Below, piece after piece: positions 1 to 64,000 of a stretch of 64,000 bases of DNA. The position numbers and the translations under genes are program-made. Origin of the DNA: Bdellovibrio sp. 22V (GTDB lineage Bacteria; Bdellovibrionota; Bdellovibrionia; Bdellovibrionales; Bdellovibrionaceae); the NCBI RefSeq assembly GCF_030169785.1, contig NZ_CP125854.1, positions 2,790,001 through 2,854,000 on the forward strand, in the 5' to 3' direction. Within the stretch, counting starts at the first letter, position 1. Each line of letters starts with the position of its first letter. The notes beneath the pieces were generated by a model that saw nothing but the letters and a program-made list of their open reading frames with translations, made no database searches and had not been told where the DNA came from.

Positions 1-2
1 GC

Positions 3-152
3 GAAGAGGCAGAAATGTTTGCCGCCGCCTTTGAAAAACTTAAACCTAAAATTCGTGAACAAAGTATCATGGGAACAACGCTGGATATGGTTGCGAATAT
101 GATGCCACCGCGCTTTTCGGGGATCTTCAGAAACGGAAGCCCGCCTATTTAG
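3..152 (+). CDS. C-terminal end of an unidentified protein (partial)
   Basis: An open frame runs from the window edge to a TAG at 150-152 and encodes the last 49 residues of a protein. The tail begins EEAEMFAAAF and ends FRNGSPPI. The fragment is too short to assign a family. Its stop overlaps the end of the minus-strand DUF488 gene by 8 nt, a tail-to-tail arrangement seen repeatedly in this window, which supports it as a real gene end. The function is unknown. Confidence 0.55.
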   Translation, partial: EEAEMFAAAFEKLKPKIREQSIMGTTLDMVANMMPPRFSGIFRNGSPPI

Positions 153-624
153 ATTTTTCGAGCAGCTCGTCCTGCGAAGCCAAGGTGATATTTTTAACCT
201 TGGCTTTTGTTCTTTTGTGCAACTCCTCCGCGACGTAGCGGCGGTGGCAGTCATCTGCATTCGCTTCAAAACATAAAAGAGCCACTCGGTTTTTCGGTGT
301 TCGCAGCATTTCCGCTATACTCTCCAGATCGTCGTCTTGTTTAGGCAGGATCTGTCTTTGATAATTTTTAAACATGTGTTCGCGCGTGATCTTGTGTTCT
401 TTGGCTTCTTTGCGCCAGGCCGAAGGAACACCCAGACCGGGGAAATGACCGTAACCGATTTTATTTTTCTCTAGCGCTTCGGCGAGTTTTCTTTTCGAGA
501 ATCCTTTTTTGCGGCTGACGGGATTTTTGCGTACATCCACGACGACTTTGATTTTGTTCTTTTTCAGTCCGTCAATAAACTCTTCGAGAGTGCTGGCTTC
601 GTATCCAATGGTGAATAATGTCAT
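145..624 (-). CDS. DUF488 family protein
   Basis: This 159-residue protein has the hallmarks of the DUF488 family: an N-terminal TIGYE (residues 5-9), a DVR followed by P-x-S-R and GFSK (30-44), and the C-terminal LLCFEA...CHR signature (116-128, with Cys118, Cys126, His127 and Arg128). Family members are small soluble proteins, about 120-180 residues long. Their biochemical activity is not established, although the conserved Cys/His/Arg cluster looks like an active or ligand site. The gene is monocistronic, lies downstream of dbpA on the same strand after a 57-nt gap, and has no strong Shine-Dalgarno sequence. The family call is firm; the function is unknown. Confidence 0.9.
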   Translation of the reverse strand: MTLFTIGYEASTLEEFIDGLKKNKIKVVVDVRKNPVSRKKGFSKRKLAEALEKNKIGYGHFPGLGVPSAWRKEAKEHKITREHMFKNYQRQILPKQDDDLESIAEMLRTPKNRVALLCFEANADDCHRRYVAEELHKRTKAKVKNITLASQDELLEKSK

Positions 625-660
625 ACCCGTATTTTAGAGGGAAAACGTCGTTCCGGGAGC

Positions 661-683
661 AGGTTTGTTAAAATAACAAACCT
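661..683 (-). terminator. AT-rich hairpin at the dbpA stop codon
   Basis: A perfect 10-bp inverted repeat, AGGTTTGTTA and TAACAAACCT with a 3-nt loop, begins on the dbpA stop codon. It has no clear uridine run afterwards, so it is either a weak terminator or an mRNA 3' end stabiliser. Confidence 0.45.
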
Positions 684-2070
684 ACTTTACGATTTTGATC
701 TGAAACTTTTGACCTTTGATGCGACCGTCGCGGAGTTTATCAAACGCCACTTTTGCCACATCCGCGGCGATCGCGACATAAGAGATCTTGTCATGGATTT
801 CGATTTTCCCGACCTGTTCGGCGCTCAGTCCGCCGGAAGCCCCCGTGAGGGCTCCCAAGATGTCGCCGGGACGGAGTTTGTCTTTTCTGCCGCCGGAAAT
901 CGAGATGGTTTGCATCACGGCACCACGGAAGTTTTTATTAAGTCCGGTTTGATTTTTAAATCCTAGATTCTGTTTTTTGAATTTGCTGCCGGCAGCTTTT
1001 TCGAGCTCTAACAACTCCAGCGTATCTTGCGCTTCCGCCAGCGTGACAGCGACACCCTGTTTGCCTGCACGGCCGGTACGGCCGATACGATGAACGTAAG
1101 TTTCAGGTTTTGTCGGAAGATCAAAGTTTACGACAAGCTCAAGGTTCTCGATATCCAAACCGCGAGCCGCGACATCTGTCGCGACAAGAATACGATGACT
1201 GCCGTTGCGGAAAAGAGCCAAGGCGCGATCTCTTTCTTTTTGCTCCAGGTCGCCATGCAAGACAGAGTGAAGCACTTTGTTTTGCGTGAACTTTTCTGAC
1301 AGGGAAGCTACGTCATTTTTCGTATTACAAAAAATCACTGTCGATTCGGAAGGATGTTGTTGCAATACGCGCATCAAAGTGCCGACTTTGTCTTCGGGCT
1401 TTGTTTCATAGACCCATTGTTCGATCGAAGATGTCGGACTTTCTTCTTCCTCGATGGTTACGCGCAATGGATTTTTTTGATATTTGCGACTTAAAGACTC
1501 GATACCGTCGGGGAACGTGGCAGAGAACAAAACGGTCTGACGCTCTTTCGGTGCGGCATTGAGGATCGACTTCATTTCGGAATCAAATCCCAGCTCTAAC
1601 ATTTTATCCGCTTCATCGAGGACAAGAACGTCTAAGTTTGCAAGGTCCATGCGACCGCGCTGAATGTGTTCAAGAATACGGCCCGGAGTTCCAACAACCA
1701 AATGCACGCCGTTTTCAAGTGCTTCGGCCTGAGGGCGGCTGGGCTGGCCTCCCACAAGTGGTAGAACTTGCAGTCCCTCAAGGCGTCGGCCTAGTTTGCG
1801 AATATCATTCACCACCTGTGTTGTGAGCTCGCGAGTGGGGCAGATCACAATGGCTTGGACCGAGCGATTTTGAAGATCCAGTTTGTGCAAAATAGGAAGG
1901 GCGAAAGCGGCGGTTTTGCCACTGCCGGTGCGAGATTGGCCGATAAAGTCTTTTCCTGCGAGTAAGTGAGGAATGCTTTCAGCTTGGATCGGCGTCATTT
2001 GCTCAAATCCAAGCTCTTGGACGACAGCCAGAAGCTCTGCAGAGAGGGGGAGGTTTAAGAATGAATTCAT
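682..2070 (-). CDS. dbpA: ATP-dependent RNA helicase DbpA
   Basis: This is a 462-residue DEAD-box RNA helicase. The Q motif region (about 21-34), Walker A SRTGSGKT (46-53), PTREL (78-82), DEAD (152-155), SAT (183-185) and HRIGRTGRAG are all present. After the two RecA folds, residues about 385-462 match the DbpA RNA-binding domain, with a typical GGRKDKLRPGDILGAL start. In characterised DbpA this domain binds hairpin 92 of 23S rRNA and directs the helicase to late 50S assembly. The length matches E. coli DbpA. It is transcribed divergently from the SNF2 gene across only 48 bp. The second DEAD-box helicase in the window lacks this C-terminal domain. Confidence 0.92.
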   Translation of the reverse strand: MNSFLNLPLSAELLAVVQELGFEQMTPIQAESIPHLLAGKDFIGQSRTGSGKTAAFALPILHKLDLQNRSVQAIVICPTRELTTQVVNDIRKLGRRLEGLQVLPLVGGQPSRPQAEALENGVHLVVGTPGRILEHIQRGRMDLANLDVLVLDEADKMLELGFDSEMKSILNAAPKERQTVLFSATFPDGIESLSRKYQKNPLRVTIEEEESPTSSIEQWVYETKPEDKVGTLMRVLQQHPSESTVIFCNTKNDVASLSEKFTQNKVLHSVLHGDLEQKERDRALALFRNGSHRILVATDVAARGLDIENLELVVNFDLPTKPETYVHRIGRTGRAGKQGVAVTLAEAQDTLELLELEKAAGSKFKKQNLGFKNQTGLNKNFRGAVMQTISISGGRKDKLRPGDILGALTGASGGLSAEQVGKIEIHDKISYVAIAADVAKVAFDKLRDGRIKGQKFQIKIVK

Positions 2071-2118
2071 GACTTCTTTTACCAGAAATTACTCCACTTT
2101 ACAGCGCTTTCTGCTAAA

Positions 2119-5100
2119 ATGGCCTTTATGCCTTTTTTACCCTTGAGTTTAGTAAAAATATCTCAATGCCGAAATCTAAAGGACCTGGCGCCACTGGATC
2201 AGCAGGATTCTTTGCTGCAAGCCTTGGATATTCTGCACAAGGGACGTCTCAAAGGCCATAAAGTCGAAAAAGTCGACGAGTGCATTCATCTTGAGCTGTA
2301 TTTTCATGACGAAGAGGTTTTCCCGGAAGCGGTCGTGAAGTTGCAAGAAACGCAACCTCAGGGCCCTTTGCATTTTGAGTGTTCGGGATGCAAAAAGAAA
2401 GAAGGCCAGCTTTGCACGCATCAGTGGGCTTCATGCGTATTGTTGTGGTGGGCTTTTGCGCAAGATGCTTCCTTCTTGCGTCGGTTGGACCCGCAAATCG
2501 CGTATTTCTGTCGCGACTTCCAGGAGCTTTATTTCAATAACAAAGCTTCAGAAGACAAAGATGCGGAAGCGCTTTACCCGGCAGATCTAAAACTGGAAGC
2601 CATCTGTATCAGTCTTGATGAAATGCCGACAGTGGGAGGCCTGTACCTCCAGGAAATTCTTCCCGAGGCCGCCCGCGAATACCGCGCGTTGGAAGTCCCT
2701 TATGAGGAAGACCCGCGCAATTCTTTCCTGTGGGATATGCCGCAGGTTTTTCGCCGTCCTGTAAATATCGAGTCGGCGGTTTATTGGTCCGATCTTAAAA
2801 AACAAAATCAGATTTCCAGTCTGGTGCGCTACTGCTTTAGTGACGGTGTCTCTATTAGCAGCCGCGATATTCTTCGTCATGCGTATCGTAACGTGGTGCC
2901 TCGCGAGTTGTTACCGACCTCCGCGCGTAAAGCATTTGCGGAGCCGGGGTGGCCGCTTTTACAAAGAAGCGAGCAAGGTTTCCTGAGCCGGGACCTCAGC
3001 GAAATCGAAGAGGTGATGCAGCAGTTGCTTTCGCGTATTGCGAAAAGGACGCCGCGTTCATTGGTGCCTTTCTTTTTACAGTCAGAAGTCGCTCCTGAAA
3101 GGGCGATGTTAATTGAAGATATTTCTTTTGAGGGGACCGAAGAGTTCGTGTGGGACGTGGCCTTTACTGGAGAAAGCACTCTGCACACGCAGGCGCAGCT
3201 TAGACCCACTTCGCGCCATAAAAAATTCACTTTCTTCCAAAGCTTCGCGGTCGACGTTGAAAGCAAATCCGTTGTCGTCTTTCCGTGGGCGCGGGAAAAA
3301 GAGCTCAACAAAGAATTCTTTGTCCGGGCGCAAGCACAAAAAGCCCCGGAAGATTTTACGGATTTATCTTTGGACGGGCATGATGAGGCGCGCGCTCTTT
3401 TAAAGTTCTTAAGATCGCGTCCGTTACCGATTCGAATCAAAGGTGGATCGCATTATTTAGAAACCAGAGCAAGTCTTCTGGAGCTGAACTTTTCAGATCG
3501 AGGCGTTTTTTTTCCGGAAAGAGTTTATATTCTGCCGGAAGGTAAAACTTTACGTCAAAAAGGCTGGAGCATTCCGACCGTATTGGTTCTTCGCACTTTA
3601 AGCGAAGGATTGTCCTCTCTTTTCAATATGGACGTGAAAGCATTAATCTCAAAAGCGGGTAAAAAACGCGACTGGGATCTGCGCTTGTTGAAACATCTGG
3701 GAATTCTTCAATACGTCACGTTTGAAGCTCTCTCGCACCATTTCGAAGGGAAGTTAAGTGACGCCCGCGCCTGTGATCCGGCGATGATTATTCCGACGTT
3801 GCACGAACGCATACAAGCGTTGCTGGTCAGCGGAGAAGGTTCGGTTCTTGAGCGCAATCTGCCATTGACGGAGCTTTGTTCGCGTCAGGCTTTAAGCTGT
3901 TTTGAAAACTACGTCGCAAAAATTTTAAAAATGGCAGGGGAGCCCCACTCGGTCTTTTCTGCGGAAGGGGAATTAATTTTCTCGGGCGCGATTGAGCGTG
4001 AGTTCCGCATGATCTATGAAATTCTACAGCACTTGGCTTTGTCGACGCAAGGTGCGTGCTTTAAAAAAGCGCGCACGCCGCTGCTGTCTCGTATGTGGGA
4101 AGGAGATATCTCTAAAGACGTTCTTCTGCAAAGCGGGAATTTTTTCTTTCCTGGTAACGGCAAAGAGCCTTTGGCGATCAGTCAGGTCCTTGTGTTGCTG
4201 CAAAATCTTAAAGGTGTTGGCCTTCGTTTGTTATTGCACGGGCAAAGTCTGATTGAGCTCAGTGAAGACGAATTCAAAGTCGATTTTCAACTTGTCAGTA
4301 ACGTAGAACAAGGGATGCTCAATTGGTTTGAGCTCAACCCGCGATTTTTCCTGCAGGGTCAGGAAGTTGACGGCGGCTCGTTAAAAAATCTGGGCGGCGG
4401 TGGTGTTCTTGAATACAACGGTCGTTTTTACCTTGTGCCGAAAACTCAAATCCCGTCGCTGCGCCGTTTGGAGCATTTCTGGCTGAAGCTGCAACAAGGC
4501 AAGGGACCTTCTTCCGCAAAGAAGAAATGGTCCGATAAGGTTTATCAGGTTCCTAAAAGTCAAACTTTGGAGCTGCTCGCTTTGCGCGCTTCCGGTTATG
4601 CGATTCGTGGCGATGAAGAGTGGAAAAAACTTTGCGAATTCTATGATTCTTTAGGAACGTCGAAAAAACTTTTAGATATTCCGCCAACGATTCACGGTCG
4701 ACTAAAACACTACCAGCATGAAGGTGTGCAGTGGCTGTATGATTTGTATCAATTGAAAATGGGCGCCTTGCTTGCTGATGACATGGGTCTTGGAAAAACG
4801 TTGCAAGCTTTAAGTTTTCTGGAGTACTTGCGCACGAAAGAACAACTAGGACAGGTCCTAATCGTTGTGCCTTCGTCATTGGTTTACAACTGGGAAAGCG
4901 AGCTTGAAAAGTTCACGCCCGATTTGCCGCTCGAAATTTTCACGACGAAAGAAGTCGACCGAATCGGCAAAAAACTGGAGAGCAAACAACCCATGGTGGT
5001 TGTGACCACTTATGGCCTCCTGATGGAAAACGATCAGTTTTTAAGTCAGTACAAGTGGAACGTCATCATTTTTGACGAAGCTCAGAATTTAAAAAACATC

Positions 5101-6114
5101 ACGACGAAAAGAACCAGCTCGGCACGAATGCTTTCAGCGCGCTTTAAGATTTGTATGACGGGAACACCGATGGAAAACCATTATGGAGAGTTTTATTCTT
5201 TGATGGATCTAGTGGTGCCCGGATGTCTGGGGCGTTACGAGGATTTCCGCCGTCATTATGTCAATACCGAGATCGTTCTGGTCGAAGACGTCCAGGATTT
5301 AAAACTGCGCACAAAACCTTTGTTATTGCGAAGAACGAAAAAAGAAATTCTAGATCAGTTGCCGGAAAAACAGGAAACCAAGGTCAGTATCGCGTTTGAA
5401 GAAAGACAAAAAAAGATCTATCGCGACATCGCCATGGCCTATAACGAGAAAATCAAAGAGACCATGCGTGATTCCAGTGAAGGCGAAGTGCAGATTCAAA
5501 TGCTGACGGCTCTTTTGCGTTTACGTCAGGCGTGTTCTGATCCGGGAGCTTTGCCGGAAGTAAAATACGAAAAAACACCGCCAAAAATCGAAGCCTTGAT
5601 GGACTCCTTGCAAGAGATCATCGAATCCGGCGAAAGTGCGTTGGTGTTTACGCAGTTTATTCAAACTCTGGAGCGTGCAGAAAATTTGCTGCGTGCCGCG
5701 GGCATTCCCGTATTCACATTGCATGGCGGAGTTCCGACGAAACAACGGCAAAAACTTTTGCGCGAATTCGACGAACAAGGCGGCGGGGCGGTCATGATTA
5801 TGACGCTTAAAACGGGCGGTGTGGGGCTGAATTTGACGAAGGCCAGTTACGTCTTCCATTTGGAGCCGTGGTGGAATCCTTCGGTAGAAAATCAGGCAAC
5901 GGATCGTGCGCATCGCTTGGGACAAAAGAAAGCCGTTCAGGTGTTCCGCTATATCATGCACGAATCTTTGGAAGAAAAGATGGAGCTGCTAAAACTTCGC
6001 AAGAGTCAAAAGTTCCAGTCCCTTTTCGCCAATGCTGAATCTATTAAAGACATCGACACCGGCAGCGGAGCTCTTAGCAAAGACGACTTTGATTTCTTGC
6101 TCGGCCTTAAATAA
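2119..6114 (+). CDS. SNF2-family DEAD/DEAH-box ATPase with SWIM-like zinc motif
   Basis: This 1331-residue protein carries a C-terminal SNF2 motor (about 860-1331). It has the LKHYQHEGVQWL entry motif, Walker A DMGLGKT (near 891), DEAQ (near 986), a TGTPMEN motif and the SNF2 box VI TDRAHRLGQ (near 1260). Near the N-terminus, Cys88, Cys91, Cys99 and His101 form a SWIM-like zinc cluster with C-x2-C spacing instead of the usual C-x-C. The roughly 750 residues between them are poorly recognisable and probably form an accessory DNA- or protein-binding region. Bacterial SNF2 proteins of this size include RapA-like transcription recyclers and SWIM-SNF2 ATPases of unknown role; the zinc motif favours the latter. 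ATG 2119 has no good ribosome site, and ATG 2128 is an alternative start. Confidence 0.85.
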   Translation: MAFMPFLPLSLVKISQCRNLKDLAPLDQQDSLLQALDILHKGRLKGHKVEKVDECIHLELYFHDEEVFPEAVVKLQETQPQGPLHFECSGCKKKEGQLCTHQWASCVLLWWAFAQDASFLRRLDPQIAYFCRDFQELYFNNKASEDKDAEALYPADLKLEAICISLDEMPTVGGLYLQEILPEAAREYRALEVPYEEDPRNSFLWDMPQVFRRPVNIESAVYWSDLKKQNQISSLVRYCFSDGVSISSRDILRHAYRNVVPRELLPTSARKAFAEPGWPLLQRSEQGFLSRDLSEIEEVMQQLLSRIAKRTPRSLVPFFLQSEVAPERAMLIEDISFEGTEEFVWDVAFTGESTLHTQAQLRPTSRHKKFTFFQSFAVDVESKSVVVFPWAREKELNKEFFVRAQAQKAPEDFTDLSLDGHDEARALLKFLRSRPLPIRIKGGSHYLETRASLLELNFSDRGVFFPERVYILPEGKTLRQKGWSIPTVLVLRTLSEGLSSLFNMDVKALISKAGKKRDWDLRLLKHLGILQYVTFEALSHHFEGKLSDARACDPAMIIPTLHERIQALLVSGEGSVLERNLPLTELCSRQALSCFENYVAKILKMAGEPHSVFSAEGELIFSGAIEREFRMIYEILQHLALSTQGACFKKARTPLLSRMWEGDISKDVLLQSGNFFFPGNGKEPLAISQVLVLLQNLKGVGLRLLLHGQSLIELSEDEFKVDFQLVSNVEQGMLNWFELNPRFFLQGQEVDGGSLKNLGGGGVLEYNGRFYLVPKTQIPSLRRLEHFWLKLQQGKGPSSAKKKWSDKVYQVPKSQTLELLALRASGYAIRGDEEWKKLCEFYDSLGTSKKLLDIPPTIHGRLKHYQHEGVQWLYDLYQLKMGALLADDMGLGKTLQALSFLEYLRTKEQLGQVLIVVPSSLVYNWESELEKFTPDLPLEIFTTKEVDRIGKKLESKQPMVVVTTYGLLMENDQFLSQYKWNVIIFDEAQNLKNITTKRTSSARMLSARFKICMTGTPMENHYGEFYSLMDLVVPGCLGRYEDFRRHYVNTEIVLVEDVQDLKLRTKPLLLRRTKKEILDQLPEKQETKVSIAFEERQKKIYRDIAMAYNEKIKETMRDSSEGEVQIQMLTALLRLRQACSDPGALPEVKYEKTPPKIEALMDSLQEIIESGESALVFTQFIQTLERAENLLRAAGIPVFTLHGGVPTKQRQKLLREFDEQGGGAVMIMTLKTGGVGLNLTKASYVFHLEPWWNPSVENQATDRAHRLGQKKAVQVFRYIMHESLEEKMELLKLRKSQKFQSLFANAESIKDIDTGSGALSKDDFDFLLGLK

Positions 6115-7525
6115 GACCGAAGCGGTTTTTTATGCGCTCGATGGCATCGGCGTGGCCGCGCACCTTTAAGGTGACACCTTTTTCGTCATAAGATTCAGCA
6201 AGAACCCGCATCTTACCGCGAATCTCACCGATGACTCCTTGGATGTCGTAAGGAATGAAGATGTCCTGGTCGATCATCGCCGTTTCAAAATAGCTGATCA
6301 GTTTTAAACGCAAAGACGAAACATCTTCTTTGTTTCGTGTCGATAAAAAGACCGCTTCGGGATATTGCGCCTGCAAAGAAGCCAGCTCCTCGGGTGCCAA
6401 ACGATCCACTTTGTTGAGGATCAAAAGATTTTGCGTATCGCTGACGCCGACTTCCGATAACACGGATTTTGTGACTTCCAATTGTGAACGGAATGTCGGG
6501 TCGGAAGAATCCACCACATACAAAAGCAACGACGCATTCAAGGCTTCATCCAAAGTCGATTTGAAGGACGCAACGAGATCGTGTGGAAGTTTTTTAATAA
6601 AGCCGACCGTATCAGATATCAAAATTTTCGGACGGGACTCGGGATAAAGCAAACGCACGGTCGTGTCGAGCGTAGCGAATAGTTTATCGGCAACAAGAAC
6701 TTCACTGCCGGTCAAGGCCCGCATCAAAGACGATTTACCCGCATTGGTATAACCCACAAGAGCCACTGTGATTTCTTGACCACGACGCGCGCGACGCGTG
6801 TCATGCTCTTGCGAAATGGACGCCAATTCTTCTTTCAGTTCTTTGATACGATCGCGGATTTTACGACGATCCAACTCGATGCTGCTTTCGCCGGCACCTT
6901 TTCCGCCGATGCCTCCACCCTGACGATCTTCACCGCCGCCGGTTTCACGTAAACGAGGAGCCACGTAAGTTAAACGTGCAATTTCGACCTGCAGTTTCGC
7001 GGCTCGAGTGCGAGCGTGACGGCTGAAAATTTCGATGATCACACCGGTGCGATCTAAGACGGTGACGCCTAAGGCACTTTCTAGATTGCGCAGTTGGGAC
7101 GGGGAAAGGTCACAGTCGAAGATAACGACTTCCGCTTTTTCTTTGGGAGCGGAAAGGGATTCCGTCAGATCTTCCTCTTCAGCTTCTTCTAGAATCTCGT
7201 CTGCAAAGTCTTCTTCATCTTCTTCAGGCTGATTGCTTTTGAATTTAAGAGCAGCTTTGTGTTTTTTCTTTACGACGAGAGGGCCCACGACACCGCTGCC
7301 GCCGGTCCACTCCGCCACTTCTTTCAATTTGCCGTCACCAAGAACTGTGGCGGTTTTCTGTGAACTGCGGCGTTGCGATGTTTGCCCGATAACATTGTAA
7401 CCCAAAGTTGTCACAAGTCGGGCAAGTTCCGCCAAAGAACCTTGTGTCTCTTCGTCAGAAATTTTGGGAAGTTGGATGCCTATCAGCAAGGCATTCAGAG
7501 GTTTGGAATTGTTAAAAGCATCCAT
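6107..7525 (-). CDS. hflX: GTPase HflX
   Basis: HflX is a ribosome-associated GTPase that splits stalled or stressed 70S ribosomes. This 472-residue copy has the N-terminal HflX domain with the glycine-rich segment at about 196-212, a helical linker, and a G domain with G1 GYTNAGKSS (258-266), DTVGF (305-309) and NKVD (371-374). It is longer than the E. coli protein (426 aa) because of a lysine-rich then strongly acidic insert at about 86-130. The gene ends tail-to-tail with the SNF2 gene, overlapping by 8 nt. With DbpA nearby it makes a small ribosome-quality group. The identification is secure; the role of the acidic insert is unknown. Confidence 0.93.
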   Translation of the reverse strand: MDAFNNSKPLNALLIGIQLPKISDEETQGSLAELARLVTTLGYNVIGQTSQRRSSQKTATVLGDGKLKEVAEWTGGSGVVGPLVVKKKHKAALKFKSNQPEEDEEDFADEILEEAEEEDLTESLSAPKEKAEVVIFDCDLSPSQLRNLESALGVTVLDRTGVIIEIFSRHARTRAAKLQVEIARLTYVAPRLRETGGGEDRQGGGIGGKGAGESSIELDRRKIRDRIKELKEELASISQEHDTRRARRGQEITVALVGYTNAGKSSLMRALTGSEVLVADKLFATLDTTVRLLYPESRPKILISDTVGFIKKLPHDLVASFKSTLDEALNASLLLYVVDSSDPTFRSQLEVTKSVLSEVGVSDTQNLLILNKVDRLAPEELASLQAQYPEAVFLSTRNKEDVSSLRLKLISYFETAMIDQDIFIPYDIQGVIGEIRGKMRVLAESYDEKGVTLKVRGHADAIERIKNRFGLI

Positions 7526-7674
7526 GACTTGGGAATACTCTGAATCCTTCTAAAGATCAAAGGTTAGTTGTCTCTTGTCAGCACGAGAACTCAAAAGCAG
7601 TGTGTTTTTTACGCGCTTGCATTGTGGACGGCAAGAACCGAGGCATAAATTCAAAGGCATTGGTGGAGGATGAC

Positions 7675-9720
7675 ATGAGAAATAGTCTTGTGCTGTTTTC
7701 ATTCTTGCTGTCTTTTGCGGGAGAAGCGCAAGACAAGCACGCATCTGCCGTCTTATGGCCCCAAGACTTCAAGATTTCAGAAAAGCACACGGTGACGGTT
7801 TATCAGCCGCAAGTAGAAGCCATGTCCGACACTCAAATAAAAGCACGCTCGGCAATGCGTTTGACGGAAGACAAGAAAGATTTCTACGGAAGTTTTGCCG
7901 TGAATGCTATAGCCCTGATCAGCAAGGATACGGGAACTGTGGCTCTTAAGAATTTTCAGATCAGCGACTTGCGGATTCCAACGGCCAAAGTCGACCTAGA
8001 GAACATTCGGACGGAGCTCGAAAAGAAACTCAACGAAAAACCTCGCCTGGTTTCGTACAAGTTTTTGGTCGATAATTTGACAAATTCTAACGTCCAAGAA
8101 AAACACATATCGACAGCGGTCAGAAACACGCCTCCGGATTTTATCTTTGTGAAAGAGCCAAGTATCCTTATAAGGATATCGGGTGATCCCGTGTGGAGTC
8201 CCGCAAAAGGTGCCAAGGAAGTAGAACGCATTATCAATACAAGTGCTCTTATCATGCATGAACGCGGAAAAAATGAATACTATCTTTGGGCCTTAAACAA
8301 ATGGTTTTCGTCGGGACAGGTGTTAGGTCCTTATAGCGTGGCAAAAAAAGGACCCTCGTCTAAATTTGTGATGATCAAAGATGATCTGGTGAAAGGGAAA
8401 AAAGTCGATCCCCTTGAAGGCAAACAGACGGATGGCAAGCCTCTTTATCCGGCGAACGTCACGCCGAATATTATTGTCACGACACGCCCCTCAGAGCTTT
8501 TACAGAGTATGGGAGATCCTCAGTACGCGGCTGTAGAGGGGACATCGCTTCTTTTCATGTCGAACTCGCCGAATTCAATTTTTTTGAATACAAAAAATCA
8601 AAACTACTACGTGCTTGTCGCAGGCAGATGGTTTCGTTCCACGACTCTTCAAGGTCCGTGGGACTACGTCAGGGGCAAAGAACTGCCTCAGGATTTTGCC
8701 AAAATTCCGGTGACAAGCCCGGTGGCGGAAGTTTTGGTTTCGGTGCCTGGAACACCTCAGGCAAAAGAAGCTTTGGTCGTCAGTCAGATTCCACAGACGG
8801 CCCAGGTAAAGCGAGACTTAAAACCCAAAGAAATTTCTTGCGACGGAGAAAAAAAATGGCAGGCGATTTCCGGTACGTCATTGCAATTTGCGAGCAATTG
8901 TAACACGCCCATTATTCAGCTGGGATCTTCGTTTTATGCCGTTCAAAATGGAGTGTGGTTTTCTTCAACTTCGGCCGAAGGACCGTGGGTTGTTGCTGTA
9001 GCTGTGCCGTCGGAAATTTATAAAATTCCGGTATCTTCTCCGATTTACTATGTCACTTTTGTGAAGGTCTATGGCTCGGCAGAGGACATGGTCACGGTGG
9101 GATACACGCCGGGTTATCATGGTACGTTTGTTTCCGCTGATGGCACGATCGTCTATGGAACAGGCTATGATTATACCTCTTACATCTCAAGCACTCAATG
9201 GTATCCAGCGCCGACCACTTATGGTTTTGGTGTGGGATATGGGTGGGGCTACGATGACGGATTTTTTATGGGTTTTGCGATGGGTTCTCTTATGTATCCG
9301 TGGGGCTGGGGATATTGTTGTTACGGCCCTACGTTCGTAAACGTCAACGTGACGAACACATATACTCAGTGGGGTAAGCACTCCGTTATCTCAGGGCCTG
9401 CCGGTCGCGGGATTACAACAAACACCGTCGGTCAAACGAAGTTTTATCGTGGCAACTATCGCGACAATCTCTATGCGAGTCACGAAGGCCAAGTGTATCG
9501 CAAAGCTGACGGCGGATGGCAAAGATATGTCGGTCCTGGGTCGTGGTCCAATGTCGATAAAGCCGGTGTCTCTGCGAATCTCGATAAAATTCACGAGGGT
9601 GCTAAAGAAGAACATCTGGCAAATCCCCCTACCGGAAGAAGCTTTAACATTGAAAGCAGACCGCATCTTAATGGAGGTGGTTTTCGTGCCGGAGGTTTTC
9701 ACGGAGGCTTTCGCCGCTAA
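7675..9720 (+). CDS. Secreted protein with three WF-S-GPW repeats and Gly/Tyr-rich tail
   Basis: I place the start at ATG 7675 because GGAGGA lies 4 nt upstream and a Sec signal peptide (MRNSLVLFSFLLSFAGEA) follows; upstream in-frame codons have no ribosome site. The mature 660 residues contain three degenerate repeats (about 155-221, 266-329 and 388-438). Each ends in a tyrosine-rich strand, then G/N-x-W-F-x-S and a GP(W/Y). A Gly/Tyr/Trp-rich region (about 515-550) follows, then a beta-rich C-terminus ending in a GGFHGGF tail. Such proteins are sometimes called carbohydrate-binding family V/XII-like because of the WF-S repeats, but no catalytic residues are evident. It is probably exported to the periplasm or cell surface. 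The function is unknown. Confidence 0.75.
   Translation: MRNSLVLFSFLLSFAGEAQDKHASAVLWPQDFKISEKHTVTVYQPQVEAMSDTQIKARSAMRLTEDKKDFYGSFAVNAIALISKDTGTVALKNFQISDLRIPTAKVDLENIRTELEKKLNEKPRLVSYKFLVDNLTNSNVQEKHISTAVRNTPPDFIFVKEPSILIRISGDPVWSPAKGAKEVERIINTSALIMHERGKNEYYLWALNKWFSSGQVLGPYSVAKKGPSSKFVMIKDDLVKGKKVDPLEGKQTDGKPLYPANVTPNIIVTTRPSELLQSMGDPQYAAVEGTSLLFMSNSPNSIFLNTKNQNYYVLVAGRWFRSTTLQGPWDYVRGKELPQDFAKIPVTSPVAEVLVSVPGTPQAKEALVVSQIPQTAQVKRDLKPKEISCDGEKKWQAISGTSLQFASNCNTPIIQLGSSFYAVQNGVWFSSTSAEGPWVVAVAVPSEIYKIPVSSPIYYVTFVKVYGSAEDMVTVGYTPGYHGTFVSADGTIVYGTGYDYTSYISSTQWYPAPTTYGFGVGYGWGYDDGFFMGFAMGSLMYPWGWGYCCYGPTFVNVNVTNTYTQWGKHSVISGPAGRGITTNTVGQTKFYRGNYRDNLYASHEGQVYRKADGGWQRYVGPGSWSNVDKAGVSANLDKIHEGAKEEHLANPPTGRSFNIESRPHLNGGGFRAGGFHGGFRR
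8137..8988 (+). repeat. Three degenerate protein repeats (WF-S-GPW type)
   Basis: Within the secreted protein, about 60-residue units at 8137-8337, 8470-8661 and 8836-8988 share the plan SNS...I-L...YY-L...W-F-x-S...GPW. They are similar at the protein level but have diverged in DNA, so they are an old internal duplication. Confidence 0.6.
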
Positions 9721-9740
9721 CTTTTATTAAAGGAGTATCT

Positions 9741-10307
9741 ATGAACTTGAAAGGGTTATTAGCCTTTTTTATTTTCTTCGGTTTACACGAGGTCCACGCA
9801 GCCACCGACTACGGTTTTGAAATAGGCGGGCGGCAGCAGGCCGGCGACGTGATTGGCTTGAATTTCTCCGCGAATTCACAGTGGGGTTTTCAAGGAGGGT
9901 TCTTTGCGAATATAGCCACAGAACAGGGACCCGCGCATTTTCGTACGGGGATTCTTTATACGCAAAGACCGCTGCAATCACACAACGATGTAACCGGAAA
10001 TGAAATTGATTTCGATCTCGACTATTTGGACATTCCAATAGCTCTTCTCATACGGCCTTCTGAAAAATTTGGTGTTTACATGGGCTTCATCACCAGTATC
10101 AATCTTTCCAAATCGTGTTCGGGAGATCCCGCCTGTCAGGTTCTTGACGTAGATACGCCGAATTTTCCCGTTCTGTTTGGCTTTTTGTACAAGGCGACTC
10201 CGAAGTGGGGGCTGAATTTTTATATTGATGGAGGAAATGGTTACGTCGCCCGCGGCTTGGCAGACTACAAAGCGGTTGGATTAAACCTTTCATTCGCGCT
10301 TGATTAG
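9741..10307 (+). CDS. Outer-membrane beta-barrel protein
   Basis: This 188-residue protein has a clear signal peptide (MNLKGLLAFFIFFGLHEVHA). It then shows alternating aromatic strands such as GFQGGFFANIA, FRTGILYTQ and KFGVYMGFITS, ending in LNLSFALD. The pattern fits an eight-stranded barrel of the OmpX/OprF-like fold (PF13505/PF13568 type). An AAAGGAG sequence lies 6 nt upstream of the ATG. It follows the secreted WF-S protein by 20 nt and its stop overlaps the start region of a decayed surface-antigen gene, so all three were probably one operon. No specific ligand can be named. Confidence 0.7.
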   Translation: MNLKGLLAFFIFFGLHEVHAATDYGFEIGGRQQAGDVIGLNFSANSQWGFQGGFFANIATEQGPAHFRTGILYTQRPLQSHNDVTGNEIDFDLDYLDIPIALLIRPSEKFGVYMGFITSINLSKSCSGDPACQVLDVDTPNFPVLFGFLYKATPKWGLNFYIDGGNGYVARGLADYKAVGLNLSFALD

Positions 10308-10619
10308 AAAATTGTTTTTTCTTTTTATATGTACCCTTTGTATCGAAGCATGGGGGGCAGGGAAATTTGTTGGAAGACGATAAAAGTTTACCGTTTGATG
10401 ACACGTCTTTCATTCGGGAAGTGCCTTTTTACAACTTGAGCATGTTCGGGCAAATGGGAGACTTGAGAGGCTATGAAACGGGAAAATACCGCGACAAGAT
10501 GATGCGGCTTAGGTTTGCGCTTTCGAATTGCAGAAAAGAACCTGGTCGATTTTCGTTTCGATGCTGCTTATGGGGATAAGAAAATTAGTTATTACTTCAG
10601 CGTAGGACAGGCATTCTAA
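10300..10619 (+). pseudogene. Remnant of an Omp85/surface-antigen outer-membrane gene
   Basis: Three short reading frames read in order as one outer-membrane protein. Frame one starts at TTG 10300, overlaps the preceding stop, and encodes a signal peptide (RKLFFLFICTLCIEAWGAGK) that stops at 10383. Frame two (about 10343-10520) encodes VPFYNLSMFGQMGDLRGYETG followed by YRDK, which matches the conserved LRGY loop of BamA/Omp85 barrels. Frame three (about 10520-10619) encodes RFRIAEKNLVDFRFDAAYG and ends in SYYFSVGQAF, with the terminal Phe typical of outer-membrane barrels. The POTRA or body region between signal and last strands (some 300 residues) is missing, and at least one frameshift lies near 10515-10525. 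The TAA overlaps the ATG of the next gene, so coupling to it may persist. Confidence 0.7.
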
Positions 10620-11764
10620 TGAAAAACAAAATATTTTTTTTCGGGCTGCTCATGATGATGCCTTTTTTCGCAAAGGCACAAGAGACCGTCAGTTTTACCG
10701 TGCATCACTTTTATCAATCGGTTCGTGCCCTTGGCATGGGAGATGCTTTCGTTGCTATCAACAACGATGAAAGTTCTTTTTATTATAATCCGGCGTCTCT
10801 TTATTTTAGCGATCAAAAAAGTGTCAGCTTAAGCCTAGATCTTGGCGCGTCTCCCGACACCGTCGATTTTGTTAACGACATCAATGACATTCAGTCATCA
10901 AGTGGCAGTGAGACTGATAAACAGGGTGAATTGATTGATCTGCTTACACGCAACTACGGCAATACTTATACGGTGCGCACGAAACTTTTTGAAGTTTTAT
11001 GGAACCGGGAAGATTGGGCCTTTGGTTTTATTCCGCTCGACACCACCGTAGAAGCAACTCTGCATCAACAAGTGGGACCTGCCGTCAATACCACTATTTT
11101 CGGAGACACCAGCATCACCGCGGCGAAAGGCGGGGAGTGGACAGGGTTGTTGCCGGGAACTCTCGGTTGGGGTGTTTCAGGAAAGATCGTCAATCGACTC
11201 TATTTTAGCGAAGCTGTCAGTGCCTCGGAGCTTGCGGCGAATGAAAATGTTATTTCGCGTGAAGATATTTCTGAAGGGTATACGTTCGATTTCGATGCAG
11301 GTCTTTTGTGGGCGTTGCCTGAATCCGAACAAGGTGCCACTGTGGGTTTAGTCATTCGCAATATCCTGAATCTGGGTTTTAAAAATTCATTCGGTCTTAT
11401 TCAAACAGCCAACGAAATTGACCCGGAACCTTTGCATCGTGTTGTCGACGTCGGGTACAGCATGAATCTTCCAGCGTGGGGAGAGTGGCAGGGGCGTTGG
11501 GCTTTTGATGCGCGAGATATCGGTCATCCCAACATCAATTGGAAAAAGATGACACATCTTGGAGTCGAAATCGAAAGACCGTTTCTTGAAGAGTCGACGT
11601 TTGCCGTTCGTGCCGGATTCGGCGAACTTTTATGGAGCGCTGGCTTCACGGCTAGATTTGGATTTTTCTCGTGGGACTTTGCGACCTACGCGGAAAACGT
11701 CGGAACCTTGGAGATTGACCAGGATAGCCGTCTTTACATCACCAAATTCAAATTCATTTTTTAG
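10619..11764 (+). CDS. PorV/UPF0164-like outer-membrane protein
   Basis: This 381-residue exported protein has a signal peptide ending AKA and then RALGMGDAFVAINNDESSF..NPA. That is the signature of the UPF0164/PorV-PorQ/FadL-like barrel group, in which this N-terminal stretch forms the barrel plug. Amphipathic strands run to a final FKFIF, a typical barrel terminus. Its ATG overlaps the stop of the upstream pseudogene (TAATG), so it was probably translationally coupled to it, and it has no separate strong ribosome site. Its stop overlaps the next, opposing gene by 4 nt. PorV relatives act in type IX secretion or lipid uptake, but no other type IX genes are visible, so the role is open. Confidence 0.7.
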   Translation: MKNKIFFFGLLMMMPFFAKAQETVSFTVHHFYQSVRALGMGDAFVAINNDESSFYYNPASLYFSDQKSVSLSLDLGASPDTVDFVNDINDIQSSSGSETDKQGELIDLLTRNYGNTYTVRTKLFEVLWNREDWAFGFIPLDTTVEATLHQQVGPAVNTTIFGDTSITAAKGGEWTGLLPGTLGWGVSGKIVNRLYFSEAVSASELAANENVISREDISEGYTFDFDAGLLWALPESEQGATVGLVIRNILNLGFKNSFGLIQTANEIDPEPLHRVVDVGYSMNLPAWGEWQGRWAFDARDIGHPNINWKKMTHLGVEIERPFLEESTFAVRAGFGELLWSAGFTARFGFFSWDFATYAENVGTLEIDQDSRLYITKFKFIF

Positions 11765-12444
11765 AAAGCGCCGGTCTCCCATTGTGTAAGAAAATTGACC
11801 GCGACCACCGCAGGATCGCCTTCCGCACTTCTAAAGTGATTGCAAAGTTTTTCGTTCGGAACGTTGCCTTTCACCCGGCAGCTGTTCTGAGAAATGGCCA
11901 AGACATTTTCACCAATTTCCTTGATAGCCTCTAAATTGGCGGGATCGACGCTGGCTTTCATGGCGGCAATCGCGGTTTTCATATCAGCGGCTGTAGGGGG
12001 ATTGTCTCTATCCCAAGTTAAGCCGCCCGCTTGGGCAATGGTTGTTGCGATGACACTCAAAGCGCCAAACAGACGAAGACTGCGCTGTTTTGAACGGAAG
12101 CAATCTTCATTCGTGTCTTTGGCGTACTCCCGATTGTCTTCAGGAGTGGGCTTACTTCCGAACGTAAAAATCGCCAGCAACGCCGCCATACCCTGGCTGG
12201 GATCATCGAGTTGCTGAAAGGAACGTCTGAATTTATCTCCACGGCCGAAGTCTTCAGAAATAAATCCGGCAGAGCAGCGCAAGACGTAAGAGTAGGGAGT
12301 ATGAATATCACTAATCTCCGCAAGACACGCATGCGCTTCATCACGTCCGGCGTTGTCGAGGCAAAACTGTGTTTCACCTAATTTTTGCGGATCACCTTCT
12401 GTGCATGAACAAAGAACTAATGATAGTACAATCAGCCAGCGCAT
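11761..12444 (-). CDS. Putative lipoprotein of unknown function
   Basis: The start is set at ATG 12444, which has AAGGAG 7 nt upstream; an earlier in-frame TTG lies inside that ribosome site. The 227-residue product begins MRWLIVLSLVLCSC, a signal peptide with an acceptable lipobox (LCSC). The rest is Cys-containing and mostly helical, with an alanine-rich hydrophobic segment (LRLFGALSVIATTIAQAGG) near the middle and another Cys near the C-terminus. I recognise no domain. It is convergent with the PorV-like gene, with a 4-nt overlap. Confidence 0.7.
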   Translation of the reverse strand: MRWLIVLSLVLCSCTEGDPQKLGETQFCLDNAGRDEAHACLAEISDIHTPYSYVLRCSAGFISEDFGRGDKFRRSFQQLDDPSQGMAALLAIFTFGSKPTPEDNREYAKDTNEDCFRSKQRSLRLFGALSVIATTIAQAGGLTWDRDNPPTAADMKTAIAAMKASVDPANLEAIKEIGENVLAISQNSCRVKGNVPNEKLCNHFRSAEGDPAVVAVNFLTQWETGAF

Positions 12445-12582
12445 GGTCTTCTCCTTCAAGAGTATTGAAACTTAGATGGAGGTTCCTTCCAATATGTTCT
12501 TTCGCGAAAACGGAAAATTGTTTTTTTGCGGGGATTAGGGCCGGTATTTCCTTCGCGGCAAGAAGTGTGGAGTAATGAGCTT

Positions 12583-13401
12583 ATGTCGAAAGTTGTCGGG
12601 AGGCCTATTGTGTTATTAGGAAAGACATTTCTTACCGTTGCGATCTGTATTCATTGCGCTCCGTGGATTGCTCAAGCCGCGGTCAGCTCAGATGATATGA
12701 ATAAATCCAACAATCCGTTAGCTCCGATGGTAGGACTTAATCTGCATGACTATATAACGTCTTCTATTTTTGACACAGATGAAACTTCAAATAGTTTTAA
12801 TCTGCGGGGCGCCTTGCCGCACCTTTTGGGCGGACACCCACAGCTAGCAAGGCTGACGGTGCCTTATCAAACTGTGCCTGAGGCGGGCGGAGATCAAGTC
12901 AGCGGGTTGGGAGATATAAACCTCTTTGACATCTTTCTTATGAAAGCAGGAAATCTGGAATTAGGTGTCGGTCCTTACTTTATTTTTCCCAGTGCTTCAG
13001 AGGACGAAACGGGGGCAGGCAAATGGCAACTCGGGGCATCGGGAGTTGTGATTGCGCCGCAGACGTGGGGCATGGTGGGTGCGCTTTTGACCTACCAGCA
13101 CGACGTCGCGGGTGACGACGATCGACCTACGCAAAATATCGCAACTCTGCAGCCGCTAGTGATGCACAATCTGCCTCAGGCGTTTTACTTAAGATCGACA
13201 GGAATCTGGTATTTCAACTGGGAAACCGGCGACTATTATCTTCCGATTGGTTTAGGAGTCGGTAAAGTATGGAAACTGGAAAGTGGAATCACACTTAATC
13301 TTTTTGCAGAGCCGCAATGGACCGTGGCGCACGAAGGGGACGGAGTTCCTAACTATCAGACTTTTGTGGGTCTCAATTTTCAATTTCCGATAACAAGGTA
13401 A
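12583..13401 (+). CDS. Outer-membrane transporter-family barrel protein
   Basis: I choose ATG 12583 because a signal peptide (MSKVVGRPIVLLGKTFLTVA, then CIHCAPWIAQA) follows directly; a GTGGAG lies upstream at slightly long spacing. The 272-residue protein opens with SNNPLAPMVGLNLHDY and continues with regularly spaced beta strands, and it closes with FVGLNFQFPITR. This layout resembles the outer-membrane proteins annotated as transporter or, misleadingly, neuromedin U family, related to the Phenol_MetA_deg barrels (PF13557). These are thought to be channels for hydrophobic compounds. No substrate can be inferred. Confidence 0.65.
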   Translation: MSKVVGRPIVLLGKTFLTVAICIHCAPWIAQAAVSSDDMNKSNNPLAPMVGLNLHDYITSSIFDTDETSNSFNLRGALPHLLGGHPQLARLTVPYQTVPEAGGDQVSGLGDINLFDIFLMKAGNLELGVGPYFIFPSASEDETGAGKWQLGASGVVIAPQTWGMVGALLTYQHDVAGDDDRPTQNIATLQPLVMHNLPQAFYLRSTGIWYFNWETGDYYLPIGLGVGKVWKLESGITLNLFAEPQWTVAHEGDGVPNYQTFVGLNFQFPITR

Positions 13402-13482
13402 ATCCAGCTGCTGAAAGACATGCACGCCAGGACTCGACGTGGCTCTCTTCCCTTGAAAAAATGAAAAATGGGAGGAAACCAT

Positions 13483-13701
13483 ATGCGTATATCAACATTG
13501 CTTCTGATAGCAGCGGCAGCCGCCGGAGTTTATGCTCTGGCTTCAAAACAAACTCAAAAAGGGCCTTCATCGCGAAGACGGCCTGAAAGACGCACTCTCG
13601 AAAACGATCGTGTGGATGAGACGTCGGATGATTCATTTCCCGCCAGTGATCCGCCTTCATGGAGTACCGGGACGTCTTCGTCGCGAGGCTTACCGCACTA
13701 A
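13483..13701 (+). CDS. Small exported/membrane protein with SFPASDPPSW motif
   Basis: The start is ATG 13483, with GGGAGG 7 nt upstream. The 72-residue product has one hydrophobic helix (MRISTLLLIAAAAAGVYALA), then a basic Arg-rich stretch, then DRVDETSDDSFPASDPPSW. That last motif is a recurring signature of small uncharacterised bacterial proteins often found beside stress genes; its function is unknown. A strong hairpin terminator follows. The neighbouring KGG-motif gene is convergent with it. Confidence 0.75.
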   Translation: MRISTLLLIAAAAAGVYALASKQTQKGPSSRRRPERRTLENDRVDETSDDSFPASDPPSWSTGTSSSRGLPH

Positions 13702-13713
13702 CCCTCGGAAAAT

Positions 13714-13746
13714 AAAAAACGGAATCCCTCAGGATTCCGTTTTTAT
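13714..13746. terminator. Bidirectional Rho-independent terminator
   Basis: The hairpin ACGGAATCC-CTCA-GGATTCCGT is flanked by an A-run on the left and a T-run on the right. It can therefore end transcription both of the small SFPASDPPSW gene (+) and of the KGG gene (-). Confidence 0.9.
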
Positions 13747-13765
13747 TTTTTCTTTTTAGCAGATC

Positions 13766-14614
13766 TTAGTAACGAGAAGACTCGCGATAAGATTCTCTTT
13801 CATCATCGAAATCGCTGTCTTCATCAGAGTATTCGTTTTCATCGAAATCCTCGTCTTCGTCACGCTGCCAGTTGCCGCTAAGGCCGCGACGAGATCCCGC
13901 GCGCATTGTATCGTCGTCTTCGCCGGTTTCAAAATCTTCGTCATAGTTTTCGCTCCAATCACTGCGACCACGGCCTCCGCCACGGCTTGTGGAGCGCGAT
14001 TCTTCGGAAGCGTATCTTCCGCCGCCGCGTGAAGAAGAACGATCTTCGTCGTAATAGTCTTCGCTGCGACTGCCTCTGCCGCCACGGCCACGCTCCTCAA
14101 GGTACTCGTCGCTATAGTAGTCGCCACGTCCTTGGCCGCCGTGCGAAGCTCTGCCGCCCATGGATGAAATGCGACGATGTTCGTCTTCTGACATAGAAGC
14201 AAATCCGCGGCCGCCACCGCGAGAACTTGAACGAGATGATGAACGATCTTCATCGTAATCGCGAGAAGAGCCACGGCCTCCTTGCGTCGAATAGCCTCGA
14301 CCGCCACCACGAGAACTTGAACGCGATGAAGAACGATCTTCATCATAATCCTCGTAAGAAGATGATCCTCTTCCGCCGTGCGAAGCTCTGCCTCCCATAG
14401 CTGAAATACGACGATGTTCTTCTTCAGACATGCCGGCGAAACCACGGCCGCCGCCGGAAGATCTTGAGCCTCCTCTGGATGAAGAAGAAGCGGACATGCC
14501 GCCGCGTGAAGAGGATCTTGAACGAGAACCTGACGTACTAGAGCGGGATGATGAAGAACGACCTCTTCCACCGGAAGAGCTGCCTCTGCTGCTTGTAGAT
14601 GATCGAGTTGCCAT
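13766..14614 (-). CDS. RGG/RS low-complexity protein with two KGG-type stress motifs
   Basis: This 282-residue, highly charged protein is preceded by AGGAGGT at good spacing. It is mostly Ser/Arg/Gly repeats (SSSRSSSRGGGRG) with an acidic Asp/Glu-rich C-terminus (about 222-275). Two near-identical segments at 59-80 and 138-159, GFA(G/S)MSE(E/D)EHRRIS followed by MGGRASHG, match the KGG repeat (PF10685) of stress-induced proteins such as E. coli YciG. Those small proteins accumulate under general stress, but their mechanism is not settled. RGG boxes suggest RNA binding or condensate formation. Other frames across this region are also open because of the biased codons; this one is chosen on its ribosome site and motifs. 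Confidence 0.85.
   Translation of the reverse strand: MATRSSTSSRGSSSGGRGRSSSSRSSTSGSRSRSSSRGGMSASSSSRGGSRSSGGGRGFAGMSEEEHRRISAMGGRASHGGRGSSSYEDYDEDRSSSRSSSRGGGRGYSTQGGRGSSRDYDEDRSSSRSSSRGGGRGFASMSEDEHRRISSMGGRASHGGQGRGDYYSDEYLEERGRGGRGSRSEDYYDEDRSSSRGGGRYASEESRSTSRGGGRGRSDWSENYDEDFETGEDDDTMRAGSRRGLSGNWQRDEDEDFDENEYSDEDSDFDDERESYRESSRY
14138..14203 (-). repeat. KGG-motif repeat, copy 2
   Basis: This encodes residues 138-159 of the RGG/KGG protein. It is a close copy of the unit at 14375-14440, and the repeat period is about 237 bp (79 codons). Confidence 0.8.
14375..14440 (-). repeat. KGG-motif repeat, copy 1
   Basis: This encodes residues 59-80 of the RGG/KGG protein and pairs with the copy at 14138-14203. 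Confidence 0.8.
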
Positions 14615-14634
14615 TGAAATGACCTCCTGTTGGT

Positions 14635-14651
14635 GACCGGCGGAACCGGTC
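14635..14651. other. GC-rich inverted repeat in the KGG gene leader
   Basis: GACCGG-CGGAA-CCGGTC is a perfect 6-bp stem with a 5-nt loop, just upstream of the Shine-Dalgarno of the KGG gene. It could be a leader hairpin or protein-binding site. It has no U-run, so it is not a classical terminator. Confidence 0.4.
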
Positions 14652-14730
14652 TTGTTAATATCTTTTGGCTTTATTCTGCGACGGCTGAAGAATGAAATCT
14701 CTTTGTAAGTTGTTACTTTGCCTTGGTCCG

Positions 14731-15903
14731 TTAGGCCTGGGGTGTCACTTTTCTGCGGTGAAAGAAATAGGCGTAAGTATTTGTCAGAAAATAGGACACC
14801 AGCAAAAAGAAGAGTCCGCTAAAGAAAGCCTGCTTGATGCCAAAACTCTGCGTCAATTTTCCGACAGTCAGATGCATGACAATCAACATGAAAGAATCCA
14901 TCGCCGTCATATATGAGATAGCGCTATCGAGATCCTCCGGAAACTCTGAAGATATAAAGGAGATCGACAGAGGATAAAACGGTGCGATAGCCAATCCTGT
15001 TAATGGCAGAAAAAGAGGATGGACAAAAAGACCTAAAACGATCAGCACCGCTGTACTCAAAAGAGAAATTGAAAGTTGTTGCCGGGTCGGGAGTGAAAAC
15101 TTATAGGCCGCAAAGAACAACCGGCCTGCCAACATTCCAATAAAAAAATACGTGACGTAAAGACTTGCGGCCTCCAGAGAATAATTCATTTCCCGCCGCA
15201 TGTAGAGGGCAAGACGGGAGGAAATCAAAACCTCTGCAGCGACATTGAAACTCACCATGCTCGCCAAAAAAATTTGCGGCAAGGCATGACGGTGCGAAGT
15301 GGGGGCGGGCGGCGGCGGCGTTTCATTTCTGTCTTCGTTATCGAAAAGAGGATGCTTCGCGCGCAGAGAATAAGAAAAAAGAAACAACGGCCCCAAGCCA
15401 GCTAGAAGAAAAGTCCAACGCCAGTTCGGAGTCGCCAGCGCCACAGCCGCAGCGGCGAGCGGCGCCAGAAAACTTGCCAAACCGTACATTGCATGAAGTC
15501 CCGACAGAAACTGTTGTTTGCGTTCTGCTGACGCAGCTAAGGGCACAAGGATGTTCGGGACAAGAGCCAAAATTCCCTGACTGATGCCGCTGATAAAACT
15601 AAACGTTAAGAAGAAAGCAAAGTTCCGTGAAAAAGCCATACCGGCTAAGGCCAGAATGGCGATGATAGCGGCGACTTGCAGGACATTTTTTCGGTCAAAC
15701 TTGCGCAAAAAATGGCGTGCCAGATAACTGGCGGCAAAGCCCGATAAAGAACTCATTGCAAACATCCACGAGCCGACTGTGTCACTGACTTTGTAGTTCG
15801 CAAGAATCTCGGGGAAGAGAGGTCCCCGGATATTGTCCGTGAAGCCATAGACGAAAAGGCTCATATAAGAAAGAATGATATAAGGCCACGCTGTTGTTTT
15901 CAT
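14731..15903 (-). CDS. MFS transporter
   Basis: This 390-residue integral membrane protein has about 12 hydrophobic segments. The family-type loops are RHFLRKFDRKN between helices 2 and 3, and a Pro/His-rich central loop (ETPPPPAPTSHRH) between the two halves. The opening GFTDNIRGPLFPEIL resembles MFS carriers of the sugar-permease-like groups. It is the last gene of the glycan operon, with its ATG overlapping the galE stop (ATGA), so export or import of a sugar-derived product is likely. The substrate is unknown. Confidence 0.8.
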   Translation of the reverse strand: MKTTAWPYIILSYMSLFVYGFTDNIRGPLFPEILANYKVSDTVGSWMFAMSSLSGFAASYLARHFLRKFDRKNVLQVAAIIAILALAGMAFSRNFAFFLTFSFISGISQGILALVPNILVPLAASAERKQQFLSGLHAMYGLASFLAPLAAAAVALATPNWRWTFLLAGLGPLFLFSYSLRAKHPLFDNEDRNETPPPPAPTSHRHALPQIFLASMVSFNVAAEVLISSRLALYMRREMNYSLEAASLYVTYFFIGMLAGRLFFAAYKFSLPTRQQLSISLLSTAVLIVLGLFVHPLFLPLTGLAIAPFYPLSISFISSEFPEDLDSAISYMTAMDSFMLIVMHLTVGKLTQSFGIKQAFFSGLFFLLVSYFLTNTYAYFFHRRKVTPQA

Positions 15904-16931
15904 AGCGGAGGCAGTGGGCCCCGGTCTGGGGACGAGCCTTCTTCCGGTTTCCTGTATCCTTGCGGTGTGTTTTTATGCCAGTTCCAGGCATCGCGCACAA
16001 TATCTTCGATTTTGGGGAACTGTCTTTTCCAACCAAGTTCTTTCTGAATTTTTTTACTGCTGGCGACAAGAACGGCGGGATCTCCGGCACGTCGGGGCTC
16101 GCGAGCGATCTTAAATTTTTTCTGAGTGACGTTTTCGCAGGCTTTGATCACATCCAAAACAGAAAAGCCGTTTTCACTGCCGACGTTGTAGGTACGTCTT
16201 TGTCCCGGCTGCAGCGACTGCAAAGCTAAAGTGTGGGCGCGAACAAGATCCATGATATGCACGTAATCACGCACGCACGTTCCATCCGGGGTCGGATAGT
16301 CGTCGCCATAAACTTTGACTTCCGGTTCTAAAGAATGTGCGGCCTTTAAAATACGGGGAATAAGATGACTTTCGGGTTCGTGATCTTCACCCATCGTACC
16401 GTCGGGGTGCGCTCCGGCGACGTTGAAATAGCGAAGCACCACGTAACTTAAATCATGGGCTTTGGCGAAATCTTCCATCATCATTTCACTCATCATTTTG
16501 CTGCGGCCGTACGGATTGATGGCCGCTAAAGGATGCGTTTCATCCAATGGCGTTTTCAACGGTTCGCCGTACACTGCGGCCGTTGACGAGAAGATAAGTT
16601 TTTTTACGCCCGCATCGTGCATGGCGTGCAGCAGATTTAAAGTGTTGCCGAAATTATTCTGATAATACTTGCGCGGATTTTCGACGCTTTCACCGACTTC
16701 GATGTGTGCGGCGAAATGCAGAACCGCTTCCGTGCCTTGAGTTTTGAAAGTTCTTTTTAAAAGTTCGAAGTTCGCCGTACTTCCATGCAAAAAGATCGCG
16801 CGCTTATCAATCGCTTCGTGATGTCCTTGCGAAAGATTGTCTAAAACCAAAACCTCATGTCCTTGATCCAGAAGTTCGCGCACGGCGTGACTTCCAATGT
16901 AACCAGCTCCGCCTGTAACCAAGACTTTCAT
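15900..16931 (-). CDS. galE: UDP-glucose 4-epimerase GalE
   Basis: GalE interconverts UDP-glucose and UDP-galactose using bound NAD. The 343-residue protein begins MKVLVTGGAGYIGS with the Rossmann glycine motif (7-13), has the catalytic SST (115-117) and YGRSK (141-145), and contains DNLSQGH and the RYFNVAGA substrate segment. An AGGAGG 5 nt upstream fixes the start at 16931. It lies just downstream of glf in an operon, so it probably makes the UDP-galactose that the mutase consumes. Confidence 0.94.
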   Translation of the reverse strand: MKVLVTGGAGYIGSHAVRELLDQGHEVLVLDNLSQGHHEAIDKRAIFLHGSTANFELLKRTFKTQGTEAVLHFAAHIEVGESVENPRKYYQNNFGNTLNLLHAMHDAGVKKLIFSSTAAVYGEPLKTPLDETHPLAAINPYGRSKMMSEMMMEDFAKAHDLSYVVLRYFNVAGAHPDGTMGEDHEPESHLIPRILKAAHSLEPEVKVYGDDYPTPDGTCVRDYVHIMDLVRAHTLALQSLQPGQRRTYNVGSENGFSVLDVIKACENVTQKKFKIAREPRRAGDPAVLVASSKKIQKELGWKRQFPKIEDIVRDAWNWHKNTPQGYRKPEEGSSPDRGPLPPL

Positions 16932-16939
16932 AAAACCTC

Positions 16940-18091
16940 CTATATAGGACGTTGACTGAAGCGCGGCCACTCGGAGCTTTCTTTGTTCAGGCAGATTTCC
17001 GCCAAATCCAAAGATTCTCCGATCACCACGTGCATATCCAGATAGCGATAAGTTCCCAAGCGACCGATGAAGGTCACCTTGTCTTCGTGCTCAATAAGGC
17101 TGATATATTTTTCTAAGAGGGCGAGATCTTCTTTTAAGCGCAGGGGATAGTAAGGTGTGTCTTCAGGCCCAGCAAGGGCGCTGAATTCTTTAAAGCACAC
17201 GGTTTTTTCATGAGTCTCCCAAGGGGCAAAATGTTTGTGTTCAGTGATGCGCGTAAACGGCACGTGTTCTTCGCAATAATTGATGACGGGATTACCTTGA
17301 TAGTCTCCGTCTTGTTCGAAGCGTTCAAATTTTAAAGTGCGATAACGAAGCCGTCCCAGTTTAAAGCGGAAATATCCGTCGATAGGTCCGCTCCAAAAAA
17401 TGTGTTTATAAAGGCTTTTGTCTTCCGGTTCGAGGCGTTTGTTGAGCTTCACCGTAATAGCCGGGTGATCCAGAATTTTTTCGACAATGCGAGTGTAGCC
17501 CTCGATGGGAATTCCCTGGTACTTTTGATTGTAGTAGTTATCGTCGTAATTAAAGCGAATGGGCAGTCTTTTCAGAATAGAGGCGGGGAGTTCTTTGGGA
17601 TCCACGCCCCATTGTTTTTTTGTATATCCGTGAAAAAAGTTTTTATATAAATCCGGACCGAGAAATTTCAACGCTTGCTCTTCAAAATTTTGGGGATCGG
17701 AAATGGATTTGTCGGCAAGGCCTTCAATAAAAGCTTCTGCTTCTTTGGGCTTCAGCTGTTTTTTAAAAAACTGATTGATCGTCAGCAAATTGACGGGAAG
17801 AGAGTAAACGCCTTTTTCTGTAATCGCTTTGACGCGATTAACGAACGGTGCGAACTCGGACCATTGATTGACGTAATCCCAGACATCTTTGCGGCTGGTA
17901 TTAAAAATATGCGGGCCATAGTGATGTATCATAATACCTGTGCCCGTGTCGCGCGTGGTGTGACAGTTCCCAGCAATGTGCGGGCGTTCGTCGAAAAGAG
18001 TGACTTGATATCGTCCGCTTTCGGCAAGTTTTCTTGCTAAAACGGCGCCGGCAAAACCTGTTCCTGCAATTCCTATTGTATCCACACTCAT
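16940..18091 (-). CDS. glf: UDP-galactopyranose mutase
   Basis: Glf is a flavoenzyme that converts UDP-galactopyranose to UDP-galactofuranose, the donor for galactofuranose in surface glycans. This 383-residue protein has the FAD-binding GIAGTGFAGAV (7-17), the GNCH near 41-44, and HHYGPHIFNT (56-65), plus NFFHGYTKKQWG and IPIEGYTRI, all typical of bacterial Glf. It sits between galE and a glycosidase-RmlD fusion with 5-8 nt gaps. Galactofuranose use in this organism is inferred from this gene. Confidence 0.93.
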   Translation of the reverse strand: MSVDTIGIAGTGFAGAVLARKLAESGRYQVTLFDERPHIAGNCHTTRDTGTGIMIHHYGPHIFNTSRKDVWDYVNQWSEFAPFVNRVKAITEKGVYSLPVNLLTINQFFKKQLKPKEAEAFIEGLADKSISDPQNFEEQALKFLGPDLYKNFFHGYTKKQWGVDPKELPASILKRLPIRFNYDDNYYNQKYQGIPIEGYTRIVEKILDHPAITVKLNKRLEPEDKSLYKHIFWSGPIDGYFRFKLGRLRYRTLKFERFEQDGDYQGNPVINYCEEHVPFTRITEHKHFAPWETHEKTVCFKEFSALAGPEDTPYYPLRLKEDLALLEKYISLIEHEDKVTFIGRLGTYRYLDMHVVIGESLDLAEICLNKESSEWPRFSQRPI

Positions 18092-18096
18092 TCTCC

Positions 18097-20259
18097 TTAA
18101 ATCATGACTTCGATTTGATGAAAGTAATTTTCCAAAGCGTGATCCAAAGACGGCAAAACTTTGACGCGTTCACTGAGTAAAGCGCTGTTCAGAGGCCGAC
18201 GGGCGACGTGCTGAAATTCCGCGAAACTGCGCTTCACCAACAAACCTTGTTTGTGAGGCGCATGCCGGCGAACCGCCATTGTGGCAAAGTCGGACCAAGA
18301 CACCTGATCGCCGTTGGCGACGTGGATAATCCCATTTTCGCGATCTAAAAGAAAATCCAAGGCGGCGTTTGCAAGGTGTGGAACATAAGTTGGAGAGATC
18401 TTCAGATCGTGCGCCACATAGAATTTTTTATTCTGTGAGATCGAACGGAGACATTGAGTCACGAAATTGGCGTCGTCCCAGGGACCAAAGAAAGAACTGG
18501 TGCGAATGACCAGAGCTTTGTCATAGGCGGCGAGCACTTTTTTCTCAGCCTCCGCCTTTGAGCGTCCATAGACATTAAGCGGTGCTATGTCGTGACTTTC
18601 CAGATACGGCTCTTTGTTTTCCCCGTTAAAAACCAGATCTGAAGAGAAAGTCATAAATTGAATTCCTAAAAGGGCACACTCTTCAGCAAGAAACTGCGGA
18701 CCTTCAACATTTTGGCGGTAGCAGAGTTCCGCTTCGCTTTCAGCTTGGTCGACCTTGACGTAACCAGCGGCATTGATCACCGCCCACGGACGGAGTTCCT
18801 GCAAAACTTTGCGGATGTTGTGGCGATCAGTAATATCCAAATCTTTTCGTCCCAGAATATGAAAGGAAATATCGCGGGCGGCGCACGTGCGCGCAAAAGC
18901 CCGTGATAGAGTTCCTTGGCCTCCTGTGATTAAGAGCGGTCGTCCGGATTTTCGCAGGGGAGAGTGTAAAACATTTTCCGGCATCGCCATGATGATACGA
19001 CGATTGTTTTTCCACCAGCCTTCGGTTTCCAACACCGGATGTTCGAAGGCGCCTTTGGTTCCCAACCCCGTCGTCATTTCAGACAGCAAGGTCGGGCGGG
19101 GATTTCCATTGGCGGAACGCAAGTCAAAAATTCCCGTTTCATAAAAACGATTGTCTTGGGTGCACAGCATGTTCCAGTCAAAACTGCCCAGCAGACTCCA
19201 TGCCGTGACGGCCTGAATATCAACGCCTTCATTTTTGAGATCAACGGCGGCCTGCCAGACTTCGTGAAGCCAGCGCATTTGCGATTCGCGATAACCGCGA
19301 GCATGCACTTCCGTCACGGCAATAGGACGGTGATAACGGTTCCACACATCCTGCAAAACGTCTTTCACCGGCAGAGGTTGCGCCTGGCCCGTATCAATGG
19401 CACCGACGTCGACATAAGGTTCAAACTTGTTTCCGCCATGCAGAAACGAAGGATAAAGATCCACGCGATGATCCAGGAAGCGATTGCTTAAAAGATAATG
19501 ATTGATACCAAGAATATCCGGCGGGCACGCATTATCTTGCAGCCACTTTAATTCGTCCGGGTGAAGAGACTGGGTCAGATAGTCATACATAGGATGATGT
19601 GTATTCACAAGACCGCTTAAAAGATCGAAACTGAGCCAACGCCGTTCATTGTCGAAATCGCGCTGATACGCAAGTTTTTCCGTACTTTGTGTTCGCCCCA
19701 TGTCCTCTGTTTGAATCAATCGTGCGCGCGGATTGAGTCGGCGAATTTCCTGCATCGACAAAATCGTTGCTTTGCATTGATTAAAGAGCGCGCGAATAAA
19801 TGCGCCGTCATTCGCCTGGTGCGGATACCAGTGACCGTACAGGCAACTGAAACGCGCCGTTGTCAAAATCTCATTCACGGGAGTGAAATCTTCAATCCAT
19901 GGATATCTTTCGGCCACGTTGCGGGCGAAAAACGCCAACTTTTCGGGAAATTGCGGATCTAAAAGATTTGTGTGCATCGGCCCGCTGCCGTGATGAAGAA
20001 ATCCCGCAATGGGCGTGAGATTGAGTCTTTCCAGATGCGCAGCTCGTTCATCCGTCCACCTCCAATCCCAAATATGCGGAAGGGGTTGCACCATTTCCCA
20101 TAAAAAAGGATAACGAATGCGCTTCGCTCCCATTTGCGCAAAAAGCTGAAGATCCTCAATACGGGTAAGATGACCGTTCTTATAGAGTTGGTTGTGATAT
20201 TGATCTCTAACCCGATTGAGAGTGCATTCGACACCTATCCACAATTGAAGATCTGTCAC
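18097..20259 (-). CDS. Glycosidase-RmlD fusion (TIM-barrel hydrolase plus sugar-nucleotide reductase)
   Basis: This 720-residue protein joins two enzymes. Residues 1-400 form a clan-A TIM-barrel resembling glycoside hydrolase family 1, with the acid/base pair in FTPVNE (Glu130) and the nucleophile in IAVTEVHARG (Glu317). Residues 440-720 are an extended short-chain reductase of the RmlD type, with GGQGTL (446-451), INAAGY (495-500), SSDLVF (539-544) and the catalytic YGRSK (564-568). RmlD reduces dTDP-4-keto-rhamnose, but no RmlA, RmlB or RmlC lies nearby, so the true substrate may differ. No signal peptide is visible, so the hydrolase half would act in the cytosol. The stop region is 5 nt from glf and the ATG overlaps the glycosyltransferase stop. 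Confidence 0.85.
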   Translation of the reverse strand: MTDLQLWIGVECTLNRVRDQYHNQLYKNGHLTRIEDLQLFAQMGAKRIRYPFLWEMVQPLPHIWDWRWTDERAAHLERLNLTPIAGFLHHGSGPMHTNLLDPQFPEKLAFFARNVAERYPWIEDFTPVNEILTTARFSCLYGHWYPHQANDGAFIRALFNQCKATILSMQEIRRLNPRARLIQTEDMGRTQSTEKLAYQRDFDNERRWLSFDLLSGLVNTHHPMYDYLTQSLHPDELKWLQDNACPPDILGINHYLLSNRFLDHRVDLYPSFLHGGNKFEPYVDVGAIDTGQAQPLPVKDVLQDVWNRYHRPIAVTEVHARGYRESQMRWLHEVWQAAVDLKNEGVDIQAVTAWSLLGSFDWNMLCTQDNRFYETGIFDLRSANGNPRPTLLSEMTTGLGTKGAFEHPVLETEGWWKNNRRIIMAMPENVLHSPLRKSGRPLLITGGQGTLSRAFARTCAARDISFHILGRKDLDITDRHNIRKVLQELRPWAVINAAGYVKVDQAESEAELCYRQNVEGPQFLAEECALLGIQFMTFSSDLVFNGENKEPYLESHDIAPLNVYGRSKAEAEKKVLAAYDKALVIRTSSFFGPWDDANFVTQCLRSISQNKKFYVAHDLKISPTYVPHLANAALDFLLDRENGIIHVANGDQVSWSDFATMAVRRHAPHKQGLLVKRSFAEFQHVARRPLNSALLSERVKVLPSLDHALENYFHQIEVMI

Positions 20260-21416
20260 TCAAGAACTCCGTACATTTTTGAAAATTTCTGGTCGATCTT
20301 TTTTCTGTAAAGTTCGTATTCGAGTGCCGCCATTTTCCCCCAGGTTTCGTCCCAGGAAATATGTTGCAGAAACTCGTCATGGCGGGGCCAGTGCGTGCTT
20401 TTGTCAAAGGTCTGAAAAATATTTTCGGCGGCGGCAGTAAACGTGTCTGCATCATCGGCAATCGCAACCAATTTCTGAACGCCATAGGGATGAACGACGT
20501 CGCGAATTGACGTGGAAATGACAGGCAGTCCTGCCGCGAGGTATTCTGGCGTCTTTGTCGGGCTGATAAAGCGAGTCGCTTCATTTTTCGCAAACGGCAT
20601 CAAAGCACAATTCCAGTTGGCAAGGTACGCGGGTAGTTCCGCATACTTCTTCATTCCTAAGTAATGAATGTTTGGCCGCTGCGGTAAAGTGGCCGGATCG
20701 ATTTTCACGACCGGGCCGATCATGATGAATTGCCACTGGGGACGGCGCTCTGCCATTTTGGCAAGAAGATCAATATCCATACGCTCGTCGATCACTCCGA
20801 CAAAACCCAGGCGCGGGAAAGGAATATCTTTTTGATCGTCGGGATCAGGCTGTTGCGTTCGCGCCTGTGCAAAATGAGCGGCGTCAATAGCGCTTGGAAA
20901 AGGATGTATATTGTTGTGACGGTCTTTTTTGGCTTCATAAAGTGAATGACCGCCTGTAAAAACCAGATCCGCTTTTTGCAAAAGTTCCGATTCCTGGTGA
21001 ATCAAAGCTTGCGGCGCACCTTTGAATTTGGACAGCTCGTCCATACAGTCATAGATCGTGATTTCCGCATTGAGATGCGAAGAAAAATGCAAAGCCATTG
21101 GCGTGTAATACCAGGCACTGTAGTTTTCAATCATTTCGTCTTCAAGAAGACGGTCTAAGAGATTTTTTTGCGTCTGCATCTGCTGTTCATGCGTGAACGT
21201 TTCCGGCACACGCGCGGCTACAACGGTCACACCTTCTTGCGTTTGTCGCAGTTCTATTTTTGGATGTGTCACCTTGTCGAGATGGGGTTCTTCGATAAAG
21301 TACACCCGGCGGTGGGAAACAAAGCGGGACATAAGATGTTGCGGTCTTTGAAAGACGAAGTCCCAGCGAAGATGACAAAAAACGAGAAGATCCGAAGGCG
21401 CGCATGATACATTCAT
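20256..21416 (-). CDS. Glycosyltransferase, GT-B type
   Basis: The start is ATG 21416, with GGAGG 8 nt upstream. The 386-residue protein opens with LLVFCHLRWDFVFQRPQHLM, a motif of a GT family found next to UDP-galactopyranose mutases, and contains YDCMDELSKF. The C-terminal donor-binding region has FISPTKTPEYLAAGLPVIST, the typical GT-B E-x7-E type segment. It is the first gene of the five-gene glycan operon. It presumably transfers galactofuranose or another hexose; the acceptor is unknown. Confidence 0.85.
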   Translation of the reverse strand: MNVSCAPSDLLVFCHLRWDFVFQRPQHLMSRFVSHRRVYFIEEPHLDKVTHPKIELRQTQEGVTVVAARVPETFTHEQQMQTQKNLLDRLLEDEMIENYSAWYYTPMALHFSSHLNAEITIYDCMDELSKFKGAPQALIHQESELLQKADLVFTGGHSLYEAKKDRHNNIHPFPSAIDAAHFAQARTQQPDPDDQKDIPFPRLGFVGVIDERMDIDLLAKMAERRPQWQFIMIGPVVKIDPATLPQRPNIHYLGMKKYAELPAYLANWNCALMPFAKNEATRFISPTKTPEYLAAGLPVISTSIRDVVHPYGVQKLVAIADDADTFTAAAENIFQTFDKSTHWPRHDEFLQHISWDETWGKMAALEYELYRKKIDQKFSKMYGVLE

Positions 21417-21563
21417 TGTGTTATCCTCCACATTTTTTAAAATCTCTGACTTGTTTGGTGTAATAGAAAATATGAAGTGACCCTATTGGACTTGCAAAAG
21501 AATGTGCGGCCCGGTGCTTAAAAACATGCTGCCGAAAACAGGGTCCTGTTATGTGATAGAGAC

Positions 21564-23402
21564 ATGTTGTCAATATCCGAAACCAACTTCGAAAACTATC
21601 CGCGCAAAAATTTTCAAAGAAAACACTGGTTGAATCTGAACGGTCTGTGGTCGTTCTCTTATGATGATGATCAGATTTTCAGTCATCCTTCGCAAATTCA
21701 AGATTGGCCTCACAAGATTGTGGTGCCGTATGCACCGGAGTCGCCCGCAAGCGGTATCGGGGATACCGGATTTCATACGCGGTACTGGTACCAGCGGAAG
21801 TTTCAATTGAAACGCACCGAAAATAAAGTTCTTCTGCATTTCGGAGCCGCCGATTATCAAACGCATGTGTGGGTGAACTCGCAGTATCTGGGCTCTCACG
21901 AGGGAGGCTACACGCCTTTTCATTTCGAAATCTCCGATTTTCTTTCCGACAGCGGAGAACAAGTCGTTTCCGTTTTAGTCGAAGACGATCCGCTCGATCT
22001 GCAAAAACCGCGCGGCAAGCAAGATTGGCAAAAAGAACCGCATAGCATCTGGTACCATCGCACCTCGGGTATTTGGCAAACCGTATGGTGCGAAGAAGTG
22101 GCGCATGTTTATATAGAAAAACTTCGGTTGGTTCCTCTCATTGAGCGCTGGGAAATTGGCTGCGAAGCCTTTATCGGGGGACCCAACATCTCGGGATTGC
22201 AACTTAAAGTGCGAATGGAATGTGACGGAAAACTTTTGGTGCAGGACACCTACGAGGTTGTCCATCGCGAAGTCCATCGTCGCATAGCTTTGTCGGATCC
22301 CGGGATTGACGACTTCCGCAACGAAATGTTGTGGAGTCCGGAAAAACCGACGCTCATCCAAGTGCATCTTGAACTGTGGAAAGAAAACGAGTTGCTTGAT
22401 GAAGTAAAATCTTACACCGCTTTAAGAAGTGTGGGCTTTAATCGTGACCGTTTTTTGTTAAACGGACGCCCTTACTATCTAAGACTTGTCTTGGATCAGG
22501 GCTACTGGCCTGACACGTTTTTAACTCCGCCCAATTCGGCAGCTCTTAGAAAAGACGTGGAGCTGGTGAAAGCCGCCGGATTTAACGGCGTCAGAAAACA
22601 TCAAAAAATCGAAGACCCGAATTTTTATTATTGGGCGGATGTTTTAGGTCTGGTGGTTTGGGCCGAGATGCCGAGTGCCTATCGATTCACGCACGATTCG
22701 GTGGAACGTCTTCTCAAAGAATGGACCGAAGTCATTGACCGGGACATGAGTCATCCAAGCATTATACTGTGGGTGCCTTTCAACGAGTCGTGGGGAGTGC
22801 CGGATCTGGCGGAAAAAGAAAGCCATCAACATTGCGTGCAGGCCCTCTATCATTTAACAAAAACCTTGGACCCGACGCGCCCTTGTATCGGTAACGACGG
22901 TTGGGAAAGTACGGCGACGGATCTTTTGGGAATTCACGACTATGACGATCAACCCGAACGTTTGATAAAAAAATACGGCAGCCACGAAAATATCGCCGAT
23001 ATGCTGACGCGCTATCGACCCGGCGGCCGCGTGATTACCGTTGAAGGTTATCCTCATGGCGGGAAGCCCATCATGATCACGGAATTCGGCGGTATTGCCT
23101 ATGTCGACAAACCGGAAGGTACGACATGGGGTTACTCGGCCTCGGGGACTATTCAAGATCTGCGCAAACGTTATGAAAATCTGCTCGCGGCGATTTATCG
23201 TATCGAAACCTTCTGCGGCTTTTGTTATACGCAGTTCACTGATACGTTTCAGGAAGCTAACGGTCTTTTTCGTCCCGATAGAACGCCAAAATTTTCCGTC
23301 AACGCCATGGCAAGAGCCACGCGAGGCGGAGGTTACACAAGAGGTGAGTTGACATCCGTTCCACAGCCTCCACCTTTGCCCCCTCCAGAAAGTGAATTAT
23401 AA
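21564..23402 (+). CDS. Glycoside hydrolase family 2 protein
   Basis: This 612-residue enzyme has the GH2 plan: an N-terminal jelly-roll sugar-binding domain (NLNGLWSFSYDD, YWYQRKFQL, HEGGYTPF), an immunoglobulin-like domain, and a TIM barrel. The acid/base lies in WVPFNESWG (near 408) and the nucleophile in MITEFGG (near 507). The family includes beta-galactosidases, mannosidases and glucuronidases; at 612 residues it is of the short type. No signal peptide is present. It is divergent from the glycan operon across 147 bp and may trim or recycle its product. The exact sugar specificity cannot be read from the sequence. Confidence 0.85.
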   Translation: MLSISETNFENYPRKNFQRKHWLNLNGLWSFSYDDDQIFSHPSQIQDWPHKIVVPYAPESPASGIGDTGFHTRYWYQRKFQLKRTENKVLLHFGAADYQTHVWVNSQYLGSHEGGYTPFHFEISDFLSDSGEQVVSVLVEDDPLDLQKPRGKQDWQKEPHSIWYHRTSGIWQTVWCEEVAHVYIEKLRLVPLIERWEIGCEAFIGGPNISGLQLKVRMECDGKLLVQDTYEVVHREVHRRIALSDPGIDDFRNEMLWSPEKPTLIQVHLELWKENELLDEVKSYTALRSVGFNRDRFLLNGRPYYLRLVLDQGYWPDTFLTPPNSAALRKDVELVKAAGFNGVRKHQKIEDPNFYYWADVLGLVVWAEMPSAYRFTHDSVERLLKEWTEVIDRDMSHPSIILWVPFNESWGVPDLAEKESHQHCVQALYHLTKTLDPTRPCIGNDGWESTATDLLGIHDYDDQPERLIKKYGSHENIADMLTRYRPGGRVITVEGYPHGGKPIMITEFGGIAYVDKPEGTTWGYSASGTIQDLRKRYENLLAAIYRIETFCGFCYTQFTDTFQEANGLFRPDRTPKFSVNAMARATRGGGYTRGELTSVPQPPPLPPPESEL

Positions 23403-23445
23403 CATTCCAAGCAGACCTTCATCGCAGTGGAAGAATGAATCTTCG

Positions 23446-23477
23446 CAACCCCTGACCTTCGGGGGTTGTGGTTTTTA
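23446..23477 (+). terminator. Rho-independent terminator after the GH2 gene
   Basis: CAACCCC and GGGGTTG form a 7-bp GC-rich stem with a 9-nt loop, followed by TGGTTTTT. It lies 44 nt after the GH2 stop. Confidence 0.85.
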
Positions 23478-23513
23478 AGCCAAGGCTTACCTTGATAGAC
23501 ATCGGAGGTAGCT

Positions 23514-24077
23514 ATGGAGAAAGAGAACCTCGTCCCCAAAGGGGAAACGCGGCAACGGCTTCTTGATGAAGAACTCTATACAGAGGAAGCGGTGACGATA
23601 TTAGCCACTCCTCAAGAACTCTATCAATATTGGCGTGATCCTTCTCATTTCGTTCTATTTACCGATCAACTGCAATCTGTGACGGAGATTTCGGAAACGC
23701 GGTCTCACTGGGTTTGGAAAGCCTTGAAGGGACGCAAAACGATAGAGTGGGACAGTGAAATCGTTGAAGACATTCCCAACTCCGTCATTGCCTGGCGCGC
23801 GCATGGCGATCAAGACATTCAACATTCGGGACGGGTGGAATTCCAGGAATTGCCGTACGGACGGGGCACAACCGTTAAAGTGAAAATCGCCTATGATGCT
23901 CCAGCAGGAAAAATGCTTAATGTGCTTGAAAAATTATTGGGCGAAAGCCCGCACCGAAATTTGAAAATGAATTTGTTTAAACTTCGGGAGCTTTTCGAAG
24001 CGGGAGAAGTTCCGACCGTAGAGGGACAGCCTGCGGGTCATAACCGCGAACATGAAACCAAAACGGCACTTCATTAA
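23514..24077 (+). CDS. SRPBCC family (polyketide cyclase-like) protein
   Basis: This 187-residue soluble protein has an SRPBCC/START-like helix-grip fold. It shows [19 protein letters not shown] at the start of the fold, then [28 protein letters not shown] and a long C-terminal helix ([16 protein letters not shown]). Proteins of this kind occur next to zinc alcohol dehydrogenases in bacterial stress loci; ligands are unknown. GGAGG precedes the ATG. The gap to the dehydrogenase is 11 nt, so the two form an operon. Confidence 0.85.
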
Positions 24078-24088
24078 GGAGGTCACAA

Positions 24089-25264
24089 ATGAAAGCGGTC
24101 TGTTGGGAGGGAACAAAAAACGTGCAGGTGCAAACGGTACCTGATCCGCATATTCTGAATCCGCGCGATATTATCGTGAAAATCACCTCCACCGCCATCT
24201 GCGGATCCGATCTTCATCTTTATGACGGTGTTATACCCACCATGCAAAAAGGAGATATTCTGGGTCACGAGTTTATGGGAGAAGTCGTCGAGCTTGGGCC
24301 CAAAGTGAACAACTTGCGGGTCGGCGATAAAGTCGTCGTACCTTTTAACATATCTTGCGGGCACTGTTTCTTTTGCACGCGTAAAGAATTTTCCCTTTGC
24401 GATAACAGCAATCCCAAACCGGAGCTTGCCGAAAAAGTTTATGGACATGGAGGCGCGGGACTTTTCGGTTATTCGCACATGTACGGCGGTTATGCCGGAG
24501 GACAAGCGCAATATGCGCGCGTGCCTTTTGGTGATGTCGGACCGCTGGTTGTTCCGAAAGACATGGATGACGATAAATTACTTTTTTTAAGTGATATTTT
24601 TCCGACAGGTTATATGGCTGCAGTGAATTGCAATATTCAAATTGGTGACACCGTGGCCGTCTGGGGTTGTGGTCCTGTCGGCCTTTTCTCTATCGAAAGT
24701 GCTTATTTGTTGGGGGCGGATCGTGTGATCGCCATCGACAATGTTCCTGAAAGATTAAAAATGGCCCGGGATATTTGCAAAGCAGAAGTGCTCAACTACG
24801 ATGAAGTCGATGTCTTAGAAGCGCTGAATCTTATGACGGGAGGTCGAGGACCTGACTCATGTATCGATGCTGTGGGAATGGAAGCACACGGTACCGACCT
24901 CTACAGTAAATATGAGGAAGCGAAGATGGGTGTAAAACTCGCCACCGATCGTCCCATCGCACTTCGCCAAGCGATTCAAGCCTGTCGTAAAGCCGGGCAT
25001 GTTTCAATTCCCGGAGTGTACGGGGGACTGCTCGACAAAGTTCCGCTCGGAGCTGCCTTCGCGAAAGGTCTGACTCTAAAAATGGGACAAACGCACGTAA
25101 GAAAGTATATGGAAACTTTGTTGCAGCATATTCTAGACGGAAATATCGACCCGTCGTTTTTAATCACGCATCGGATAAATATTGAAGACGCACCAACTGC
25201 GTATAAAAGCTTTTTAAATAAAAGCGATGATTGTGTAAAAGTCGTCATTAAAAATCTTCATTAA
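24089..25264 (+). CDS. Zinc-dependent alcohol dehydrogenase
   Basis: This 391-residue medium-chain dehydrogenase has catalytic zinc ligands Cys38 and the His60-Glu61 pair (GHEFMGE), structural zinc cysteines 90, 93, 96 and 104, and a Rossmann motif WGCGPVGLF. The long form with CxxCxxC and a nearby extra loop ([23 protein letters not shown]) resembles glutathione-independent formaldehyde dehydrogenase-like enzymes. AAGGAGGT lies 6 nt upstream. It probably oxidises an alcohol or aldehyde with NAD and ends in a 4-nt overlap with pdeM. Confidence 0.88.
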
Positions 25265-25914
25265 TGACGGCCTTTCACTTCGAAGATATCTCGATCTGCG
25301 ACGGCAAATATCCTCTGTCCCGGCTGCTGGCGAACCACATAGCCTCCTGTCAGGCTGCCAAAGGCCGGGATTGTTAACGCATTTTTCTCTAAAACAAAAC
25401 ACGGAAGTTTTAAACGCAGCGGACCTTCATGAAGCTGAACCAACGGGTGCGTGTGTCCCTGGATTTGAAAAATTTTAGAGCGTGGATTTTTGTGGCCATG
25501 GGTCATCAGAAACGGACCGATTTGTATTTCTTCTTCCACCATATGAAACGGAAGACCGCGCAGGATTTCATGCGCGCCGTATTCGTGGTTTCCCAAGAGC
25601 AAAGTCCAATGAACATGGCCGTGAACCGCGAAGAACTCGCGAAAATCGCGCACGATAATTTCGCTCAGACTGAATTTATTGTGAATCCAATCCCCCAGGA
25701 CGATGACTTTTTCAGCATGATAAGTTTGAATCAATTGACTGATGCGCAAAAGATCCTCCCGGTGCGTGCCTGATGGCAGGGGAACTCCGGCGGCTTGGTA
25801 ACTTTCCGCTTTTCCCAAATGCACGTCCGAAAGGCCCAATAAGTGCTGGGCCGGCCAGAAGAATGCTTTTTCAGGAAGAAGTTCAATGTCTTCGTTCGCG
25901 ACCGTGATCTTCAT
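25261..25914 (-). CDS. pdeM: Ligase-associated DNA damage response endonuclease PdeM
   Basis: PdeM is a calcineurin-type metallophosphoesterase of the ligase-associated repair operon. With the start at ATG 25914 the protein has 217 residues, close to the family norm; a longer in-frame reading lacks a domain match. The metal-binding motifs DVHLGK, GDWIHN, GNHE, THGH and GHTHP appear in order. The gene overlaps the helicase by 32 nt and is last in the four-gene operon. Confidence 0.9.
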
Positions 25915-28324
25915 TTTTCTTTTCCCAGGTTTTTTTAAGACGAGCGATCTTCGCCTCAAGACTTTCATTTGAAAGATTGCCAATCGCGATATTTTCAACC
26001 ACCAAAGGGAACGCGAGTGGTGAAGGCGTTTCCAAAGAAATCCATTTTACGTTGAGCGTGCGCAGGCGTTGCAAAGTTTTGCGCATACGTCCGCTTTCTA
26101 AAGAATTCGCCAGAACTTCTTCGAAGCTTTGTTTGATCAAAAGATTATGAGGTTCGTGTTTTTTGAAAACTTCATAAAGAAGGGACGAACTGATTTGCAT
26201 TTGCCGTCCGGTTTTAGGCGAACCGGGAAATCCCGTGAAGACGAGTCCCGCAATCTGGGCAATCTCCCGAAACTGTCTTTGACTGAGCTGTCCAATCTGC
26301 AAAGACTGACCGATTTCTTCAATAAGGTTGTCATCGGAAAAAAAGTCGTCATCGAAAAGACTTTCAAAGTCATAATCCGCAGGGCCCGTGATTTCAAATC
26401 CATAGTCGTTAACAGCAAACGAAAATGTCGTGGGCCTGCGACGCGCAAAACGATACCCCCACAGTTGCGCCAGACCCTCGTGCACCGAGCGTCCCTCGAA
26501 AGGATAGACAAAGATATGTTCCCCTTGTTTGGAACTCCATTTTTCCATCAGAAGAAGGTCCGCTCCCGGAAGAATCGAGAGCTCTTTCTGAGTTCCCAAA
26601 AGAGGAGACAAGAGCCGATCCAAACCAGGATGTTTTTCGGTAAGAACTTCGCGAAACGCCTGCCCCAAAGTTTCTGAGATCGGAAAACGCCCGCCATCCC
26701 AGGAGGGCACCACGTTCGTAGGCATTTTGCTGGCGCGGACATACGCCGTCATATCTTTGAGCAAAACAAATTCCAGCTTCTTCCCCGCAAACTGAAAGAC
26801 ATCACCTTTTTTAAGTTTAGAAATAAAATTTTCTTCGACAGAGCCAATACGGCTGCGATTGGTATAAGAGACCTGCACTGATTCCCGAGAGACAATAGTG
26901 CCAATACTCATACGATGCTGGTACGCCACCTTCGGAGAAGCGGGACGATACTTCCCTTCGTCTTCCTCATAGACAAGTTTATGAAATTGCGGATACGCCT
27001 GCAGAGTTTCACCTCCTTGGGTCAGAAACTGCCGGCACCATTTCAATTCTTCTTGAGTGATCTCAGAAAACGAATAAGTTTCTTTGAGTGCAAGCCACAG
27101 CTCATCCATGCGCAGTCCCGGGCCGCACGCTAACGTCATCATGTGCTGTAAAAGCACGTCGATCGGCTTACGCAAAGGCCGGCGCGGTTCGACGTGTTTT
27201 AGTTTTAGCGCTTTTTTAACGGCTTCAAGTTCGAGGATCTCCCAGGAATTCGTCGGCACAAAAAGCAGGCGGCTTTTTCCTCCAGGACGATGCGCAGAGC
27301 GGCCAGCTCTTTGAATCATGCGTGCGACCATTTTGGGGCTGCCAATTTGTACGACGCGTTCGACCGGTTGAAAGTCCACGCCCAGGTCCAGCGAGGACGT
27401 GCTCACCACCCATTTTAAAGCGCCGTTTTTAACGCCTTCTTCGACGGCTTCACGTTCTTCACGATCCAGCGAACTATGATGAAGCGCCATGACGGGTGCC
27501 ATGTGCGGAGCCATTTGCAACATCACTTCATACCAGCGCTCGGCCTGCGAGCGTGTGTTCGTAAAAATCAACGTGGAGACTTCGGGATCAAGTTCTTCGA
27601 TCAAGGCTTCTTTTAAAGCAAATCCCAAATGCCCAGCCCAAGGAAAGCGGTCGATCTTTTTGGGAAGCAGACAATCTAAAACCAGATTGCGATCCGAACT
27701 GCCAGAAATAATGCGCGCTTCTTGTCCTCGGCCGACGGCGACCTTCGCGGCTTCATCCAGATTTCCAACGGAAGCCGACAGAGCCCACGTTTGCAGATCG
27801 GGATTAAGGGAGCGTAAATAAGAAAGCGACAGTTCACATAGACTGCCGCGCTTACTTGCCATGAGTTCATGCCACTCATCCAGAATCACGACTTGCAGAT
27901 TTTTGAAAAACTCATCAGCCTCGGTTTGCGAAATTAAAACGGCCAAGGATTCCGGAGTTGTTAAGAGAAGGTCTCCGGGATTATTCAGTTGTTTTTTCTT
28001 GTGCGCCGCTGAGGTGTCTCCGGTACGGGTGTCTATTTTGAGCGGCCATTTTTCCTGCAAGATCGGTTCATGCAAAGCCGCCGAAAGGTCGCGCGTCAGG
28101 GCGCGCAGGGGAGTCAGATACAGAATCTTCAGTCCCTTCTGCGGCTTTGCTAAGATTTTCGCAAAAGGTCCCATAACGGCGGCATAGGTTTTTCCTGAGC
28201 CGGTCGGAATGTGCAAGAGACCCGATTCACCGTTCAAATACGCGCTCCAAGCCTCCTCTTGAAACGGAAAAGCTTTCCATCCCCGGTGGTGGAAGAATTT
28301 ATGAATGGGTTTAAGTTCCTTCAT
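25883..28324 (-). CDS. Ligase-associated DNA damage response DEXH-box helicase (Lhr type)
   Basis: This 813-residue superfamily 2 helicase resembles the Lhr core. It has Walker A TGSGKT (41-46), a DEWHE motif II, the SASVGN motif III, and RAGRSAHRPGGKSR as motif VI, followed by winged-helix and Lhr-core domains. This family is defined by its operon with an ATP-dependent DNA ligase, a beta-CASP exonuclease and PdeM. It probably unwinds or remodels DNA near breaks. It overlaps the ligase by 14 nt and pdeM by 32 nt, consistent with tight coupling. Confidence 0.92.
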   Translation of the reverse strand: MKELKPIHKFFHHRGWKAFPFQEEAWSAYLNGESGLLHIPTGSGKTYAAVMGPFAKILAKPQKGLKILYLTPLRALTRDLSAALHEPILQEKWPLKIDTRTGDTSAAHKKKQLNNPGDLLLTTPESLAVLISQTEADEFFKNLQVVILDEWHELMASKRGSLCELSLSYLRSLNPDLQTWALSASVGNLDEAAKVAVGRGQEARIISGSSDRNLVLDCLLPKKIDRFPWAGHLGFALKEALIEELDPEVSTLIFTNTRSQAERWYEVMLQMAPHMAPVMALHHSSLDREEREAVEEGVKNGALKWVVSTSSLDLGVDFQPVERVVQIGSPKMVARMIQRAGRSAHRPGGKSRLLFVPTNSWEILELEAVKKALKLKHVEPRRPLRKPIDVLLQHMMTLACGPGLRMDELWLALKETYSFSEITQEELKWCRQFLTQGGETLQAYPQFHKLVYEEDEGKYRPASPKVAYQHRMSIGTIVSRESVQVSYTNRSRIGSVEENFISKLKKGDVFQFAGKKLEFVLLKDMTAYVRASKMPTNVVPSWDGGRFPISETLGQAFREVLTEKHPGLDRLLSPLLGTQKELSILPGADLLLMEKWSSKQGEHIFVYPFEGRSVHEGLAQLWGYRFARRRPTTFSFAVNDYGFEITGPADYDFESLFDDDFFSDDNLIEEIGQSLQIGQLSQRQFREIAQIAGLVFTGFPGSPKTGRQMQISSSLLYEVFKKHEPHNLLIKQSFEEVLANSLESGRMRKTLQRLRTLNVKWISLETPSPLAFPLVVENIAIGNLSNESLEAKIARLKKTWEKKNEDHGRERRH

Positions 28325-29942
28325 TTTTCTTTACTCCCGCGAGAAGTTCCTTGGCGGTCTCAAGAGTGTCGGCGTCTTCCGGTTTTTTATCGCGACGCCA
28401 GCGTAAAATTCGCGGAAAGCGCACGGCGATACCCGATTTGTGACGGGTCGACGGACTGATGCCTTCGAAACCGATTTCAAAAACATGGGCGGGTTCGACG
28501 GCACGAACGGGGCCGAATTTTTCTTTGGTGTGCCGCCGGATCCACGCGTCGAGTTCGTCAATTTCGCTTTGATCCAAGCCGGAGTAAGCCTTGGCGAAGG
28601 GAATGAGCTCTTCCTCGTCGTTCCAAAGGGCGAAGGTATAATCCGTATAAAGATTGGATCGTCGTCCCGTGCCGGACTGCGCATACAAGAGCACGGCATC
28701 TAAAGTCAGCGGGTCGACTTTGTATTTCCACCAGTTGCCGGTTTTTCTTCCCACGGAATAAGTTCCTTCCCAGAGTTTGATCATCAAGCCTTCCGCATTT
28801 TTTTCACGGGCTTTTTTGCGCAACTCATCCAGTTCAGAAAGGGACGAGACCGTCACTAATGGAGAAAAACGAACGCGTTGATCATCGAGATTCTCAATCA
28901 CTTGCAATAAAAACTTTTTTCGTTCCCGCAAGGGTTCAGGACGGATGTCTTTGCCTTTAAACTCAAGGCAATCATAGGCAAAAAATCCCGCAGGTTTTTC
29001 TTCCAACAATGCCGCAGCCACTTTTTTTCGACCCAGTCTTTTTTGCAGATCCTGAAACGGGAAAATGGTTCCGTTTTTATAAATTAAAATTTCGCCGTCT
29101 ATGACTGTCCCTTCGGGAAGTCGCATGAAGATTTCGGCGAGGTCGGGAAAACTGTGCGTGATCTGTTCTTCACCGCGGGACCAAATCCATACTTTGTCTT
29201 CGCGACGAATGACTTGCGCGCGAATGCCGTCATACTTCCATTCAATACACCAGTTTTCGGGAGCAAAATCTTTTTCACTTCTTTCGTTCCATGGATGGGC
29301 CAAACAAAAAGGATAAGGCTGACTATAAGTGATTTCTGTCGCTTCCGTGGAAATCAGTTTTTGAAAAGTCTCTGCCCCCGCTTGAATATTGCCTGTCAGG
29401 CGATGCGCCACTTGGTCGGTAGAAATCTGATAGACTTCGGCGACGGCGCGGATAACCAGTTTCTCGCTGACGCCAACGCGAAAGGCCCCGGTGATAAGTT
29501 TGTTAAGAATAAAAACTTCCTGATAGGTGAGCTGGCGCCACCACTTTAAAAGTTTTTCCGCCTGAAGATTTTCGTTTTCAAGCTGAGCGAGCGCGGGAAT
29601 TTCTTTCTCCATCCACGTCGTCAAAGATTTGTCACTGCGACCGGAAGTTTCACGGCACAAATTCAGAGAGTGGGCCAGCAGGCTGAGCGTTTCTGCCGTG
29701 TCACCCACATGATCGTAGCTTTCGTCAAAAAGCCAAGCTGGGTATTGCGTGGAGTTGAGAAACATTTGCACAAGATTTCTTCCGGTCAGAATGCGTTTTG
29801 AAAGACGCCCGGTCAAAACCAAGATGGTCCACATGGAATCCTCTGGCTCTGCGTTTGCAAAATACTTTTTAAGCGCTTCGACTTTCTCGTTCGTCGATGT
29901 GGTCGAGTCTAAATCGTCGAAAAGTTTTGCGAATGCCTTCAT
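28311..29942 (-). CDS. ATP-dependent DNA ligase
   Basis: This 543-residue ligase has the adenylated lysine in WKYDGIR (Lys236), then the nucleotidyltransferase motifs (DGEILIYKNG, FFAYDCLEFKG, EGLMIKLWEG, WWKYK) and a C-terminal OB fold. An N-terminal helical region (1-200) contains LTGRLSKRILTGR and FILNKLITGAFRVG. It belongs to the PP_1105-type ATP-dependent ligases found with the exonuclease, helicase and PdeM. It is thought to seal nicks in DNA damage repair separately from the replicative NAD ligase, which is not in this window. The start overlaps the exonuclease stop (ATGA). Confidence 0.93.
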   Translation of the reverse strand: MKAFAKLFDDLDSTTSTNEKVEALKKYFANAEPEDSMWTILVLTGRLSKRILTGRNLVQMFLNSTQYPAWLFDESYDHVGDTAETLSLLAHSLNLCRETSGRSDKSLTTWMEKEIPALAQLENENLQAEKLLKWWRQLTYQEVFILNKLITGAFRVGVSEKLVIRAVAEVYQISTDQVAHRLTGNIQAGAETFQKLISTEATEITYSQPYPFCLAHPWNERSEKDFAPENWCIEWKYDGIRAQVIRREDKVWIWSRGEEQITHSFPDLAEIFMRLPEGTVIDGEILIYKNGTIFPFQDLQKRLGRKKVAAALLEEKPAGFFAYDCLEFKGKDIRPEPLRERKKFLLQVIENLDDQRVRFSPLVTVSSLSELDELRKKAREKNAEGLMIKLWEGTYSVGRKTGNWWKYKVDPLTLDAVLLYAQSGTGRRSNLYTDYTFALWNDEEELIPFAKAYSGLDQSEIDELDAWIRRHTKEKFGPVRAVEPAHVFEIGFEGISPSTRHKSGIAVRFPRILRWRRDKKPEDADTLETAKELLAGVKKNEGT

Positions 29943-30931
29943 GACGCTTCCTCTTCAGCCTCGTACTCCGTCTGAAAGAGGCGCACGGTTTTACCTTGTT
30001 CCTCAAGATAACGGGCCAGCACATCCGTGCGCCCGTGTGTAAGAAAAATAGTCGAAGCCCCGGTTTCAGAAATAGTCTGATTCAGTTCGTTCCAGTCGGC
30101 GTGATCGGAAAGAGCAAACCCTTTTTCGTAACCTTTGCGACGGCGGGTTCCTCGCACCTGCATCCAGCCCGAAGCAAAGGCCGTTTGCGGTTCTTTAAAT
30201 CTTTTCATCCACGGAGATCTGTGCGCGGAAGGCGGCGCCAGAATCAGTTCGCCTTTAAATCCATAAGATTTGTCATGTTCAAAAATCGAGCGCGTTCGCA
30301 GCATGGGAATTCCAGCCTGACGATATATATGTGTCATCTGCTCCATGGCGCCATGAATGTAAACCGGTTTGTCGGTGAACCGCATGAGCTCTGCAAGAAC
30401 TCTTTGCGCTTTTCCTAAAGCATAACAAAAAAGCAGCGACGGACGGTCGGGGTCTTCTTTCCACCAGTCATAAATTTTTCGGGCGGTGACTTCGCCCGCA
30501 TCCCACTTATAGACAGGCAGGGCGAAGGTGGCTTCCGAGATAAAAGTGTCGCAGCTTAAAGGCTCAAACGCATCACAGCTCGGGTCGTCAGTTCTTTTGT
30601 AATCTCCCGAAGCGACCCACACTTTTCCCCGGTGCTCGATTCGTACTTGGGCTGACCCCAGGATGTGTCCCGCCGGATGAAAAGACACCCACGTGGAGCC
30701 CAGTTTGAACTTTTCACTCCATTTTTTTTCAACGATCGGCAGAGTTTCGCCTAAACGTAAGCGCAGAAGGGGAGCACAGCGATCCGTGGCATAATAAACT
30801 TTACATCCCCAACGGGCATGGTCCGAGTGCGCGTGTGTAATTACAGCTTGAGGTACAGGGCGCCATGGGTCGATATAAAAATCGCCGGGCTCGCAATACA
30901 GGCCTTCATTGGTCACACGAATCAAGTCCAT
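29939..30931 (-). CDS. Ligase-associated DNA exonuclease
   Basis: This 330-residue metallo-beta-lactamase/beta-CASP nuclease has the metal signature THAHSDHARWG (His33, His35, Asp37, His38), PAGHILGSAQ, a SGDY motif and a C-terminal LSDHADWNEL and LTHGRTD. It is the first gene of the four-gene ligase-associated repair operon. The family resembles SNM1/Pso2-type processing nucleases. No clear promoter is visible in the short gap to the divergent cvfB-like gene. Confidence 0.92.
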   Translation of the reverse strand: MDLIRVTNEGLYCEPGDFYIDPWRPVPQAVITHAHSDHARWGCKVYYATDRCAPLLRLRLGETLPIVEKKWSEKFKLGSTWVSFHPAGHILGSAQVRIEHRGKVWVASGDYKRTDDPSCDAFEPLSCDTFISEATFALPVYKWDAGEVTARKIYDWWKEDPDRPSLLFCYALGKAQRVLAELMRFTDKPVYIHGAMEQMTHIYRQAGIPMLRTRSIFEHDKSYGFKGELILAPPSAHRSPWMKRFKEPQTAFASGWMQVRGTRRRKGYEKGFALSDHADWNELNQTISETGASTIFLTHGRTDVLARYLEEQGKTVRLFQTEYEAEEEAS

Positions 30932-31027
30932 AGGAAGATCTTAGCACTGAGCTTACTGCCGAGAGTATAAAAGCCCTTGTGACTTTTCACAGCGAAGTGT
31001 ATCGTGCGCAAAAAGGGGCATTTCTTC

Positions 31028-31864
31028 GTGGTGCAAATTGGAAAGTTCAATCGTCTTAAAGTTGTAAAACATGTCGACTATGGCGTCTTCTTGGAAGGCG
31101 GCGAGGATGGAGAAATTCTTCTGCCTTTGCGCTATATGCCCGAGCAGTGCGAAGTCGGCGACGAGGTGGACGTTTTTATTTGTTACGATTCTGAAGATCG
31201 TCTTTTGGCAACCACTGAACTTCCTTTCGCTCAAGTCGGTGACTTTGCCAAACTTCGCGTGAAAGCTATTGAACGCGTCGGAGCTTTTCTTGATTGGGGT
31301 TTAAGTAAAGATCTTTTTCTTCCGTACAGCGAGCAAACGCGCGAACTTCGCGTCGGTCAGTATGTTATCGTGCACGTGTATCTTGATAAGAGTGATCGTA
31401 TTTCTGCCTCCATGCGTTTAGACCGTTTTATCGAAAAAGACGGCGCTGAATACAAAGAGGAAGAAAAGGTTCAGCTTTTTATCGCAGCGAAAACCGACTT
31501 GGGATACAAAGCCATTATCAATGGCCGGCATTGGGGTGTCTTATATAATAACGAAGTTTTTCAGGACTTGGATTACGGCCAAAAAGTCGACGGCTATATT
31601 AAGAAAATCCGACCCGATGGAAAGATAGATCTCACTTTGCAAAAAGCCGGGCACAAAGCTGCCAGTGAAGACATTGGCCCTTTGATATTAAGCCTCTTGA
31701 AAGAAAAAGGCGGATTTCTGGCCGTCAACGACAAGACCTCGGCAGAGACTATTTATGATCTGTTCGGTGTCAGTAAAAAGAAATACAAGATCGCGCTGGG
31801 TGGCTTGTACAAGCAGCGCCTGATCACCGTGGACGACGATGGCATTCGTCTTGTAAAATCCTAG
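31028..31864 (+). CDS. S1-domain RNA-binding protein, CvfB type
   Basis: The product has several S1-like OB folds in tandem: RLKVVKHVDYGVFLEGGED, then AKLRVKAIERVGAFLDWGL, then a degenerate third (DGYIKKIRPDGKIDLTLQK). A C-terminal winged helix with FGVSKKKYKIALGGLYK ends it. This is the CvfB/YitL layout. The start is uncertain: GTG 31028 follows AAGGGG by 9 nt and gives the usual VQIGKFN opening, while GTG 31004 is an upstream in-frame alternative. CvfB relatives modulate RNA stability or virulence gene expression; the role here is unknown. Confidence 0.85.
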   Translation: MVQIGKFNRLKVVKHVDYGVFLEGGEDGEILLPLRYMPEQCEVGDEVDVFICYDSEDRLLATTELPFAQVGDFAKLRVKAIERVGAFLDWGLSKDLFLPYSEQTRELRVGQYVIVHVYLDKSDRISASMRLDRFIEKDGAEYKEEEKVQLFIAAKTDLGYKAIINGRHWGVLYNNEVFQDLDYGQKVDGYIKKIRPDGKIDLTLQKAGHKAASEDIGPLILSLLKEKGGFLAVNDKTSAETIYDLFGVSKKKYKIALGGLYKQRLITVDDDGIRLVKS

Positions 31865-31890
31865 AAATTGTAATTTAGCAATAGGACTTA

Positions 31891-31936
31891 AAAAGATCCT
31901 TGGTTCGAGGGAAAATAAACCCAGCAAGGATTTTTT
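31891..31936 (+). promoter_or_regulatory. Hairpin sequestering the ribosome site of the coiled-coil gene
   Basis: AAAAGATCCTTG (31891-31902) pairs with CAAGGATTTTTT (31925-31936) in a 12-bp stem with one G-U. The Shine-Dalgarno AAGGA lies inside the 3' arm, and the ATG starts at the next base. It may be a translational switch, or an unusual terminator for the upstream gene because the 3' arm ends in six U. Confidence 0.6.
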
Positions 31937-32866
31937 ATGACTAGAAAGAACCTTTTCTTTCTTGTGATTGCCTTCGTGGTCGGAGTTTCCGTCTGGATCT
32001 TTTATGTTAATAAAGGACTCTGGGAAACGCAAAAAGCTATTGTGCAACAAAGCACACCGTCACGTCGGCCCGCGACGGCCGCGCAGATAAGAATGGCAGA
32101 AAACACTTCCGCTCGCGCCCGTCTGCAAGTTGAAACACAAAACCTGCGCGAGCGCCTTGATGTCGAGCGCACGCGATTAGAAGCGCAACGCAGTCTTTTA
32201 CAAGAGCTGCAAAGCCAACAAACCGCCGCGGCCTCTGAAACTCCGACCCCTCAGTATCGCACGCAAATTGAAGAAGGCCGGGACGAAATTCAAACTGTGA
32301 TAGAACAATTACGCTCTTACGATCAGCTCGAGGCGGAGATCAATCGCCGCGCTCAAGAAGCCTTGCGTGAACAAAGCAGTGCGGCCCAGTTGGCGCGGGA
32401 TGAACTGGACAATAATATTCGTCTGCAAGAGGAGCAAATCAAACAAACGAAGGAAGATCTATTTAACGCCGATAATAATCGCTTTTACGTCAATGAACGC
32501 GAAGCCCGGATGGCAGAGCTCAATGCCCGCTTGGATCAACAAAACCAGCAATTACAGGCGATGCGTGATCAACGTCTACAATTATCCGCGACGGTTTTAG
32601 AAAGCACTCAAAACGTGCAAGCGCAGAAAGAGGCCGAGTTGCGAGAGCTCAATGAAAATCGCAGTCAGATGCGCGAAGAAGTTCGCACTATTCGTGAAGA
32701 GATGGGAAAAATGCAAGAAGCCCAAGGCGAAAGCCTGATGAGTGAAATGTCGATGCGCACTCAGATTCAAGATGCGCAAAGAGCCTTTAACAATCAATCC
32801 AAGCAAGTCGAACAGTTGGAAGCCAATCTAAAACAAAAAGAACAAGAGCTCAATCTTTTGCGCTAG
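31937..32866 (+). CDS. Membrane-anchored coiled-coil protein
   Basis: This 309-residue protein has one N-terminal transmembrane helix (FFLVIAFVVGVSVWIFYVN, about 6-25). An almost entirely Gln/Glu/Arg-rich heptad coiled coil runs from residue about 55 to the C-terminus. There is no recognised domain. It would be tethered in the inner membrane with the rod on one side, like a structural or scaffolding protein. Its ribosome site is buried in a hairpin. It ends tail-to-tail with the YbhB-like gene with a 4-nt overlap. The function is unknown. Confidence 0.75.
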   Translation: MTRKNLFFLVIAFVVGVSVWIFYVNKGLWETQKAIVQQSTPSRRPATAAQIRMAENTSARARLQVETQNLRERLDVERTRLEAQRSLLQELQSQQTAAASETPTPQYRTQIEEGRDEIQTVIEQLRSYDQLEAEINRRAQEALREQSSAAQLARDELDNNIRLQEEQIKQTKEDLFNADNNRFYVNEREARMAELNARLDQQNQQLQAMRDQRLQLSATVLESTQNVQAQKEAELRELNENRSQMREEVRTIREEMGKMQEAQGESLMSEMSMRTQIQDAQRAFNNQSKQVEQLEANLKQKEQELNLLR

Positions 32867-33336
32867 TGCTGTTTTTTGTAGGTGGCGACCAATTCTGTTT
32901 CCGCCAGCACGTGTCCTTTCATCGCCTTTAAAAGATCCGGTTTGGAAATTTTCTTTTGCTCAGGCAAGACAGTGTCTAAAGCGTAAAGTTTATGATGATA
33001 ATGATGGCGGCCGATAGGAGGGCAGGGACCTCTGTAACCGACGGCCTTCCAATCATTCACGCCTTCACTGGCGCCGGGCGGGAAATCGCGGGCTCCTTCT
33101 GGAAGAGAATTTAAATTCGCCGGAATATTATAGACTACCCAATGCACCCATGTCATTTTCGGCGCCTCTGGATCTGGAGCATCGGGATCGTCGACGATCA
33201 GTGCGAAACTTTTTGTGCCTTCCGGAGCCCCTTTCCATTTCAGGGGTGGGGAAATATCCGCGCCTTCGCAGGTGTACTGCTTCGGAATTTCTGAATTGTT
33301 TTTAAAGGCGGATGATTCCAGCGTAAACGAAGCCAT
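32863..33336 (-). CDS. YbhB/YbcL family Raf kinase inhibitor-like protein
   Basis: The start is ATG 33336, with GGAGG upstream; a longer open frame continues past it but is not needed. The 157-residue product has the PEBP fold motifs: CEGADISPPLKW, the DPDAP pair, and TWVHWVVYNIP, then GYRGPCPP and HHYHHKLYALD. Bacterial YbhB-like proteins are small and soluble, and their ligand is unknown. The gene is divergent from an FMN reductase. Confidence 0.92.
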   Translation of the reverse strand: MASFTLESSAFKNNSEIPKQYTCEGADISPPLKWKGAPEGTKSFALIVDDPDAPDPEAPKMTWVHWVVYNIPANLNSLPEGARDFPPGASEGVNDWKAVGYRGPCPPIGRHHYHHKLYALDTVLPEQKKISKPDLLKAMKGHVLAETELVATYKKQH

Positions 33337-33462
33337 AGTGTCCTCCGTGAGTTTATGGTGCCAAGGGTTTTCGCTTTCGGCTAAATGTTCTTTTGCATTT
33401 GCTCGCTTTGCGGTTGCGACCCGCCGAAAACTTTTTTTCAATAAAGGCCTTTGGAGGAGTCT

Positions 33463-34005
33463 ATGAAAATTTTGGCACTCGTTGGCGGTATCAGTAAGGG
33501 ATCTATTAACAAGAAACTTTATCGTGCGTTGAAAGCGATGGCTCCTCAGGGCATGGAGATCGAAGATTTTGACATAGCAAGTTTGCCGTTTTTTACGCAG
33601 GACATGGAAAATGATCCGCCCGATGTCGTTAAAAAATACAAAGAACGCATTAAACAGGCCGAAGCCGTTTTGTTTGTCAGTCCGGAATACAATCGCAGTT
33701 TTCCCGGAGTTCTTAAGAACGCCATCGATTGGGGTTCCCGGCCTTATGGTCAAAATCTTTGGAATCACAAGCCTGCTGGAGTCATCGGCGCCAGCATCGG
33801 CAATATCGGAACGTTCGGTGCGCAACACCACTTGCGACAAGTCCTGGCGTATTTGAACATGAATGTGATGGGACAACCGGAATGTTATCTCAACGTTTCA
33901 AAAGCCTTTAATGATCAAGGAGAATTGACAGACGAAAATGTTAAAAAACTTCTGCAACAATATTGGGAGGCATATTCCAATTGGATCAAAAAAGAGAAAC
34001 GCTGA
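33463..34005 (+). CDS. NADPH-dependent FMN reductase
   Basis: The start is ATG 33463, preceded by GGAGG. The 180-residue flavodoxin-fold protein shows LVGGISKGSINKKLYRAL at the start, the FMN-site SPEYNRSFPGVLKNAIDW, and a GTFGAQHHLR loop. These are features of the NADPH-dependent FMN reductase family (ArsH/SsuE/ChrR group). It reduces flavin or quinones and may protect against oxidative stress. It abuts the UdgX gene head-on (stops at 34005 and 34006). Confidence 0.9.
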   Translation: MKILALVGGISKGSINKKLYRALKAMAPQGMEIEDFDIASLPFFTQDMENDPPDVVKKYKERIKQAEAVLFVSPEYNRSFPGVLKNAIDWGSRPYGQNLWNHKPAGVIGASIGNIGTFGAQHHLRQVLAYLNMNVMGQPECYLNVSKAFNDQGELTDENVKKLLQQYWEAYSNWIKKEKR

Positions 34006-34647
34006 TCACTGCGGTTTTTTAAGCGCGACCTTTGCGGCGAGTTTTAAGTCTTCGATCAATTGTTCGCGCTTCTGCTCTGTATCTTCGCTGCGAATACTGC
34101 GCAAAATCGCGGAAGGGTGCCACGACACAATCACCGGGGAACCATAAGCCTCTTGTTCCATGACTTTACCGCGCTCTTTAGTAATGGCAGTGGCTTTACC
34201 TAAGACGGAAAGCGCCGCCGTCGCTCCCAGAGCGATAATCACGTCAGGTTTGATTTTGCCAAGCTCGGCTTCCAGCCAGGGTTTGCATGCTTTGACTTCA
34301 CCGGCGCTCGGTTTTTTATGCAATCTGATTTTTCCCTGCGGTGTCCATTTGAAATGTTTAACGGCGTTGGTGACATAAACCGTGTTGCGTGGAATGCCGG
34401 CCTTCTCCAGACAGTAATCCAGCATTGAGCCTGCGGGCCCGACAAAAGGTTCGCCAGCTAAATCCTCTTTGTCTCCGGGTTGTTCGCCGATAATCACAAT
34501 CTTTGAGCGCGAAGATCCTTCGCCAAAGACGACATGGGTTGCTGTTTTGTACAGAGGGCAGGCGTGGCAATCTTCAGCGGCTTCCTTGAGATCCTTCAAG
34601 CTTCCTTTTCCGGGAACAGGTGCGGGAGGATATCCTTTCAGCGCCAA
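34006..34647 (-). CDS. udgX: UdgX-type uracil-DNA binding protein
   Basis: This 213-residue member of the family 4/5-like uracil-DNA glycosylases has iron-sulfur cysteines beginning at C27-x2-C30. It has the GEQPGDKED motif (54-62), VKHFKW (97-101), a GKIRLHKKP segment (105-113) and HPSA (177-180). The KRRIH-like loop with a histidine (His110 here) is the hallmark of UdgX, whose histidine covalently traps the abasic site after uracil removal. Here the loop reads KIRLH, so the key histidine is kept. It acts on uracil in DNA. It sits near the ligase repair operon but is not in it. Confidence 0.85.
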   Translation of the reverse strand: MALKGYPPAPVPGKGSLKDLKEAAEDCHACPLYKTATHVVFGEGSSRSKIVIIGEQPGDKEDLAGEPFVGPAGSMLDYCLEKAGIPRNTVYVTNAVKHFKWTPQGKIRLHKKPSAGEVKACKPWLEAELGKIKPDVIIALGATAALSVLGKATAITKERGKVMEQEAYGSPVIVSWHPSAILRSIRSEDTEQKREQLIEDLKLAAKVALKKPQ

Positions 34648-34656
34648 AATTTCACC

Positions 34657-36180
34657 TCACAGTTGGCTCTCCGGAATGAAGAGACTTAAAAAGCCCACGC
34701 CCATGCGACGCCAGATACTGACCTCGGGTTCCGAGTCGAACTGTTTTTCTTTGCCGTCTTCCAGTGTGGTCCAAAGAATTTTTCCTTTTTTTTCGTCCCA
34801 AGACAATTTGTAAGATATCTCTGCCAAGTGCTCGTGCAATTCCAAAGCAAACTGCTTGGCCATATCGGAAGAGTAAATAATCACACCCACTTCGCTGTTA
34901 AGATCCATAGAGCGGGGATCTAAATTCAAAGATCCAACAAGAACCTTGTCAGCGTCCAAAACGTACACCTTGCCATGCAATCCCGAAACGGACCCCGGCG
35001 ACCACGAGCCTTTGCGTTTTCTTGTCGTATTCCGCGCTTTCAATTCGTACAACTGCACACCCGCGCGCAACAAATCTTCACGGTACTTTTTGTATCCGGC
35101 AAAAACAGTTCCCACATCATTCGATGCTAAAGAGTTTGTCAGGATCGTGTACTTGACTCCGCGCTTAAGTCCTTCTTTGATCTGTTCAAGACCTTTTTCC
35201 CCGGGAATGAAATAGGGGGAAATCAAAATAGCTTCTTTCTGTACGACACCCAACAACTGTTGAATCTGCGATGCTAAATGTGGCGGTGCTTTTTTGTCAG
35301 GATCTACCTTGTCGGGAGAGTCATAAAGCAAATCGCTTTTCGCCCACGTAAGCGGAATATGTCCGTGCTTGAAGGCCTTCAGCAAGTGGGTGTTTTGCAA
35401 AGCCGCATAGTAGGGCGAGCTTTCCAGATGAGTGAGTTCGGTTTGTAAACGCTCCCGGAGCTGCTTTAATGTAAAGTCCGGTTGATCTTTGTTGAGCGTG
35501 GAAATGCTGTAAGCCAATTCATGATTCCAATAAAGATCGAACGAGGCGGAAAGCTCCTTGACTACTGGGCCCAGGCACCACGTATCGAAGTCACCAAAGT
35601 TCATTTCTTTCGAAGCAGTGAAATACTCGTCGCCGATGTTTCGTCCGCCAATAATCCCGACTTGGTTGTCGGCGATGAAGGCCTTGTTATGCATGCGGCG
35701 GTTTAACTGTGAAAAGCGATTGACGTTAAAGATTTTCCATTTGCGGTAGGCAAAAGGATTAAACATGCGTACTTCGATATTGGGATGGGAATCTAAAACT
35801 TTTAAAGGATCGTCAAAGCCGCTTCCATGCAAATCATCAAGCAGCAGGCGCACACGCACTCCGCGATCGGCCGCTTGCAGAACTTCGTACATCAGAAGCT
35901 GACCACTCTGATCGCCATGCCAAATATAGTATTGCAGGTCGAGACTTTTTTCCGCTTCACGTACTGAGGCAATGCGTGCGACCAAAGCTTCGGGGCCTTC
36001 CGCCAAGGCGTAAAAACCGGACTGACCAGGATGCTCAGCCAGTCGAGGCAACAGGCGTTTTCCTAAAGGAGTGCTGTCGGTATCGGTCAATGTCATTGTC
36101 ACAGGCCTCGAATCTTGTTTTGGCAAGCTAGAGCAACTCGCAATTAAGAGTCCGATAAGAACAACGCTGAGTTTATGCAT
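34657..36180 (-). CDS. Phospholipase D family lipoprotein (cardiolipin synthase-like)
   Basis: This 507-residue protein has a signal peptide with lipobox LIASC. It carries two HKD motifs: HNKAFIADN near a GGRNIGDEY, and HGKVYVLDADK before GSLNLDPRS. This is the PLD/cardiolipin synthase superfamily, closest in layout to ClsC-type enzymes, which transfer phosphatidyl groups. The lipobox puts it in the periplasm or on an envelope membrane. It lies 9 nt upstream of udgX, so they may be cotranscribed. Confidence 0.9.
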   Translation of the reverse strand: MHKLSVVLIGLLIASCSSLPKQDSRPVTMTLTDTDSTPLGKRLLPRLAEHPGQSGFYALAEGPEALVARIASVREAEKSLDLQYYIWHGDQSGQLLMYEVLQAADRGVRVRLLLDDLHGSGFDDPLKVLDSHPNIEVRMFNPFAYRKWKIFNVNRFSQLNRRMHNKAFIADNQVGIIGGRNIGDEYFTASKEMNFGDFDTWCLGPVVKELSASFDLYWNHELAYSISTLNKDQPDFTLKQLRERLQTELTHLESSPYYAALQNTHLLKAFKHGHIPLTWAKSDLLYDSPDKVDPDKKAPPHLASQIQQLLGVVQKEAILISPYFIPGEKGLEQIKEGLKRGVKYTILTNSLASNDVGTVFAGYKKYREDLLRAGVQLYELKARNTTRKRKGSWSPGSVSGLHGKVYVLDADKVLVGSLNLDPRSMDLNSEVGVIIYSSDMAKQFALELHEHLAEISYKLSWDEKKGKILWTTLEDGKEKQFDSEPEVSIWRRMGVGFLSLFIPESQL

Positions 36181-36221
36181 TCTCTCTATGATTTATTATT
36201 TAGGCCGGGTCTGACAAGAAT

Positions 36222-36262
36222 AATAAAAAAAGGGAGTCTGTTTCCAGGCTCCCTTTTTTATT
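36222..36262. terminator. Rho-independent terminator of the TolC-family gene
   Basis: A hairpin with arms AAAAAAGGGAG and CTCCCTTTTTT around a CTG-TTTC-CAG top lies just past the TolC-family stop. The T-run works on the minus strand, and the A-run makes it bidirectional. Confidence 0.88.
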
Positions 36263-36276
36263 TTGTGCGAATTAAC

Positions 36277-37626
36277 TTAGTTGCCGCAAACTTGATCGAG
36301 TGTCACACGATCTTTGCCAGGATTAAAGATGCGGCCAAGTTTGCCGCGAATTCCGCCGGAACTGCGGCGTTCAATTTCACACTTTTCAATCGCGGTGAAT
36401 TGATCACTGACAGTTAAACGGTGCAAGCTGATGCGCAGGTTTGCAACCGAAGTCGCTGCCTTCACTCTGTTCACGACAGAGTTCGTCAGCGCATTTCCGG
36501 CTTCAAGAACGTGCAAAAGATCCGTGATGCCTTCTTTGTATCTCATCACTTCCGCGTTGTAGACTTGGTTCAAGTTCGTTTCAGCTTGTACCGCCGCTGC
36601 ATACTGGCGTTGCGCTTCTTGCAAAGAACCCAACGTCGATTCAATCAACTGCGCTTGTTCCAATTTCAATTCTTGTTTGCGCAAACGCAGCTGTTTAATG
36701 TTGAGGTTGCTCAATTCCAAAGCCGGGAAGTAACCAAAACCAAAACTTACAGAGCCAGACTGAGTCACGGAGCTGAAAGACCCCCCGGAAACAGGGCGAG
36801 TCATTCCTAAAGAGCTGCCAGAAAGAAAACTGAAAGCCTTGCTCCACTTATTGTACTCAGCTGCTGTGATCAAAGAGTTCATTTGCGCGGTTTCAGGAGA
36901 TTTGTCATGCACGCGATCCAAAACGACTTGTGGCGCTAACCCTTCAATTTCAGAAGACGCGACTTTCGCATCTTCAAAAATGATCTCTTGGTTTAACTCA
37001 AGAGCAAGCATCTCGCGAACAGACGCTTTTTCGCGCTTGATCAACTCGTCCACTTGTGAAACCTGCACCAACGCCAACTCGGCCTGAGCTTGCGCTTGCA
37101 AGTATTCTTCTTTGCTGATGATGCCTTCTTCGGCAGGCAGACGAAGATACTCTTCGATCGACTTGTAGTTTTCGTACTGCTTTTGAAGAGCGTTACGCAA
37201 TTGAATGTCGCCTATCACTGTCAAATACAAAGAATACGCGGAAGCATAAGTGTTTAACTGCGCGATGTAGTAGGAAGTTCCTTGAGCGCGCAAAAGGTGC
37301 GTGTTTTCCTTCAAGTCCATCCAGTTGCTAGGCATTAAGAAGGGAAGAAGGAAGTTCACAGACGTCAGCATGAAGCTCGGACCGCTTGAAATCACAGAGC
37401 CCAAATTCACAGATGGTAAAAGAGATCCACGGGCTTGGCTTACACGGGCTTTGGCTTGGTGAACTTCATTCAAGGCAATCGCGATGTCGATATTGCGAGA
37501 AAGAAGAAGTGTGCGCAAAGATGTCGGATTGATTCGAACAGGCCCTGATTGTTGCTGTTTTTTGGGAGCTGCAAACGCCGATGTCGATACCAAGAAGGCC
37601 GTAAGAACCACGGTCAATAATTTCAT
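36277..37626 (-). CDS. TolC-family outer-membrane efflux protein
   Basis: The start is ATG 37626, with GGGAGGG 6 nt upstream, and the signal peptide ends AFA. The 449-residue product has the long helical repeats of TolC-family channels, with PTSLRTLLLSRNIDIAIAL followed by NEVHQAKARVSQARGSLLPS. Repeat two shows YAAAVQAETNLNQVYNAEV and RYKEGITDLLHVLEAGNAL. A Cys-containing C-terminus (VCGN) ends it. It would form the outer-membrane exit duct of a tripartite pump, but no adaptor or pump gene is adjacent. Confidence 0.88.
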   Translation of the reverse strand: MKLLTVVLTAFLVSTSAFAAPKKQQQSGPVRINPTSLRTLLLSRNIDIAIALNEVHQAKARVSQARGSLLPSVNLGSVISSGPSFMLTSVNFLLPFLMPSNWMDLKENTHLLRAQGTSYYIAQLNTYASAYSLYLTVIGDIQLRNALQKQYENYKSIEEYLRLPAEEGIISKEEYLQAQAQAELALVQVSQVDELIKREKASVREMLALELNQEIIFEDAKVASSEIEGLAPQVVLDRVHDKSPETAQMNSLITAAEYNKWSKAFSFLSGSSLGMTRPVSGGSFSSVTQSGSVSFGFGYFPALELSNLNIKQLRLRKQELKLEQAQLIESTLGSLQEAQRQYAAAVQAETNLNQVYNAEVMRYKEGITDLLHVLEAGNALTNSVVNRVKAATSVANLRISLHRLTVSDQFTAIEKCEIERRSSGGIRGKLGRIFNPGKDRVTLDQVCGN

Positions 37627-37695
37627 AAAAAAACCCTCCCCCATTGATGCGATCTAAAGAGTTATTAGGAGGAGGGAAACTTGTCAAACAGGTCT

Positions 37696-38976
37696 TTATA
37701 CGGACTCCAAAATAGCGGTGACGCCCATACCTCCCGCGGTGCAGATCGAAATCAACCCTCGCCCCGGAGGACCGCCTTTTTCGTGCAGCATTTTCGCAAG
37801 TGTCGCGACGATGCGGGCTCCTGTTGCACCAAAGGGATGACCTAAAGCCACGCTGCCGCCTTTTAAATTCATTTTACTGCGATCTAAAGGGCCCAAAGCT
37901 TTGTCTCGGCCCAGAACCCGCTTGCAGTATTCATCGGATTCCCACGCTTTCAGGGTGCAGAGGACTTGCCCTGCAAAAGCTTCATGGATTTCAAAAAAAT
38001 CGAAGTCGTCAAAGGTCAAACGGTTGCGCTCAAGCATTTGGCTCACCGCGATTGTCGGCGCCATCAAAAGACCCTCGCCCGCGACGAAATTAACTGCCGC
38101 CACTTGGCAGTCCACGAAGCGCGCCCACATCGGAAGGTTGTGTTTCTTCGCGCCTTCTTCGCTTGTCAAAATAACAGCAGAGGCACCATCCGTCAGGGGA
38201 CTTGAGTTGCCCGCCGTCAAAGTTCCGATATCTGATTTTTCAAAAGCGGGCTTGAGCTTTGCGAGTTTATCCAAGGAAGTGTCGGGACGAATAGTACCGT
38301 CTTTCGTGAGACCATGAAATTCAAACACCAGGTCTTTGTAAAAACCGTCTTCATAGGCCTTGACGGCATTTTGATGACTCTTCAGTGCCAGCGCATCTTG
38401 TTCTTGGCGCGGGATTTTCCATTCCTGCACCATTTTTTCGGTATGCTCGCCCATGGAGAGTTTTGTGCGCGGCTCCACCACGGCGGGCATCTGCGGTTTG
38501 AGATCCGCTAAGCGCAGAGTCGCCAGAATTTTGGCTTTTTCAAAACTGTCTTTGGCGGCGTTGAGTTCGACAAATTTATGCGCAAGACTTTTTGACATCA
38601 TGATGGGGAGATCGCTGTTGGTGTCCACACCTCCCGCAATGCCAAATTCAATTTGGTGCGCAGCCACTTTCATCGCCATATGGTTGGCCGCCTCCAAACT
38701 TGTTCCGCAAGCGCGTTGCAAATTATACCCCGGCGTATGCGGATGGAGTCCCGAGCTGAGAACACACTCACGCGTGAAGTTCCAGTCGGAAGAACTTTGC
38801 ATGACGCCGCCACACGCGACATCACCTGCGATCTGTCCTTCGAGTTTGTATTTATGAACCAATGTTTTCAGAGTCGTCGTCATCAACTCTGTGGAAGTGA
38901 CATCCATATACGTGGTCATGGATTTCACGAAAGGAGTGCGCAGCCCTCCTGAAACAAAAACAGGCCGTGTACGCAT
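37696..38976 (-). CDS. Acetyl-CoA C-acyltransferase (thiolase, FadI-like)
   Basis: This 426-residue thiolase carries the acyl-enzyme cysteine Cys90 in QRACGTSLEAANHMA, the GHPFGATGARI histidine loop, and the CTAGGMG proton-transfer cysteine near the C-terminus. The length and LRTPFVKS opening resemble FadI, the thiolase of fatty-acid beta-oxidation. No FadJ-like partner is nearby. It may also supply acetoacetyl-CoA. It is monocistronic on the minus strand. Confidence 0.9.
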   Translation of the reverse strand: MRTRPVFVSGGLRTPFVKSMTTYMDVTSTELMTTTLKTLVHKYKLEGQIAGDVACGGVMQSSSDWNFTRECVLSSGLHPHTPGYNLQRACGTSLEAANHMAMKVAAHQIEFGIAGGVDTNSDLPIMMSKSLAHKFVELNAAKDSFEKAKILATLRLADLKPQMPAVVEPRTKLSMGEHTEKMVQEWKIPRQEQDALALKSHQNAVKAYEDGFYKDLVFEFHGLTKDGTIRPDTSLDKLAKLKPAFEKSDIGTLTAGNSSPLTDGASAVILTSEEGAKKHNLPMWARFVDCQVAAVNFVAGEGLLMAPTIAVSQMLERNRLTFDDFDFFEIHEAFAGQVLCTLKAWESDEYCKRVLGRDKALGPLDRSKMNLKGGSVALGHPFGATGARIVATLAKMLHEKGGPPGRGLISICTAGGMGVTAILESV

Positions 38977-39157
38977 AGAGAACCTCGCGGTTAAAAGTTA
39001 ACGTGCAAATACGATCTTCATTCTGCTTTCCGCCTCTGTCCAGTTATGAAGCGTTTTTTGCGTTTCAGCGTGGGATAGCAGAATGAGAAAACTTTAATGA
39101 ACTCCCATTTATGTTAAAATGGATGGTAATTTATATTCGATTTCTAGGAGTTGTACG

Positions 39158-39523
39158 TTGGAAGAACAGAAGTCGTTTCACTATAATTTTAATCAGAAGA
39201 ACAATATGCTGGTGATCTCTTTGATCGGAGAAATCACTCCGCAAGTCATTCCGTCGCTCGAGGCCTGCCGACAAGAACTTTTAGCAAAAAGTGAAGTCAG
39301 TCGCGTGGTGCTCTACTTCCAGGATGTGGAAACGATCAGCATGGATGCCATTCCGATTCTTGCGCAAATACAAAGGGAGATTCGCTCGAAACCGGCGGAT
39401 TTACGTTTGTGTTCTCTCAAAGAAAGTCTGCGGGAAAAATTGGTGCGCATGGGCGTCGTGCGGGGACTTGAAGTGGCTGATGATTTAAAGACGGCGCTTT
39501 TGTCATTTGGCCGTGCGGCTTAA
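39158..39523 (+). CDS. STAS-domain protein (anti-anti-sigma factor type)
   Basis: I choose the TTG at 39158 because AGGAG lies 7 nt upstream; the upstream ATG at 39119 has no ribosome site. The 121-residue product matches the STAS fold: NNMLVISLIGEITPQVIPSL, VVLYFQDVETISMDAIPIL and LRLCSLKESLREKLVRMGV. The usual phosphorylatable Ser of SpoIIAA-type proteins corresponds to the ETISMDAIP region (Ser-Met-Asp). It may bind an anti-sigma kinase, but none is nearby. Confidence 0.82.
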   Translation: MEEQKSFHYNFNQKNNMLVISLIGEITPQVIPSLEACRQELLAKSEVSRVVLYFQDVETISMDAIPILAQIQREIRSKPADLRLCSLKESLREKLVRMGVVRGLEVADDLKTALLSFGRAA

Positions 39524-39527
39524 AACT

Positions 39528-39552
39528 AAAAAGGAGCGTTGCCGCTCCTTTT
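39528..39552. terminator. Rho-independent terminator after the STAS gene
   Basis: AAAAAGGAGCG-TTGC-CGCTCCTTTT forms a stem with a T-run. It lies between convergent genes and may serve both. Confidence 0.88.
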
Positions 39553-39556
39553 GTCT

Positions 39557-40270
39557 TTACTTACAAACACTCAGTCTGCTGATGGCTGCTTTCACCTTTT
39601 TAAATTTTTGTGACTTGGCTTGCGGGCGTAAAACATCCCAGTAAGAGTTTCTGCTGAAAAGAGAATCTCTTTTTGCCAATTGCTGGTTGAGCATCGAAAG
39701 ACCGCAGCGGAAAGTGCCTTCAGCCGTTTTACCGTCACCGCGGCGGCAATTCTTTGCGTAAACCTGTTCGCGACCATCGTGAAGCTGCAAAAGACCGACA
39801 AGGCGACCGTTAGGACCTTGTGCTCTTTCCGTTTTATCACAAGAGCTTTCCAAGTGTGCCATCGCATTGAGGACCATAACCCAGACAAGCTCTTTCGAGT
39901 TATCGTTCAAAGTCGGATATGCCGGGCACACGGCTGTGAGATCGGCCGCGCCTTTATAAAGTTCTTCGTAACGGGAGCGGTGCATTTCATCGATAATGAT
40001 TTTACCCCAACGTCCATAGTTGTCGCCATCGGCGAAGTTTTCGCACTTGTCGGCAAAGTCCATGCGTTCATTGATTTTAAAGATATCTTCAACGGAAGCG
40101 TCAGCGGTTACTGTGTCGCGGAGTTCGCGCAACTGTTGTTGTGTGCGATTTGTCGATGATGAACACTCGATGCAGGCAGAGCCTTCTATACGTGAGGCAC
40201 TTTTATGAGCCTTGGCTTGCGCCCAAGAAAAAGTCATAAGAAGTGCGTAAGTCAGTAATAGTGTTTTCAT
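39557..40270 (-). CDS. Exported lysozyme-like (lytic transglycosylase fold) protein
   Basis: The start is ATG 40270, where GGAG lies 6 nt upstream; the signal peptide is MKTLLLTYALLMTFSWAQA. The 237-residue protein is Cys-rich. It has AMAHLESSC (a Glu in the position of the transglycosylase catalytic Glu), then a GPNGRLVGLLQL and YAKNC...GDGKT...FRCGLSML that resemble the active-site loops of SLT-type lytic enzymes. Peptidoglycan is the probable substrate. The match is to short motifs only, so the catalytic role is inferred. Confidence 0.65.
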   Translation of the reverse strand: MKTLLLTYALLMTFSWAQAKAHKSASRIEGSACIECSSSTNRTQQQLRELRDTVTADASVEDIFKINERMDFADKCENFADGDNYGRWGKIIIDEMHRSRYEELYKGAADLTAVCPAYPTLNDNSKELVWVMVLNAMAHLESSCDKTERAQGPNGRLVGLLQLHDGREQVYAKNCRRGDGKTAEGTFRCGLSMLNQQLAKRDSLFSRNSYWDVLRPQAKSQKFKKVKAAISRLSVCK

Positions 40271-40345
40271 AAGCATCTCCACTTGCAATGACAATAAAGC
40301 AACGAAGATGCCAAAGGGGAGGACGTGAGAACACCGCAAAATAGA

Positions 40346-40372
40346 AATGGGAAGGTATCAAACCTTCCCATT
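40346..40372 (-). terminator. Terminator of the DEAD-box helicase gene
   Basis: AATGGGAAGGT-ATCAA-ACCTTCCCATT is a perfect 11-bp stem with a 5-nt loop, placed 57 nt beyond the helicase stop. On the minus strand it is followed by TCTATTTTG. Confidence 0.8.
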
Positions 40373-40428
40373 GTCTATCTGTCTAACAGGGTTGTGCCGA
40401 AAATACGGCTTGTATCACTCTGAGACGA

Positions 40429-42225
40429 CTAGTCTTTGAAACGACGTTTTGGACCGCGGAATCTTTTGATGCCGCTGTGGTCACGACGTTCCGTGCGTTC
40501 GCCGCCACGTTCGGAACGCTCGCTGCGTTCACTGCGCTCGGGACGATCGCTGCTCGCGCGTTGCGGGCGATAACCCGTCACTTCGCTGCGCGCGGGACGG
40601 TCGTCGCGATTCGCGAAACGAGCCTTCGGAGTGTCCGAAGTTTCGCCACGAGGCGCTCTGTCTCTGTCGCCACCTTCTGATGAACGAGCGCGATAGCCAC
40701 CGCCATCACGACGGCCGCCGAAAGAACGGCGCGGACCACGGTCGCTGCGCTCACCACGGTCACTGCGATCGCCGTCACGACGATTGCGAGTGAAACGATT
40801 CTCGTTAGGATCACGCGGAAGCAATTCACGAGGAATGCGATCGCCCATGTAATCCAACATGATGTCTTTTTTCACGAACACGTTGGGGAAGTAAGCCACG
40901 ATAAAGCGAGCCAAAAGCTCTTCTTTCGAGAACTTCGTAAGATCAATGTCTTCGCTTTGAATAAGATCTTGGATCAAATCACCAGCCAATTGCAACTCTG
41001 GAGATTCTGTCTCCATTGTGCTTACGCGGTCTAAGACGTCTTTGATTTTAAGACCGGCAACTTCGTCAGCGGAAGGCACAACGCCTTTAGTAAGAACCGC
41101 TTTCGTCGTGATCATCACACGGCGAAGAAGATTCAATTGCTCTGGGTTCACCAAAGTAATGGCAGTTCCTTTTTGATTGTTACGGCCTGTACGACCGATA
41201 CGGTGAACGTAAGACTCGACATCCCAAGGAAGAGAGTGGTTCACCACGTGAGTCAAATCTTTGATATCCAAACCGCGCGCGGCAACGTCCGTTGCCACGA
41301 TCACTTTCACTTGGCGCGCTTTAAATTTTTTCAAAGTCGCTTCACGCTCTGCCTGGCTCTTATCGCCGTGCAAAGAATCCGCCGGGAATCCACGCTGAGT
41401 CAATACGTCAGCAAGCTCTGCCACTTCCATTTTCGTTTGGCAGAAGATGATGCCGTAGAATTCGGGAAGAGTTTGCAAAAGACGACCGATGACTTCCGTT
41501 TTGTAGGAGTTTTTCACCGTGTAGTAGATTTGTTCGATTGTGTCCGCTGTACCGACAGACTTATTCACTTGAACCGTTTCAGGGCTTTCAAGGTAAAGGT
41601 CAGCCAAACGGCGAACTTCGTTGCTCATCGTTGCAGAGAAAAGCCAAGTACGGCAAGCCGCACGTTGCGAATCGCTTTCTTCCGGCTGAGTCGCTTTGAG
41701 AATTGTTTCTAGGTCTTCTTTGAAGCCCATAGAAAGCATTTCGTCCGCTTCATCCAAAACAACGGTTTTTACTTTTTGCAGTTTGATGATTTTCTGATCA
41801 AGGAAATCCACCAAGCGGCCTGGAGTTGCGACCACGATGTGGGCGCCTTTTTTGATGCCTTCGATTTGTGTGCGGTAGCTGGCGCCACCATAAATCGTCA
41901 CAACACGAAGACCTTTTTTCTTACCAAGCAAAGTCAATTGCTCAGCCACTTGCAGAGCCAACTCACGTGTTGGGCTCATCACCAGAGCTTGCGTGTCTTT
42001 GCTTGTGCCGTCGATGTTTTCGACGAGAGGAATGCCGAATGCGGCAGTTTTACCAGTTCCAGTTGAAGCAAGGCCGATAAAATCTTGAGCTCCTGCGAGC
42101 AAAAGAGGCAAAGCTTGGCGTTGGATAGGAGTAGGCGTCGTAAAGCCCATGTCCTGCATAGCCGCCAATACGGGCGCGCTGAGGCCAAAGCTTTCGAAGT
42201 TATCGAGCGTTGTCAATGGAGTCAT
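40429..42225 (-). CDS. DEAD-box RNA helicase with Arg/Ser-rich tail
   Basis: ATG 42225 is chosen, with an AAGG upstream. The 598-residue helicase has the Q motif PTPIQRQ (31-37), Walker A ASTGTGKT (53-60), a DEAD motif, SAT, and HRIGRTGR. The last 130 residues are a low-complexity, Arg-rich tail (RSDRGERSDRGPRR, SERSERSERGG). The layout resembles cold-shock helicases of the DeaD/RhlE group, but the DeaD RNA-binding domain is not clear. The 253-bp leader to the divergent ABC-F gene is long and may carry regulation. Confidence 0.9.
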   Translation of the reverse strand: MTPLTTLDNFESFGLSAPVLAAMQDMGFTTPTPIQRQALPLLLAGAQDFIGLASTGTGKTAAFGIPLVENIDGTSKDTQALVMSPTRELALQVAEQLTLLGKKKGLRVVTIYGGASYRTQIEGIKKGAHIVVATPGRLVDFLDQKIIKLQKVKTVVLDEADEMLSMGFKEDLETILKATQPEESDSQRAACRTWLFSATMSNEVRRLADLYLESPETVQVNKSVGTADTIEQIYYTVKNSYKTEVIGRLLQTLPEFYGIIFCQTKMEVAELADVLTQRGFPADSLHGDKSQAEREATLKKFKARQVKVIVATDVAARGLDIKDLTHVVNHSLPWDVESYVHRIGRTGRNNQKGTAITLVNPEQLNLLRRVMITTKAVLTKGVVPSADEVAGLKIKDVLDRVSTMETESPELQLAGDLIQDLIQSEDIDLTKFSKEELLARFIVAYFPNVFVKKDIMLDYMGDRIPRELLPRDPNENRFTRNRRDGDRSDRGERSDRGPRRSFGGRRDGGGYRARSSEGGDRDRAPRGETSDTPKARFANRDDRPARSEVTGYRPQRASSDRPERSERSERSERGGERTERRDHSGIKRFRGPKRRFKD

Positions 42226-42478
42226 TAAAGGGAACCTTTCAGAAAAAGAGTGGCTCAAGATAAACGATGTCGAGGGTAAAAGCTCGCTATTTTTTGGCTT
42301 TAGCTCGACTATGAACTATTTGCACCCTCGCATATTCTCTAGTGTGTCTTAAGCGCTATAGACGCTCTCACATTCTGCTGAAAAAGGCGACAAAGAGCTG
42401 GGTTTCCGAAGCCTTCGAGGGAAAGACCGGGGATTTCCGTGTAGACTCATGAGCTGAATTCAAGATATACAGGGACAC

Positions 42479-44110
42479 ATGATTCACTTATCGAATATCA
42501 GCAAACAGCAGGGTAATAAGATTCTCTATCGCAACGGCTCTTTTCAGATCAATGCGGGAGAGAAAATCGGTCTTGTCGGTCCTAACGGCGCCGGTAAAAC
42601 CACGATCTTTCGTATCATCATGGGCGAAGAGGGCATCGACGGGGGCACCGTTTCTAAATCCGATCGCACCGTGATCGGCTATTTCTCGCAAAACATCGAA
42701 GACATGAGAGGCCGTTCCGCTTTAGAGGAAGTGAAGTCCGCTGTCGGCAATATCGGCGACATGCAAACGCGCATGCAAGAGTGCGAAGTGAAGCTCGCGG
42801 ATCCGGAACTGGATGCGGATGAGATGACCAAAATCCTGGAAGAGTACGGGGAGCTGCAAGCAGAGTTTGAGCGCTTGGGCGGTTACGATCTTGAATCTCG
42901 CGCGGCGGAAATTTTGACGGGTTTAGGTATTGGGCCTGACGATTACCATCGTCCCACCGAAAGTTTTTCGGGCGGTTGGAAAATGCGTATTGCTTTGGCG
43001 AAAATTCTTGCTTTGAATCCCGAAGTTTTGCTGATGGACGAACCGACGAATCACTTGGACGTCGAATCGATCGTATGGCTTGAAGAGTGGCTCGTGAACT
43101 ATAAAGGCGCCATCCTTATGACAAGCCATGACCGTGACTTCATGAATCGCCTGGTTTCCAAAATCGTCGAGATTGCCAATAAAACTATCACCGTGTACGG
43201 CGGCAATTACGATTTCTATGAAAGAGAACGCGACATCCGCAAAGAGCAGTTGATTGCAGCGGCCAAACGCCAGGAAGACATGCTTGCGAAAGAAGAAGAA
43301 TTCATCGCGCGTTTCGCAGCCCGCGCTTCGCATGCGGCGCAAGTGCAATCACGTGTAAAGAAATTGGAAAAAATCGATCGCATCGAAATTCCGCCTGAAG
43401 AGGACGAGATCAAGTTCGAATGGCCGGTTCCACCGCGTGGCGGGGAAGAAGTCGTGAAGTTTGAAAACCTCGCAAAAATCTGGAAGCGCGATGACGGCAA
43501 AGAAAAGCTGGTCTTTTCGGGCGCCAATGCCTTGGTGAAACGCATGGACCGTATTGCTCTTGTGGGAGTGAACGGTGCCGGGAAGTCCACGCTTCTAAAA
43601 ATCATCGCAGGTCACGCAGACCCGACCGAAGGTAAAATGACTTTGGGGGCTTCGATCAATGTGGGTTACTTCAGTCAAAACTCTTTGGACGTTCTGGATC
43701 CTAAAGCCACGATTCTGGACGAAGTCCACTCTCGCATCCCGAATGCGGGCATGGGTTTTGTGCGCAGCTTATTGGGAGCGTTTAAATTCTCTGGCGAAGA
43801 GGCAGAGAAAAAAATCTCCATTCTTTCCGGCGGTGAAAAATCCCGCGTTGTTTTAGCGACGATCCTGGCGCAACCAGTGAATCTTTTGATTCTCGATGAG
43901 CCGACGAATCACTTGGATATCAAATCCCGCGAAGTCTTGTTGGAGGCGATAAAAAACTTCCCAGGCACCGTTATCATCGTAAGCCATGACAGACACTTCT
44001 TGCGCGCTATCACGACACGTGTCTTTGAGGTGGATAAAAATCAAATCCGCATCTACGAAGGCGACTACGAATACTATCATCACAAAAAGAAACAGGAGCA
44101 GATGGCTTAA
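42479..44110 (+). CDS. ABC-F family ATPase
   Basis: This 543-residue soluble protein has two ABC cassettes. The first has Walker A GPNGAGKT (34-41) and the second GVNGAGKS near 363, with signature motifs SFSGGWKMRIALAK and LSGGEKSRVVLA and two LLMDEPTNHLD-like Walker B motifs. An interdomain linker (KRQEDMLAKEEEFIARFAARAS) with a K-rich region is the ABC-F hallmark. Members such as EttA, YbiT and Uup act on the ribosome. No transmembrane helices are present. A CAGGGA lies 4 nt upstream of ATG. It is divergent from the helicase and is coupled to a hydrolase at TAATG. Confidence 0.93.
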   Translation: MIHLSNISKQQGNKILYRNGSFQINAGEKIGLVGPNGAGKTTIFRIIMGEEGIDGGTVSKSDRTVIGYFSQNIEDMRGRSALEEVKSAVGNIGDMQTRMQECEVKLADPELDADEMTKILEEYGELQAEFERLGGYDLESRAAEILTGLGIGPDDYHRPTESFSGGWKMRIALAKILALNPEVLLMDEPTNHLDVESIVWLEEWLVNYKGAILMTSHDRDFMNRLVSKIVEIANKTITVYGGNYDFYERERDIRKEQLIAAAKRQEDMLAKEEEFIARFAARASHAAQVQSRVKKLEKIDRIEIPPEEDEIKFEWPVPPRGGEEVVKFENLAKIWKRDDGKEKLVFSGANALVKRMDRIALVGVNGAGKSTLLKIIAGHADPTEGKMTLGASINVGYFSQNSLDVLDPKATILDEVHSRIPNAGMGFVRSLLGAFKFSGEEAEKKISILSGGEKSRVVLATILAQPVNLLILDEPTNHLDIKSREVLLEAIKNFPGTVIIVSHDRHFLRAITTRVFEVDKNQIRIYEGDYEYYHHKKKQEQMA

Positions 44111-44901
44111 TGAGCGGCTCCTTGGATCTGCGAAGTTTTAAGATTCCTTTGGGGAAATTAGCCCCTCAGGAATCTTTTCGCACGCGCCAAGGGGACGTTT
44201 TATCTTACCGTCTTTATCCCGCTTGGTCCGAAGATCTGATCATCCTCTATCACGGGGTGGGAAGTGACAGCCGTTACATGTGTGTCTTAGCCTCCGCTTT
44301 GGCGGCGGCGGGATTAGGCACTGTGGTGACGCCGGATTTTCGTGGGCATGGAATCTCTTTGCCTCTCTCTGATAAAATAAAACCCGCGCAGTTAGAAATC
44401 GATCTGGAAGAGCTGATCATTCACCTGCGTATGCAAAGAGCCGTCAGTCGCATCACTTTAGCGGGGCACTCTTTAGGGGGCGGTTTTGTTTTGCGGGTGG
44501 CTGTTTCGGATATTCGAACTCAGTTTGCAAACTTCGTGGCGTTAGCGCCGCATCTGCCATTGTCATTTCATTCTTTCCAAGAAGGTTTTGGCGGTTGGAT
44601 CTCGCTGACAGAAGAAGGCGGCTTTCGCGTGAATATGCCGGAAAATTTTCGCTCGGGCCAAGAAAAGCTTTCTTACAGTCCCGAGTTCCTGGCAGCCGTG
44701 CAGGCGCCTGAAGATCTTGTTGCTCGCTTGCAAAGCCTTCGTCCTGCGCTCAAAGTTCTGACGGGGACGGATGAAGAAGTGGCGCGCCCGGAAGTGCATC
44801 GTCAGATCTTCACCGAGGCCGGAGTTCCCGTTGAAATTCTTCCGGGCTTGAATCATCTCACTCTCGTCTCAAAACCAGATGCCGTGGTGTCTCGTTTTTA
44901 G
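44110..44901 (+). CDS. Alpha/beta hydrolase
   Basis: This 263-residue protein has the hydrolase fold. LYHGVGSDSR forms the oxyanion strand and GHSLGGG is the nucleophile elbow (Ser at the centre). An Asp in LTGTDEEVARPE and a His in GLNHLTLVS complete the triad. The substrate is unknown; lysophospholipase or esterase activity is typical. It is translationally coupled to the ABC-F gene (TAATG). Confidence 0.88.
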   Translation: MSGSLDLRSFKIPLGKLAPQESFRTRQGDVLSYRLYPAWSEDLIILYHGVGSDSRYMCVLASALAAAGLGTVVTPDFRGHGISLPLSDKIKPAQLEIDLEELIIHLRMQRAVSRITLAGHSLGGGFVLRVAVSDIRTQFANFVALAPHLPLSFHSFQEGFGGWISLTEEGGFRVNMPENFRSGQEKLSYSPEFLAAVQAPEDLVARLQSLRPALKVLTGTDEEVARPEVHRQIFTEAGVPVEILPGLNHLTLVSKPDAVVSRF

Positions 44902-45019
44902 TTGGATAGATTAAATCCTTTCGCCGTCGTCATAAACCTTGCATATTCCATCAAGAAACCGTCTGGTCCTGCCGAAGAGTTCTACAGAATAACCAAGATT
45001 GAACGTAGGTGGTAAGGTT

Positions 45020-45298
45020 ATGAATACAGAGCTCGGAGCTTTCGCGCTTCGACAGATCCTCGCGGGTACGGCCGTGATGGGTCCCATATTGATACTCGCA
45101 GGCCTTAGTTATTATCTCTTCAAACAAGATCGGAGAAGCGTCATTGTTTATCTCACGCTGGGTGTGGCGTTCTCGCTGATCGGCGGTGTGTGTCTTTATG
45201 TGGAGTTTAAGGGCGAAGAGGTGAAGGCTGTAGAAACCGCCGGGAAGCTCTTAGGAGAGCCTCCTCCTGTGTCGGCGGCCACGCCCGCGCAGAAATAA
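45020..45298 (+). CDS. Small membrane protein
   Basis: ATG 45020 is preceded by AGGTGG. The 92-residue product has two hydrophobic segments (ILAGTAVMGPILILAGLSYYL and VIVYLTLGVAFSLIGGVCLYV) and a Glu/Lys/Pro-rich tail. I recognise no domain. It ends 2 nt before the opposing potD gene. Confidence 0.65.
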   Translation: MNTELGAFALRQILAGTAVMGPILILAGLSYYLFKQDRRSVIVYLTLGVAFSLIGGVCLYVEFKGEEVKAVETAGKLLGEPPPVSAATPAQK

Positions 45299-45300
45299 AA

Positions 45301-46344
45301 CTATTTCGTTTTTACTTCCAGCCAGACGTCCTCGTAAAGTTTGTTGTTGTCGCCTAAGTCTTGGATGCGCTCAAGCTTTTGCAGCGTTTTTAACTCGGGA
45401 AAAAGAGCTTTGTTGTTTTGCAAGTCTTTGGGCAAAAGGGCTTGTGTGTTCTTAAGAACCGGCCCGCTCAAAGTTGTTTTCACTTTCGCCAGCTCCGCCT
45501 CTTCACTTAAAAGAAAATTGATAAGTTTATGAGCCGCCTCGATGTGTTTTGCGCCTTTGATAATGACAAGATTATCGATCGCCATCGTGCTGCCTTCTGC
45601 GGGAATCAAATATTCAATACGGCCGGGGGCTTTCGCAGCCGCCTGTAAAGCATCGGAAGAGTACGCTTGCGCCGCCACCACTTCCTTGTTGTTCAAAATG
45701 TCGATCGTGTCAGAAGCAAACATTTTGATGTTCTTTTTAGCCGCCAGCAAAGTCGCCTTGGCTTTTGCGAGTTCTTCTGGTTTCACGGTGTTAACGCTAT
45801 AACCGTGCATTTTAAGAGCCGCGCCTGTCGTTTCACGGACATCGTCAAGCAGCGCGAATTTGCCTTTAAGCTGCGGATTATCGAGAAGATCCTTCCAGCC
45901 CGTCACCGTCCCTTTAAAGACATCGCGGTTTACGGCGATTCCCGAAGTTGTCCAGGTATAAGGCATGGAAAACTGATTTTCGGGATCAAAGCTTTGTTTT
46001 AGGAAATCGGCGGAAACCAAATCACGGTTCGGAAGAAGCTCGGCCTTCAAAGGTTCCAGCAAACTCATCTTGCGCATGATATCGACCATGTAATCAGACG
46101 GAACGGCGACATCAATACCGGAAGCCCCCATCTGAACTTTAGCGAGAAGCTCTTCATTTGAGGAATAGTTTGAAATGTTGAGTTTGATTCCCGTTTGTTT
46201 CTCAAACTGAGCCTGTAATTCAGGAGACAAGTAGTTGCCCCAAATCGACAGATTTACTTCCTGAGCTGTCTCTGCCGTTTGTTTTTTCGTGCAGGCCGTG
46301 AGAAGCGCACAAAGAATCATTCCAGCGATCAATATTCTCGACAT
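45301..46344 (-). CDS. potD: Spermidine/putrescine-binding lipoprotein PotD
   Basis: PotD is the polyamine-binding protein of an ABC importer. This 347-residue lipoprotein has signal peptide and lipobox LLTAC, then NLSIWGNYLSPELQAQFE, KTGIKLNISNYSSNEEL, GIDVAVPSDYMVDIMRKM and AYSSDALQAA, all consistent with PotD/PotF. GAAGGA precedes the ATG by 8 nt. It is divergent from potABC with only 28 bp between the starts. Confidence 0.9.
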   Translation of the reverse strand: MSRILIAGMILCALLTACTKKQTAETAQEVNLSIWGNYLSPELQAQFEKQTGIKLNISNYSSNEELLAKVQMGASGIDVAVPSDYMVDIMRKMSLLEPLKAELLPNRDLVSADFLKQSFDPENQFSMPYTWTTSGIAVNRDVFKGTVTGWKDLLDNPQLKGKFALLDDVRETTGAALKMHGYSVNTVKPEELAKAKATLLAAKKNIKMFASDTIDILNNKEVVAAQAYSSDALQAAAKAPGRIEYLIPAEGSTMAIDNLVIIKGAKHIEAAHKLINFLLSEEAELAKVKTTLSGPVLKNTQALLPKDLQNNKALFPELKTLQKLERIQDLGDNNKLYEDVWLEVKTK

Positions 46345-46372
46345 TGTTTCAATTCCTTCTTATTGTTGAAGA

Positions 46373-47251
46373 ATGTTAGAGATTCTGAATATAGGCAAAA
46401 GTTTTTCCAGTCAAACAGCCTTGAAGGGAATCAACCTTTCGATCGGCGAGGGAGAGTTTTTCTCTTTACTCGGTCCCAGCGGCTGCGGGAAAACCACTCT
46501 GCTTAGAATCATTGCCGGTCTCGAAAAAGCCTGCGAGGGAAAAATTCTCTTTAATGGGCAACGCATCGACACACTTCCGGCGCAACAACGCCCCTTCAAC
46601 ATGGTTTTTCAGCGTTACGCTCTTTTTCCGCATATGACGGTCGGCGAGAACATCGCTTACGGTCTGAAGCTTAAAAAGCTTCATCGCGATCACATTGAAG
46701 CGAAGGTCGCCGAGGTCTTGGCTTTGGTCGACATGGCCGAGTTTCGCGATCGCAAGCCTGAAACTCTTTCCGGCGGGCAAAGTCAGCGAGTTGCCGTGGC
46801 GCGCGCGCTGGTGAATGAGCCCAAAGTGCTTTTGCTGGATGAGCCCCTGTCCGCGTTGGACCAGCGTATGCGCGAGCACATGCAAAAAGAATTGCGGGCT
46901 TTACAACGCAAACTTGGCTTAACGTTTATTTGTGTGACCCATGACCAGGAAGAAGCCCTGGCTCTTTCCGATCGTATTGGCATCATGAATCACGGTGTGT
47001 TGGAGCATGTGAGCTCTCCGCGCGAAATCTATGAAAACCCCGAAACTATTTTCGCCGCACAGTTTGTCGAGGCGACAACCTGTCTCAAAGGGGAGCTGGT
47101 GGAGATCAGTGAGGATCTTGCGACGATTCGCTTAGGGGACGGCAGTCTGATCAAAGGCAAATTCAATTTACCGCCGGAACAAGCGCGCATCGGTATGAGC
47201 CTCGAAGCCTATGTTCGTAAAGCTATGGTCTTTGGGGACCGCCCTCGATGA
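46373..47251 (+). CDS. potA: Polyamine ABC transporter ATPase PotA
   Basis: PotA powers the polyamine importer. This 292-residue ABC ATPase has Walker A GPSGCGKT (34-41), the LSGGQSQRVAVARAL signature, LLLDEPLSALDQRMR, and a THDQEEALALSDRI switch; the C-terminus has a short TOBE-like domain. The ribosome site is weak. It is followed by potB with an ATGA overlap. Confidence 0.92.
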   Translation: MLEILNIGKSFSSQTALKGINLSIGEGEFFSLLGPSGCGKTTLLRIIAGLEKACEGKILFNGQRIDTLPAQQRPFNMVFQRYALFPHMTVGENIAYGLKLKKLHRDHIEAKVAEVLALVDMAEFRDRKPETLSGGQSQRVAVARALVNEPKVLLLDEPLSALDQRMREHMQKELRALQRKLGLTFICVTHDQEEALALSDRIGIMNHGVLEHVSSPREIYENPETIFAAQFVEATTCLKGELVEISEDLATIRLGDGSLIKGKFNLPPEQARIGMSLEAYVRKAMVFGDRPR

Positions 47252-48072
47252 AGTTTAAAGATTATCTGCTGTTGCCAGCCTTGCTGTGGTTTTTAAGTTT
47301 TATTTTAGCGCCTGTTCTTATCGTTGCGGCAGTGAGCTTTGCTACCCGCGGAACTTATGGTGGTATCGAGTGGCTTTTTAGCTTTAAAAATTATGGGCGC
47401 GTTTTTTCCGAAGCCTATGCCGGAATTCTTTTTGAAAGTTTAAAGCTGTCATTGTTAACGACGATTCTTTGTTTGTTTCTCGGAGTTCTTGTTGCGTGGT
47501 CGATGGCGACGGCTCCGGCGCGGTGGCGTCCGTTTTATGTGATGGCTTTGGCTTTGCCATTTTTGACCAATCTGATTATTCGTATCTATGCGATTCGAGT
47601 TTTTGTCGGAGTCGAAGGCCCCTTACAGTCGGCGCTTTCGTGGAGCGGAATTGAGTTTGACCCTTATGCACTGACGCAAAACAAAGCTCTTGTTGTATAC
47701 GGAATGGTGACGACCTATTTGCCGTACATGGTTTTTCCTTTGTACGGAGCCTTCGAAAAATTCGACTATCAGCTTGTCGAAGCTGCACAGGATTTGGGGG
47801 CCGGTGCGTGGAAAATTCTATTCACCGTAATTTTGCCGAATTTGAAAAAAGCTTTGTGGAGCGGATCCTTGCTGGTGTTTATTCCGGCCCTTGGCGAATA
47901 CGTGATTCCGGATCTTCTTGGCGGCGCGAAGACCATGCTTTACGGAAACCTTATCACCGAACAGTTTTTAAAATCGCGGGACTGGCCTTTGGGGTCAGCT
48001 CTCTCGGTGGTGATGATGGTGATTTTACTGGCGATTGTTTTTGTCATGCAAAAGCGCGGGAGCAAAGCATGA
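47248..48072 (+). CDS. potB: Polyamine ABC transporter permease PotB
   Basis: This 274-residue permease has about six transmembrane helices and the EAA loop (EAAQDLGAGAWKILFTVILP), as in PotB. It forms the channel with PotC. It overlaps potA and potC by 4 nt each. Confidence 0.92.
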   Translation: MKFKDYLLLPALLWFLSFILAPVLIVAAVSFATRGTYGGIEWLFSFKNYGRVFSEAYAGILFESLKLSLLTTILCLFLGVLVAWSMATAPARWRPFYVMALALPFLTNLIIRIYAIRVFVGVEGPLQSALSWSGIEFDPYALTQNKALVVYGMVTTYLPYMVFPLYGAFEKFDYQLVEAAQDLGAGAWKILFTVILPNLKKALWSGSLLVFIPALGEYVIPDLLGGAKTMLYGNLITEQFLKSRDWPLGSALSVVMMVILLAIVFVMQKRGSKA

Positions 48073-48911
48073 AGCCCGTCGAAAGAAGTCGCCCGGCGGC
48101 CCCTTTGTTCGCGCGATGTGTGCATTGGATCCTTTTGTTTTTCCTTTATCTGCCGATCGCCGTGATGATTCTCGGTGCGCTGGTGGTGAAAGAAGCAGGC
48201 GGTACTTCTTTCAGTTTGCGGTGGTTTGCGGAAGTTCTCTCTGAGAGCGCGTGGATGCAAAGTCTTCTTAACAGCGTGCTGGTCGCGGGTGCCGCTAGTT
48301 TTTTGGCGACGCTTTTGGGGACGGCCGCGGCTATGGGGCTGCGTTCGAACGAAAAGACTTGGCGATATGCTGTGAGCGCCTTGTCTTTGACGTCGTTGGT
48401 TTTTCCGGAAATAGTTTTTGCTCTTTCGCTGCTGTCTTTGTTCTTTCTGATAAAAATGGAACTGAGTTTGTGGACGGTTATCATCGCGCATGTCAGTTTT
48501 TCTATTTCGTATGTGATGATGACAGTGGGAGCCCGCTTGACCGCTTTGGATGTTTCTTATGAAGATGCGGCTCGTGATTTGGGTGCGAGTTCTTGGCAGA
48601 TTCAGACGTCCATTCTTTTGCCGCTATTGAAACCTGCGATCTCGGCGGGATTTATTCTAAGCTTTTTACTTTCGTTCGACGATTTCTTAATCACGTACTT
48701 TGTTAACGGAGCCGGGCAGGATACGCTGCCGGTGAAGCTTTACACCGCAATGAAAATGGGGGTCAGCCCCAAGCTGAATGCTTTGTCGAGCTTGATGTTT
48801 TTAATGACTTTGTTGATCACTATTTTCTTCTTCCGTTCTTCCTCTTTCCGTGTTCTCTTTGAAGGAAGCCGGAGGAAAAATGGATCGAGTGCAGAAGAAA
48901 AAAATCTTTAG
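48069..48911 (+). CDS. potC: Polyamine ABC transporter permease PotC
   Basis: The true start is ATG 48069, overlapping the potB stop; a longer open frame begins inside potB but would not be translated. The 280-residue product has six transmembrane segments and the EAA loop EDAARDLGASSWQIQTSILLP. The last 32 nt overlap the next gene. Confidence 0.9.
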   Translation: MKPVERSRPAAPLFARCVHWILLFFLYLPIAVMILGALVVKEAGGTSFSLRWFAEVLSESAWMQSLLNSVLVAGAASFLATLLGTAAAMGLRSNEKTWRYAVSALSLTSLVFPEIVFALSLLSLFFLIKMELSLWTVIIAHVSFSISYVMMTVGARLTALDVSYEDAARDLGASSWQIQTSILLPLLKPAISAGFILSFLLSFDDFLITYFVNGAGQDTLPVKLYTAMKMGVSPKLNALSSLMFLMTLLITIFFFRSSSFRVLFEGSRRKNGSSAEEKNL

Positions 48912-50142
48912 TTGGGCTCTTTACGATTGGGCCAATAGCGCTTACTCCACAACAGTCATGGCCGGTTTTTTTCCCATCTTTTTTAAGATGTACTGGAGTC
49001 ACGGAACGGATTCCATCGTTACAACCGCGCGCTTAGGGACAGCGATTTCTGTTTCCAGTTTGTTTGTCGCGCTTTTGAGTCCCACTCTTGGCGTCATCGC
49101 CGATATGAACGGCTACAAAAAACTTTTCTGCATGATCTTCACATTGCTCGGTGTATTGTCGTGTGCCTGGATGGGCTTTATTCCGGCAGGGGACTGGTGG
49201 AGTGCCATCTGGGCCTACGGTCTTGCGATGATGGCTTTTAATGCCGCAAGCGTTTTCTATGATTCTCTTCTGCCTTATGTGGCGGAAGGCAAGATGATGG
49301 ATTACGCATCTTCCTTGGGTTATGCCATGGGTTACTTAGGTGGAGGCGTTCTTTTTCTTATCAATGTCTTGATGTACTTGTTTCCTGCAAGCTTCGGCAT
49401 CGCCGACGGGCCGGCCGCGATTAAAATTTCTTTTTTAACGGTGGCGGTATGGTGGCTGGTATTTTCTTTTCCTCTGGCGAAAAATGTTCCTGAGCCTGCC
49501 GCAGACGGCACTTCTAAAAATATTTTTCTGCTGACTCAACAAAGTTTTGCGACACTGAAGAAAACTCTGCGCGAGCTTTATCTTGAAAAAAATCTTCTTA
49601 TCTACATGATCTCTTACTGGCTTTACATCGACGGCGTGTACACGGTGATGACGATGGCCGTGGATTATGGCGTCTCTATTGGGCTTGAGTCGAAAGACCT
49701 CATTGCGGCGCTTTTGATCACGCAGTTTATTGGTTTTCCGTGTGCTTATTATTTTGGAACAGTGACAAAACGTTGGGGCGCACGCAAACCGATTTTGGTG
49801 TGCATCGCGATTTACGCGCTCACGGTGATTGCGGCGACGTGGATGTCCCAGGCGTGGCATTTCTATCTTTTAGCGACGATTATCGGGATGGTGCAAGGGG
49901 GCGTGCAGTCTTTGAGTCGTTCTCTTTTTGGCCGAATGAGCCCGAAAGAAAAAAGCGGAGAGTACTTTGGACTTTTCAATCTCGTGGGGCGTTTTGCGTC
50001 GATTTTGGGACCGCTCGTGGTCGCTGTCGGTGTGACGGTGACAGGGAATTCACGCTTGGGAATGATGGGGCTTTTGGTTTTATTTATCTCGGGCGGCGCG
50101 CTTTTGGCTTTGGTTAAAGAGCCCGCTCTTAAGACGGAATAA
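48880..50142 (+). CDS. UMF1/Atg22-type MFS carrier
   Basis: GGAGG precedes ATG 48880. The 420-residue membrane protein has about 12 helices and opens with FSWALYDWANSAYSTTVMAGFFP, a signature of the UMF1 family (vacuole effluxer Atg22-like). These are thought to move amino acids or other small metabolites. It overlaps potC by 32 nt, so it may be in the polyamine operon. Confidence 0.85.
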   Translation: MDRVQKKKIFSWALYDWANSAYSTTVMAGFFPIFFKMYWSHGTDSIVTTARLGTAISVSSLFVALLSPTLGVIADMNGYKKLFCMIFTLLGVLSCAWMGFIPAGDWWSAIWAYGLAMMAFNAASVFYDSLLPYVAEGKMMDYASSLGYAMGYLGGGVLFLINVLMYLFPASFGIADGPAAIKISFLTVAVWWLVFSFPLAKNVPEPAADGTSKNIFLLTQQSFATLKKTLRELYLEKNLLIYMISYWLYIDGVYTVMTMAVDYGVSIGLESKDLIAALLITQFIGFPCAYYFGTVTKRWGARKPILVCIAIYALTVIAATWMSQAWHFYLLATIIGMVQGGVQSLSRSLFGRMSPKEKSGEYFGLFNLVGRFASILGPLVVAVGVTVTGNSRLGMMGLLVLFISGGALLALVKEPALKTE

Positions 50143-50231
50143 TGAATCTTTTCTAAGATAAATCCAGCCTTAAGGGAAAGTCGGAAAGAAGTAGTGGACT
50201 TTGCCCAGGGAAAGAGACATAAACCCTCAAT

Positions 50232-50822
50232 ATGACTTACAATCCTCGCGATCATTATTTCAAAAAAGCTAAACAAGAAAACTTCGCGGCGCGCTCCGTT
50301 TTTAAGCTCGAAGAGATCGACAAGAAGTACAAATTGTTTAAGCCCGGCCAGACGATTTTGGATTTGGGTGCTTCCCCAGGTTCGTGGTCGCAATATGCCT
50401 CAAGAATGGCGGGCGAAAAAGGGCGTGTGTTAGGCGTGGATTTAAGCCCGGTCACAGTCAGTTTAAAAAACGCCGTTTTCATTCAAGCGGATTTGCGCGA
50501 TTTAAATTTGGAAGAGATTTTTAAAGAGCACGGATTCGAACCCCCTTTTGATCTTGTACTTTCAGACATGGCGCCGAAGACGACCGGCATTCGTTTGACA
50601 GACCAGGCGCGCTCTATGGAACTTTGTGAACTGGCTTTAGATGTCGCTCGTCGTTTTCTAAAAAAAGACGGCCACTTTGTTTGCAAACTTTTTCACAGTG
50701 ATGACTTCGGTAAACTTCGCGACGAAATCAAAAAGTCTTTTACAAAGTTTGAAGCTGTTCGTCCGGATTCAACTCGCAAAATTTCTAAAGAGATCTTTCT
50801 TATCGGTATCAAGAAAAAATGA
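50232..50822 (+). CDS. rlmE: 23S rRNA 2'-O-ribose methyltransferase RlmE
   Basis: RlmE (FtsJ/RrmJ) methylates U2552 of 23S rRNA. This 196-residue protein has the SAM motif LDLGASPGSWSQ (43-54) and the catalytic tetrad Lys25, Asp112 (SDMAP), Lys152 (CKLF) and Glu187. The start has no strong ribosome site. It overlaps the pseudouridine synthase by 4 nt, so the two rRNA-type modification genes are coupled. Confidence 0.92.
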   Translation: MTYNPRDHYFKKAKQENFAARSVFKLEEIDKKYKLFKPGQTILDLGASPGSWSQYASRMAGEKGRVLGVDLSPVTVSLKNAVFIQADLRDLNLEEIFKEHGFEPPFDLVLSDMAPKTTGIRLTDQARSMELCELALDVARRFLKKDGHFVCKLFHSDDFGKLRDEIKKSFTKFEAVRPDSTRKISKEIFLIGIKKK

Positions 50823-51502
50823 TTTCTATCGTTTTCGAAAATTCTCATTTCGTTGTTTGCGATAAAAAAAGCGGCGTGCTTTCCACACCCAGCCGCTTTG
50901 AAGACAACGATGCGAGAGAATGTCTTGGTACACAACTTCAAGAACAACTTAAAATACAAATCTATCCTGTACATCGTTTGGACTTCGAAGTTTCCGGCCT
51001 TGTGATGTATGCAAAGAATGCGGACGCTCATCGCAAAGCCAATTCCTGGTTTGAGAAAAAACAGGTGCAGAAAACTTATCGCGCGCTCACAACAGGACAG
51101 AGCTTTTCTCATATTCCAGCGAACGTTCCAAATCCTCGCTTAGCAATTGACTTGCATTTACAACAATCGTTCGAATGGAGATGCAAAATTTTGCGCGGAA
51201 AAAAACGCGCCTTTGAGAGTGCGCAAGGTAAGGACAGTCTGACACTGGCGAAGTATTTAGGTGTGAACTCCAAGGGATACCAAATATGGGATTTGCAGCC
51301 TGTGACAGGGCGTTCGCATCAGTTAAGATTCGATTTAAGCCGTCATGGCTTTCCTATTGTCGGCGATAAGCTTTACGGCTCATCCGAACGGAGTAGTGAC
51401 GAAAACAGCATCGCTCTTCGCGCTTATAAAATCGATTTTTCTCAAGCGCCAGGAGCCGCAGCTCTAGGGCTTCCCACGGTGATCGACGTAACAGCTCTTT
51501 GA
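50819..51502 (+). CDS. RluA-family pseudouridine synthase
   Basis: This 227-residue protein has the catalytic motif HRLDFEVSG (Asp55), the KTYRALTTG strand and VTGRSHQLRFDLSRHG, then FPIVGDKLYG. It lacks an S4 domain. RluA-type enzymes modify tRNA or rRNA uridines; the target cannot be deduced. It is coupled to rlmE. Confidence 0.9.
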   Translation: MISIVFENSHFVVCDKKSGVLSTPSRFEDNDARECLGTQLQEQLKIQIYPVHRLDFEVSGLVMYAKNADAHRKANSWFEKKQVQKTYRALTTGQSFSHIPANVPNPRLAIDLHLQQSFEWRCKILRGKKRAFESAQGKDSLTLAKYLGVNSKGYQIWDLQPVTGRSHQLRFDLSRHGFPIVGDKLYGSSERSSDENSIALRAYKIDFSQAPGAAALGLPTVIDVTAL

Positions 51503-51517
51503 CTTTGCGAACCGTCA

Positions 51518-51535
51518 TATATGAGTTCTCATATA
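51518..51535. promoter_or_regulatory. Candidate MarR operator (perfect palindrome)
   Basis: TATATGAG-TT-CTCATATA is a perfect 18-bp palindrome 36 bp upstream of the MarR-family start. Autoregulating MarR proteins bind such sites. No other use is evident. Confidence 0.6.
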
Positions 51536-51571
51536 AATTTGCAGTTGCTTGTTAAGATTGAATCGTACTAA

Positions 51572-52072
51572 ATGAGGTTTATGAACAAGTCCTCGTTTTC
51601 TGGTTATCGTTCTGAAGTGAATGAAGTTATGGACTACATTCGCCATATTTTTAAAGCTCTACGCGTGTCTTCAAGCCAATTCGAAAAACAAATCGGTTTA
51701 AGTGCTGCACAGATTTTTGTTTTAAAAAAATTAAAAGAAGAACCAGGTCTTTCCATCAATGATCTCTCGGCGAGAACTACGACTCATCAGAGCTCGGTTT
51801 CTGTTGTCGTCAAAAAATTGGAAGAGCAAGGCTTAGTTCTCCGCGCGATTTCCAAAGAGGACTCCCGTCGCGTGATCGTATCTTTGACGGAAGAAGGACT
51901 TAAAAAGCTCGGTGAAATTCCGCGCACGATTCAGGAAGAAATGATCGACTCTTTGCAGGGAATGTCTCCGGAAAAAACGGCGGCGCTGGCTATGCTGATG
52001 AAAGAGTTCGTGCACCAGGCGGGAATTATCGAGAATGCTTCCGCGCCCATGTTCGAAGAAGAAAAAGTCTAA
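51572..52072 (+). CDS. MarR-family transcriptional regulator
   Basis: This 166-residue winged-helix protein has the recognition region LSINDLSARTTTHQSSVSVVVKKLE, a wing with LRAISKEDSRRVIVSLTEEG, and flanking dimer helices. MarR proteins respond to small phenolics or oxidants. A perfect palindrome lies just upstream. ATG 51581 is an alternative start. It ends tail-to-tail with the HD gene with a 4-nt overlap. Confidence 0.9.
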   Translation: MRFMNKSSFSGYRSEVNEVMDYIRHIFKALRVSSSQFEKQIGLSAAQIFVLKKLKEEPGLSINDLSARTTTHQSSVSVVVKKLEEQGLVLRAISKEDSRRVIVSLTEEGLKKLGEIPRTIQEEMIDSLQGMSPEKTAALAMLMKEFVHQAGIIENASAPMFEEEKV

Positions 52073-52728
52073 ATCTCTCTTTTAATTTGATCCAAGTAAG
52101 TTTTGATGAAAGCGATGCGATGTTCGCCTTCCTGTCTTGCGGTCGGCGTGTTGAGATGATCGACCAGCTTAAAAAGCTTTTGAAAAAAGTGATCTAAACC
52201 GTAGTTCTTATCGTCAAGATTTCGAGATTCGGCCCAGGGATCCTCTTCGGCGTAAAAAGGTCGGCTCATTAAAGACGACGTGGCAAAACAGCGAGCGATA
52301 CCGATAGCACCAAGGCTGTCGAGGCGATCGGCGTCTTGGACGATCTTTGCCTCGAGTGTTTCCGCTTTGATCTCGGCGCTGTAGCTGTGCGCTTCAATAG
52401 CATGACGAATACGCTCGTAATAAGCCTCGGGATAGCCGACAGACTTCAGGTACTCAATGGCGGCTTCGGCTGAAAGTTGCGAAGCATAGGGGCGACGTGG
52501 ATCGTTTTTTGGAACGTTGATGTAATCATGAAAGAACGCCGCCGGCATCACGACGGCCCAGTCAGCATTTTCCGCCAGACACAAAGTCTTTGCCGTGTTC
52601 ACGACCCGCATGACGTGCAGATAATCGTGCGAGGGATCCGAATGAGGATACAGCACGCGAGCTTTATTGCTAAAAAGCTCAAACCATTTTTTATCCTCAA
52701 AAGTACTGACGGTTTTTTCTTGTTCCAT
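52069..52728 (-). CDS. HD-domain phosphohydrolase
   Basis: This 219-residue soluble protein has the HD signature: SHDYLHVMRVVNTA, FFHDYINVP and DADRLDSLGAIGIAR. It belongs to the YedJ-like group of metal-dependent phosphohydrolases. The substrate is unknown; nucleotides are common. It lies last in the long minus-strand run. Confidence 0.9.
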   Translation of the reverse strand: MEQEKTVSTFEDKKWFELFSNKARVLYPHSDPSHDYLHVMRVVNTAKTLCLAENADWAVVMPAAFFHDYINVPKNDPRRPYASQLSAEAAIEYLKSVGYPEAYYERIRHAIEAHSYSAEIKAETLEAKIVQDADRLDSLGAIGIARCFATSSLMSRPFYAEEDPWAESRNLDDKNYGLDHFFQKLFKLVDHLNTPTARQEGEHRIAFIKTYLDQIKREI

Positions 52729-52743
52729 GTTGGTTATTTTAAG

Positions 52744-53574
52744 CTAGGGCGTTCGCACTCTCACCATAGGACCGGAGAGTTTGTCAAAAAACGCCGTCAA
52801 AGCCTGATCAGAATAGGCGTCGACGTGGTCAAATGTCACGTAGCCATAGCCTTCATTGCCCCATGTCGGGCCCCACGAATTTTTGAACATAAAAAGACGG
52901 CGTTCATCATCATAGCCGACTAATAAAACGGCATGCCCGCCGCAGGGAATTTGGCCCGAGTCGCATTGAGCATTGATGGCGTCGTTGTATGTGAAAGTGC
53001 CTTTTTTATCGTCGACGTGCGGAATCGCGACTTTCAAAGTGATCACGACCGGTCTTTTCTGATCGAGCTCCGCCATCACAAGAGTCGACCACGGACGATT
53101 CACCCACATCTTCGTGAGTTGTTTAAATTTGAGGCTGCGATACTCAATCACAGGCACGGATTTTTTCTTCAGGTTGTAAAAATCCATTTGCTCCGCAGAC
53201 AGAGGTTTTGTGAAATCAGGGCTGCTATTTTGATAGGGAAGAACTGCTTCCGGGTAAACGATCAAGTTGTCGGCGAAACTTTTCATTAAATCATAGGTGT
53301 TGCCAAACTCGACTTCGGGACGCCAAGGGTTTAAAACTTTGTGGCGAAAGATTTCGAACTCTTCCGAGATATCGTATTCCTGGCCAAAGTGAGCTTTGAT
53401 CGCGCCTTCAACAAGCGCCGTCGTTGCGAAATAAGCGCAAGTGTCGCGACGTCCCTGTTCTTTTGCGGGAGTTTGAAAAGCGCGCAGATCGACTTGTTTT
53501 GCAAATGCCGTTTCGGCAAAAAAAGAGCCCCAAAGTCCAAGACTGAAGACGCTGACGAACATTGTTTTTTTCAT
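52744..53574 (-). CDS. Exported papain-like (C1) cysteine protease
   Basis: This 276-residue protein has signal peptide ending AFA. Papain-type residues are in order: oxyanion Gln40 (KEQG), Cys46 (RDTCAYF), His in GGHAVLLVGYD, and Asn in KNSWGPTWG. No pro-domain is visible between the signal and the catalytic Cys. It may digest prey or envelope proteins. It is the gene after udk. Confidence 0.9.
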   Translation of the reverse strand: MKKTMFVSVFSLGLWGSFFAETAFAKQVDLRAFQTPAKEQGRRDTCAYFATTALVEGAIKAHFGQEYDISEEFEIFRHKVLNPWRPEVEFGNTYDLMKSFADNLIVYPEAVLPYQNSSPDFTKPLSAEQMDFYNLKKKSVPVIEYRSLKFKQLTKMWVNRPWSTLVMAELDQKRPVVITLKVAIPHVDDKKGTFTYNDAINAQCDSGQIPCGGHAVLLVGYDDERRLFMFKNSWGPTWGNEGYGYVTFDHVDAYSDQALTAFFDKLSGPMVRVRTP

Positions 53575-53589
53575 GGAAGGAAACCCCGG

Positions 53590-54210
53590 TTAATTAAAAA
53601 GCTTTACAGACAATCTTTCCGTGAAGGCCTCGAGTGCGGAGCTGTACTCGCCTAAATCTTTGACGAGTGTGTGCGCGTGAACTTTCGAAGGCTCTACGAA
53701 TTCATTGTGCATGGGGCGAACTTGCAATTCGAATTGCTTGCGCACTCCTTCAGGCGTGCGACCGCGTTCATGAACGTCGCGAGCCAGACGGCGCGCGAAA
53801 CGCAAAGATTCCGGAGTATCAAAGAACACGGCTTCGTCCAACTCCGCGCGGACTTCCGGAGAATTCAAAATTAAAATGCCGTCGACCAGGATGATTTTTT
53901 TGGGTTCGCCGCGAATGGTTTCTTTGCGGCGGGAATGTGTGTGAAAATCGTAAATGGGAATTTGAATGGTCTGACCTTGTTTCAGCTGGCGCAGACCTTG
54001 CGCTAATAAAGAAAAATCCAAGCTGCTAGGGTGATCAAAATTGACAGAGCCTCCGTCGCCATCGAAGCGCGCGGATTGATCGATGTAATAGTTGTCCTGA
54101 TAGACGATCAAACAATTCTCGGCGCCCAGGATTCTTTGCAGTTCCAGGGCGAAATGAGTTTTTCCTGATCCACTCCCACCGGCGACACCGATTACATGGG
54201 GCTTTATCAT
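53590..54210 (-). CDS. udk: Uridine kinase
   Basis: Udk phosphorylates uridine and cytidine. The 206-residue protein has Walker A GVAGGSGSGKT (6-16), DNYYID, FDHPSSLDFSLL, PIYDFHTHSRR, VDGILIL and RLARDVHERGR. It is 6 nt from upp, making a coupled uridine/uracil salvage pair. ATG 54210 is chosen over a GTG two codons earlier. Confidence 0.92.
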   Translation of the reverse strand: MIKPHVIGVAGGSGSGKTHFALELQRILGAENCLIVYQDNYYIDQSARFDGDGGSVNFDHPSSLDFSLLAQGLRQLKQGQTIQIPIYDFHTHSRRKETIRGEPKKIILVDGILILNSPEVRAELDEAVFFDTPESLRFARRLARDVHERGRTPEGVRKQFELQVRPMHNEFVEPSKVHAHTLVKDLGEYSSALEAFTERLSVKLFN

Positions 54211-54216
54211 GAGCAC

Positions 54217-54846
54217 CTACTTCGTTTGAAAGAGTCTGTCTCCCGCATCGCCGAGTCCCGGGACTAAGTAGCCCACCTCGTTGATCTCACTTTCGATGTT
54301 GAGAGTGTAGACCTCCACATCGGGATGAAAGTGTTCAATTCTTTCCAGACCCAGCTGGCTCGCAAGAATACTGATCACTTTGATATTCCCGACCCCGTAG
54401 CTTTTGAGGCGGTCTATCGCTGCGATGATCGTATCGGCTGTCGCGATCAAAGGGTCACAGAGCAAAATATCTTTCCCTTTTACATCATGAGGCATCTTAA
54501 AATAATACTCGACCGTGTTATTTATAAATTTGTCACGGTAGATTCCAATAAATCCAGTGCTGGCAAACGGAATCATCGATAAAGCGGCATCCAGCATTCC
54601 GTTCCCGGCTCGCATTATCGATACAACGACGGGGGGATCGACGATCCGCTCGGCCATAGCTTTGGCAATGGGGGTTTCAATGGCGACTTGATCCAGGCGT
54701 TTCCAGTCGCGCATGGCTTCGTAAATAAGGATTTTGGATACTTCCTTCACAATCTCCCGAAACTCGTGGGAATACGTGTTCTTATCGCGCAAATAACCGA
54801 GCTTGTGTTTAAGTAAGGGGTGTTGAATGACTCGAACTTGTTTCAC
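54217..54846 (-). CDS. upp: Uracil phosphoribosyltransferase
   Basis: Upp makes UMP from uracil and PRPP. This 209-residue protein has the typical MKQVRVIQHPLLKHKLGYLRD start and a PGLGDAGDRLF uracil site, but the PRPP loop reads LCDPLIATADTII rather than the usual DPMLATGGS. It follows the URC4-like gene by 14 nt. The yeast URC6 enzyme is also a Upp. Confidence 0.92.
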   Translation of the reverse strand: MKQVRVIQHPLLKHKLGYLRDKNTYSHEFREIVKEVSKILIYEAMRDWKRLDQVAIETPIAKAMAERIVDPPVVVSIMRAGNGMLDAALSMIPFASTGFIGIYRDKFINNTVEYYFKMPHDVKGKDILLCDPLIATADTIIAAIDRLKSYGVGNIKVISILASQLGLERIEHFHPDVEVYTLNIESEINEVGYLVPGLGDAGDRLFQTK

Positions 54847-54860
54847 TTTTAAATCTCCTT

Positions 54861-56075
54861 TTAAAAAACGGTGCCGTCGCTCTCAATTTTCAGAGGCGGC
54901 GAGGAATCAGCTCGTAAAGAGCGGGCGGCTTTTCGCCCGGCAGCCCACGTGCCGCCCTCAAGAACTTTTGCCAAAGGGAACTCCGCGGGGGTTTTACCCA
55001 GCCTGACCCGGACCTCATCGCCGATACGATCCAAGAGGGAGACCGTGAGGCCGCGCCACTCGACAATCAACTCAGAATCCGGAAAGTGTTTAAAGCTGGA
55101 GAGGTCTTCGTTTTTCAATGAGATCACACCGCGGTCCAAAAGAAGGCCGCCGTTGCGATATTCCGCCAAGCCGGTGAGCTTTTCGATTTCGATAACTTCA
55201 AAGCCGGCTTCTTGCAGAGGCTCTACCAATGAGTAAGTCATCCACTGAGAAAGTTTGTGAAAAGCGGCAAGTCCGCCCGGCACTTTTCCGTACGACCAGA
55301 TGTCGCCCAGATTGACGCCGGAAATTTTCACGCGACCAGGCCAGATGTCTCCCATGCCGTCGAGGACCGCACGTAAAAGCTGGGGGCCTGTAACTTTGCG
55401 ACCGTATTTCTTGTAAAGGTAATCGACCATTCCTCCGGGGCGTTCGCCGACAAACATGTCTTTCTTGTATTCGATCGTTGCGCCGAGGTTGTGCAGCAGA
55501 TGCATTCTGCCGTCAATGCCCACTAAAGGATTTCCTTCATTGACTTGAAAGGCGGCGGAAAGTTGAGCGGCAGAAAGATGCTGCAGGCCTTTCGCCGTTG
55601 CTTGCAAAGGTTTTTGGGAATCGTCGGAAAAAGCGCCGCTAAGGAAAAGATAAAAGCTGGCGACAGCTAAGCCTTCCGAACGGGAAAACACATTGCCTGT
55701 CGTATATTCTTTGTAGCACCAGTCATTGCCGGCACCCGCATCCAAAAGGACTGACGTGATGATCAGATCAAACTTCGTGCGCGCTTTTTCGATAGGATCC
55801 ATATAAACCATACGCTCTTCAAGAGTTTTGATCCGATCCGTCCCGCCGATGCGGAAGTGTCCCCAGCGCGAGTGCAGAGGAATGTTTAAGTCGGGATAAT
55901 TTTCGTGAATGACTTCGACAACGTAGTCCACCATGGGCGCAAAACGATCAGGATGATAACGAAAATGCGTTTGTCCCTCTTGCGTGAGTTCGAAGATCTT
56001 TTCGGAACTCTGGCGGATGGCTGAAGGAGAAAGCAGAAAATCTAAATCCTTGAGGGTGTAGTTGATATTATTCAT
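54861..56075 (-). CDS. URC4/URG3-like (DUF1688) protein
   Basis: This 404-residue protein matches the DUF1688 family, whose members are yeast Urc4 and fungal Urg3, required for uracil catabolism by the URC route. It has LLSPSAIRQSSEKIFELTQEG near the start and HSRWGHFRIGG, LDAGAGNDWCYKEY and VGIDGRMHLLHNLG. The biochemical step is not settled in the family. It overlaps the URC1-like gene by 8 nt and lies before upp, a grouping that supports the assignment. Confidence 0.88.
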   Translation of the reverse strand: MNNINYTLKDLDFLLSPSAIRQSSEKIFELTQEGQTHFRYHPDRFAPMVDYVVEVIHENYPDLNIPLHSRWGHFRIGGTDRIKTLEERMVYMDPIEKARTKFDLIITSVLLDAGAGNDWCYKEYTTGNVFSRSEGLAVASFYLFLSGAFSDDSQKPLQATAKGLQHLSAAQLSAAFQVNEGNPLVGIDGRMHLLHNLGATIEYKKDMFVGERPGGMVDYLYKKYGRKVTGPQLLRAVLDGMGDIWPGRVKISGVNLGDIWSYGKVPGGLAAFHKLSQWMTYSLVEPLQEAGFEVIEIEKLTGLAEYRNGGLLLDRGVISLKNEDLSSFKHFPDSELIVEWRGLTVSLLDRIGDEVRVRLGKTPAEFPLAKVLEGGTWAAGRKAARSLRADSSPPLKIESDGTVF

Positions 56076-57327
56076 CGATCGGTCTTCCTTTCACGCTTTG
56101 AACTTCTTCAAGAGTTTTCATGATGCCCGGATTGAAATATCCCGCGGCCTTTTTTGCTTCGATCTCGACTTGCGCGTCTGCGGGAATAAGCTCGGCAGGA
56201 ATGCAAATGCGGTTTACAACTTCAATGCCGCTTTTAACGATGGCGTCGTATTTCATGTTCGACATCGAATGCAGATTGTGAATTTTCGTGATGCCAAAGA
56301 AATGTAAAACATCCGGCATGAGTTCCTGAAAACGCGCATCTTCAACGCCGGCGACACACTCGGTGCGATGGAAATAAGTCGCCGCGGAGTCTCCGCCTTC
56401 CTGACGTTTTCTGGCGTTATAAACCAGGAATTTTGTGACTTCACCCAAAGCGCGGCCTTCTTTGCGGTAGTAGGCGATAACACCGACACCACCTCGTTGC
56501 GCGGTTCGCGCGGCGTCTTCGATTCCATAAATCAAATAGGGACGGCATGTGCAAATATCCGAACCAAAAACATCCGATCCATTGCACTCATCGTGCACGC
56601 GACAGGTGAGTTCGACATTGCGATTGGAAAGATCTTGAAGATCGCCGAAAACGTAAACCGTCGTGCTGCCGATCGGCGGCAACATCACTTTAAGATCGGG
56701 GCGGGTGACAAGTTCGGGGAACATGCCTCCGGTTTCTTGAAAAAGAATTTTGCGAAGTTCTCCTTCGTCGACGCGCAGGCGTTTTGCGATGCCGGGTAAA
56801 TACCATACGGGCTCAAAGGCGATCTTCGTGACTTTGATATCGCGGTTGGCGTTAATAATTTTGCCGTCAACCTTCAGACGACCGCGTTCGATGGCGTCGT
56901 GAATCTCTGGAATTTGCAAATGCGCTTGAGTGACGGCAATCGTCGGGCGCACGTCGTAACCCTCGTCATAAAACTTTTTAAAATGAATGGGGACGTCAAA
57001 GCCCCACGGATCGATGGAAACGATTTTTTCGGAATCGAACCACGACGGGTAAGGTCCGATCTTCACGGGGCTTTGCGTGTTATGAAGATCCGGTTTATGG
57101 CGTGTCGAGTATTTTCCCTGCGCGATGGACAGGGCGCGATAAACTGCATAACTTCCGCTATGCGTGCCGATGGCATTTCTTTTTTTGGTGTCCGTCAAAG
57201 AGGCGACGATGGGCCCCCTTTGCATCGGTTCTTTGGCGCCCCAGTGCACCGGTAAACTGTCTTTAAAAACATGGGTCGAATGCGATGTTAAAACGACGTG
57301 CGACGCTTTTTTCATAGTCTTCACCAT
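56068..57327 (-). CDS. URC1-like GTP cyclohydrolase II family protein
   Basis: This 419-residue protein contains a RibA-type domain: a zinc-Cys cluster in RVHDECNGSDVFGSDICTC and an active-site region VIAYYRKEGRALGEVTK, altered from the riboflavin enzyme's EGRGIGL. The long N-terminal half and the sequence GPYPSWFDSEKIVSIDPWG are typical of URC1/Urg1. These act in uracil catabolism rather than riboflavin synthesis. It lies between the dehydrogenase and the URC4-like gene. Confidence 0.88.
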   Translation of the reverse strand: MVKTMKKASHVVLTSHSTHVFKDSLPVHWGAKEPMQRGPIVASLTDTKKRNAIGTHSGSYAVYRALSIAQGKYSTRHKPDLHNTQSPVKIGPYPSWFDSEKIVSIDPWGFDVPIHFKKFYDEGYDVRPTIAVTQAHLQIPEIHDAIERGRLKVDGKIINANRDIKVTKIAFEPVWYLPGIAKRLRVDEGELRKILFQETGGMFPELVTRPDLKVMLPPIGSTTVYVFGDLQDLSNRNVELTCRVHDECNGSDVFGSDICTCRPYLIYGIEDAARTAQRGGVGVIAYYRKEGRALGEVTKFLVYNARKRQEGGDSAATYFHRTECVAGVEDARFQELMPDVLHFFGITKIHNLHSMSNMKYDAIVKSGIEVVNRICIPAELIPADAQVEIEAKKAAGYFNPGIMKTLEEVQSVKGRPIDE

Positions 57328-57340
57328 TTGTCCTTGAAAA

Positions 57341-58816
57341 TTAAGACATCCAATTGCTGTCTTCTTGTTTTTCCCATTTGATTGTTACTTTTTTGACGTT
57401 GGACCAAAAATCGAGAGACTGGGCTCCTGTGATATCTCCGTGACCGAATTTGGAGGCGTTGACACCGCCAAAAGAAAAGGGCTCGCGCGGTACAGGAACA
57501 CCGACATTGACGCCGACCATTCCTGCCGAAGCTCGCGAAATCACTTTTTCCGCTAAACCGCCGTTCGCGGTGAAAACAGAACAGGCATTGCCGTAAGGAA
57601 TGCTGTTTTCGATCGTCATCGCCTGCGAAATGTCTTCACAGCGAATGATACAAAGAACGGGACCGAATAACTCTACTTTCGCGATCGCGCTTGCGGGCTT
57701 TACGTAGTCAATGATGGTCGGTCCGATCCAGTTGCCTTTTTCAAGCCCCGCGGGCGGGGGTGTTTTTCGACCATCTAAAAGAATTTTTGCGCCTTCTTTT
57801 TCGGCTTGGTTGATCGCTTCACGCAAAAATTCCACTTGGGAGGCCGTGATGATGGCTCCCATGTCTTTGCCTAAAGTTAGGGACCGGGCTTTTTCAACAA
57901 TCTTCTGAATGTGTGGCGTAACATCCCCCACGGCAAGAAGAACCGACGCCGCCATACAACGTTGACCGGCACATCCTGTGAAAGAGTCACTGATTCCCGG
58001 GCCCGCTAAATCCGGAGAAGCATCGGGGAGAAGAACGATGTGGTTCTTTGCTCCGCCCAAAGCAAGAACGCGTTTAAACTTTTGTGTGCCTCGTTCGTAC
58101 ACGGCACGTGCGGCTCTGGTGGATCCGACGAAGCCAATGGCTTTTACCAGTGGATGATCGACAATGGCCTCGACGGTTTCAACTCCGCCGTGCAAGACCT
58201 GAAAGAGCCCATCGGGCAATCCTGCTTCTTTCAAGCTATCGGCGATTTTCATTGAGGTCAGCGGAGTTTTTTCAGAAGGTTTCCAAACGTAGGCATTTCC
58301 CAAAGTGAGTGCGATGGGAATAGTCCAAAGAGGAACCATGGCAGGAAAATTAAACGGCGTGATGCCTGCGACAACGCCCAGAGGTTCACGGCGGTATTCG
58401 CAGCTTACACCGCGAGAGACTTCCATTTTTCCGCCGACGTCCATATTCTGCAATGAAAGCGCGTACTCCAGAACTTCAATGCCTTTGAGAAGACCGGCTT
58501 TGCCTTCAGCGAAAGTTTTTCCCGATTCGGAGCTTTTGAGGTGCGCGATCTCATCAAGGTCGCGCAATAAAATCTGCCGAAATAGAAACATGACTTTACT
58601 GCGTTCTTTAATTGGTAAAAGCGCCCAGCTTTCTTGCGCCTTGGCGGCTTGCTTGACCGCAGTGTCCACTTCTCCGGCCGTTGTCGCGTGAACTTCACCG
58701 ATTAAATCTCCGTTGTAGGGACTGCGAACTTCGATCTTTGGCCCGGAGGCTTTTTGAAAATTTCCATTTACATAGTTAAGACATTGAATAACGGAGGTGG
58801 GTATTTTTACGCTCAT
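57341..58816 (-). CDS. mmsA: CoA-acylating methylmalonate/malonate-semialdehyde dehydrogenase
   Basis: This 491-residue aldehyde dehydrogenase has FNFPAMVPLW, ALGGAKNH (in place of the usual catalytic Glu), and the catalytic Cys in AGQRCMA, all hallmarks of MmsA. It converts malonate or methylmalonate semialdehyde to acetyl- or propionyl-CoA. In a URC setting it could remove malonate semialdehyde from 3-hydroxypropionate. ATG 58816 follows GAAGGA, which is inside a hairpin. Confidence 0.9.
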   Translation of the reverse strand: MSVKIPTSVIQCLNYVNGNFQKASGPKIEVRSPYNGDLIGEVHATTAGEVDTAVKQAAKAQESWALLPIKERSKVMFLFRQILLRDLDEIAHLKSSESGKTFAEGKAGLLKGIEVLEYALSLQNMDVGGKMEVSRGVSCEYRREPLGVVAGITPFNFPAMVPLWTIPIALTLGNAYVWKPSEKTPLTSMKIADSLKEAGLPDGLFQVLHGGVETVEAIVDHPLVKAIGFVGSTRAARAVYERGTQKFKRVLALGGAKNHIVLLPDASPDLAGPGISDSFTGCAGQRCMAASVLLAVGDVTPHIQKIVEKARSLTLGKDMGAIITASQVEFLREAINQAEKEGAKILLDGRKTPPPAGLEKGNWIGPTIIDYVKPASAIAKVELFGPVLCIIRCEDISQAMTIENSIPYGNACSVFTANGGLAEKVISRASAGMVGVNVGVPVPREPFSFGGVNASKFGHGDITGAQSLDFWSNVKKVTIKWEKQEDSNWMS

Positions 58817-58819
58817 AGA

Positions 58820-58849
58820 TTTTTCCTTCACGCTTTCTAGAAGGAAAAA
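58820..58849 (-). promoter_or_regulatory. Hairpin sequestering the mmsA ribosome site
   Basis: On the minus strand TTTTTCCTTC and GAAGGAAAAA form a perfect 10-bp stem with a 10-nt loop. The Shine-Dalgarno GAAGGA is fully within the 3' arm, and the ATG follows 3 nt later. No U-run follows, so it is not a terminator. Confidence 0.65.
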
Positions 58850-58890
58850 ATACTATGCTCAGCAACAGGTGTTTTACCAATTACAAGGAG

Positions 58891-59262
58891 CTAATCTGGT
58901 TCCGGATTCACGATGATGTTTTCTTTGTAAGGTCGCGGCTCCCAAAGTTCAATTTTATTGCCTTCAGGATCAAACACCCAGGCGACAATTCCATAGGATG
59001 TCTCTTCGATGTGGTCATCGATGCGGACACCTTTTTCCGCTAACGAAGTCAGAAACTGCGCCAAGTTCGGAACTTGAAAGTTCATAATGGACGGTGACGA
59101 TGAAAAAGCGACTTTAAAATCTGCGGAGAGATGGTCCGAAGAAATCAAGAAACCGTCGCCGCTTTCGTTGCGAGCGAAACCGAAATTTTCTTCATACCAT
59201 CTGTAAAGTTTGTCGGGGTTTTGCGCTTTGATAAAAACGCCCCCTAATCCATTTACTTTCAT
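58891..59262 (-). CDS. VOC family (glyoxalase-like) protein
   Basis: This 123-residue protein shows the VOC beta-alpha-beta-beta-beta units: VNGLGGVFIKAQNPDKLYRWYEENFGF and IVAWVFDPEGNKIELWEP. It belongs with glyoxalase/bleomycin-resistance-like enzymes; the substrate is unknown. It is 74 nt upstream of mmsA on the same strand. Confidence 0.9.
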   Translation of the reverse strand: MKVNGLGGVFIKAQNPDKLYRWYEENFGFARNESGDGFLISSDHLSADFKVAFSSSPSIMNFQVPNLAQFLTSLAEKGVRIDDHIEETSYGIVAWVFDPEGNKIELWEPRPYKENIIVNPEPD

Positions 59263-59297
59263 GGCTCTATTGTGCGCGGGTTGCGAAGCCGTGCAAG

Positions 59298-59780
59298 TTA
59301 ATGATTTGCAGGAGAGCGCAGAACTTTACACCAGTCGGGATGTTTTTTGGTGCCGCCGTCGTAAGCGTAAGCCAGATTGTTCTTTAGCAGAATATCTTTC
59401 AACGATTGTCCATCCACAATGACATCGGCAAGGATGCGAAAGTATTTATCGCGCTGAACGTTGTGCAACTCGACGGATTTGGCTTTTTTTAAAGTGGCGG
59501 AAACCAGGTTGCGTGCGATACGACCGGCGTTTTTCTCGCACTGATTTTTTGTTTTTATTTCAGGCGTATCAATGCCTGAAACGCGCACGGAAATATTTTT
59601 ACCTATTAATGCAGGAACATGCGGAATATTAACCGTTAAGGTGTCACCGTCATAGTTGTTCACCACTTCAACGCAGCGAAAAACTTTTTCATCGTGACGG
59701 CAAGAGGCCTCTTTGCCAAAAGCTTGGAAGCAGGAAACGAACACAAGTAAGCAGACGCTGACACCGAGATGTTTAAACAT
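59298..59780 (-). CDS. Secreted thermonuclease (SNase-like)
   Basis: The start is ATG 59780 with a signal peptide (MFKHLGVSVCLLVFVSCFQA). The 160-residue product has the staphylococcal nuclease plan: YDGDTL, VRVSGIDTPE (with the Arg and Glu), and RDKYFRIL (Arg). Four cysteines occur in the mature part. It would cut DNA or RNA outside the cytoplasm, providing nucleosides. It is just downstream of a subtilase gene. Confidence 0.9.
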   Translation of the reverse strand: MFKHLGVSVCLLVFVSCFQAFGKEASCRHDEKVFRCVEVVNNYDGDTLTVNIPHVPALIGKNISVRVSGIDTPEIKTKNQCEKNAGRIARNLVSATLKKAKSVELHNVQRDKYFRILADVIVDGQSLKDILLKNNLAYAYDGGTKKHPDWCKVLRSPANH

Positions 59781-59802
59781 GAACTCAGTGTAATAGTTTT
59801 CC

Positions 59803-60711
59803 TTAGAAGTTAGAAGCCTGAAGTGTGGAAATGCGCGAGGCAGAACGGATTTTCTTCGCGAACTGACGGTCTTTGATCGCATTCTTTTCCAGGACAATCT
59901 TCATATCTTCCGGGGACCACTTTTTCTCGGAACGCAGCATGAGAGAGGCGGCAAGGCCGCTCACCCAGGCGGTGGCTTGAGACGTTCCCGTCATCAAACC
60001 GTACTTTCCACCGGGCAAAGAGGAGTAAATGTTTTTCCCCGGCGCTACGATATCGACGGAGTTTGCGCCGAAGTTGCTGCTTGCAAGCAGACGTTTTTGC
60101 GAATCCATCGCTGCCACTGAAATAATATTGCTGAGCTTATATCCTGCGGGATAATAACCGAAACGATCGGTATTTCGTCCCTCATTACCAGCAGCAGCGA
60201 CGAAGAGAATTCCTTTCTTCTGGGCATCGCGAATCGCCGCCTCTTCCATGGCACTTCGTTCGTCGCCGCCGCCGGAGTAATTAATAATGTCAGCCCCCAT
60301 TTTTGTGGCATAGCGAATGGCTTTCACCGTCGCCAGTAAATTGTCTTCACTCGATTTCGAAGAATCATAATATTTCAAGATCATGAATTTCAGACGCTCG
60401 GAGCGGGCCTTCTGCAGAATAATTCCGGCAACGTGGGTGCCATGGCCGTGATTGTCTGAAAGATCATTCGTATTTGAAGAAAAGTTCCATCCATGGAGGT
60501 CATCGGCATATCCATTGCCATCGTCATCATATAAATTCATTTTTTCGCGCGGATTTTCCCACAGGTGCTCGCGAATCAACGGGTGATGGACGTCCACGCC
60601 GGTGTCAATGATCGCCACCACGATGTCGCGGTCTTTTGCAAAAGCGTTGATCGTGAATACAAGAAGTAAAAAGAGAACAAAAAGTTTTGGGAAAAGTGTT
60701 TGTGTCTTCAT
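59803..60711 (-). CDS. Exported S8 serine protease (subtilase)
   Basis: ATG 60711 begins a signal peptide (MKTQTLFPKLFVLFLLLVF, then TINAFA). The 302-residue protein has a complete triad: Asp in AIIDTGVDVHHP, His in NHGHGTHVAG and Ser in GTSQATAWVSG, with Asn in AAAGNEG. There is no propeptide domain. It may digest prey protein. The start codon lies inside the loop of an inverted repeat, and no strong ribosome site is seen. Confidence 0.92.
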   Translation of the reverse strand: MKTQTLFPKLFVLFLLLVFTINAFAKDRDIVVAIIDTGVDVHHPLIREHLWENPREKMNLYDDDGNGYADDLHGWNFSSNTNDLSDNHGHGTHVAGIILQKARSERLKFMILKYYDSSKSSEDNLLATVKAIRYATKMGADIINYSGGGDERSAMEEAAIRDAQKKGILFVAAAGNEGRNTDRFGYYPAGYKLSNIISVAAMDSQKRLLASSNFGANSVDIVAPGKNIYSSLPGGKYGLMTGTSQATAWVSGLAASLMLRSEKKWSPEDMKIVLEKNAIKDRQFAKKIRSASRISTLQASNF

Positions 60712-60723
60712 GACAGAGACACA
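60701..60723. other. Inverted repeat around the subtilase start codon
   Basis: TGTGTCT (60701-60707) and AGACACA (60717-60723) flank the start codon of the subtilase gene (minus strand). It may be a short hairpin limiting translation. Confidence 0.35.
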
Positions 60724-60807
60724 AAGCAACGGTGATACCAGCTTCTTCAGCGCGTGTGATGAAGCTGAGCCGAAAATCGTTTCAAACTGTTCAGAAATTT
60801 CTAAACA

Positions 60808-60840
60808 TAAAAAAAGCCCGAACGTCTGTTCAGGCTTTTC
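60808..60840 (-). terminator. Rho-independent terminator of the GGDEF gene
   Basis: On the minus strand AGCC-T-GAAC-AGAC-GTTC-G-GGCT forms a hairpin followed by TTTTTTTAT, beginning 47 nt past the diguanylate cyclase stop. Confidence 0.9.
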
Positions 60841-60886
60841 TGGTCACCAGAAGCTACTAGGCAGGTGTCAAATAATTAGACACTCC

Positions 60887-61993
60887 CTAAGCGACACGTT
60901 TGATTTGCGGACTCTTCGCCAGAGTGAACTTGTTACGGCCCGTTTGTTTGGATTCATACAAGGCTTCGTCAGCCCGTTTGTACCAGCTATCCGCTGTTTC
61001 ACCCGGAGTGATTTCGGCAATCCCCATAGAGATGGTAAAACGAATTTCCAATTTATCCTGAACAAAAACTTCCTTGCGGATGCGGTTCATGGCTTCTTCC
61101 GCCATCTTAATGGCAGAGTCCACGTTGCAACCGGGGAGGATCACGGCAAATTCTTCACCGCCGAGGCGGGCGATAAAGTCCTCTTCCCGCGAGAAGCTTT
61201 CATTTAAAAGACGCACACATTCTTTAAGAACGAAGTCCCCGATATCGTGTCCGTAGGCATCGTTGATCTTTTTAAAGAAGTCGATGTCTAAAAGAATCAA
61301 AGTCATCGGATCTTTGTCGATTTCGTGCAATTGCAGATAGCGACGCACTTGCTCGTCGTAACTGCGGCGGTTGTGTGCGCCGGTCATGTGGTCGCGACGC
61401 ATAGTTTGATTGGCTTCCATCAACTGCTTCTTCACGGTCGTCAGGTTCTTTTTGATGGACTCCATGCGTTTCGAGCGACGCTCGTTTTTCGTACTTTGAT
61501 GTTTTAAATAGAAGTTGATGAACTCACGGGATTTCGCGCGGAGTTCCTCGATAGAGTTCGACTCTACGGCTTCACGCAGCTGTTCAAGGCTTTGATTAAT
61601 ATCGCCTTGGGACGCTTCTTCGACGTGAGCTTCCTCGCTGAGATGATCGGCAAAGTCCCAGATAATACGCTTAAAATCGTCAAAAGTATTTTGCACGTAG
61701 GTGTATTCATCAATGCGATAGCTGGAAATAAATTGGCGCAGGCGGAAGAGCGTCTTTTCCGTCGCCTCCGTGTCGGGCTGAACAAGCTCTTTCGCAAAAG
61801 TATCGAGCTTTGCGCGCACTTTTCGAACCGAGTGATTCTGGATTTCGAAAAGATGTTTATTGTAAATATCCAGTATATAAAGCAAAGTCGCGCGATCTTC
61901 AGTCAGAACCGGTCCCTGTGCATCCTTTCCATTAGATGAGGTGCCCCAGTCCATATCAAATTGCTCAACGAGTTTTTTCACCCACGTTTTCAA
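60887..61993 (-). CDS. Diguanylate cyclase (GGDEF)
   Basis: The start is TTG 61993, set by AGGAGG 6 nt upstream. This 368-residue protein has an all-helical, coiled-coil-like N-terminal region (1-200), then a GGDEF domain with RLGGEEF active site. An inhibitory-site RxxD (REED) lies five residues before GGEEF, so product inhibition is expected. It makes c-di-GMP. No signal peptide or transmembrane helix is seen, so it is cytosolic. The N-terminal region may sense or dimerise. Confidence 0.92.
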   Translation of the reverse strand: MKTWVKKLVEQFDMDWGTSSNGKDAQGPVLTEDRATLLYILDIYNKHLFEIQNHSVRKVRAKLDTFAKELVQPDTEATEKTLFRLRQFISSYRIDEYTYVQNTFDDFKRIIWDFADHLSEEAHVEEASQGDINQSLEQLREAVESNSIEELRAKSREFINFYLKHQSTKNERRSKRMESIKKNLTTVKKQLMEANQTMRRDHMTGAHNRRSYDEQVRRYLQLHEIDKDPMTLILLDIDFFKKINDAYGHDIGDFVLKECVRLLNESFSREEDFIARLGGEEFAVILPGCNVDSAIKMAEEAMNRIRKEVFVQDKLEIRFTISMGIAEITPGETADSWYKRADEALYESKQTGRNKFTLAKSPQIKRVA

Positions 61994-62206
61994 CTGTCGC
62001 CTCCTGGCTATTTTCTCATTTTCTCATCGGAATTTCGCCGGCTCCAGTGAAGGTGGCAATCGTGTCATAATGAGACGTTTAACAAAAAATTCATCGTGTT
62101 GTTCTGTGGAATTCGGGCCGCAGTGTTGTTTTTATACATAGGAACTGGACCCCAACTGCGAAGGTGAAGGTCTTTTCCTATGATGGAGTTTTCAAGGAGT
62201 TTTAAG

Positions 62207-63811
62207 ATGGCTACGAGTGCAAAAGTCAGCGGCCCCAACTTCGCGCAAGGAATTTCCGAGGACAGTCTTCTTGATGGCGAAACAATGCTTGGCCACGTTG
62301 GTGATGAACCTGTTTTACTTGTTCGCCAAGAAGGAGAATATTTCGCAATCGGGGCCGTATGCACCCACTATGGCGGGCCCTTGGAAAAAGGCACAATCAC
62401 GGGCAGGGAAGTACGTTGTCCCTGGCACCATTCCTGTTTTGATATCCGCACGGGGGAAGCGTTGAAGGCTCCCGCTCTTAACCCTGTCGCCGCCTGGCAT
62501 GTGGAAGTTTGTGAAAACAAGGTCTATGTCACCGATAAAAAAGCCCCCGTTATCAAACCGCGTTTCGGGACGGAGTTTCACCGTCACGTGATTATCGGTG
62601 CCGGGGCCGCCGGGATTTCAGCGGCCGTCATGTTACGGCGTCAGGGATTTCAAGGCACGATTACGGTGGTGAGCGAAGACAAAGCCTTGCCTTACGATCG
62701 CCCCAACTTATCGAAAGACTTTATGGCTGGGAATGCCCCGGAAGAATGGATTCCTCTTTATCCGCCAGAGTTTTATCGCGAGAATAAAATTCATCTGGAA
62801 CTTGGAGTTGTAGCCGAGAAAATAGATGCTCATCGCAAACACATTCTCTTGTCGAATGGGAAAAGTCTTCTTTATGACAAATGCCTGATCGCGACCGGAG
62901 GACATCCTGTAAAACCGCCGATTCCCGGGATCGACAAAGATCATATTTATTTTTTAAGGACTCTGCAGGATTGCCGGCGTATTATTGCTCGCACATCGTG
63001 GGCTGTGCGCGTAGTGATTATCGGAGCCGGATTTATCGGTCTTGAAGTGGCGGCGTCTTTACGCATGCGAAATATGGAAGTGCACGTTGTTGCTCCAGAG
63101 TCGATGCCCTTAATGGGGGTCGTCGGTGTCCATGTCGGAAGTTTTTTAAAAAAGCTGCATGAGGAACACGGAGTGCACTTTCATCTCGGCTATCACGTGA
63201 AGGAAATCCGCGATCGCAGTGTTGTTCTGGATAACGGTCAAAGCCTTGACTGCGATTTCGTCGTCGTGGGCACGGGCATTCGTCCCAACACGTCATTGGC
63301 AGAACAAGCCGGTTTAAAAACGGATCATGGAGTTTTAGTGAATGAATATCTAGAGACAAGCTCCTCGGGTATTTTCGCTGCGGGAGACATCGCCAAATGG
63401 CCTGATCCGCGCAGTCAGCGACTGATTCGTGTCGAACATTGGGAGGTGGCGGAACGGCAAGGGCAAGTGGCGGCGTTAAACATGCTTGGAGACCGAGTTA
63501 AATTTGACGACGTGCCATTCTTCTGGACAACCCATTATGACGTGTCCCTGGGATATATTGGCTTTTCGGACCGCTTTGATCGCATGGATGTGATCGGTGA
63601 CATTGATAAAAGAGATTTTGCCGTCGCTTACTATGAAGATCAAAGAGTCGCGGCTTTGTTGACGGTGGGGCGTGATCTTGAAAACCTGCAAGTAGAAGAG
63701 GCGCTAGAGCATCTTGATGACAAACGTGTGCATGAAATATTTCGGGAGTACGAAAGAAGAGCTTTCATGCAGCACAGGGAACGGCCTAACTATACAGAGC
63801 CAAGTCCTTAG
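62207..63811 (+). CDS. Rieske-FAD oxidoreductase (AIF-like)
   Basis: ATG 62207 is preceded by AAGGAG. The 534-residue protein has an N-terminal Rieske domain with CTHYGGPL and CPWHHSCF, binding a 2Fe-2S cluster. Two Rossmann folds follow (VIIGAGAAGISAA for FAD, VVIIGAGFIGLEVA for NAD(P)H) and an AAGDIAKW motif, then a C-terminal reductase domain. It is like AIF/ferredoxin reductases; the electron acceptor is unknown. Confidence 0.92.
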   Translation: MATSAKVSGPNFAQGISEDSLLDGETMLGHVGDEPVLLVRQEGEYFAIGAVCTHYGGPLEKGTITGREVRCPWHHSCFDIRTGEALKAPALNPVAAWHVEVCENKVYVTDKKAPVIKPRFGTEFHRHVIIGAGAAGISAAVMLRRQGFQGTITVVSEDKALPYDRPNLSKDFMAGNAPEEWIPLYPPEFYRENKIHLELGVVAEKIDAHRKHILLSNGKSLLYDKCLIATGGHPVKPPIPGIDKDHIYFLRTLQDCRRIIARTSWAVRVVIIGAGFIGLEVAASLRMRNMEVHVVAPESMPLMGVVGVHVGSFLKKLHEEHGVHFHLGYHVKEIRDRSVVLDNGQSLDCDFVVVGTGIRPNTSLAEQAGLKTDHGVLVNEYLETSSSGIFAAGDIAKWPDPRSQRLIRVEHWEVAERQGQVAALNMLGDRVKFDDVPFFWTTHYDVSLGYIGFSDRFDRMDVIGDIDKRDFAVAYYEDQRVAALLTVGRDLENLQVEEALEHLDDKRVHEIFREYERRAFMQHRERPNYTEPSP

Positions 63812-64000
63812 GGCCCTTCTTCACGTACCAGCTTGTTGATCCATGCATTGGGAAAGAAGCTGGAATATCCCAGTTTGTTTTCACAGACGTCCGTTGCTGA
63901 AACGAGGGGACGCCACTCCTCCGTTCTTTCAGAACGCACTGGGAGCATGAAGTCCACTTGCACGATTTCCGGGTCGTGTTTGACCCACGCACAGATATTT
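63808..64000 (-). CDS. C-terminal part of an unidentified protein (partial)
   Basis: The reading frame ending at TAA (63808-63810) encodes 63 residues running to the window edge, including VQVDFMLPVRSERTEEWRP and a GYSSFFPNAW. Another overlapping minus-strand frame of similar length is rejected because this one has protein-like composition and a 4-nt tail overlap with the reductase. I do not recognise the family. Confidence 0.6.
   Translation of the reverse strand, partial: NICAWVKHDPEIVQVDFMLPVRSERTEEWRPLVSATDVCENKLGYSSFFPNAWINKLVREEGP

Follow-up and report, generated by a model that had tools for sequence, protein, structure and literature searches.

A GH1–RmlD-like fusion protein encoded beside glycosyltransferase and UDP-galactopyranose mutase genes in several bacterial phyla

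The fusion protein and its operon

The window (the whole stretch of 64,000 nucleotides of Bdellovibrio sp. 22V that was analyzed) encodes a divergent GH1 barrel joined to an RmlD-like SDR, and this fusion is not peculiar to the source genome. Here, we propose, at about even chances, that it belongs to a cytosolic galactofuranoside cassette, in which the GH1 half would form the core, as a retaining glycosidase or transglycosidase, and the SDR half would be an accessory module other than RmlD, with substrates and direction that we infer. The genes concerned are as follows.

20256..21431, minus strand: glycosyltransferase (GT4), first gene of the apparent operon, its stop overlapping the start of the fusion gene
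18097..20259, minus strand: GH1–RmlD-like fusion, 720 amino acids (GH1 barrel, about residues 1–415; linker; RmlD-like SDR, about residues 440–720)
19015..20259, minus strand: GH1 half, residues 1–415, with H89, N129, E130, Y255, E317, and W354 invariant in 46/46 orthologues
18097..18951, minus strand: RmlD-like SDR half, residues 437–720, with the triad S540/Y564/K568 present and the RmlD contacts altered
16940..18091, minus strand: Glf, UDP-galactopyranose mutase (UGM) of the Klebsiella type, 10/10 listed KpUGM substrate contacts conserved
15900..16931, minus strand: GalE, UDP-glucose 4-epimerase
14731..15903, minus strand: MFS transporter, overlapping the end of GalE
21564..23402, plus strand: divergent GH2 glycosidase, a recurrent neighbor (18/59 loci)

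The fusion gene starts with GTG in a 4-base overlap with the stop of the GT4 gene, and Glf starts 5 bases downstream of it, in line with the adjacency described in the original prediction. For GalE, translation more likely begins at the ATG at 16931, which follows AGGAGG, than at the GTG at 16970. The glycosyltransferase, labeled GT4 after the Pfam "group 1" glycosyltransferase families, gave a modest Pfam match (40.1 bits; cut-off, 27) and is distantly similar to TuaH.

Two Pfam families matched the fusion: Glyco_hydro_1 at residues 99–363 (25.6 bits; cut-off, 22.6) and RmlD_sub_bind at residues 442–700 (203.5 bits; cut-off, 27). The AlphaFold2 model of the chain had a pLDDT of 91.7 and a pTM of 0.90. 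The claim that a glycosidase and a reductase occur on a single 720-residue chain was borne out, with E130, E317, S540, Y564, and K568 all found. Likewise, the N-terminus, MTDLQLWIGVEC, shows no hydrophobic leader by eye, as expected for a protein said to have no signal peptide, and no dTDP-rhamnose genes turned up nearby in a Pfam scan of 31 of the window's 62 listed ORFs. An assembly or frameshift artefact fusing two genes was ruled out, because the same chain recurs in five same-genus genomes (56–60% identity) and in other phyla. The G+C contents of the operon genes (0.45–0.50) lie near that of the window (0.484), so that composition is uninformative on transfer. Promoter-like sites (4 versus 7.8 expected) and terminator-like sites (10 versus 8.9) were near or below chance.

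Distribution of the cassette and its two Glf lineages

Each locus was collected through a match to the fusion or to its GH1 half, never through GT4 or Glf. The 51 loci (50 plus the window) are not independent, since 11 of them come from the window's own clade; eight plasmid loci opened from 25 plasmid records bring the set to 59, and several loci are short-flanked, hence the separate count of 43 with ample flank. Two candidates, L023 (27% identity) and L024 (RmlD only), were not counted as orthologues. The orthologues fall in seven named phyla in addition to the window's own, and the hosts include Deinococcus, cyanobacteria, Sphingomonas, and other environmental bacteria; plasmid-borne copies were also found. 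The fusion is thus widespread and already present in public annotation, as 15 of the 25 plasmid records label it "family 1 glycosylhydrolase." Its distribution is sparse (11/240, 3/289, and 8/244 sampled genomes), with no phenotype link.

Both GT4 and Glf lie within 9.5 kb of the fusion in 41/59 loci (33/43 with ample flank), and they form a single chain in 12/51 loci (Pfam-checked in one, L100). GT4 occurs without Glf nearby in five loci (L014, L096, L097, L118, and L122). Neither was nearby in 11/59 loci, seven of them among the 43 with ample flank, so the fusion can also occur by itself or with partners farther away. GalE is near the fusion in only 12/59 loci.

The cassette Glf proteins belong to two UGM lineages, as judged by sequence similarity: that of the window clade is of the Klebsiella type, and those of the other cassettes compared are of the Deinococcus type. 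The window Glf scored 483.6 bits to KpUGM versus 276 to DrUGM, and it exceeds the TIGR00031 UDP-galactopyranose mutase cut-off (305.3 versus 303.75). All ten KpUGM substrate contacts listed in Table 3 of PMC3624792 (N84, F152, Y155, W160, R174, Y185, N270, R280, Y314, and Y349) are identical in it by alignment. Two other cassette Glfs compared with the solved structures resemble Deinococcus UGM: that of L016 scored 642.2 bits to DrUGM versus 292.2 to KpUGM, and that of a Deinococcus cassette scored 735.9 bits to DrUGM. Both KpUGM and DrUGM were crystallized with UDP-Galp (PMC3624792). Unlike the Klebsiella and Deinococcus UGMs, the cassette Glf sits with GT4 and the GH1–SDR fusion, and in 12/51 loci it is itself fused to GT4. 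In a comparison of 27 loci, Glf identity between the window clade and the others was 36.6% (31.6–41.3), with 73.6 and 70.4 within the groups; the corresponding values were 54.4 against 62.5 and 60.1 for GT4, and 50.1 against 60.0 and 59.6 for GH1. A different Glf lineage, while GT4 and GH1 co-vary, suggests that the supply of UDP-Galf is what the cassettes appear to preserve.

No paper on the GH1–SDR fusion was found in the open-access collection searched, by title or the start of the abstract among the matches listed. In the same collection, no paper mentions UGM together with the RmlD enzyme name and "glycoside hydrolase family 1," and none combines UGM, RmlD, and "fusion protein." In Prymnesium parvum, RmlD is also part of a fusion protein (RmlC/D), but there it is joined, by the title of PMC6556577, to the preceding pathway step, whereas the window SDR is joined to a glycosidase. 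The fusion looks like a widespread, little-studied part of a pathway and not an oddity of one genome. If the proposed cassette is correct, the view of these proteins as mere nutritional glycosidases, which the label "family 1 glycosylhydrolase" invites, would be called into question.

The two halves of the fusion

The GH1 half is a weak profile match and, on that basis, a divergent member of GH1 (PF00232). Its model superimposed on Thermotoga maritima GH1 (2cet) with a Z score of 36.3 over 382 residues (rmsd, 2.9; 15% identity), and the barrel fold, the NE and TE glutamates, and the WSLL motif are shared with T. maritima BglA and PF00232. Apart from this low identity, it differs from GH1 glycosidases in being joined to an SDR and in the motif WSLLDNFEW, the Glu of which is replaced by Asp in 34, Gly in 9, and Asn in 3 of the 46 family members. 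Its score against the TIGR03356 beta-glucosidase equivalog (38 bits) is far below the cut-off (478.5). The glutamates lie in the contexts PVNEI (E130) and AVTEVHA (E317), and the pair is kept in 46/46 aligned orthologues; in GH1 enzymes, such a pair serves as acid/base and nucleophile. A dead barrel, which the original prediction had counted as part of the case against it, was rejected on residues, as the whole catalytic set is invariant, and the barrel looks active.

The SDR half closely resembles RmlD in fold (Z score 38.4 over 275 residues to an RmlD orthologue, from the AlphaFold2 model) and carries the Ser/Thr–Tyr–Lys triad. Its score against the RmlD equivalog TIGR01214 (203.9) is nevertheless below the cut-off (224.05). 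The residues Q11, T65, Y106, and W153, listed in PMC9415975 as RmlD contacts with the cofactor and dTDP-rhamnose, correspond to T, V, L, and S in the window SDR, with the numbering transferred by motif. Among 36 fused SDRs, the replacements were Q11 to T (33/36), T65 to V (33/36), Y106 to L (31/36), and W153 to A or S (34/36). The four residues are retained in 14–16 of 17 stand-alone RmlD-like proteins, a set that includes the poorest matches, L111 and L112 (~29% to the source genome's own RmlD), which may not be RmlD. The source genome also encodes a complete rmlBACD about 360 kb from the fusion, with a canonical RmlD of 304.7 bits. The original prediction had asked whether rmlABC genes exist elsewhere, and had entertained a set lacking rmlD; an rmlD stands with rmlBAC. 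Because of this separate rmlBACD, the score under the equivalog cut-off, and the contacts replaced in most of the family, the fused SDR, derived from RmlD, is probably no longer a dTDP-rhamnose reductase. To that extent, the suggestion that it may use a non-rhamnose substrate is supported.

Of 46 orthologues, 34 have an intact SDR motif, 11 have one that is degenerate, truncated, or missing, and one was scored as unknown. On the tree, these states require at least six changes, with seven the most parsimonious. The 46-row alignment omits L010 (a near copy of L009), L017 (start at a contig edge), L019 and L022 (broken frame), and L099 (another frame picked). L015 ends at a contig edge, and its SDR state was counted as unknown and, being unlabeled in the tree, treated as not lost; L005, with a frame break after the motif, was counted as intact. 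Six tree rows, including L083 and L097, are of unusual amino-acid make-up. Judged from this distribution, the reductase is a dispensable part of the fusion, with the GH1 core retained. The repeated loss could also mean that the step was truly catalytic and that some lineages either manage without it or have another protein for it. The pairing of opposite activities stressed in the original prediction stands insofar as both lie on one chain, but the idea of an obligate joint reaction is weakened by the decay or loss in 11/46 copies and by GT4 and Glf being the usual companions. If the series of intact, motif-less, trimmed, and absent domains is read correctly, it would be a living record of enzyme-domain decay inside a fusion.

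Proposed role and alternatives

In the proposed cassette, GalE (in the window operon) would supply UDP-galactopyranose, which Glf would turn into UDP-galactofuranose. GT4 would then transfer Galf to a cytosolic acceptor, with UDP-Galf as its presumed donor, to which the single GT4–Glf chain of 12/51 loci points indirectly; the galactofuranosyltransferases in PMC12269835 are called GT2 and GT111, unlike the GT4 label of the cassette. The GH1 barrel, as a two-glutamate retaining enzyme, may use the Galf glycoside, its acceptor, or its precursor as substrate, by trimming or re-transfer, the bond and direction being presumed. The C-terminal SDR, with a putative ligand, may carry out an accessory step or serve in structure or sensing, and it has been lost in several lineages. 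If true, the cassette would supply the genes for a Galf-containing compound, as yet undescribed, across several bacterial phyla, and the barrel would be a natural GH1 candidate for activity on galactofuranosides. A bolder version is unlikely: a cytosolic route, widespread and transferable, would lead to a soluble Galf glycoside and in its most compact form use two bifunctional proteins (GT4–Glf and GH1–SDR), with GH1 as a synthetic transglycosidase and the SDR as an NAD(P)H-linked module on its way from enzyme to scaffold. The environmental host range would fit a stress-protective product of such a route.

The SDR half might instead be a non-catalytic scaffold or an NAD(P)-responsive regulatory module for GH1. 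In animals, the RmlD relative MAT2B serves as a regulatory subunit, and it was also among the matches of the fold search. Three copies (L008, L009, and L097) are full-length without the catalytic motif, and five further copies are cut down, one of which (L013) is predicted to retain a small α/β unit (block pLDDT 60–83 over residues 441–530). However, a pure scaffold would not need the triad over such distances, and the triad is kept in 34/46; moreover, the consistent pattern of the contact changes points to a retained ligand. Such a role is unlikely, though likelier than the other rivals to the proposed cassette.

A dTDP-fucofuranose pathway would have the SDR reduce dTDP-4-keto-6-deoxyglucose, made by RmlA and RmlB from elsewhere, to dTDP-D-fucose, which the mutase would convert to dTDP-D-fucofuranose. 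A sugar-nucleotide reductase beside a Glf-like mutase is described for Fcf1/Fcf2 of Escherichia coli O52 (PMC10888714), and the cassette resembles it by that description. RmlA and RmlB are encoded in the source genome, and the altered SDR contacts fit a different 4-keto sugar. Unlike in Fcf1/Fcf2, the cassette reductase appears dispensable and is fused to GH1. In L008, L009, L011, L013, L021, and L083, Glf persists despite the loss of the fused reductase or of its motif, although a reductase encoded elsewhere could substitute. The window operon has GalE and not RmlA or RmlB, and for both Glf lineages the closest solved structures are those of UGMs crystallized with UDP-Galp. We regard this pathway as improbable.

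Similarly hard to credit is a catabolic cassette, in which GH1 and GH2 would degrade a glycoside taken up by the cell, and the freed sugar would pass to the reductase and GalE for processing. It could draw on the recurrent GH2 neighbor, galK and galT adjoining one cyanobacterial copy, a GH43-like neighbor family in four loci (Pfam-checked in L016), extra GH1 genes near L009, L021, and L103, and MFS transporters close to the window fusion and to its Azospirillum and Gloeothece counterparts. Against it, the partners seen most regularly, a glycosyltransferase and a UGM, are both synthetic; the window MFS transporter had no match in the other 50 loci compared, and the GH1 half has no secretion signal by eye. 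Finally, an ordinary RmlD fused by chance and making dTDP-L-rhamnose would account for the strong RmlD_sub_bind match, the fold, and the triad, but this identity was rejected as very improbable, given the separate rmlBACD with its canonical RmlD, the sub-cut-off score and replaced contacts of the fused domain, and its repeated decay.

Fusion architecture and its operon

The fusion and a GH2 gene occupy these positions in the window.
18097–20259, minus strand: GH1–RmlD-like fusion, ORF of 720 residues
21564–23402, plus strand: GH2 glycosidase, divergent from the cassette
The original prediction of a glycosidase and an RmlD-type reductase on one chain was confirmed by Pfam, an AlphaFold2 model, and VIA-align. 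In Pfam, Glyco_hydro_1 spans residues 99–363 (25.6 bits against a cut-off of 22.6) and RmlD_sub_bind spans residues 442–700 (203.5 bits against 27). The NCBIfam scores were below the cut-offs for rmlD (203.9 versus 224.05 bits) and GH1 beta-glucosidase (38 versus 478.5 bits). The AlphaFold2 model (24 sequences; pLDDT 91.7, pTM 0.90) has a single loose linker at residues 425–434. Residues 1–406 were superimposed on Thermotoga maritima GH1 (2cet; Z 36.3, rmsd 2.9, 382 aligned, 15% identity) and residues 440–718 on an RmlD orthologue (1vl0; Z 38.4, rmsd 1.6, 275 aligned).

The fusion starts with GTG, overlapping by 4 bases the stop of the glycosyltransferase gene, termed GT4 here after its Pfam families. 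Glf (UDP-galactopyranose mutase, UGM) starts 5 bases past the fusion end and is preceded by AAGGAG. GalE follows, with AGGAGG ahead of the ATG at 16931, and an MFS gene overlaps in the same run. Because of the gene overlaps, the 5-base gap, and the AAGGAG/AGGAGG sites, GT4, the fusion, Glf, GalE, and MFS look like one operon. Three other features were observed in the window.
7600–9720, plus strand: 706-residue ORF, no Pfam match at E 0.001
13766–14614, minus strand: 282-residue ORF, one KGG stress-repeat motif
25883–30931, minus strand: Lhr-type helicase and ATP-dependent DNA ligase, in tandem with a protein that matches RMMBL weakly

GH1 conservation and reductase identity

In 46 aligned orthologues, His89, Asn129, Glu130, Tyr255, Glu317, and Trp354 are invariant. 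The position aligned with the Glu of the GH1 motif WSLLDNFEW (Asp361) is Asp in 34, Gly in nine, and Asn in three; because of this replacement, sugar recognition probably differs from that of common beta-glucosidases.

Of the 46, 34 retain an intact SDR motif of Ser/Thr, Tyr, and Lys (L numbers denote loci from other genomes or plasmids). Three copies are full length without the motif (L008, L009, and L097), five are shortened (L011, L013, L020, L021, and L083), and three are devoid of the domain (L012, L014, and L098); in L015, the contig ends within the copy. On the GH1 tree, the SDR state changed six times or more, seven being the most parsimonious count, and 0% of 200 bootstrap trees had one change. 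The tree counts changes and not their direction, and losses are the favoured reading because motif-less and cut-down remnants exist. A copy in Ensifer (456 codons) also lacks the SDR and matches query residues 4–426 only. The predicted L013 model retains a small α/β remnant (blocks of 60–83 pLDDT), and Pfam gave no RmlD match in L013.

We compared 36 near-full-length fused domains (33 intact, three without the motif) with 17 stand-alone RmlD-like proteins, transferring RmlD numbering by motif. PMC4832382 gives Ser/Thr, Tyr, and Lys as the RmlD catalytic triad, and the review PMC9415975 gives Gln11 and Thr65 as cofactor contacts and Thr65, Tyr106, and Trp153 among the dTDP-rhamnose contacts. 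At least 33 of 36 fused domains retain the glycines of the Rossmann fold as well as Tyr and Lys, whereas most differ from RmlD at Gln11 (Thr, 33), Thr65 (Val, 33), Tyr106 (Leu, 31), and Trp153 (Ala or Ser, 34). Seven orthologue-bearing genomes have a separate RmlD-like protein (L106–L110, L113, and L114); the fused SDR is intact in four (L004, L006, L007, and L016) and cut short or absent in three (L012, L013, and L020).

The window's own genome is a single contig of 3.60 Mb, in which a search with all 720 residues at E ≤0.001 retrieved only the fusion, one separate RmlD, and GalE. This RmlD sits in rmlB-rmlA-rmlC-rmlD, all above the TIGRFAM equivalog cut-offs (bits/cut-off):
rmlB: 490/365.1
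rmlA: 506.6/360.65
rmlC: 271.3/155.75
rmlD: 304.7/224.05
An rml set lacking rmlD, the case named against the original prediction, thus does not hold. The earlier interpretation, a possible transglycosidase or an enzyme for a soluble glycoside joined to a reductase with a possible non-rhamnose substrate, was partly supported: the altered contacts and the separate rmlBACD suggest that the fused SDR is probably not RmlD.

Distribution and gene context

Within the genus, six of 24 genomes carry the full fusion, a count that includes the genome of the window. A related-locus search gave 21 loci (L023 and L024 not counted as orthologues), and plasmid tblastn gave 25 records, including Deinococcus, Caballeronia, Sphingobium, Ensifer, and Gloeothece, 15 of which annotate the match as "family 1 glycosylhydrolase". 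Orthologues were found in Pseudomonadota, Acidobacteriota, Myxococcota, Bacteroidota, Cyanobacteriota, Gemmatimonadota, and Deinococcota. Matches to the GH1 half at E ≤1e-60 in sampled genomes (G numbers), centre genome included, were as follows.
Class of G059: 3/289
Phylum of G069: 8/244
Own phylum: 11/240
Phylum of G071: 5/296
Phylum of G060: 2/199
Order of G067: 8/196
The family is wide but sparse and also plasmid-borne. Searches of open-access literature found no study of the fusion, which is widespread and already in public annotation.

Within 9.5 kb of the fusion in 59 loci, GT4 was present in 46 and Glf in 43, of which 41 had the two together; GH2 was present in 18 and GalE in 12, and 11 had neither GT4 nor Glf. 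When the count is restricted to the 43 loci whose flanks reach 3 kb or more upstream and 5 kb or more downstream, 33 have both GT4 and Glf and seven have neither. The loci are non-independent, the window's own clade making up 11 of 51. The order is GT4-fusion-Glf-GalE with divergent GH2 in this clade and usually GT4-Glf-fusion outside the window's phylum; GT4-Glf is on the opposite strand in L013, L100, L101, and L105. In 12 of 51 loci, GT4 and Glf are encoded as a single chain (in L100, the one checked, Pfam placed GT at 228–345 and GLF at 548–744). In annotated records of Deinococcus aetherius, Caballeronia, and Ensifer, the GH1 gene is accompanied by GT and glf. In Gloeothece, an 808-codon glf gene adjoins the GH1 gene, with galK, galT, and GH2 nearby. 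Azospirillum and Runella have the GT with no Glf found nearby, and neither gene lies close to the copy in Deinococcus deserti or Novosphingobium.

Two Glf lineages and the proposed mechanism

Identities were compared across 27 loci with GT4, GH1, and Glf, 10 of them of the window's clade. Between this clade and the rest, Glf is 36.6% identical (31.6–41.3), versus 73.6% and 70.4% within the groups; the values are 54.4% (62.5% and 60.1%) for GT4 and 50.1% (60.0% and 59.6%) for GH1. Klebsiella and Deinococcus UGMs were both crystallised with UDP-Galp, according to PMC3624792. Three Glf proteins were compared with UGMs of solved structure. That of the window scored 483.6 bits against the Klebsiella enzyme and 276 against the Deinococcus one, that of L016 292.2 and 642.2, respectively, and that of a Deinococcus cassette 735.9 against Deinococcus UGM. 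The ten Klebsiella UGM contacts tabulated in PMC3624792 are all identical in the aligned window Glf. A very unequal Glf rate may also account for the divergence, but the most economical explanation is a swap of one UGM for another, with GT4 and the fusion staying together. From such an exchange it would follow that UDP-galactofuranose is what the cassette needs.

At the level of sequence, the analysis shows an intact GH1 active site associated with a glycosyltransferase and with a mutase predicted to supply Galf; the reductase is optional and non-canonical. Here, we propose that GT4 would transfer Galf and that the GH1 half may trim the product or transfer on it. The SDR may reduce a keto sugar of the route or act as an NAD(P)-binding accessory. 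The loci without GT4 or Glf and the modest GT4 assignment count against this mechanism.

The window GH2, whose best NCBIfam match is beta-glucuronidase (124.9 bits versus a cut-off of 544), is 66–77% identical in eight own-phylum loci and has relatives near the cassettes of L005, L007, L086, L089, and L094. A Streptomyces GH2 enzyme is described in PMC4560423 as a Galf-specific galactofuranosidase. That a GH2 gene recurs beside the cassette is consistent with Galf chemistry, although the Streptomyces enzyme does not bear on the activity of the cassette GH2 itself.

Other sugar genes were observed near some cassettes. In L075, a Gfo/Idh/MocA oxidoreductase (Pfam; 13228–14334) directly follows GalE and has relatives in L076, L077, and L079 of the same genus. 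L016 has a GH43 glycosidase (Pfam; 2928–3914) upstream of the cassette; relatives occur in L087, L089, and L090, and a 269-residue protein is also common to these loci. L009, L021, and L103 carry extra GH1 genes within about 7 kb, 24–29% identical to the GH1 half of the fusion.
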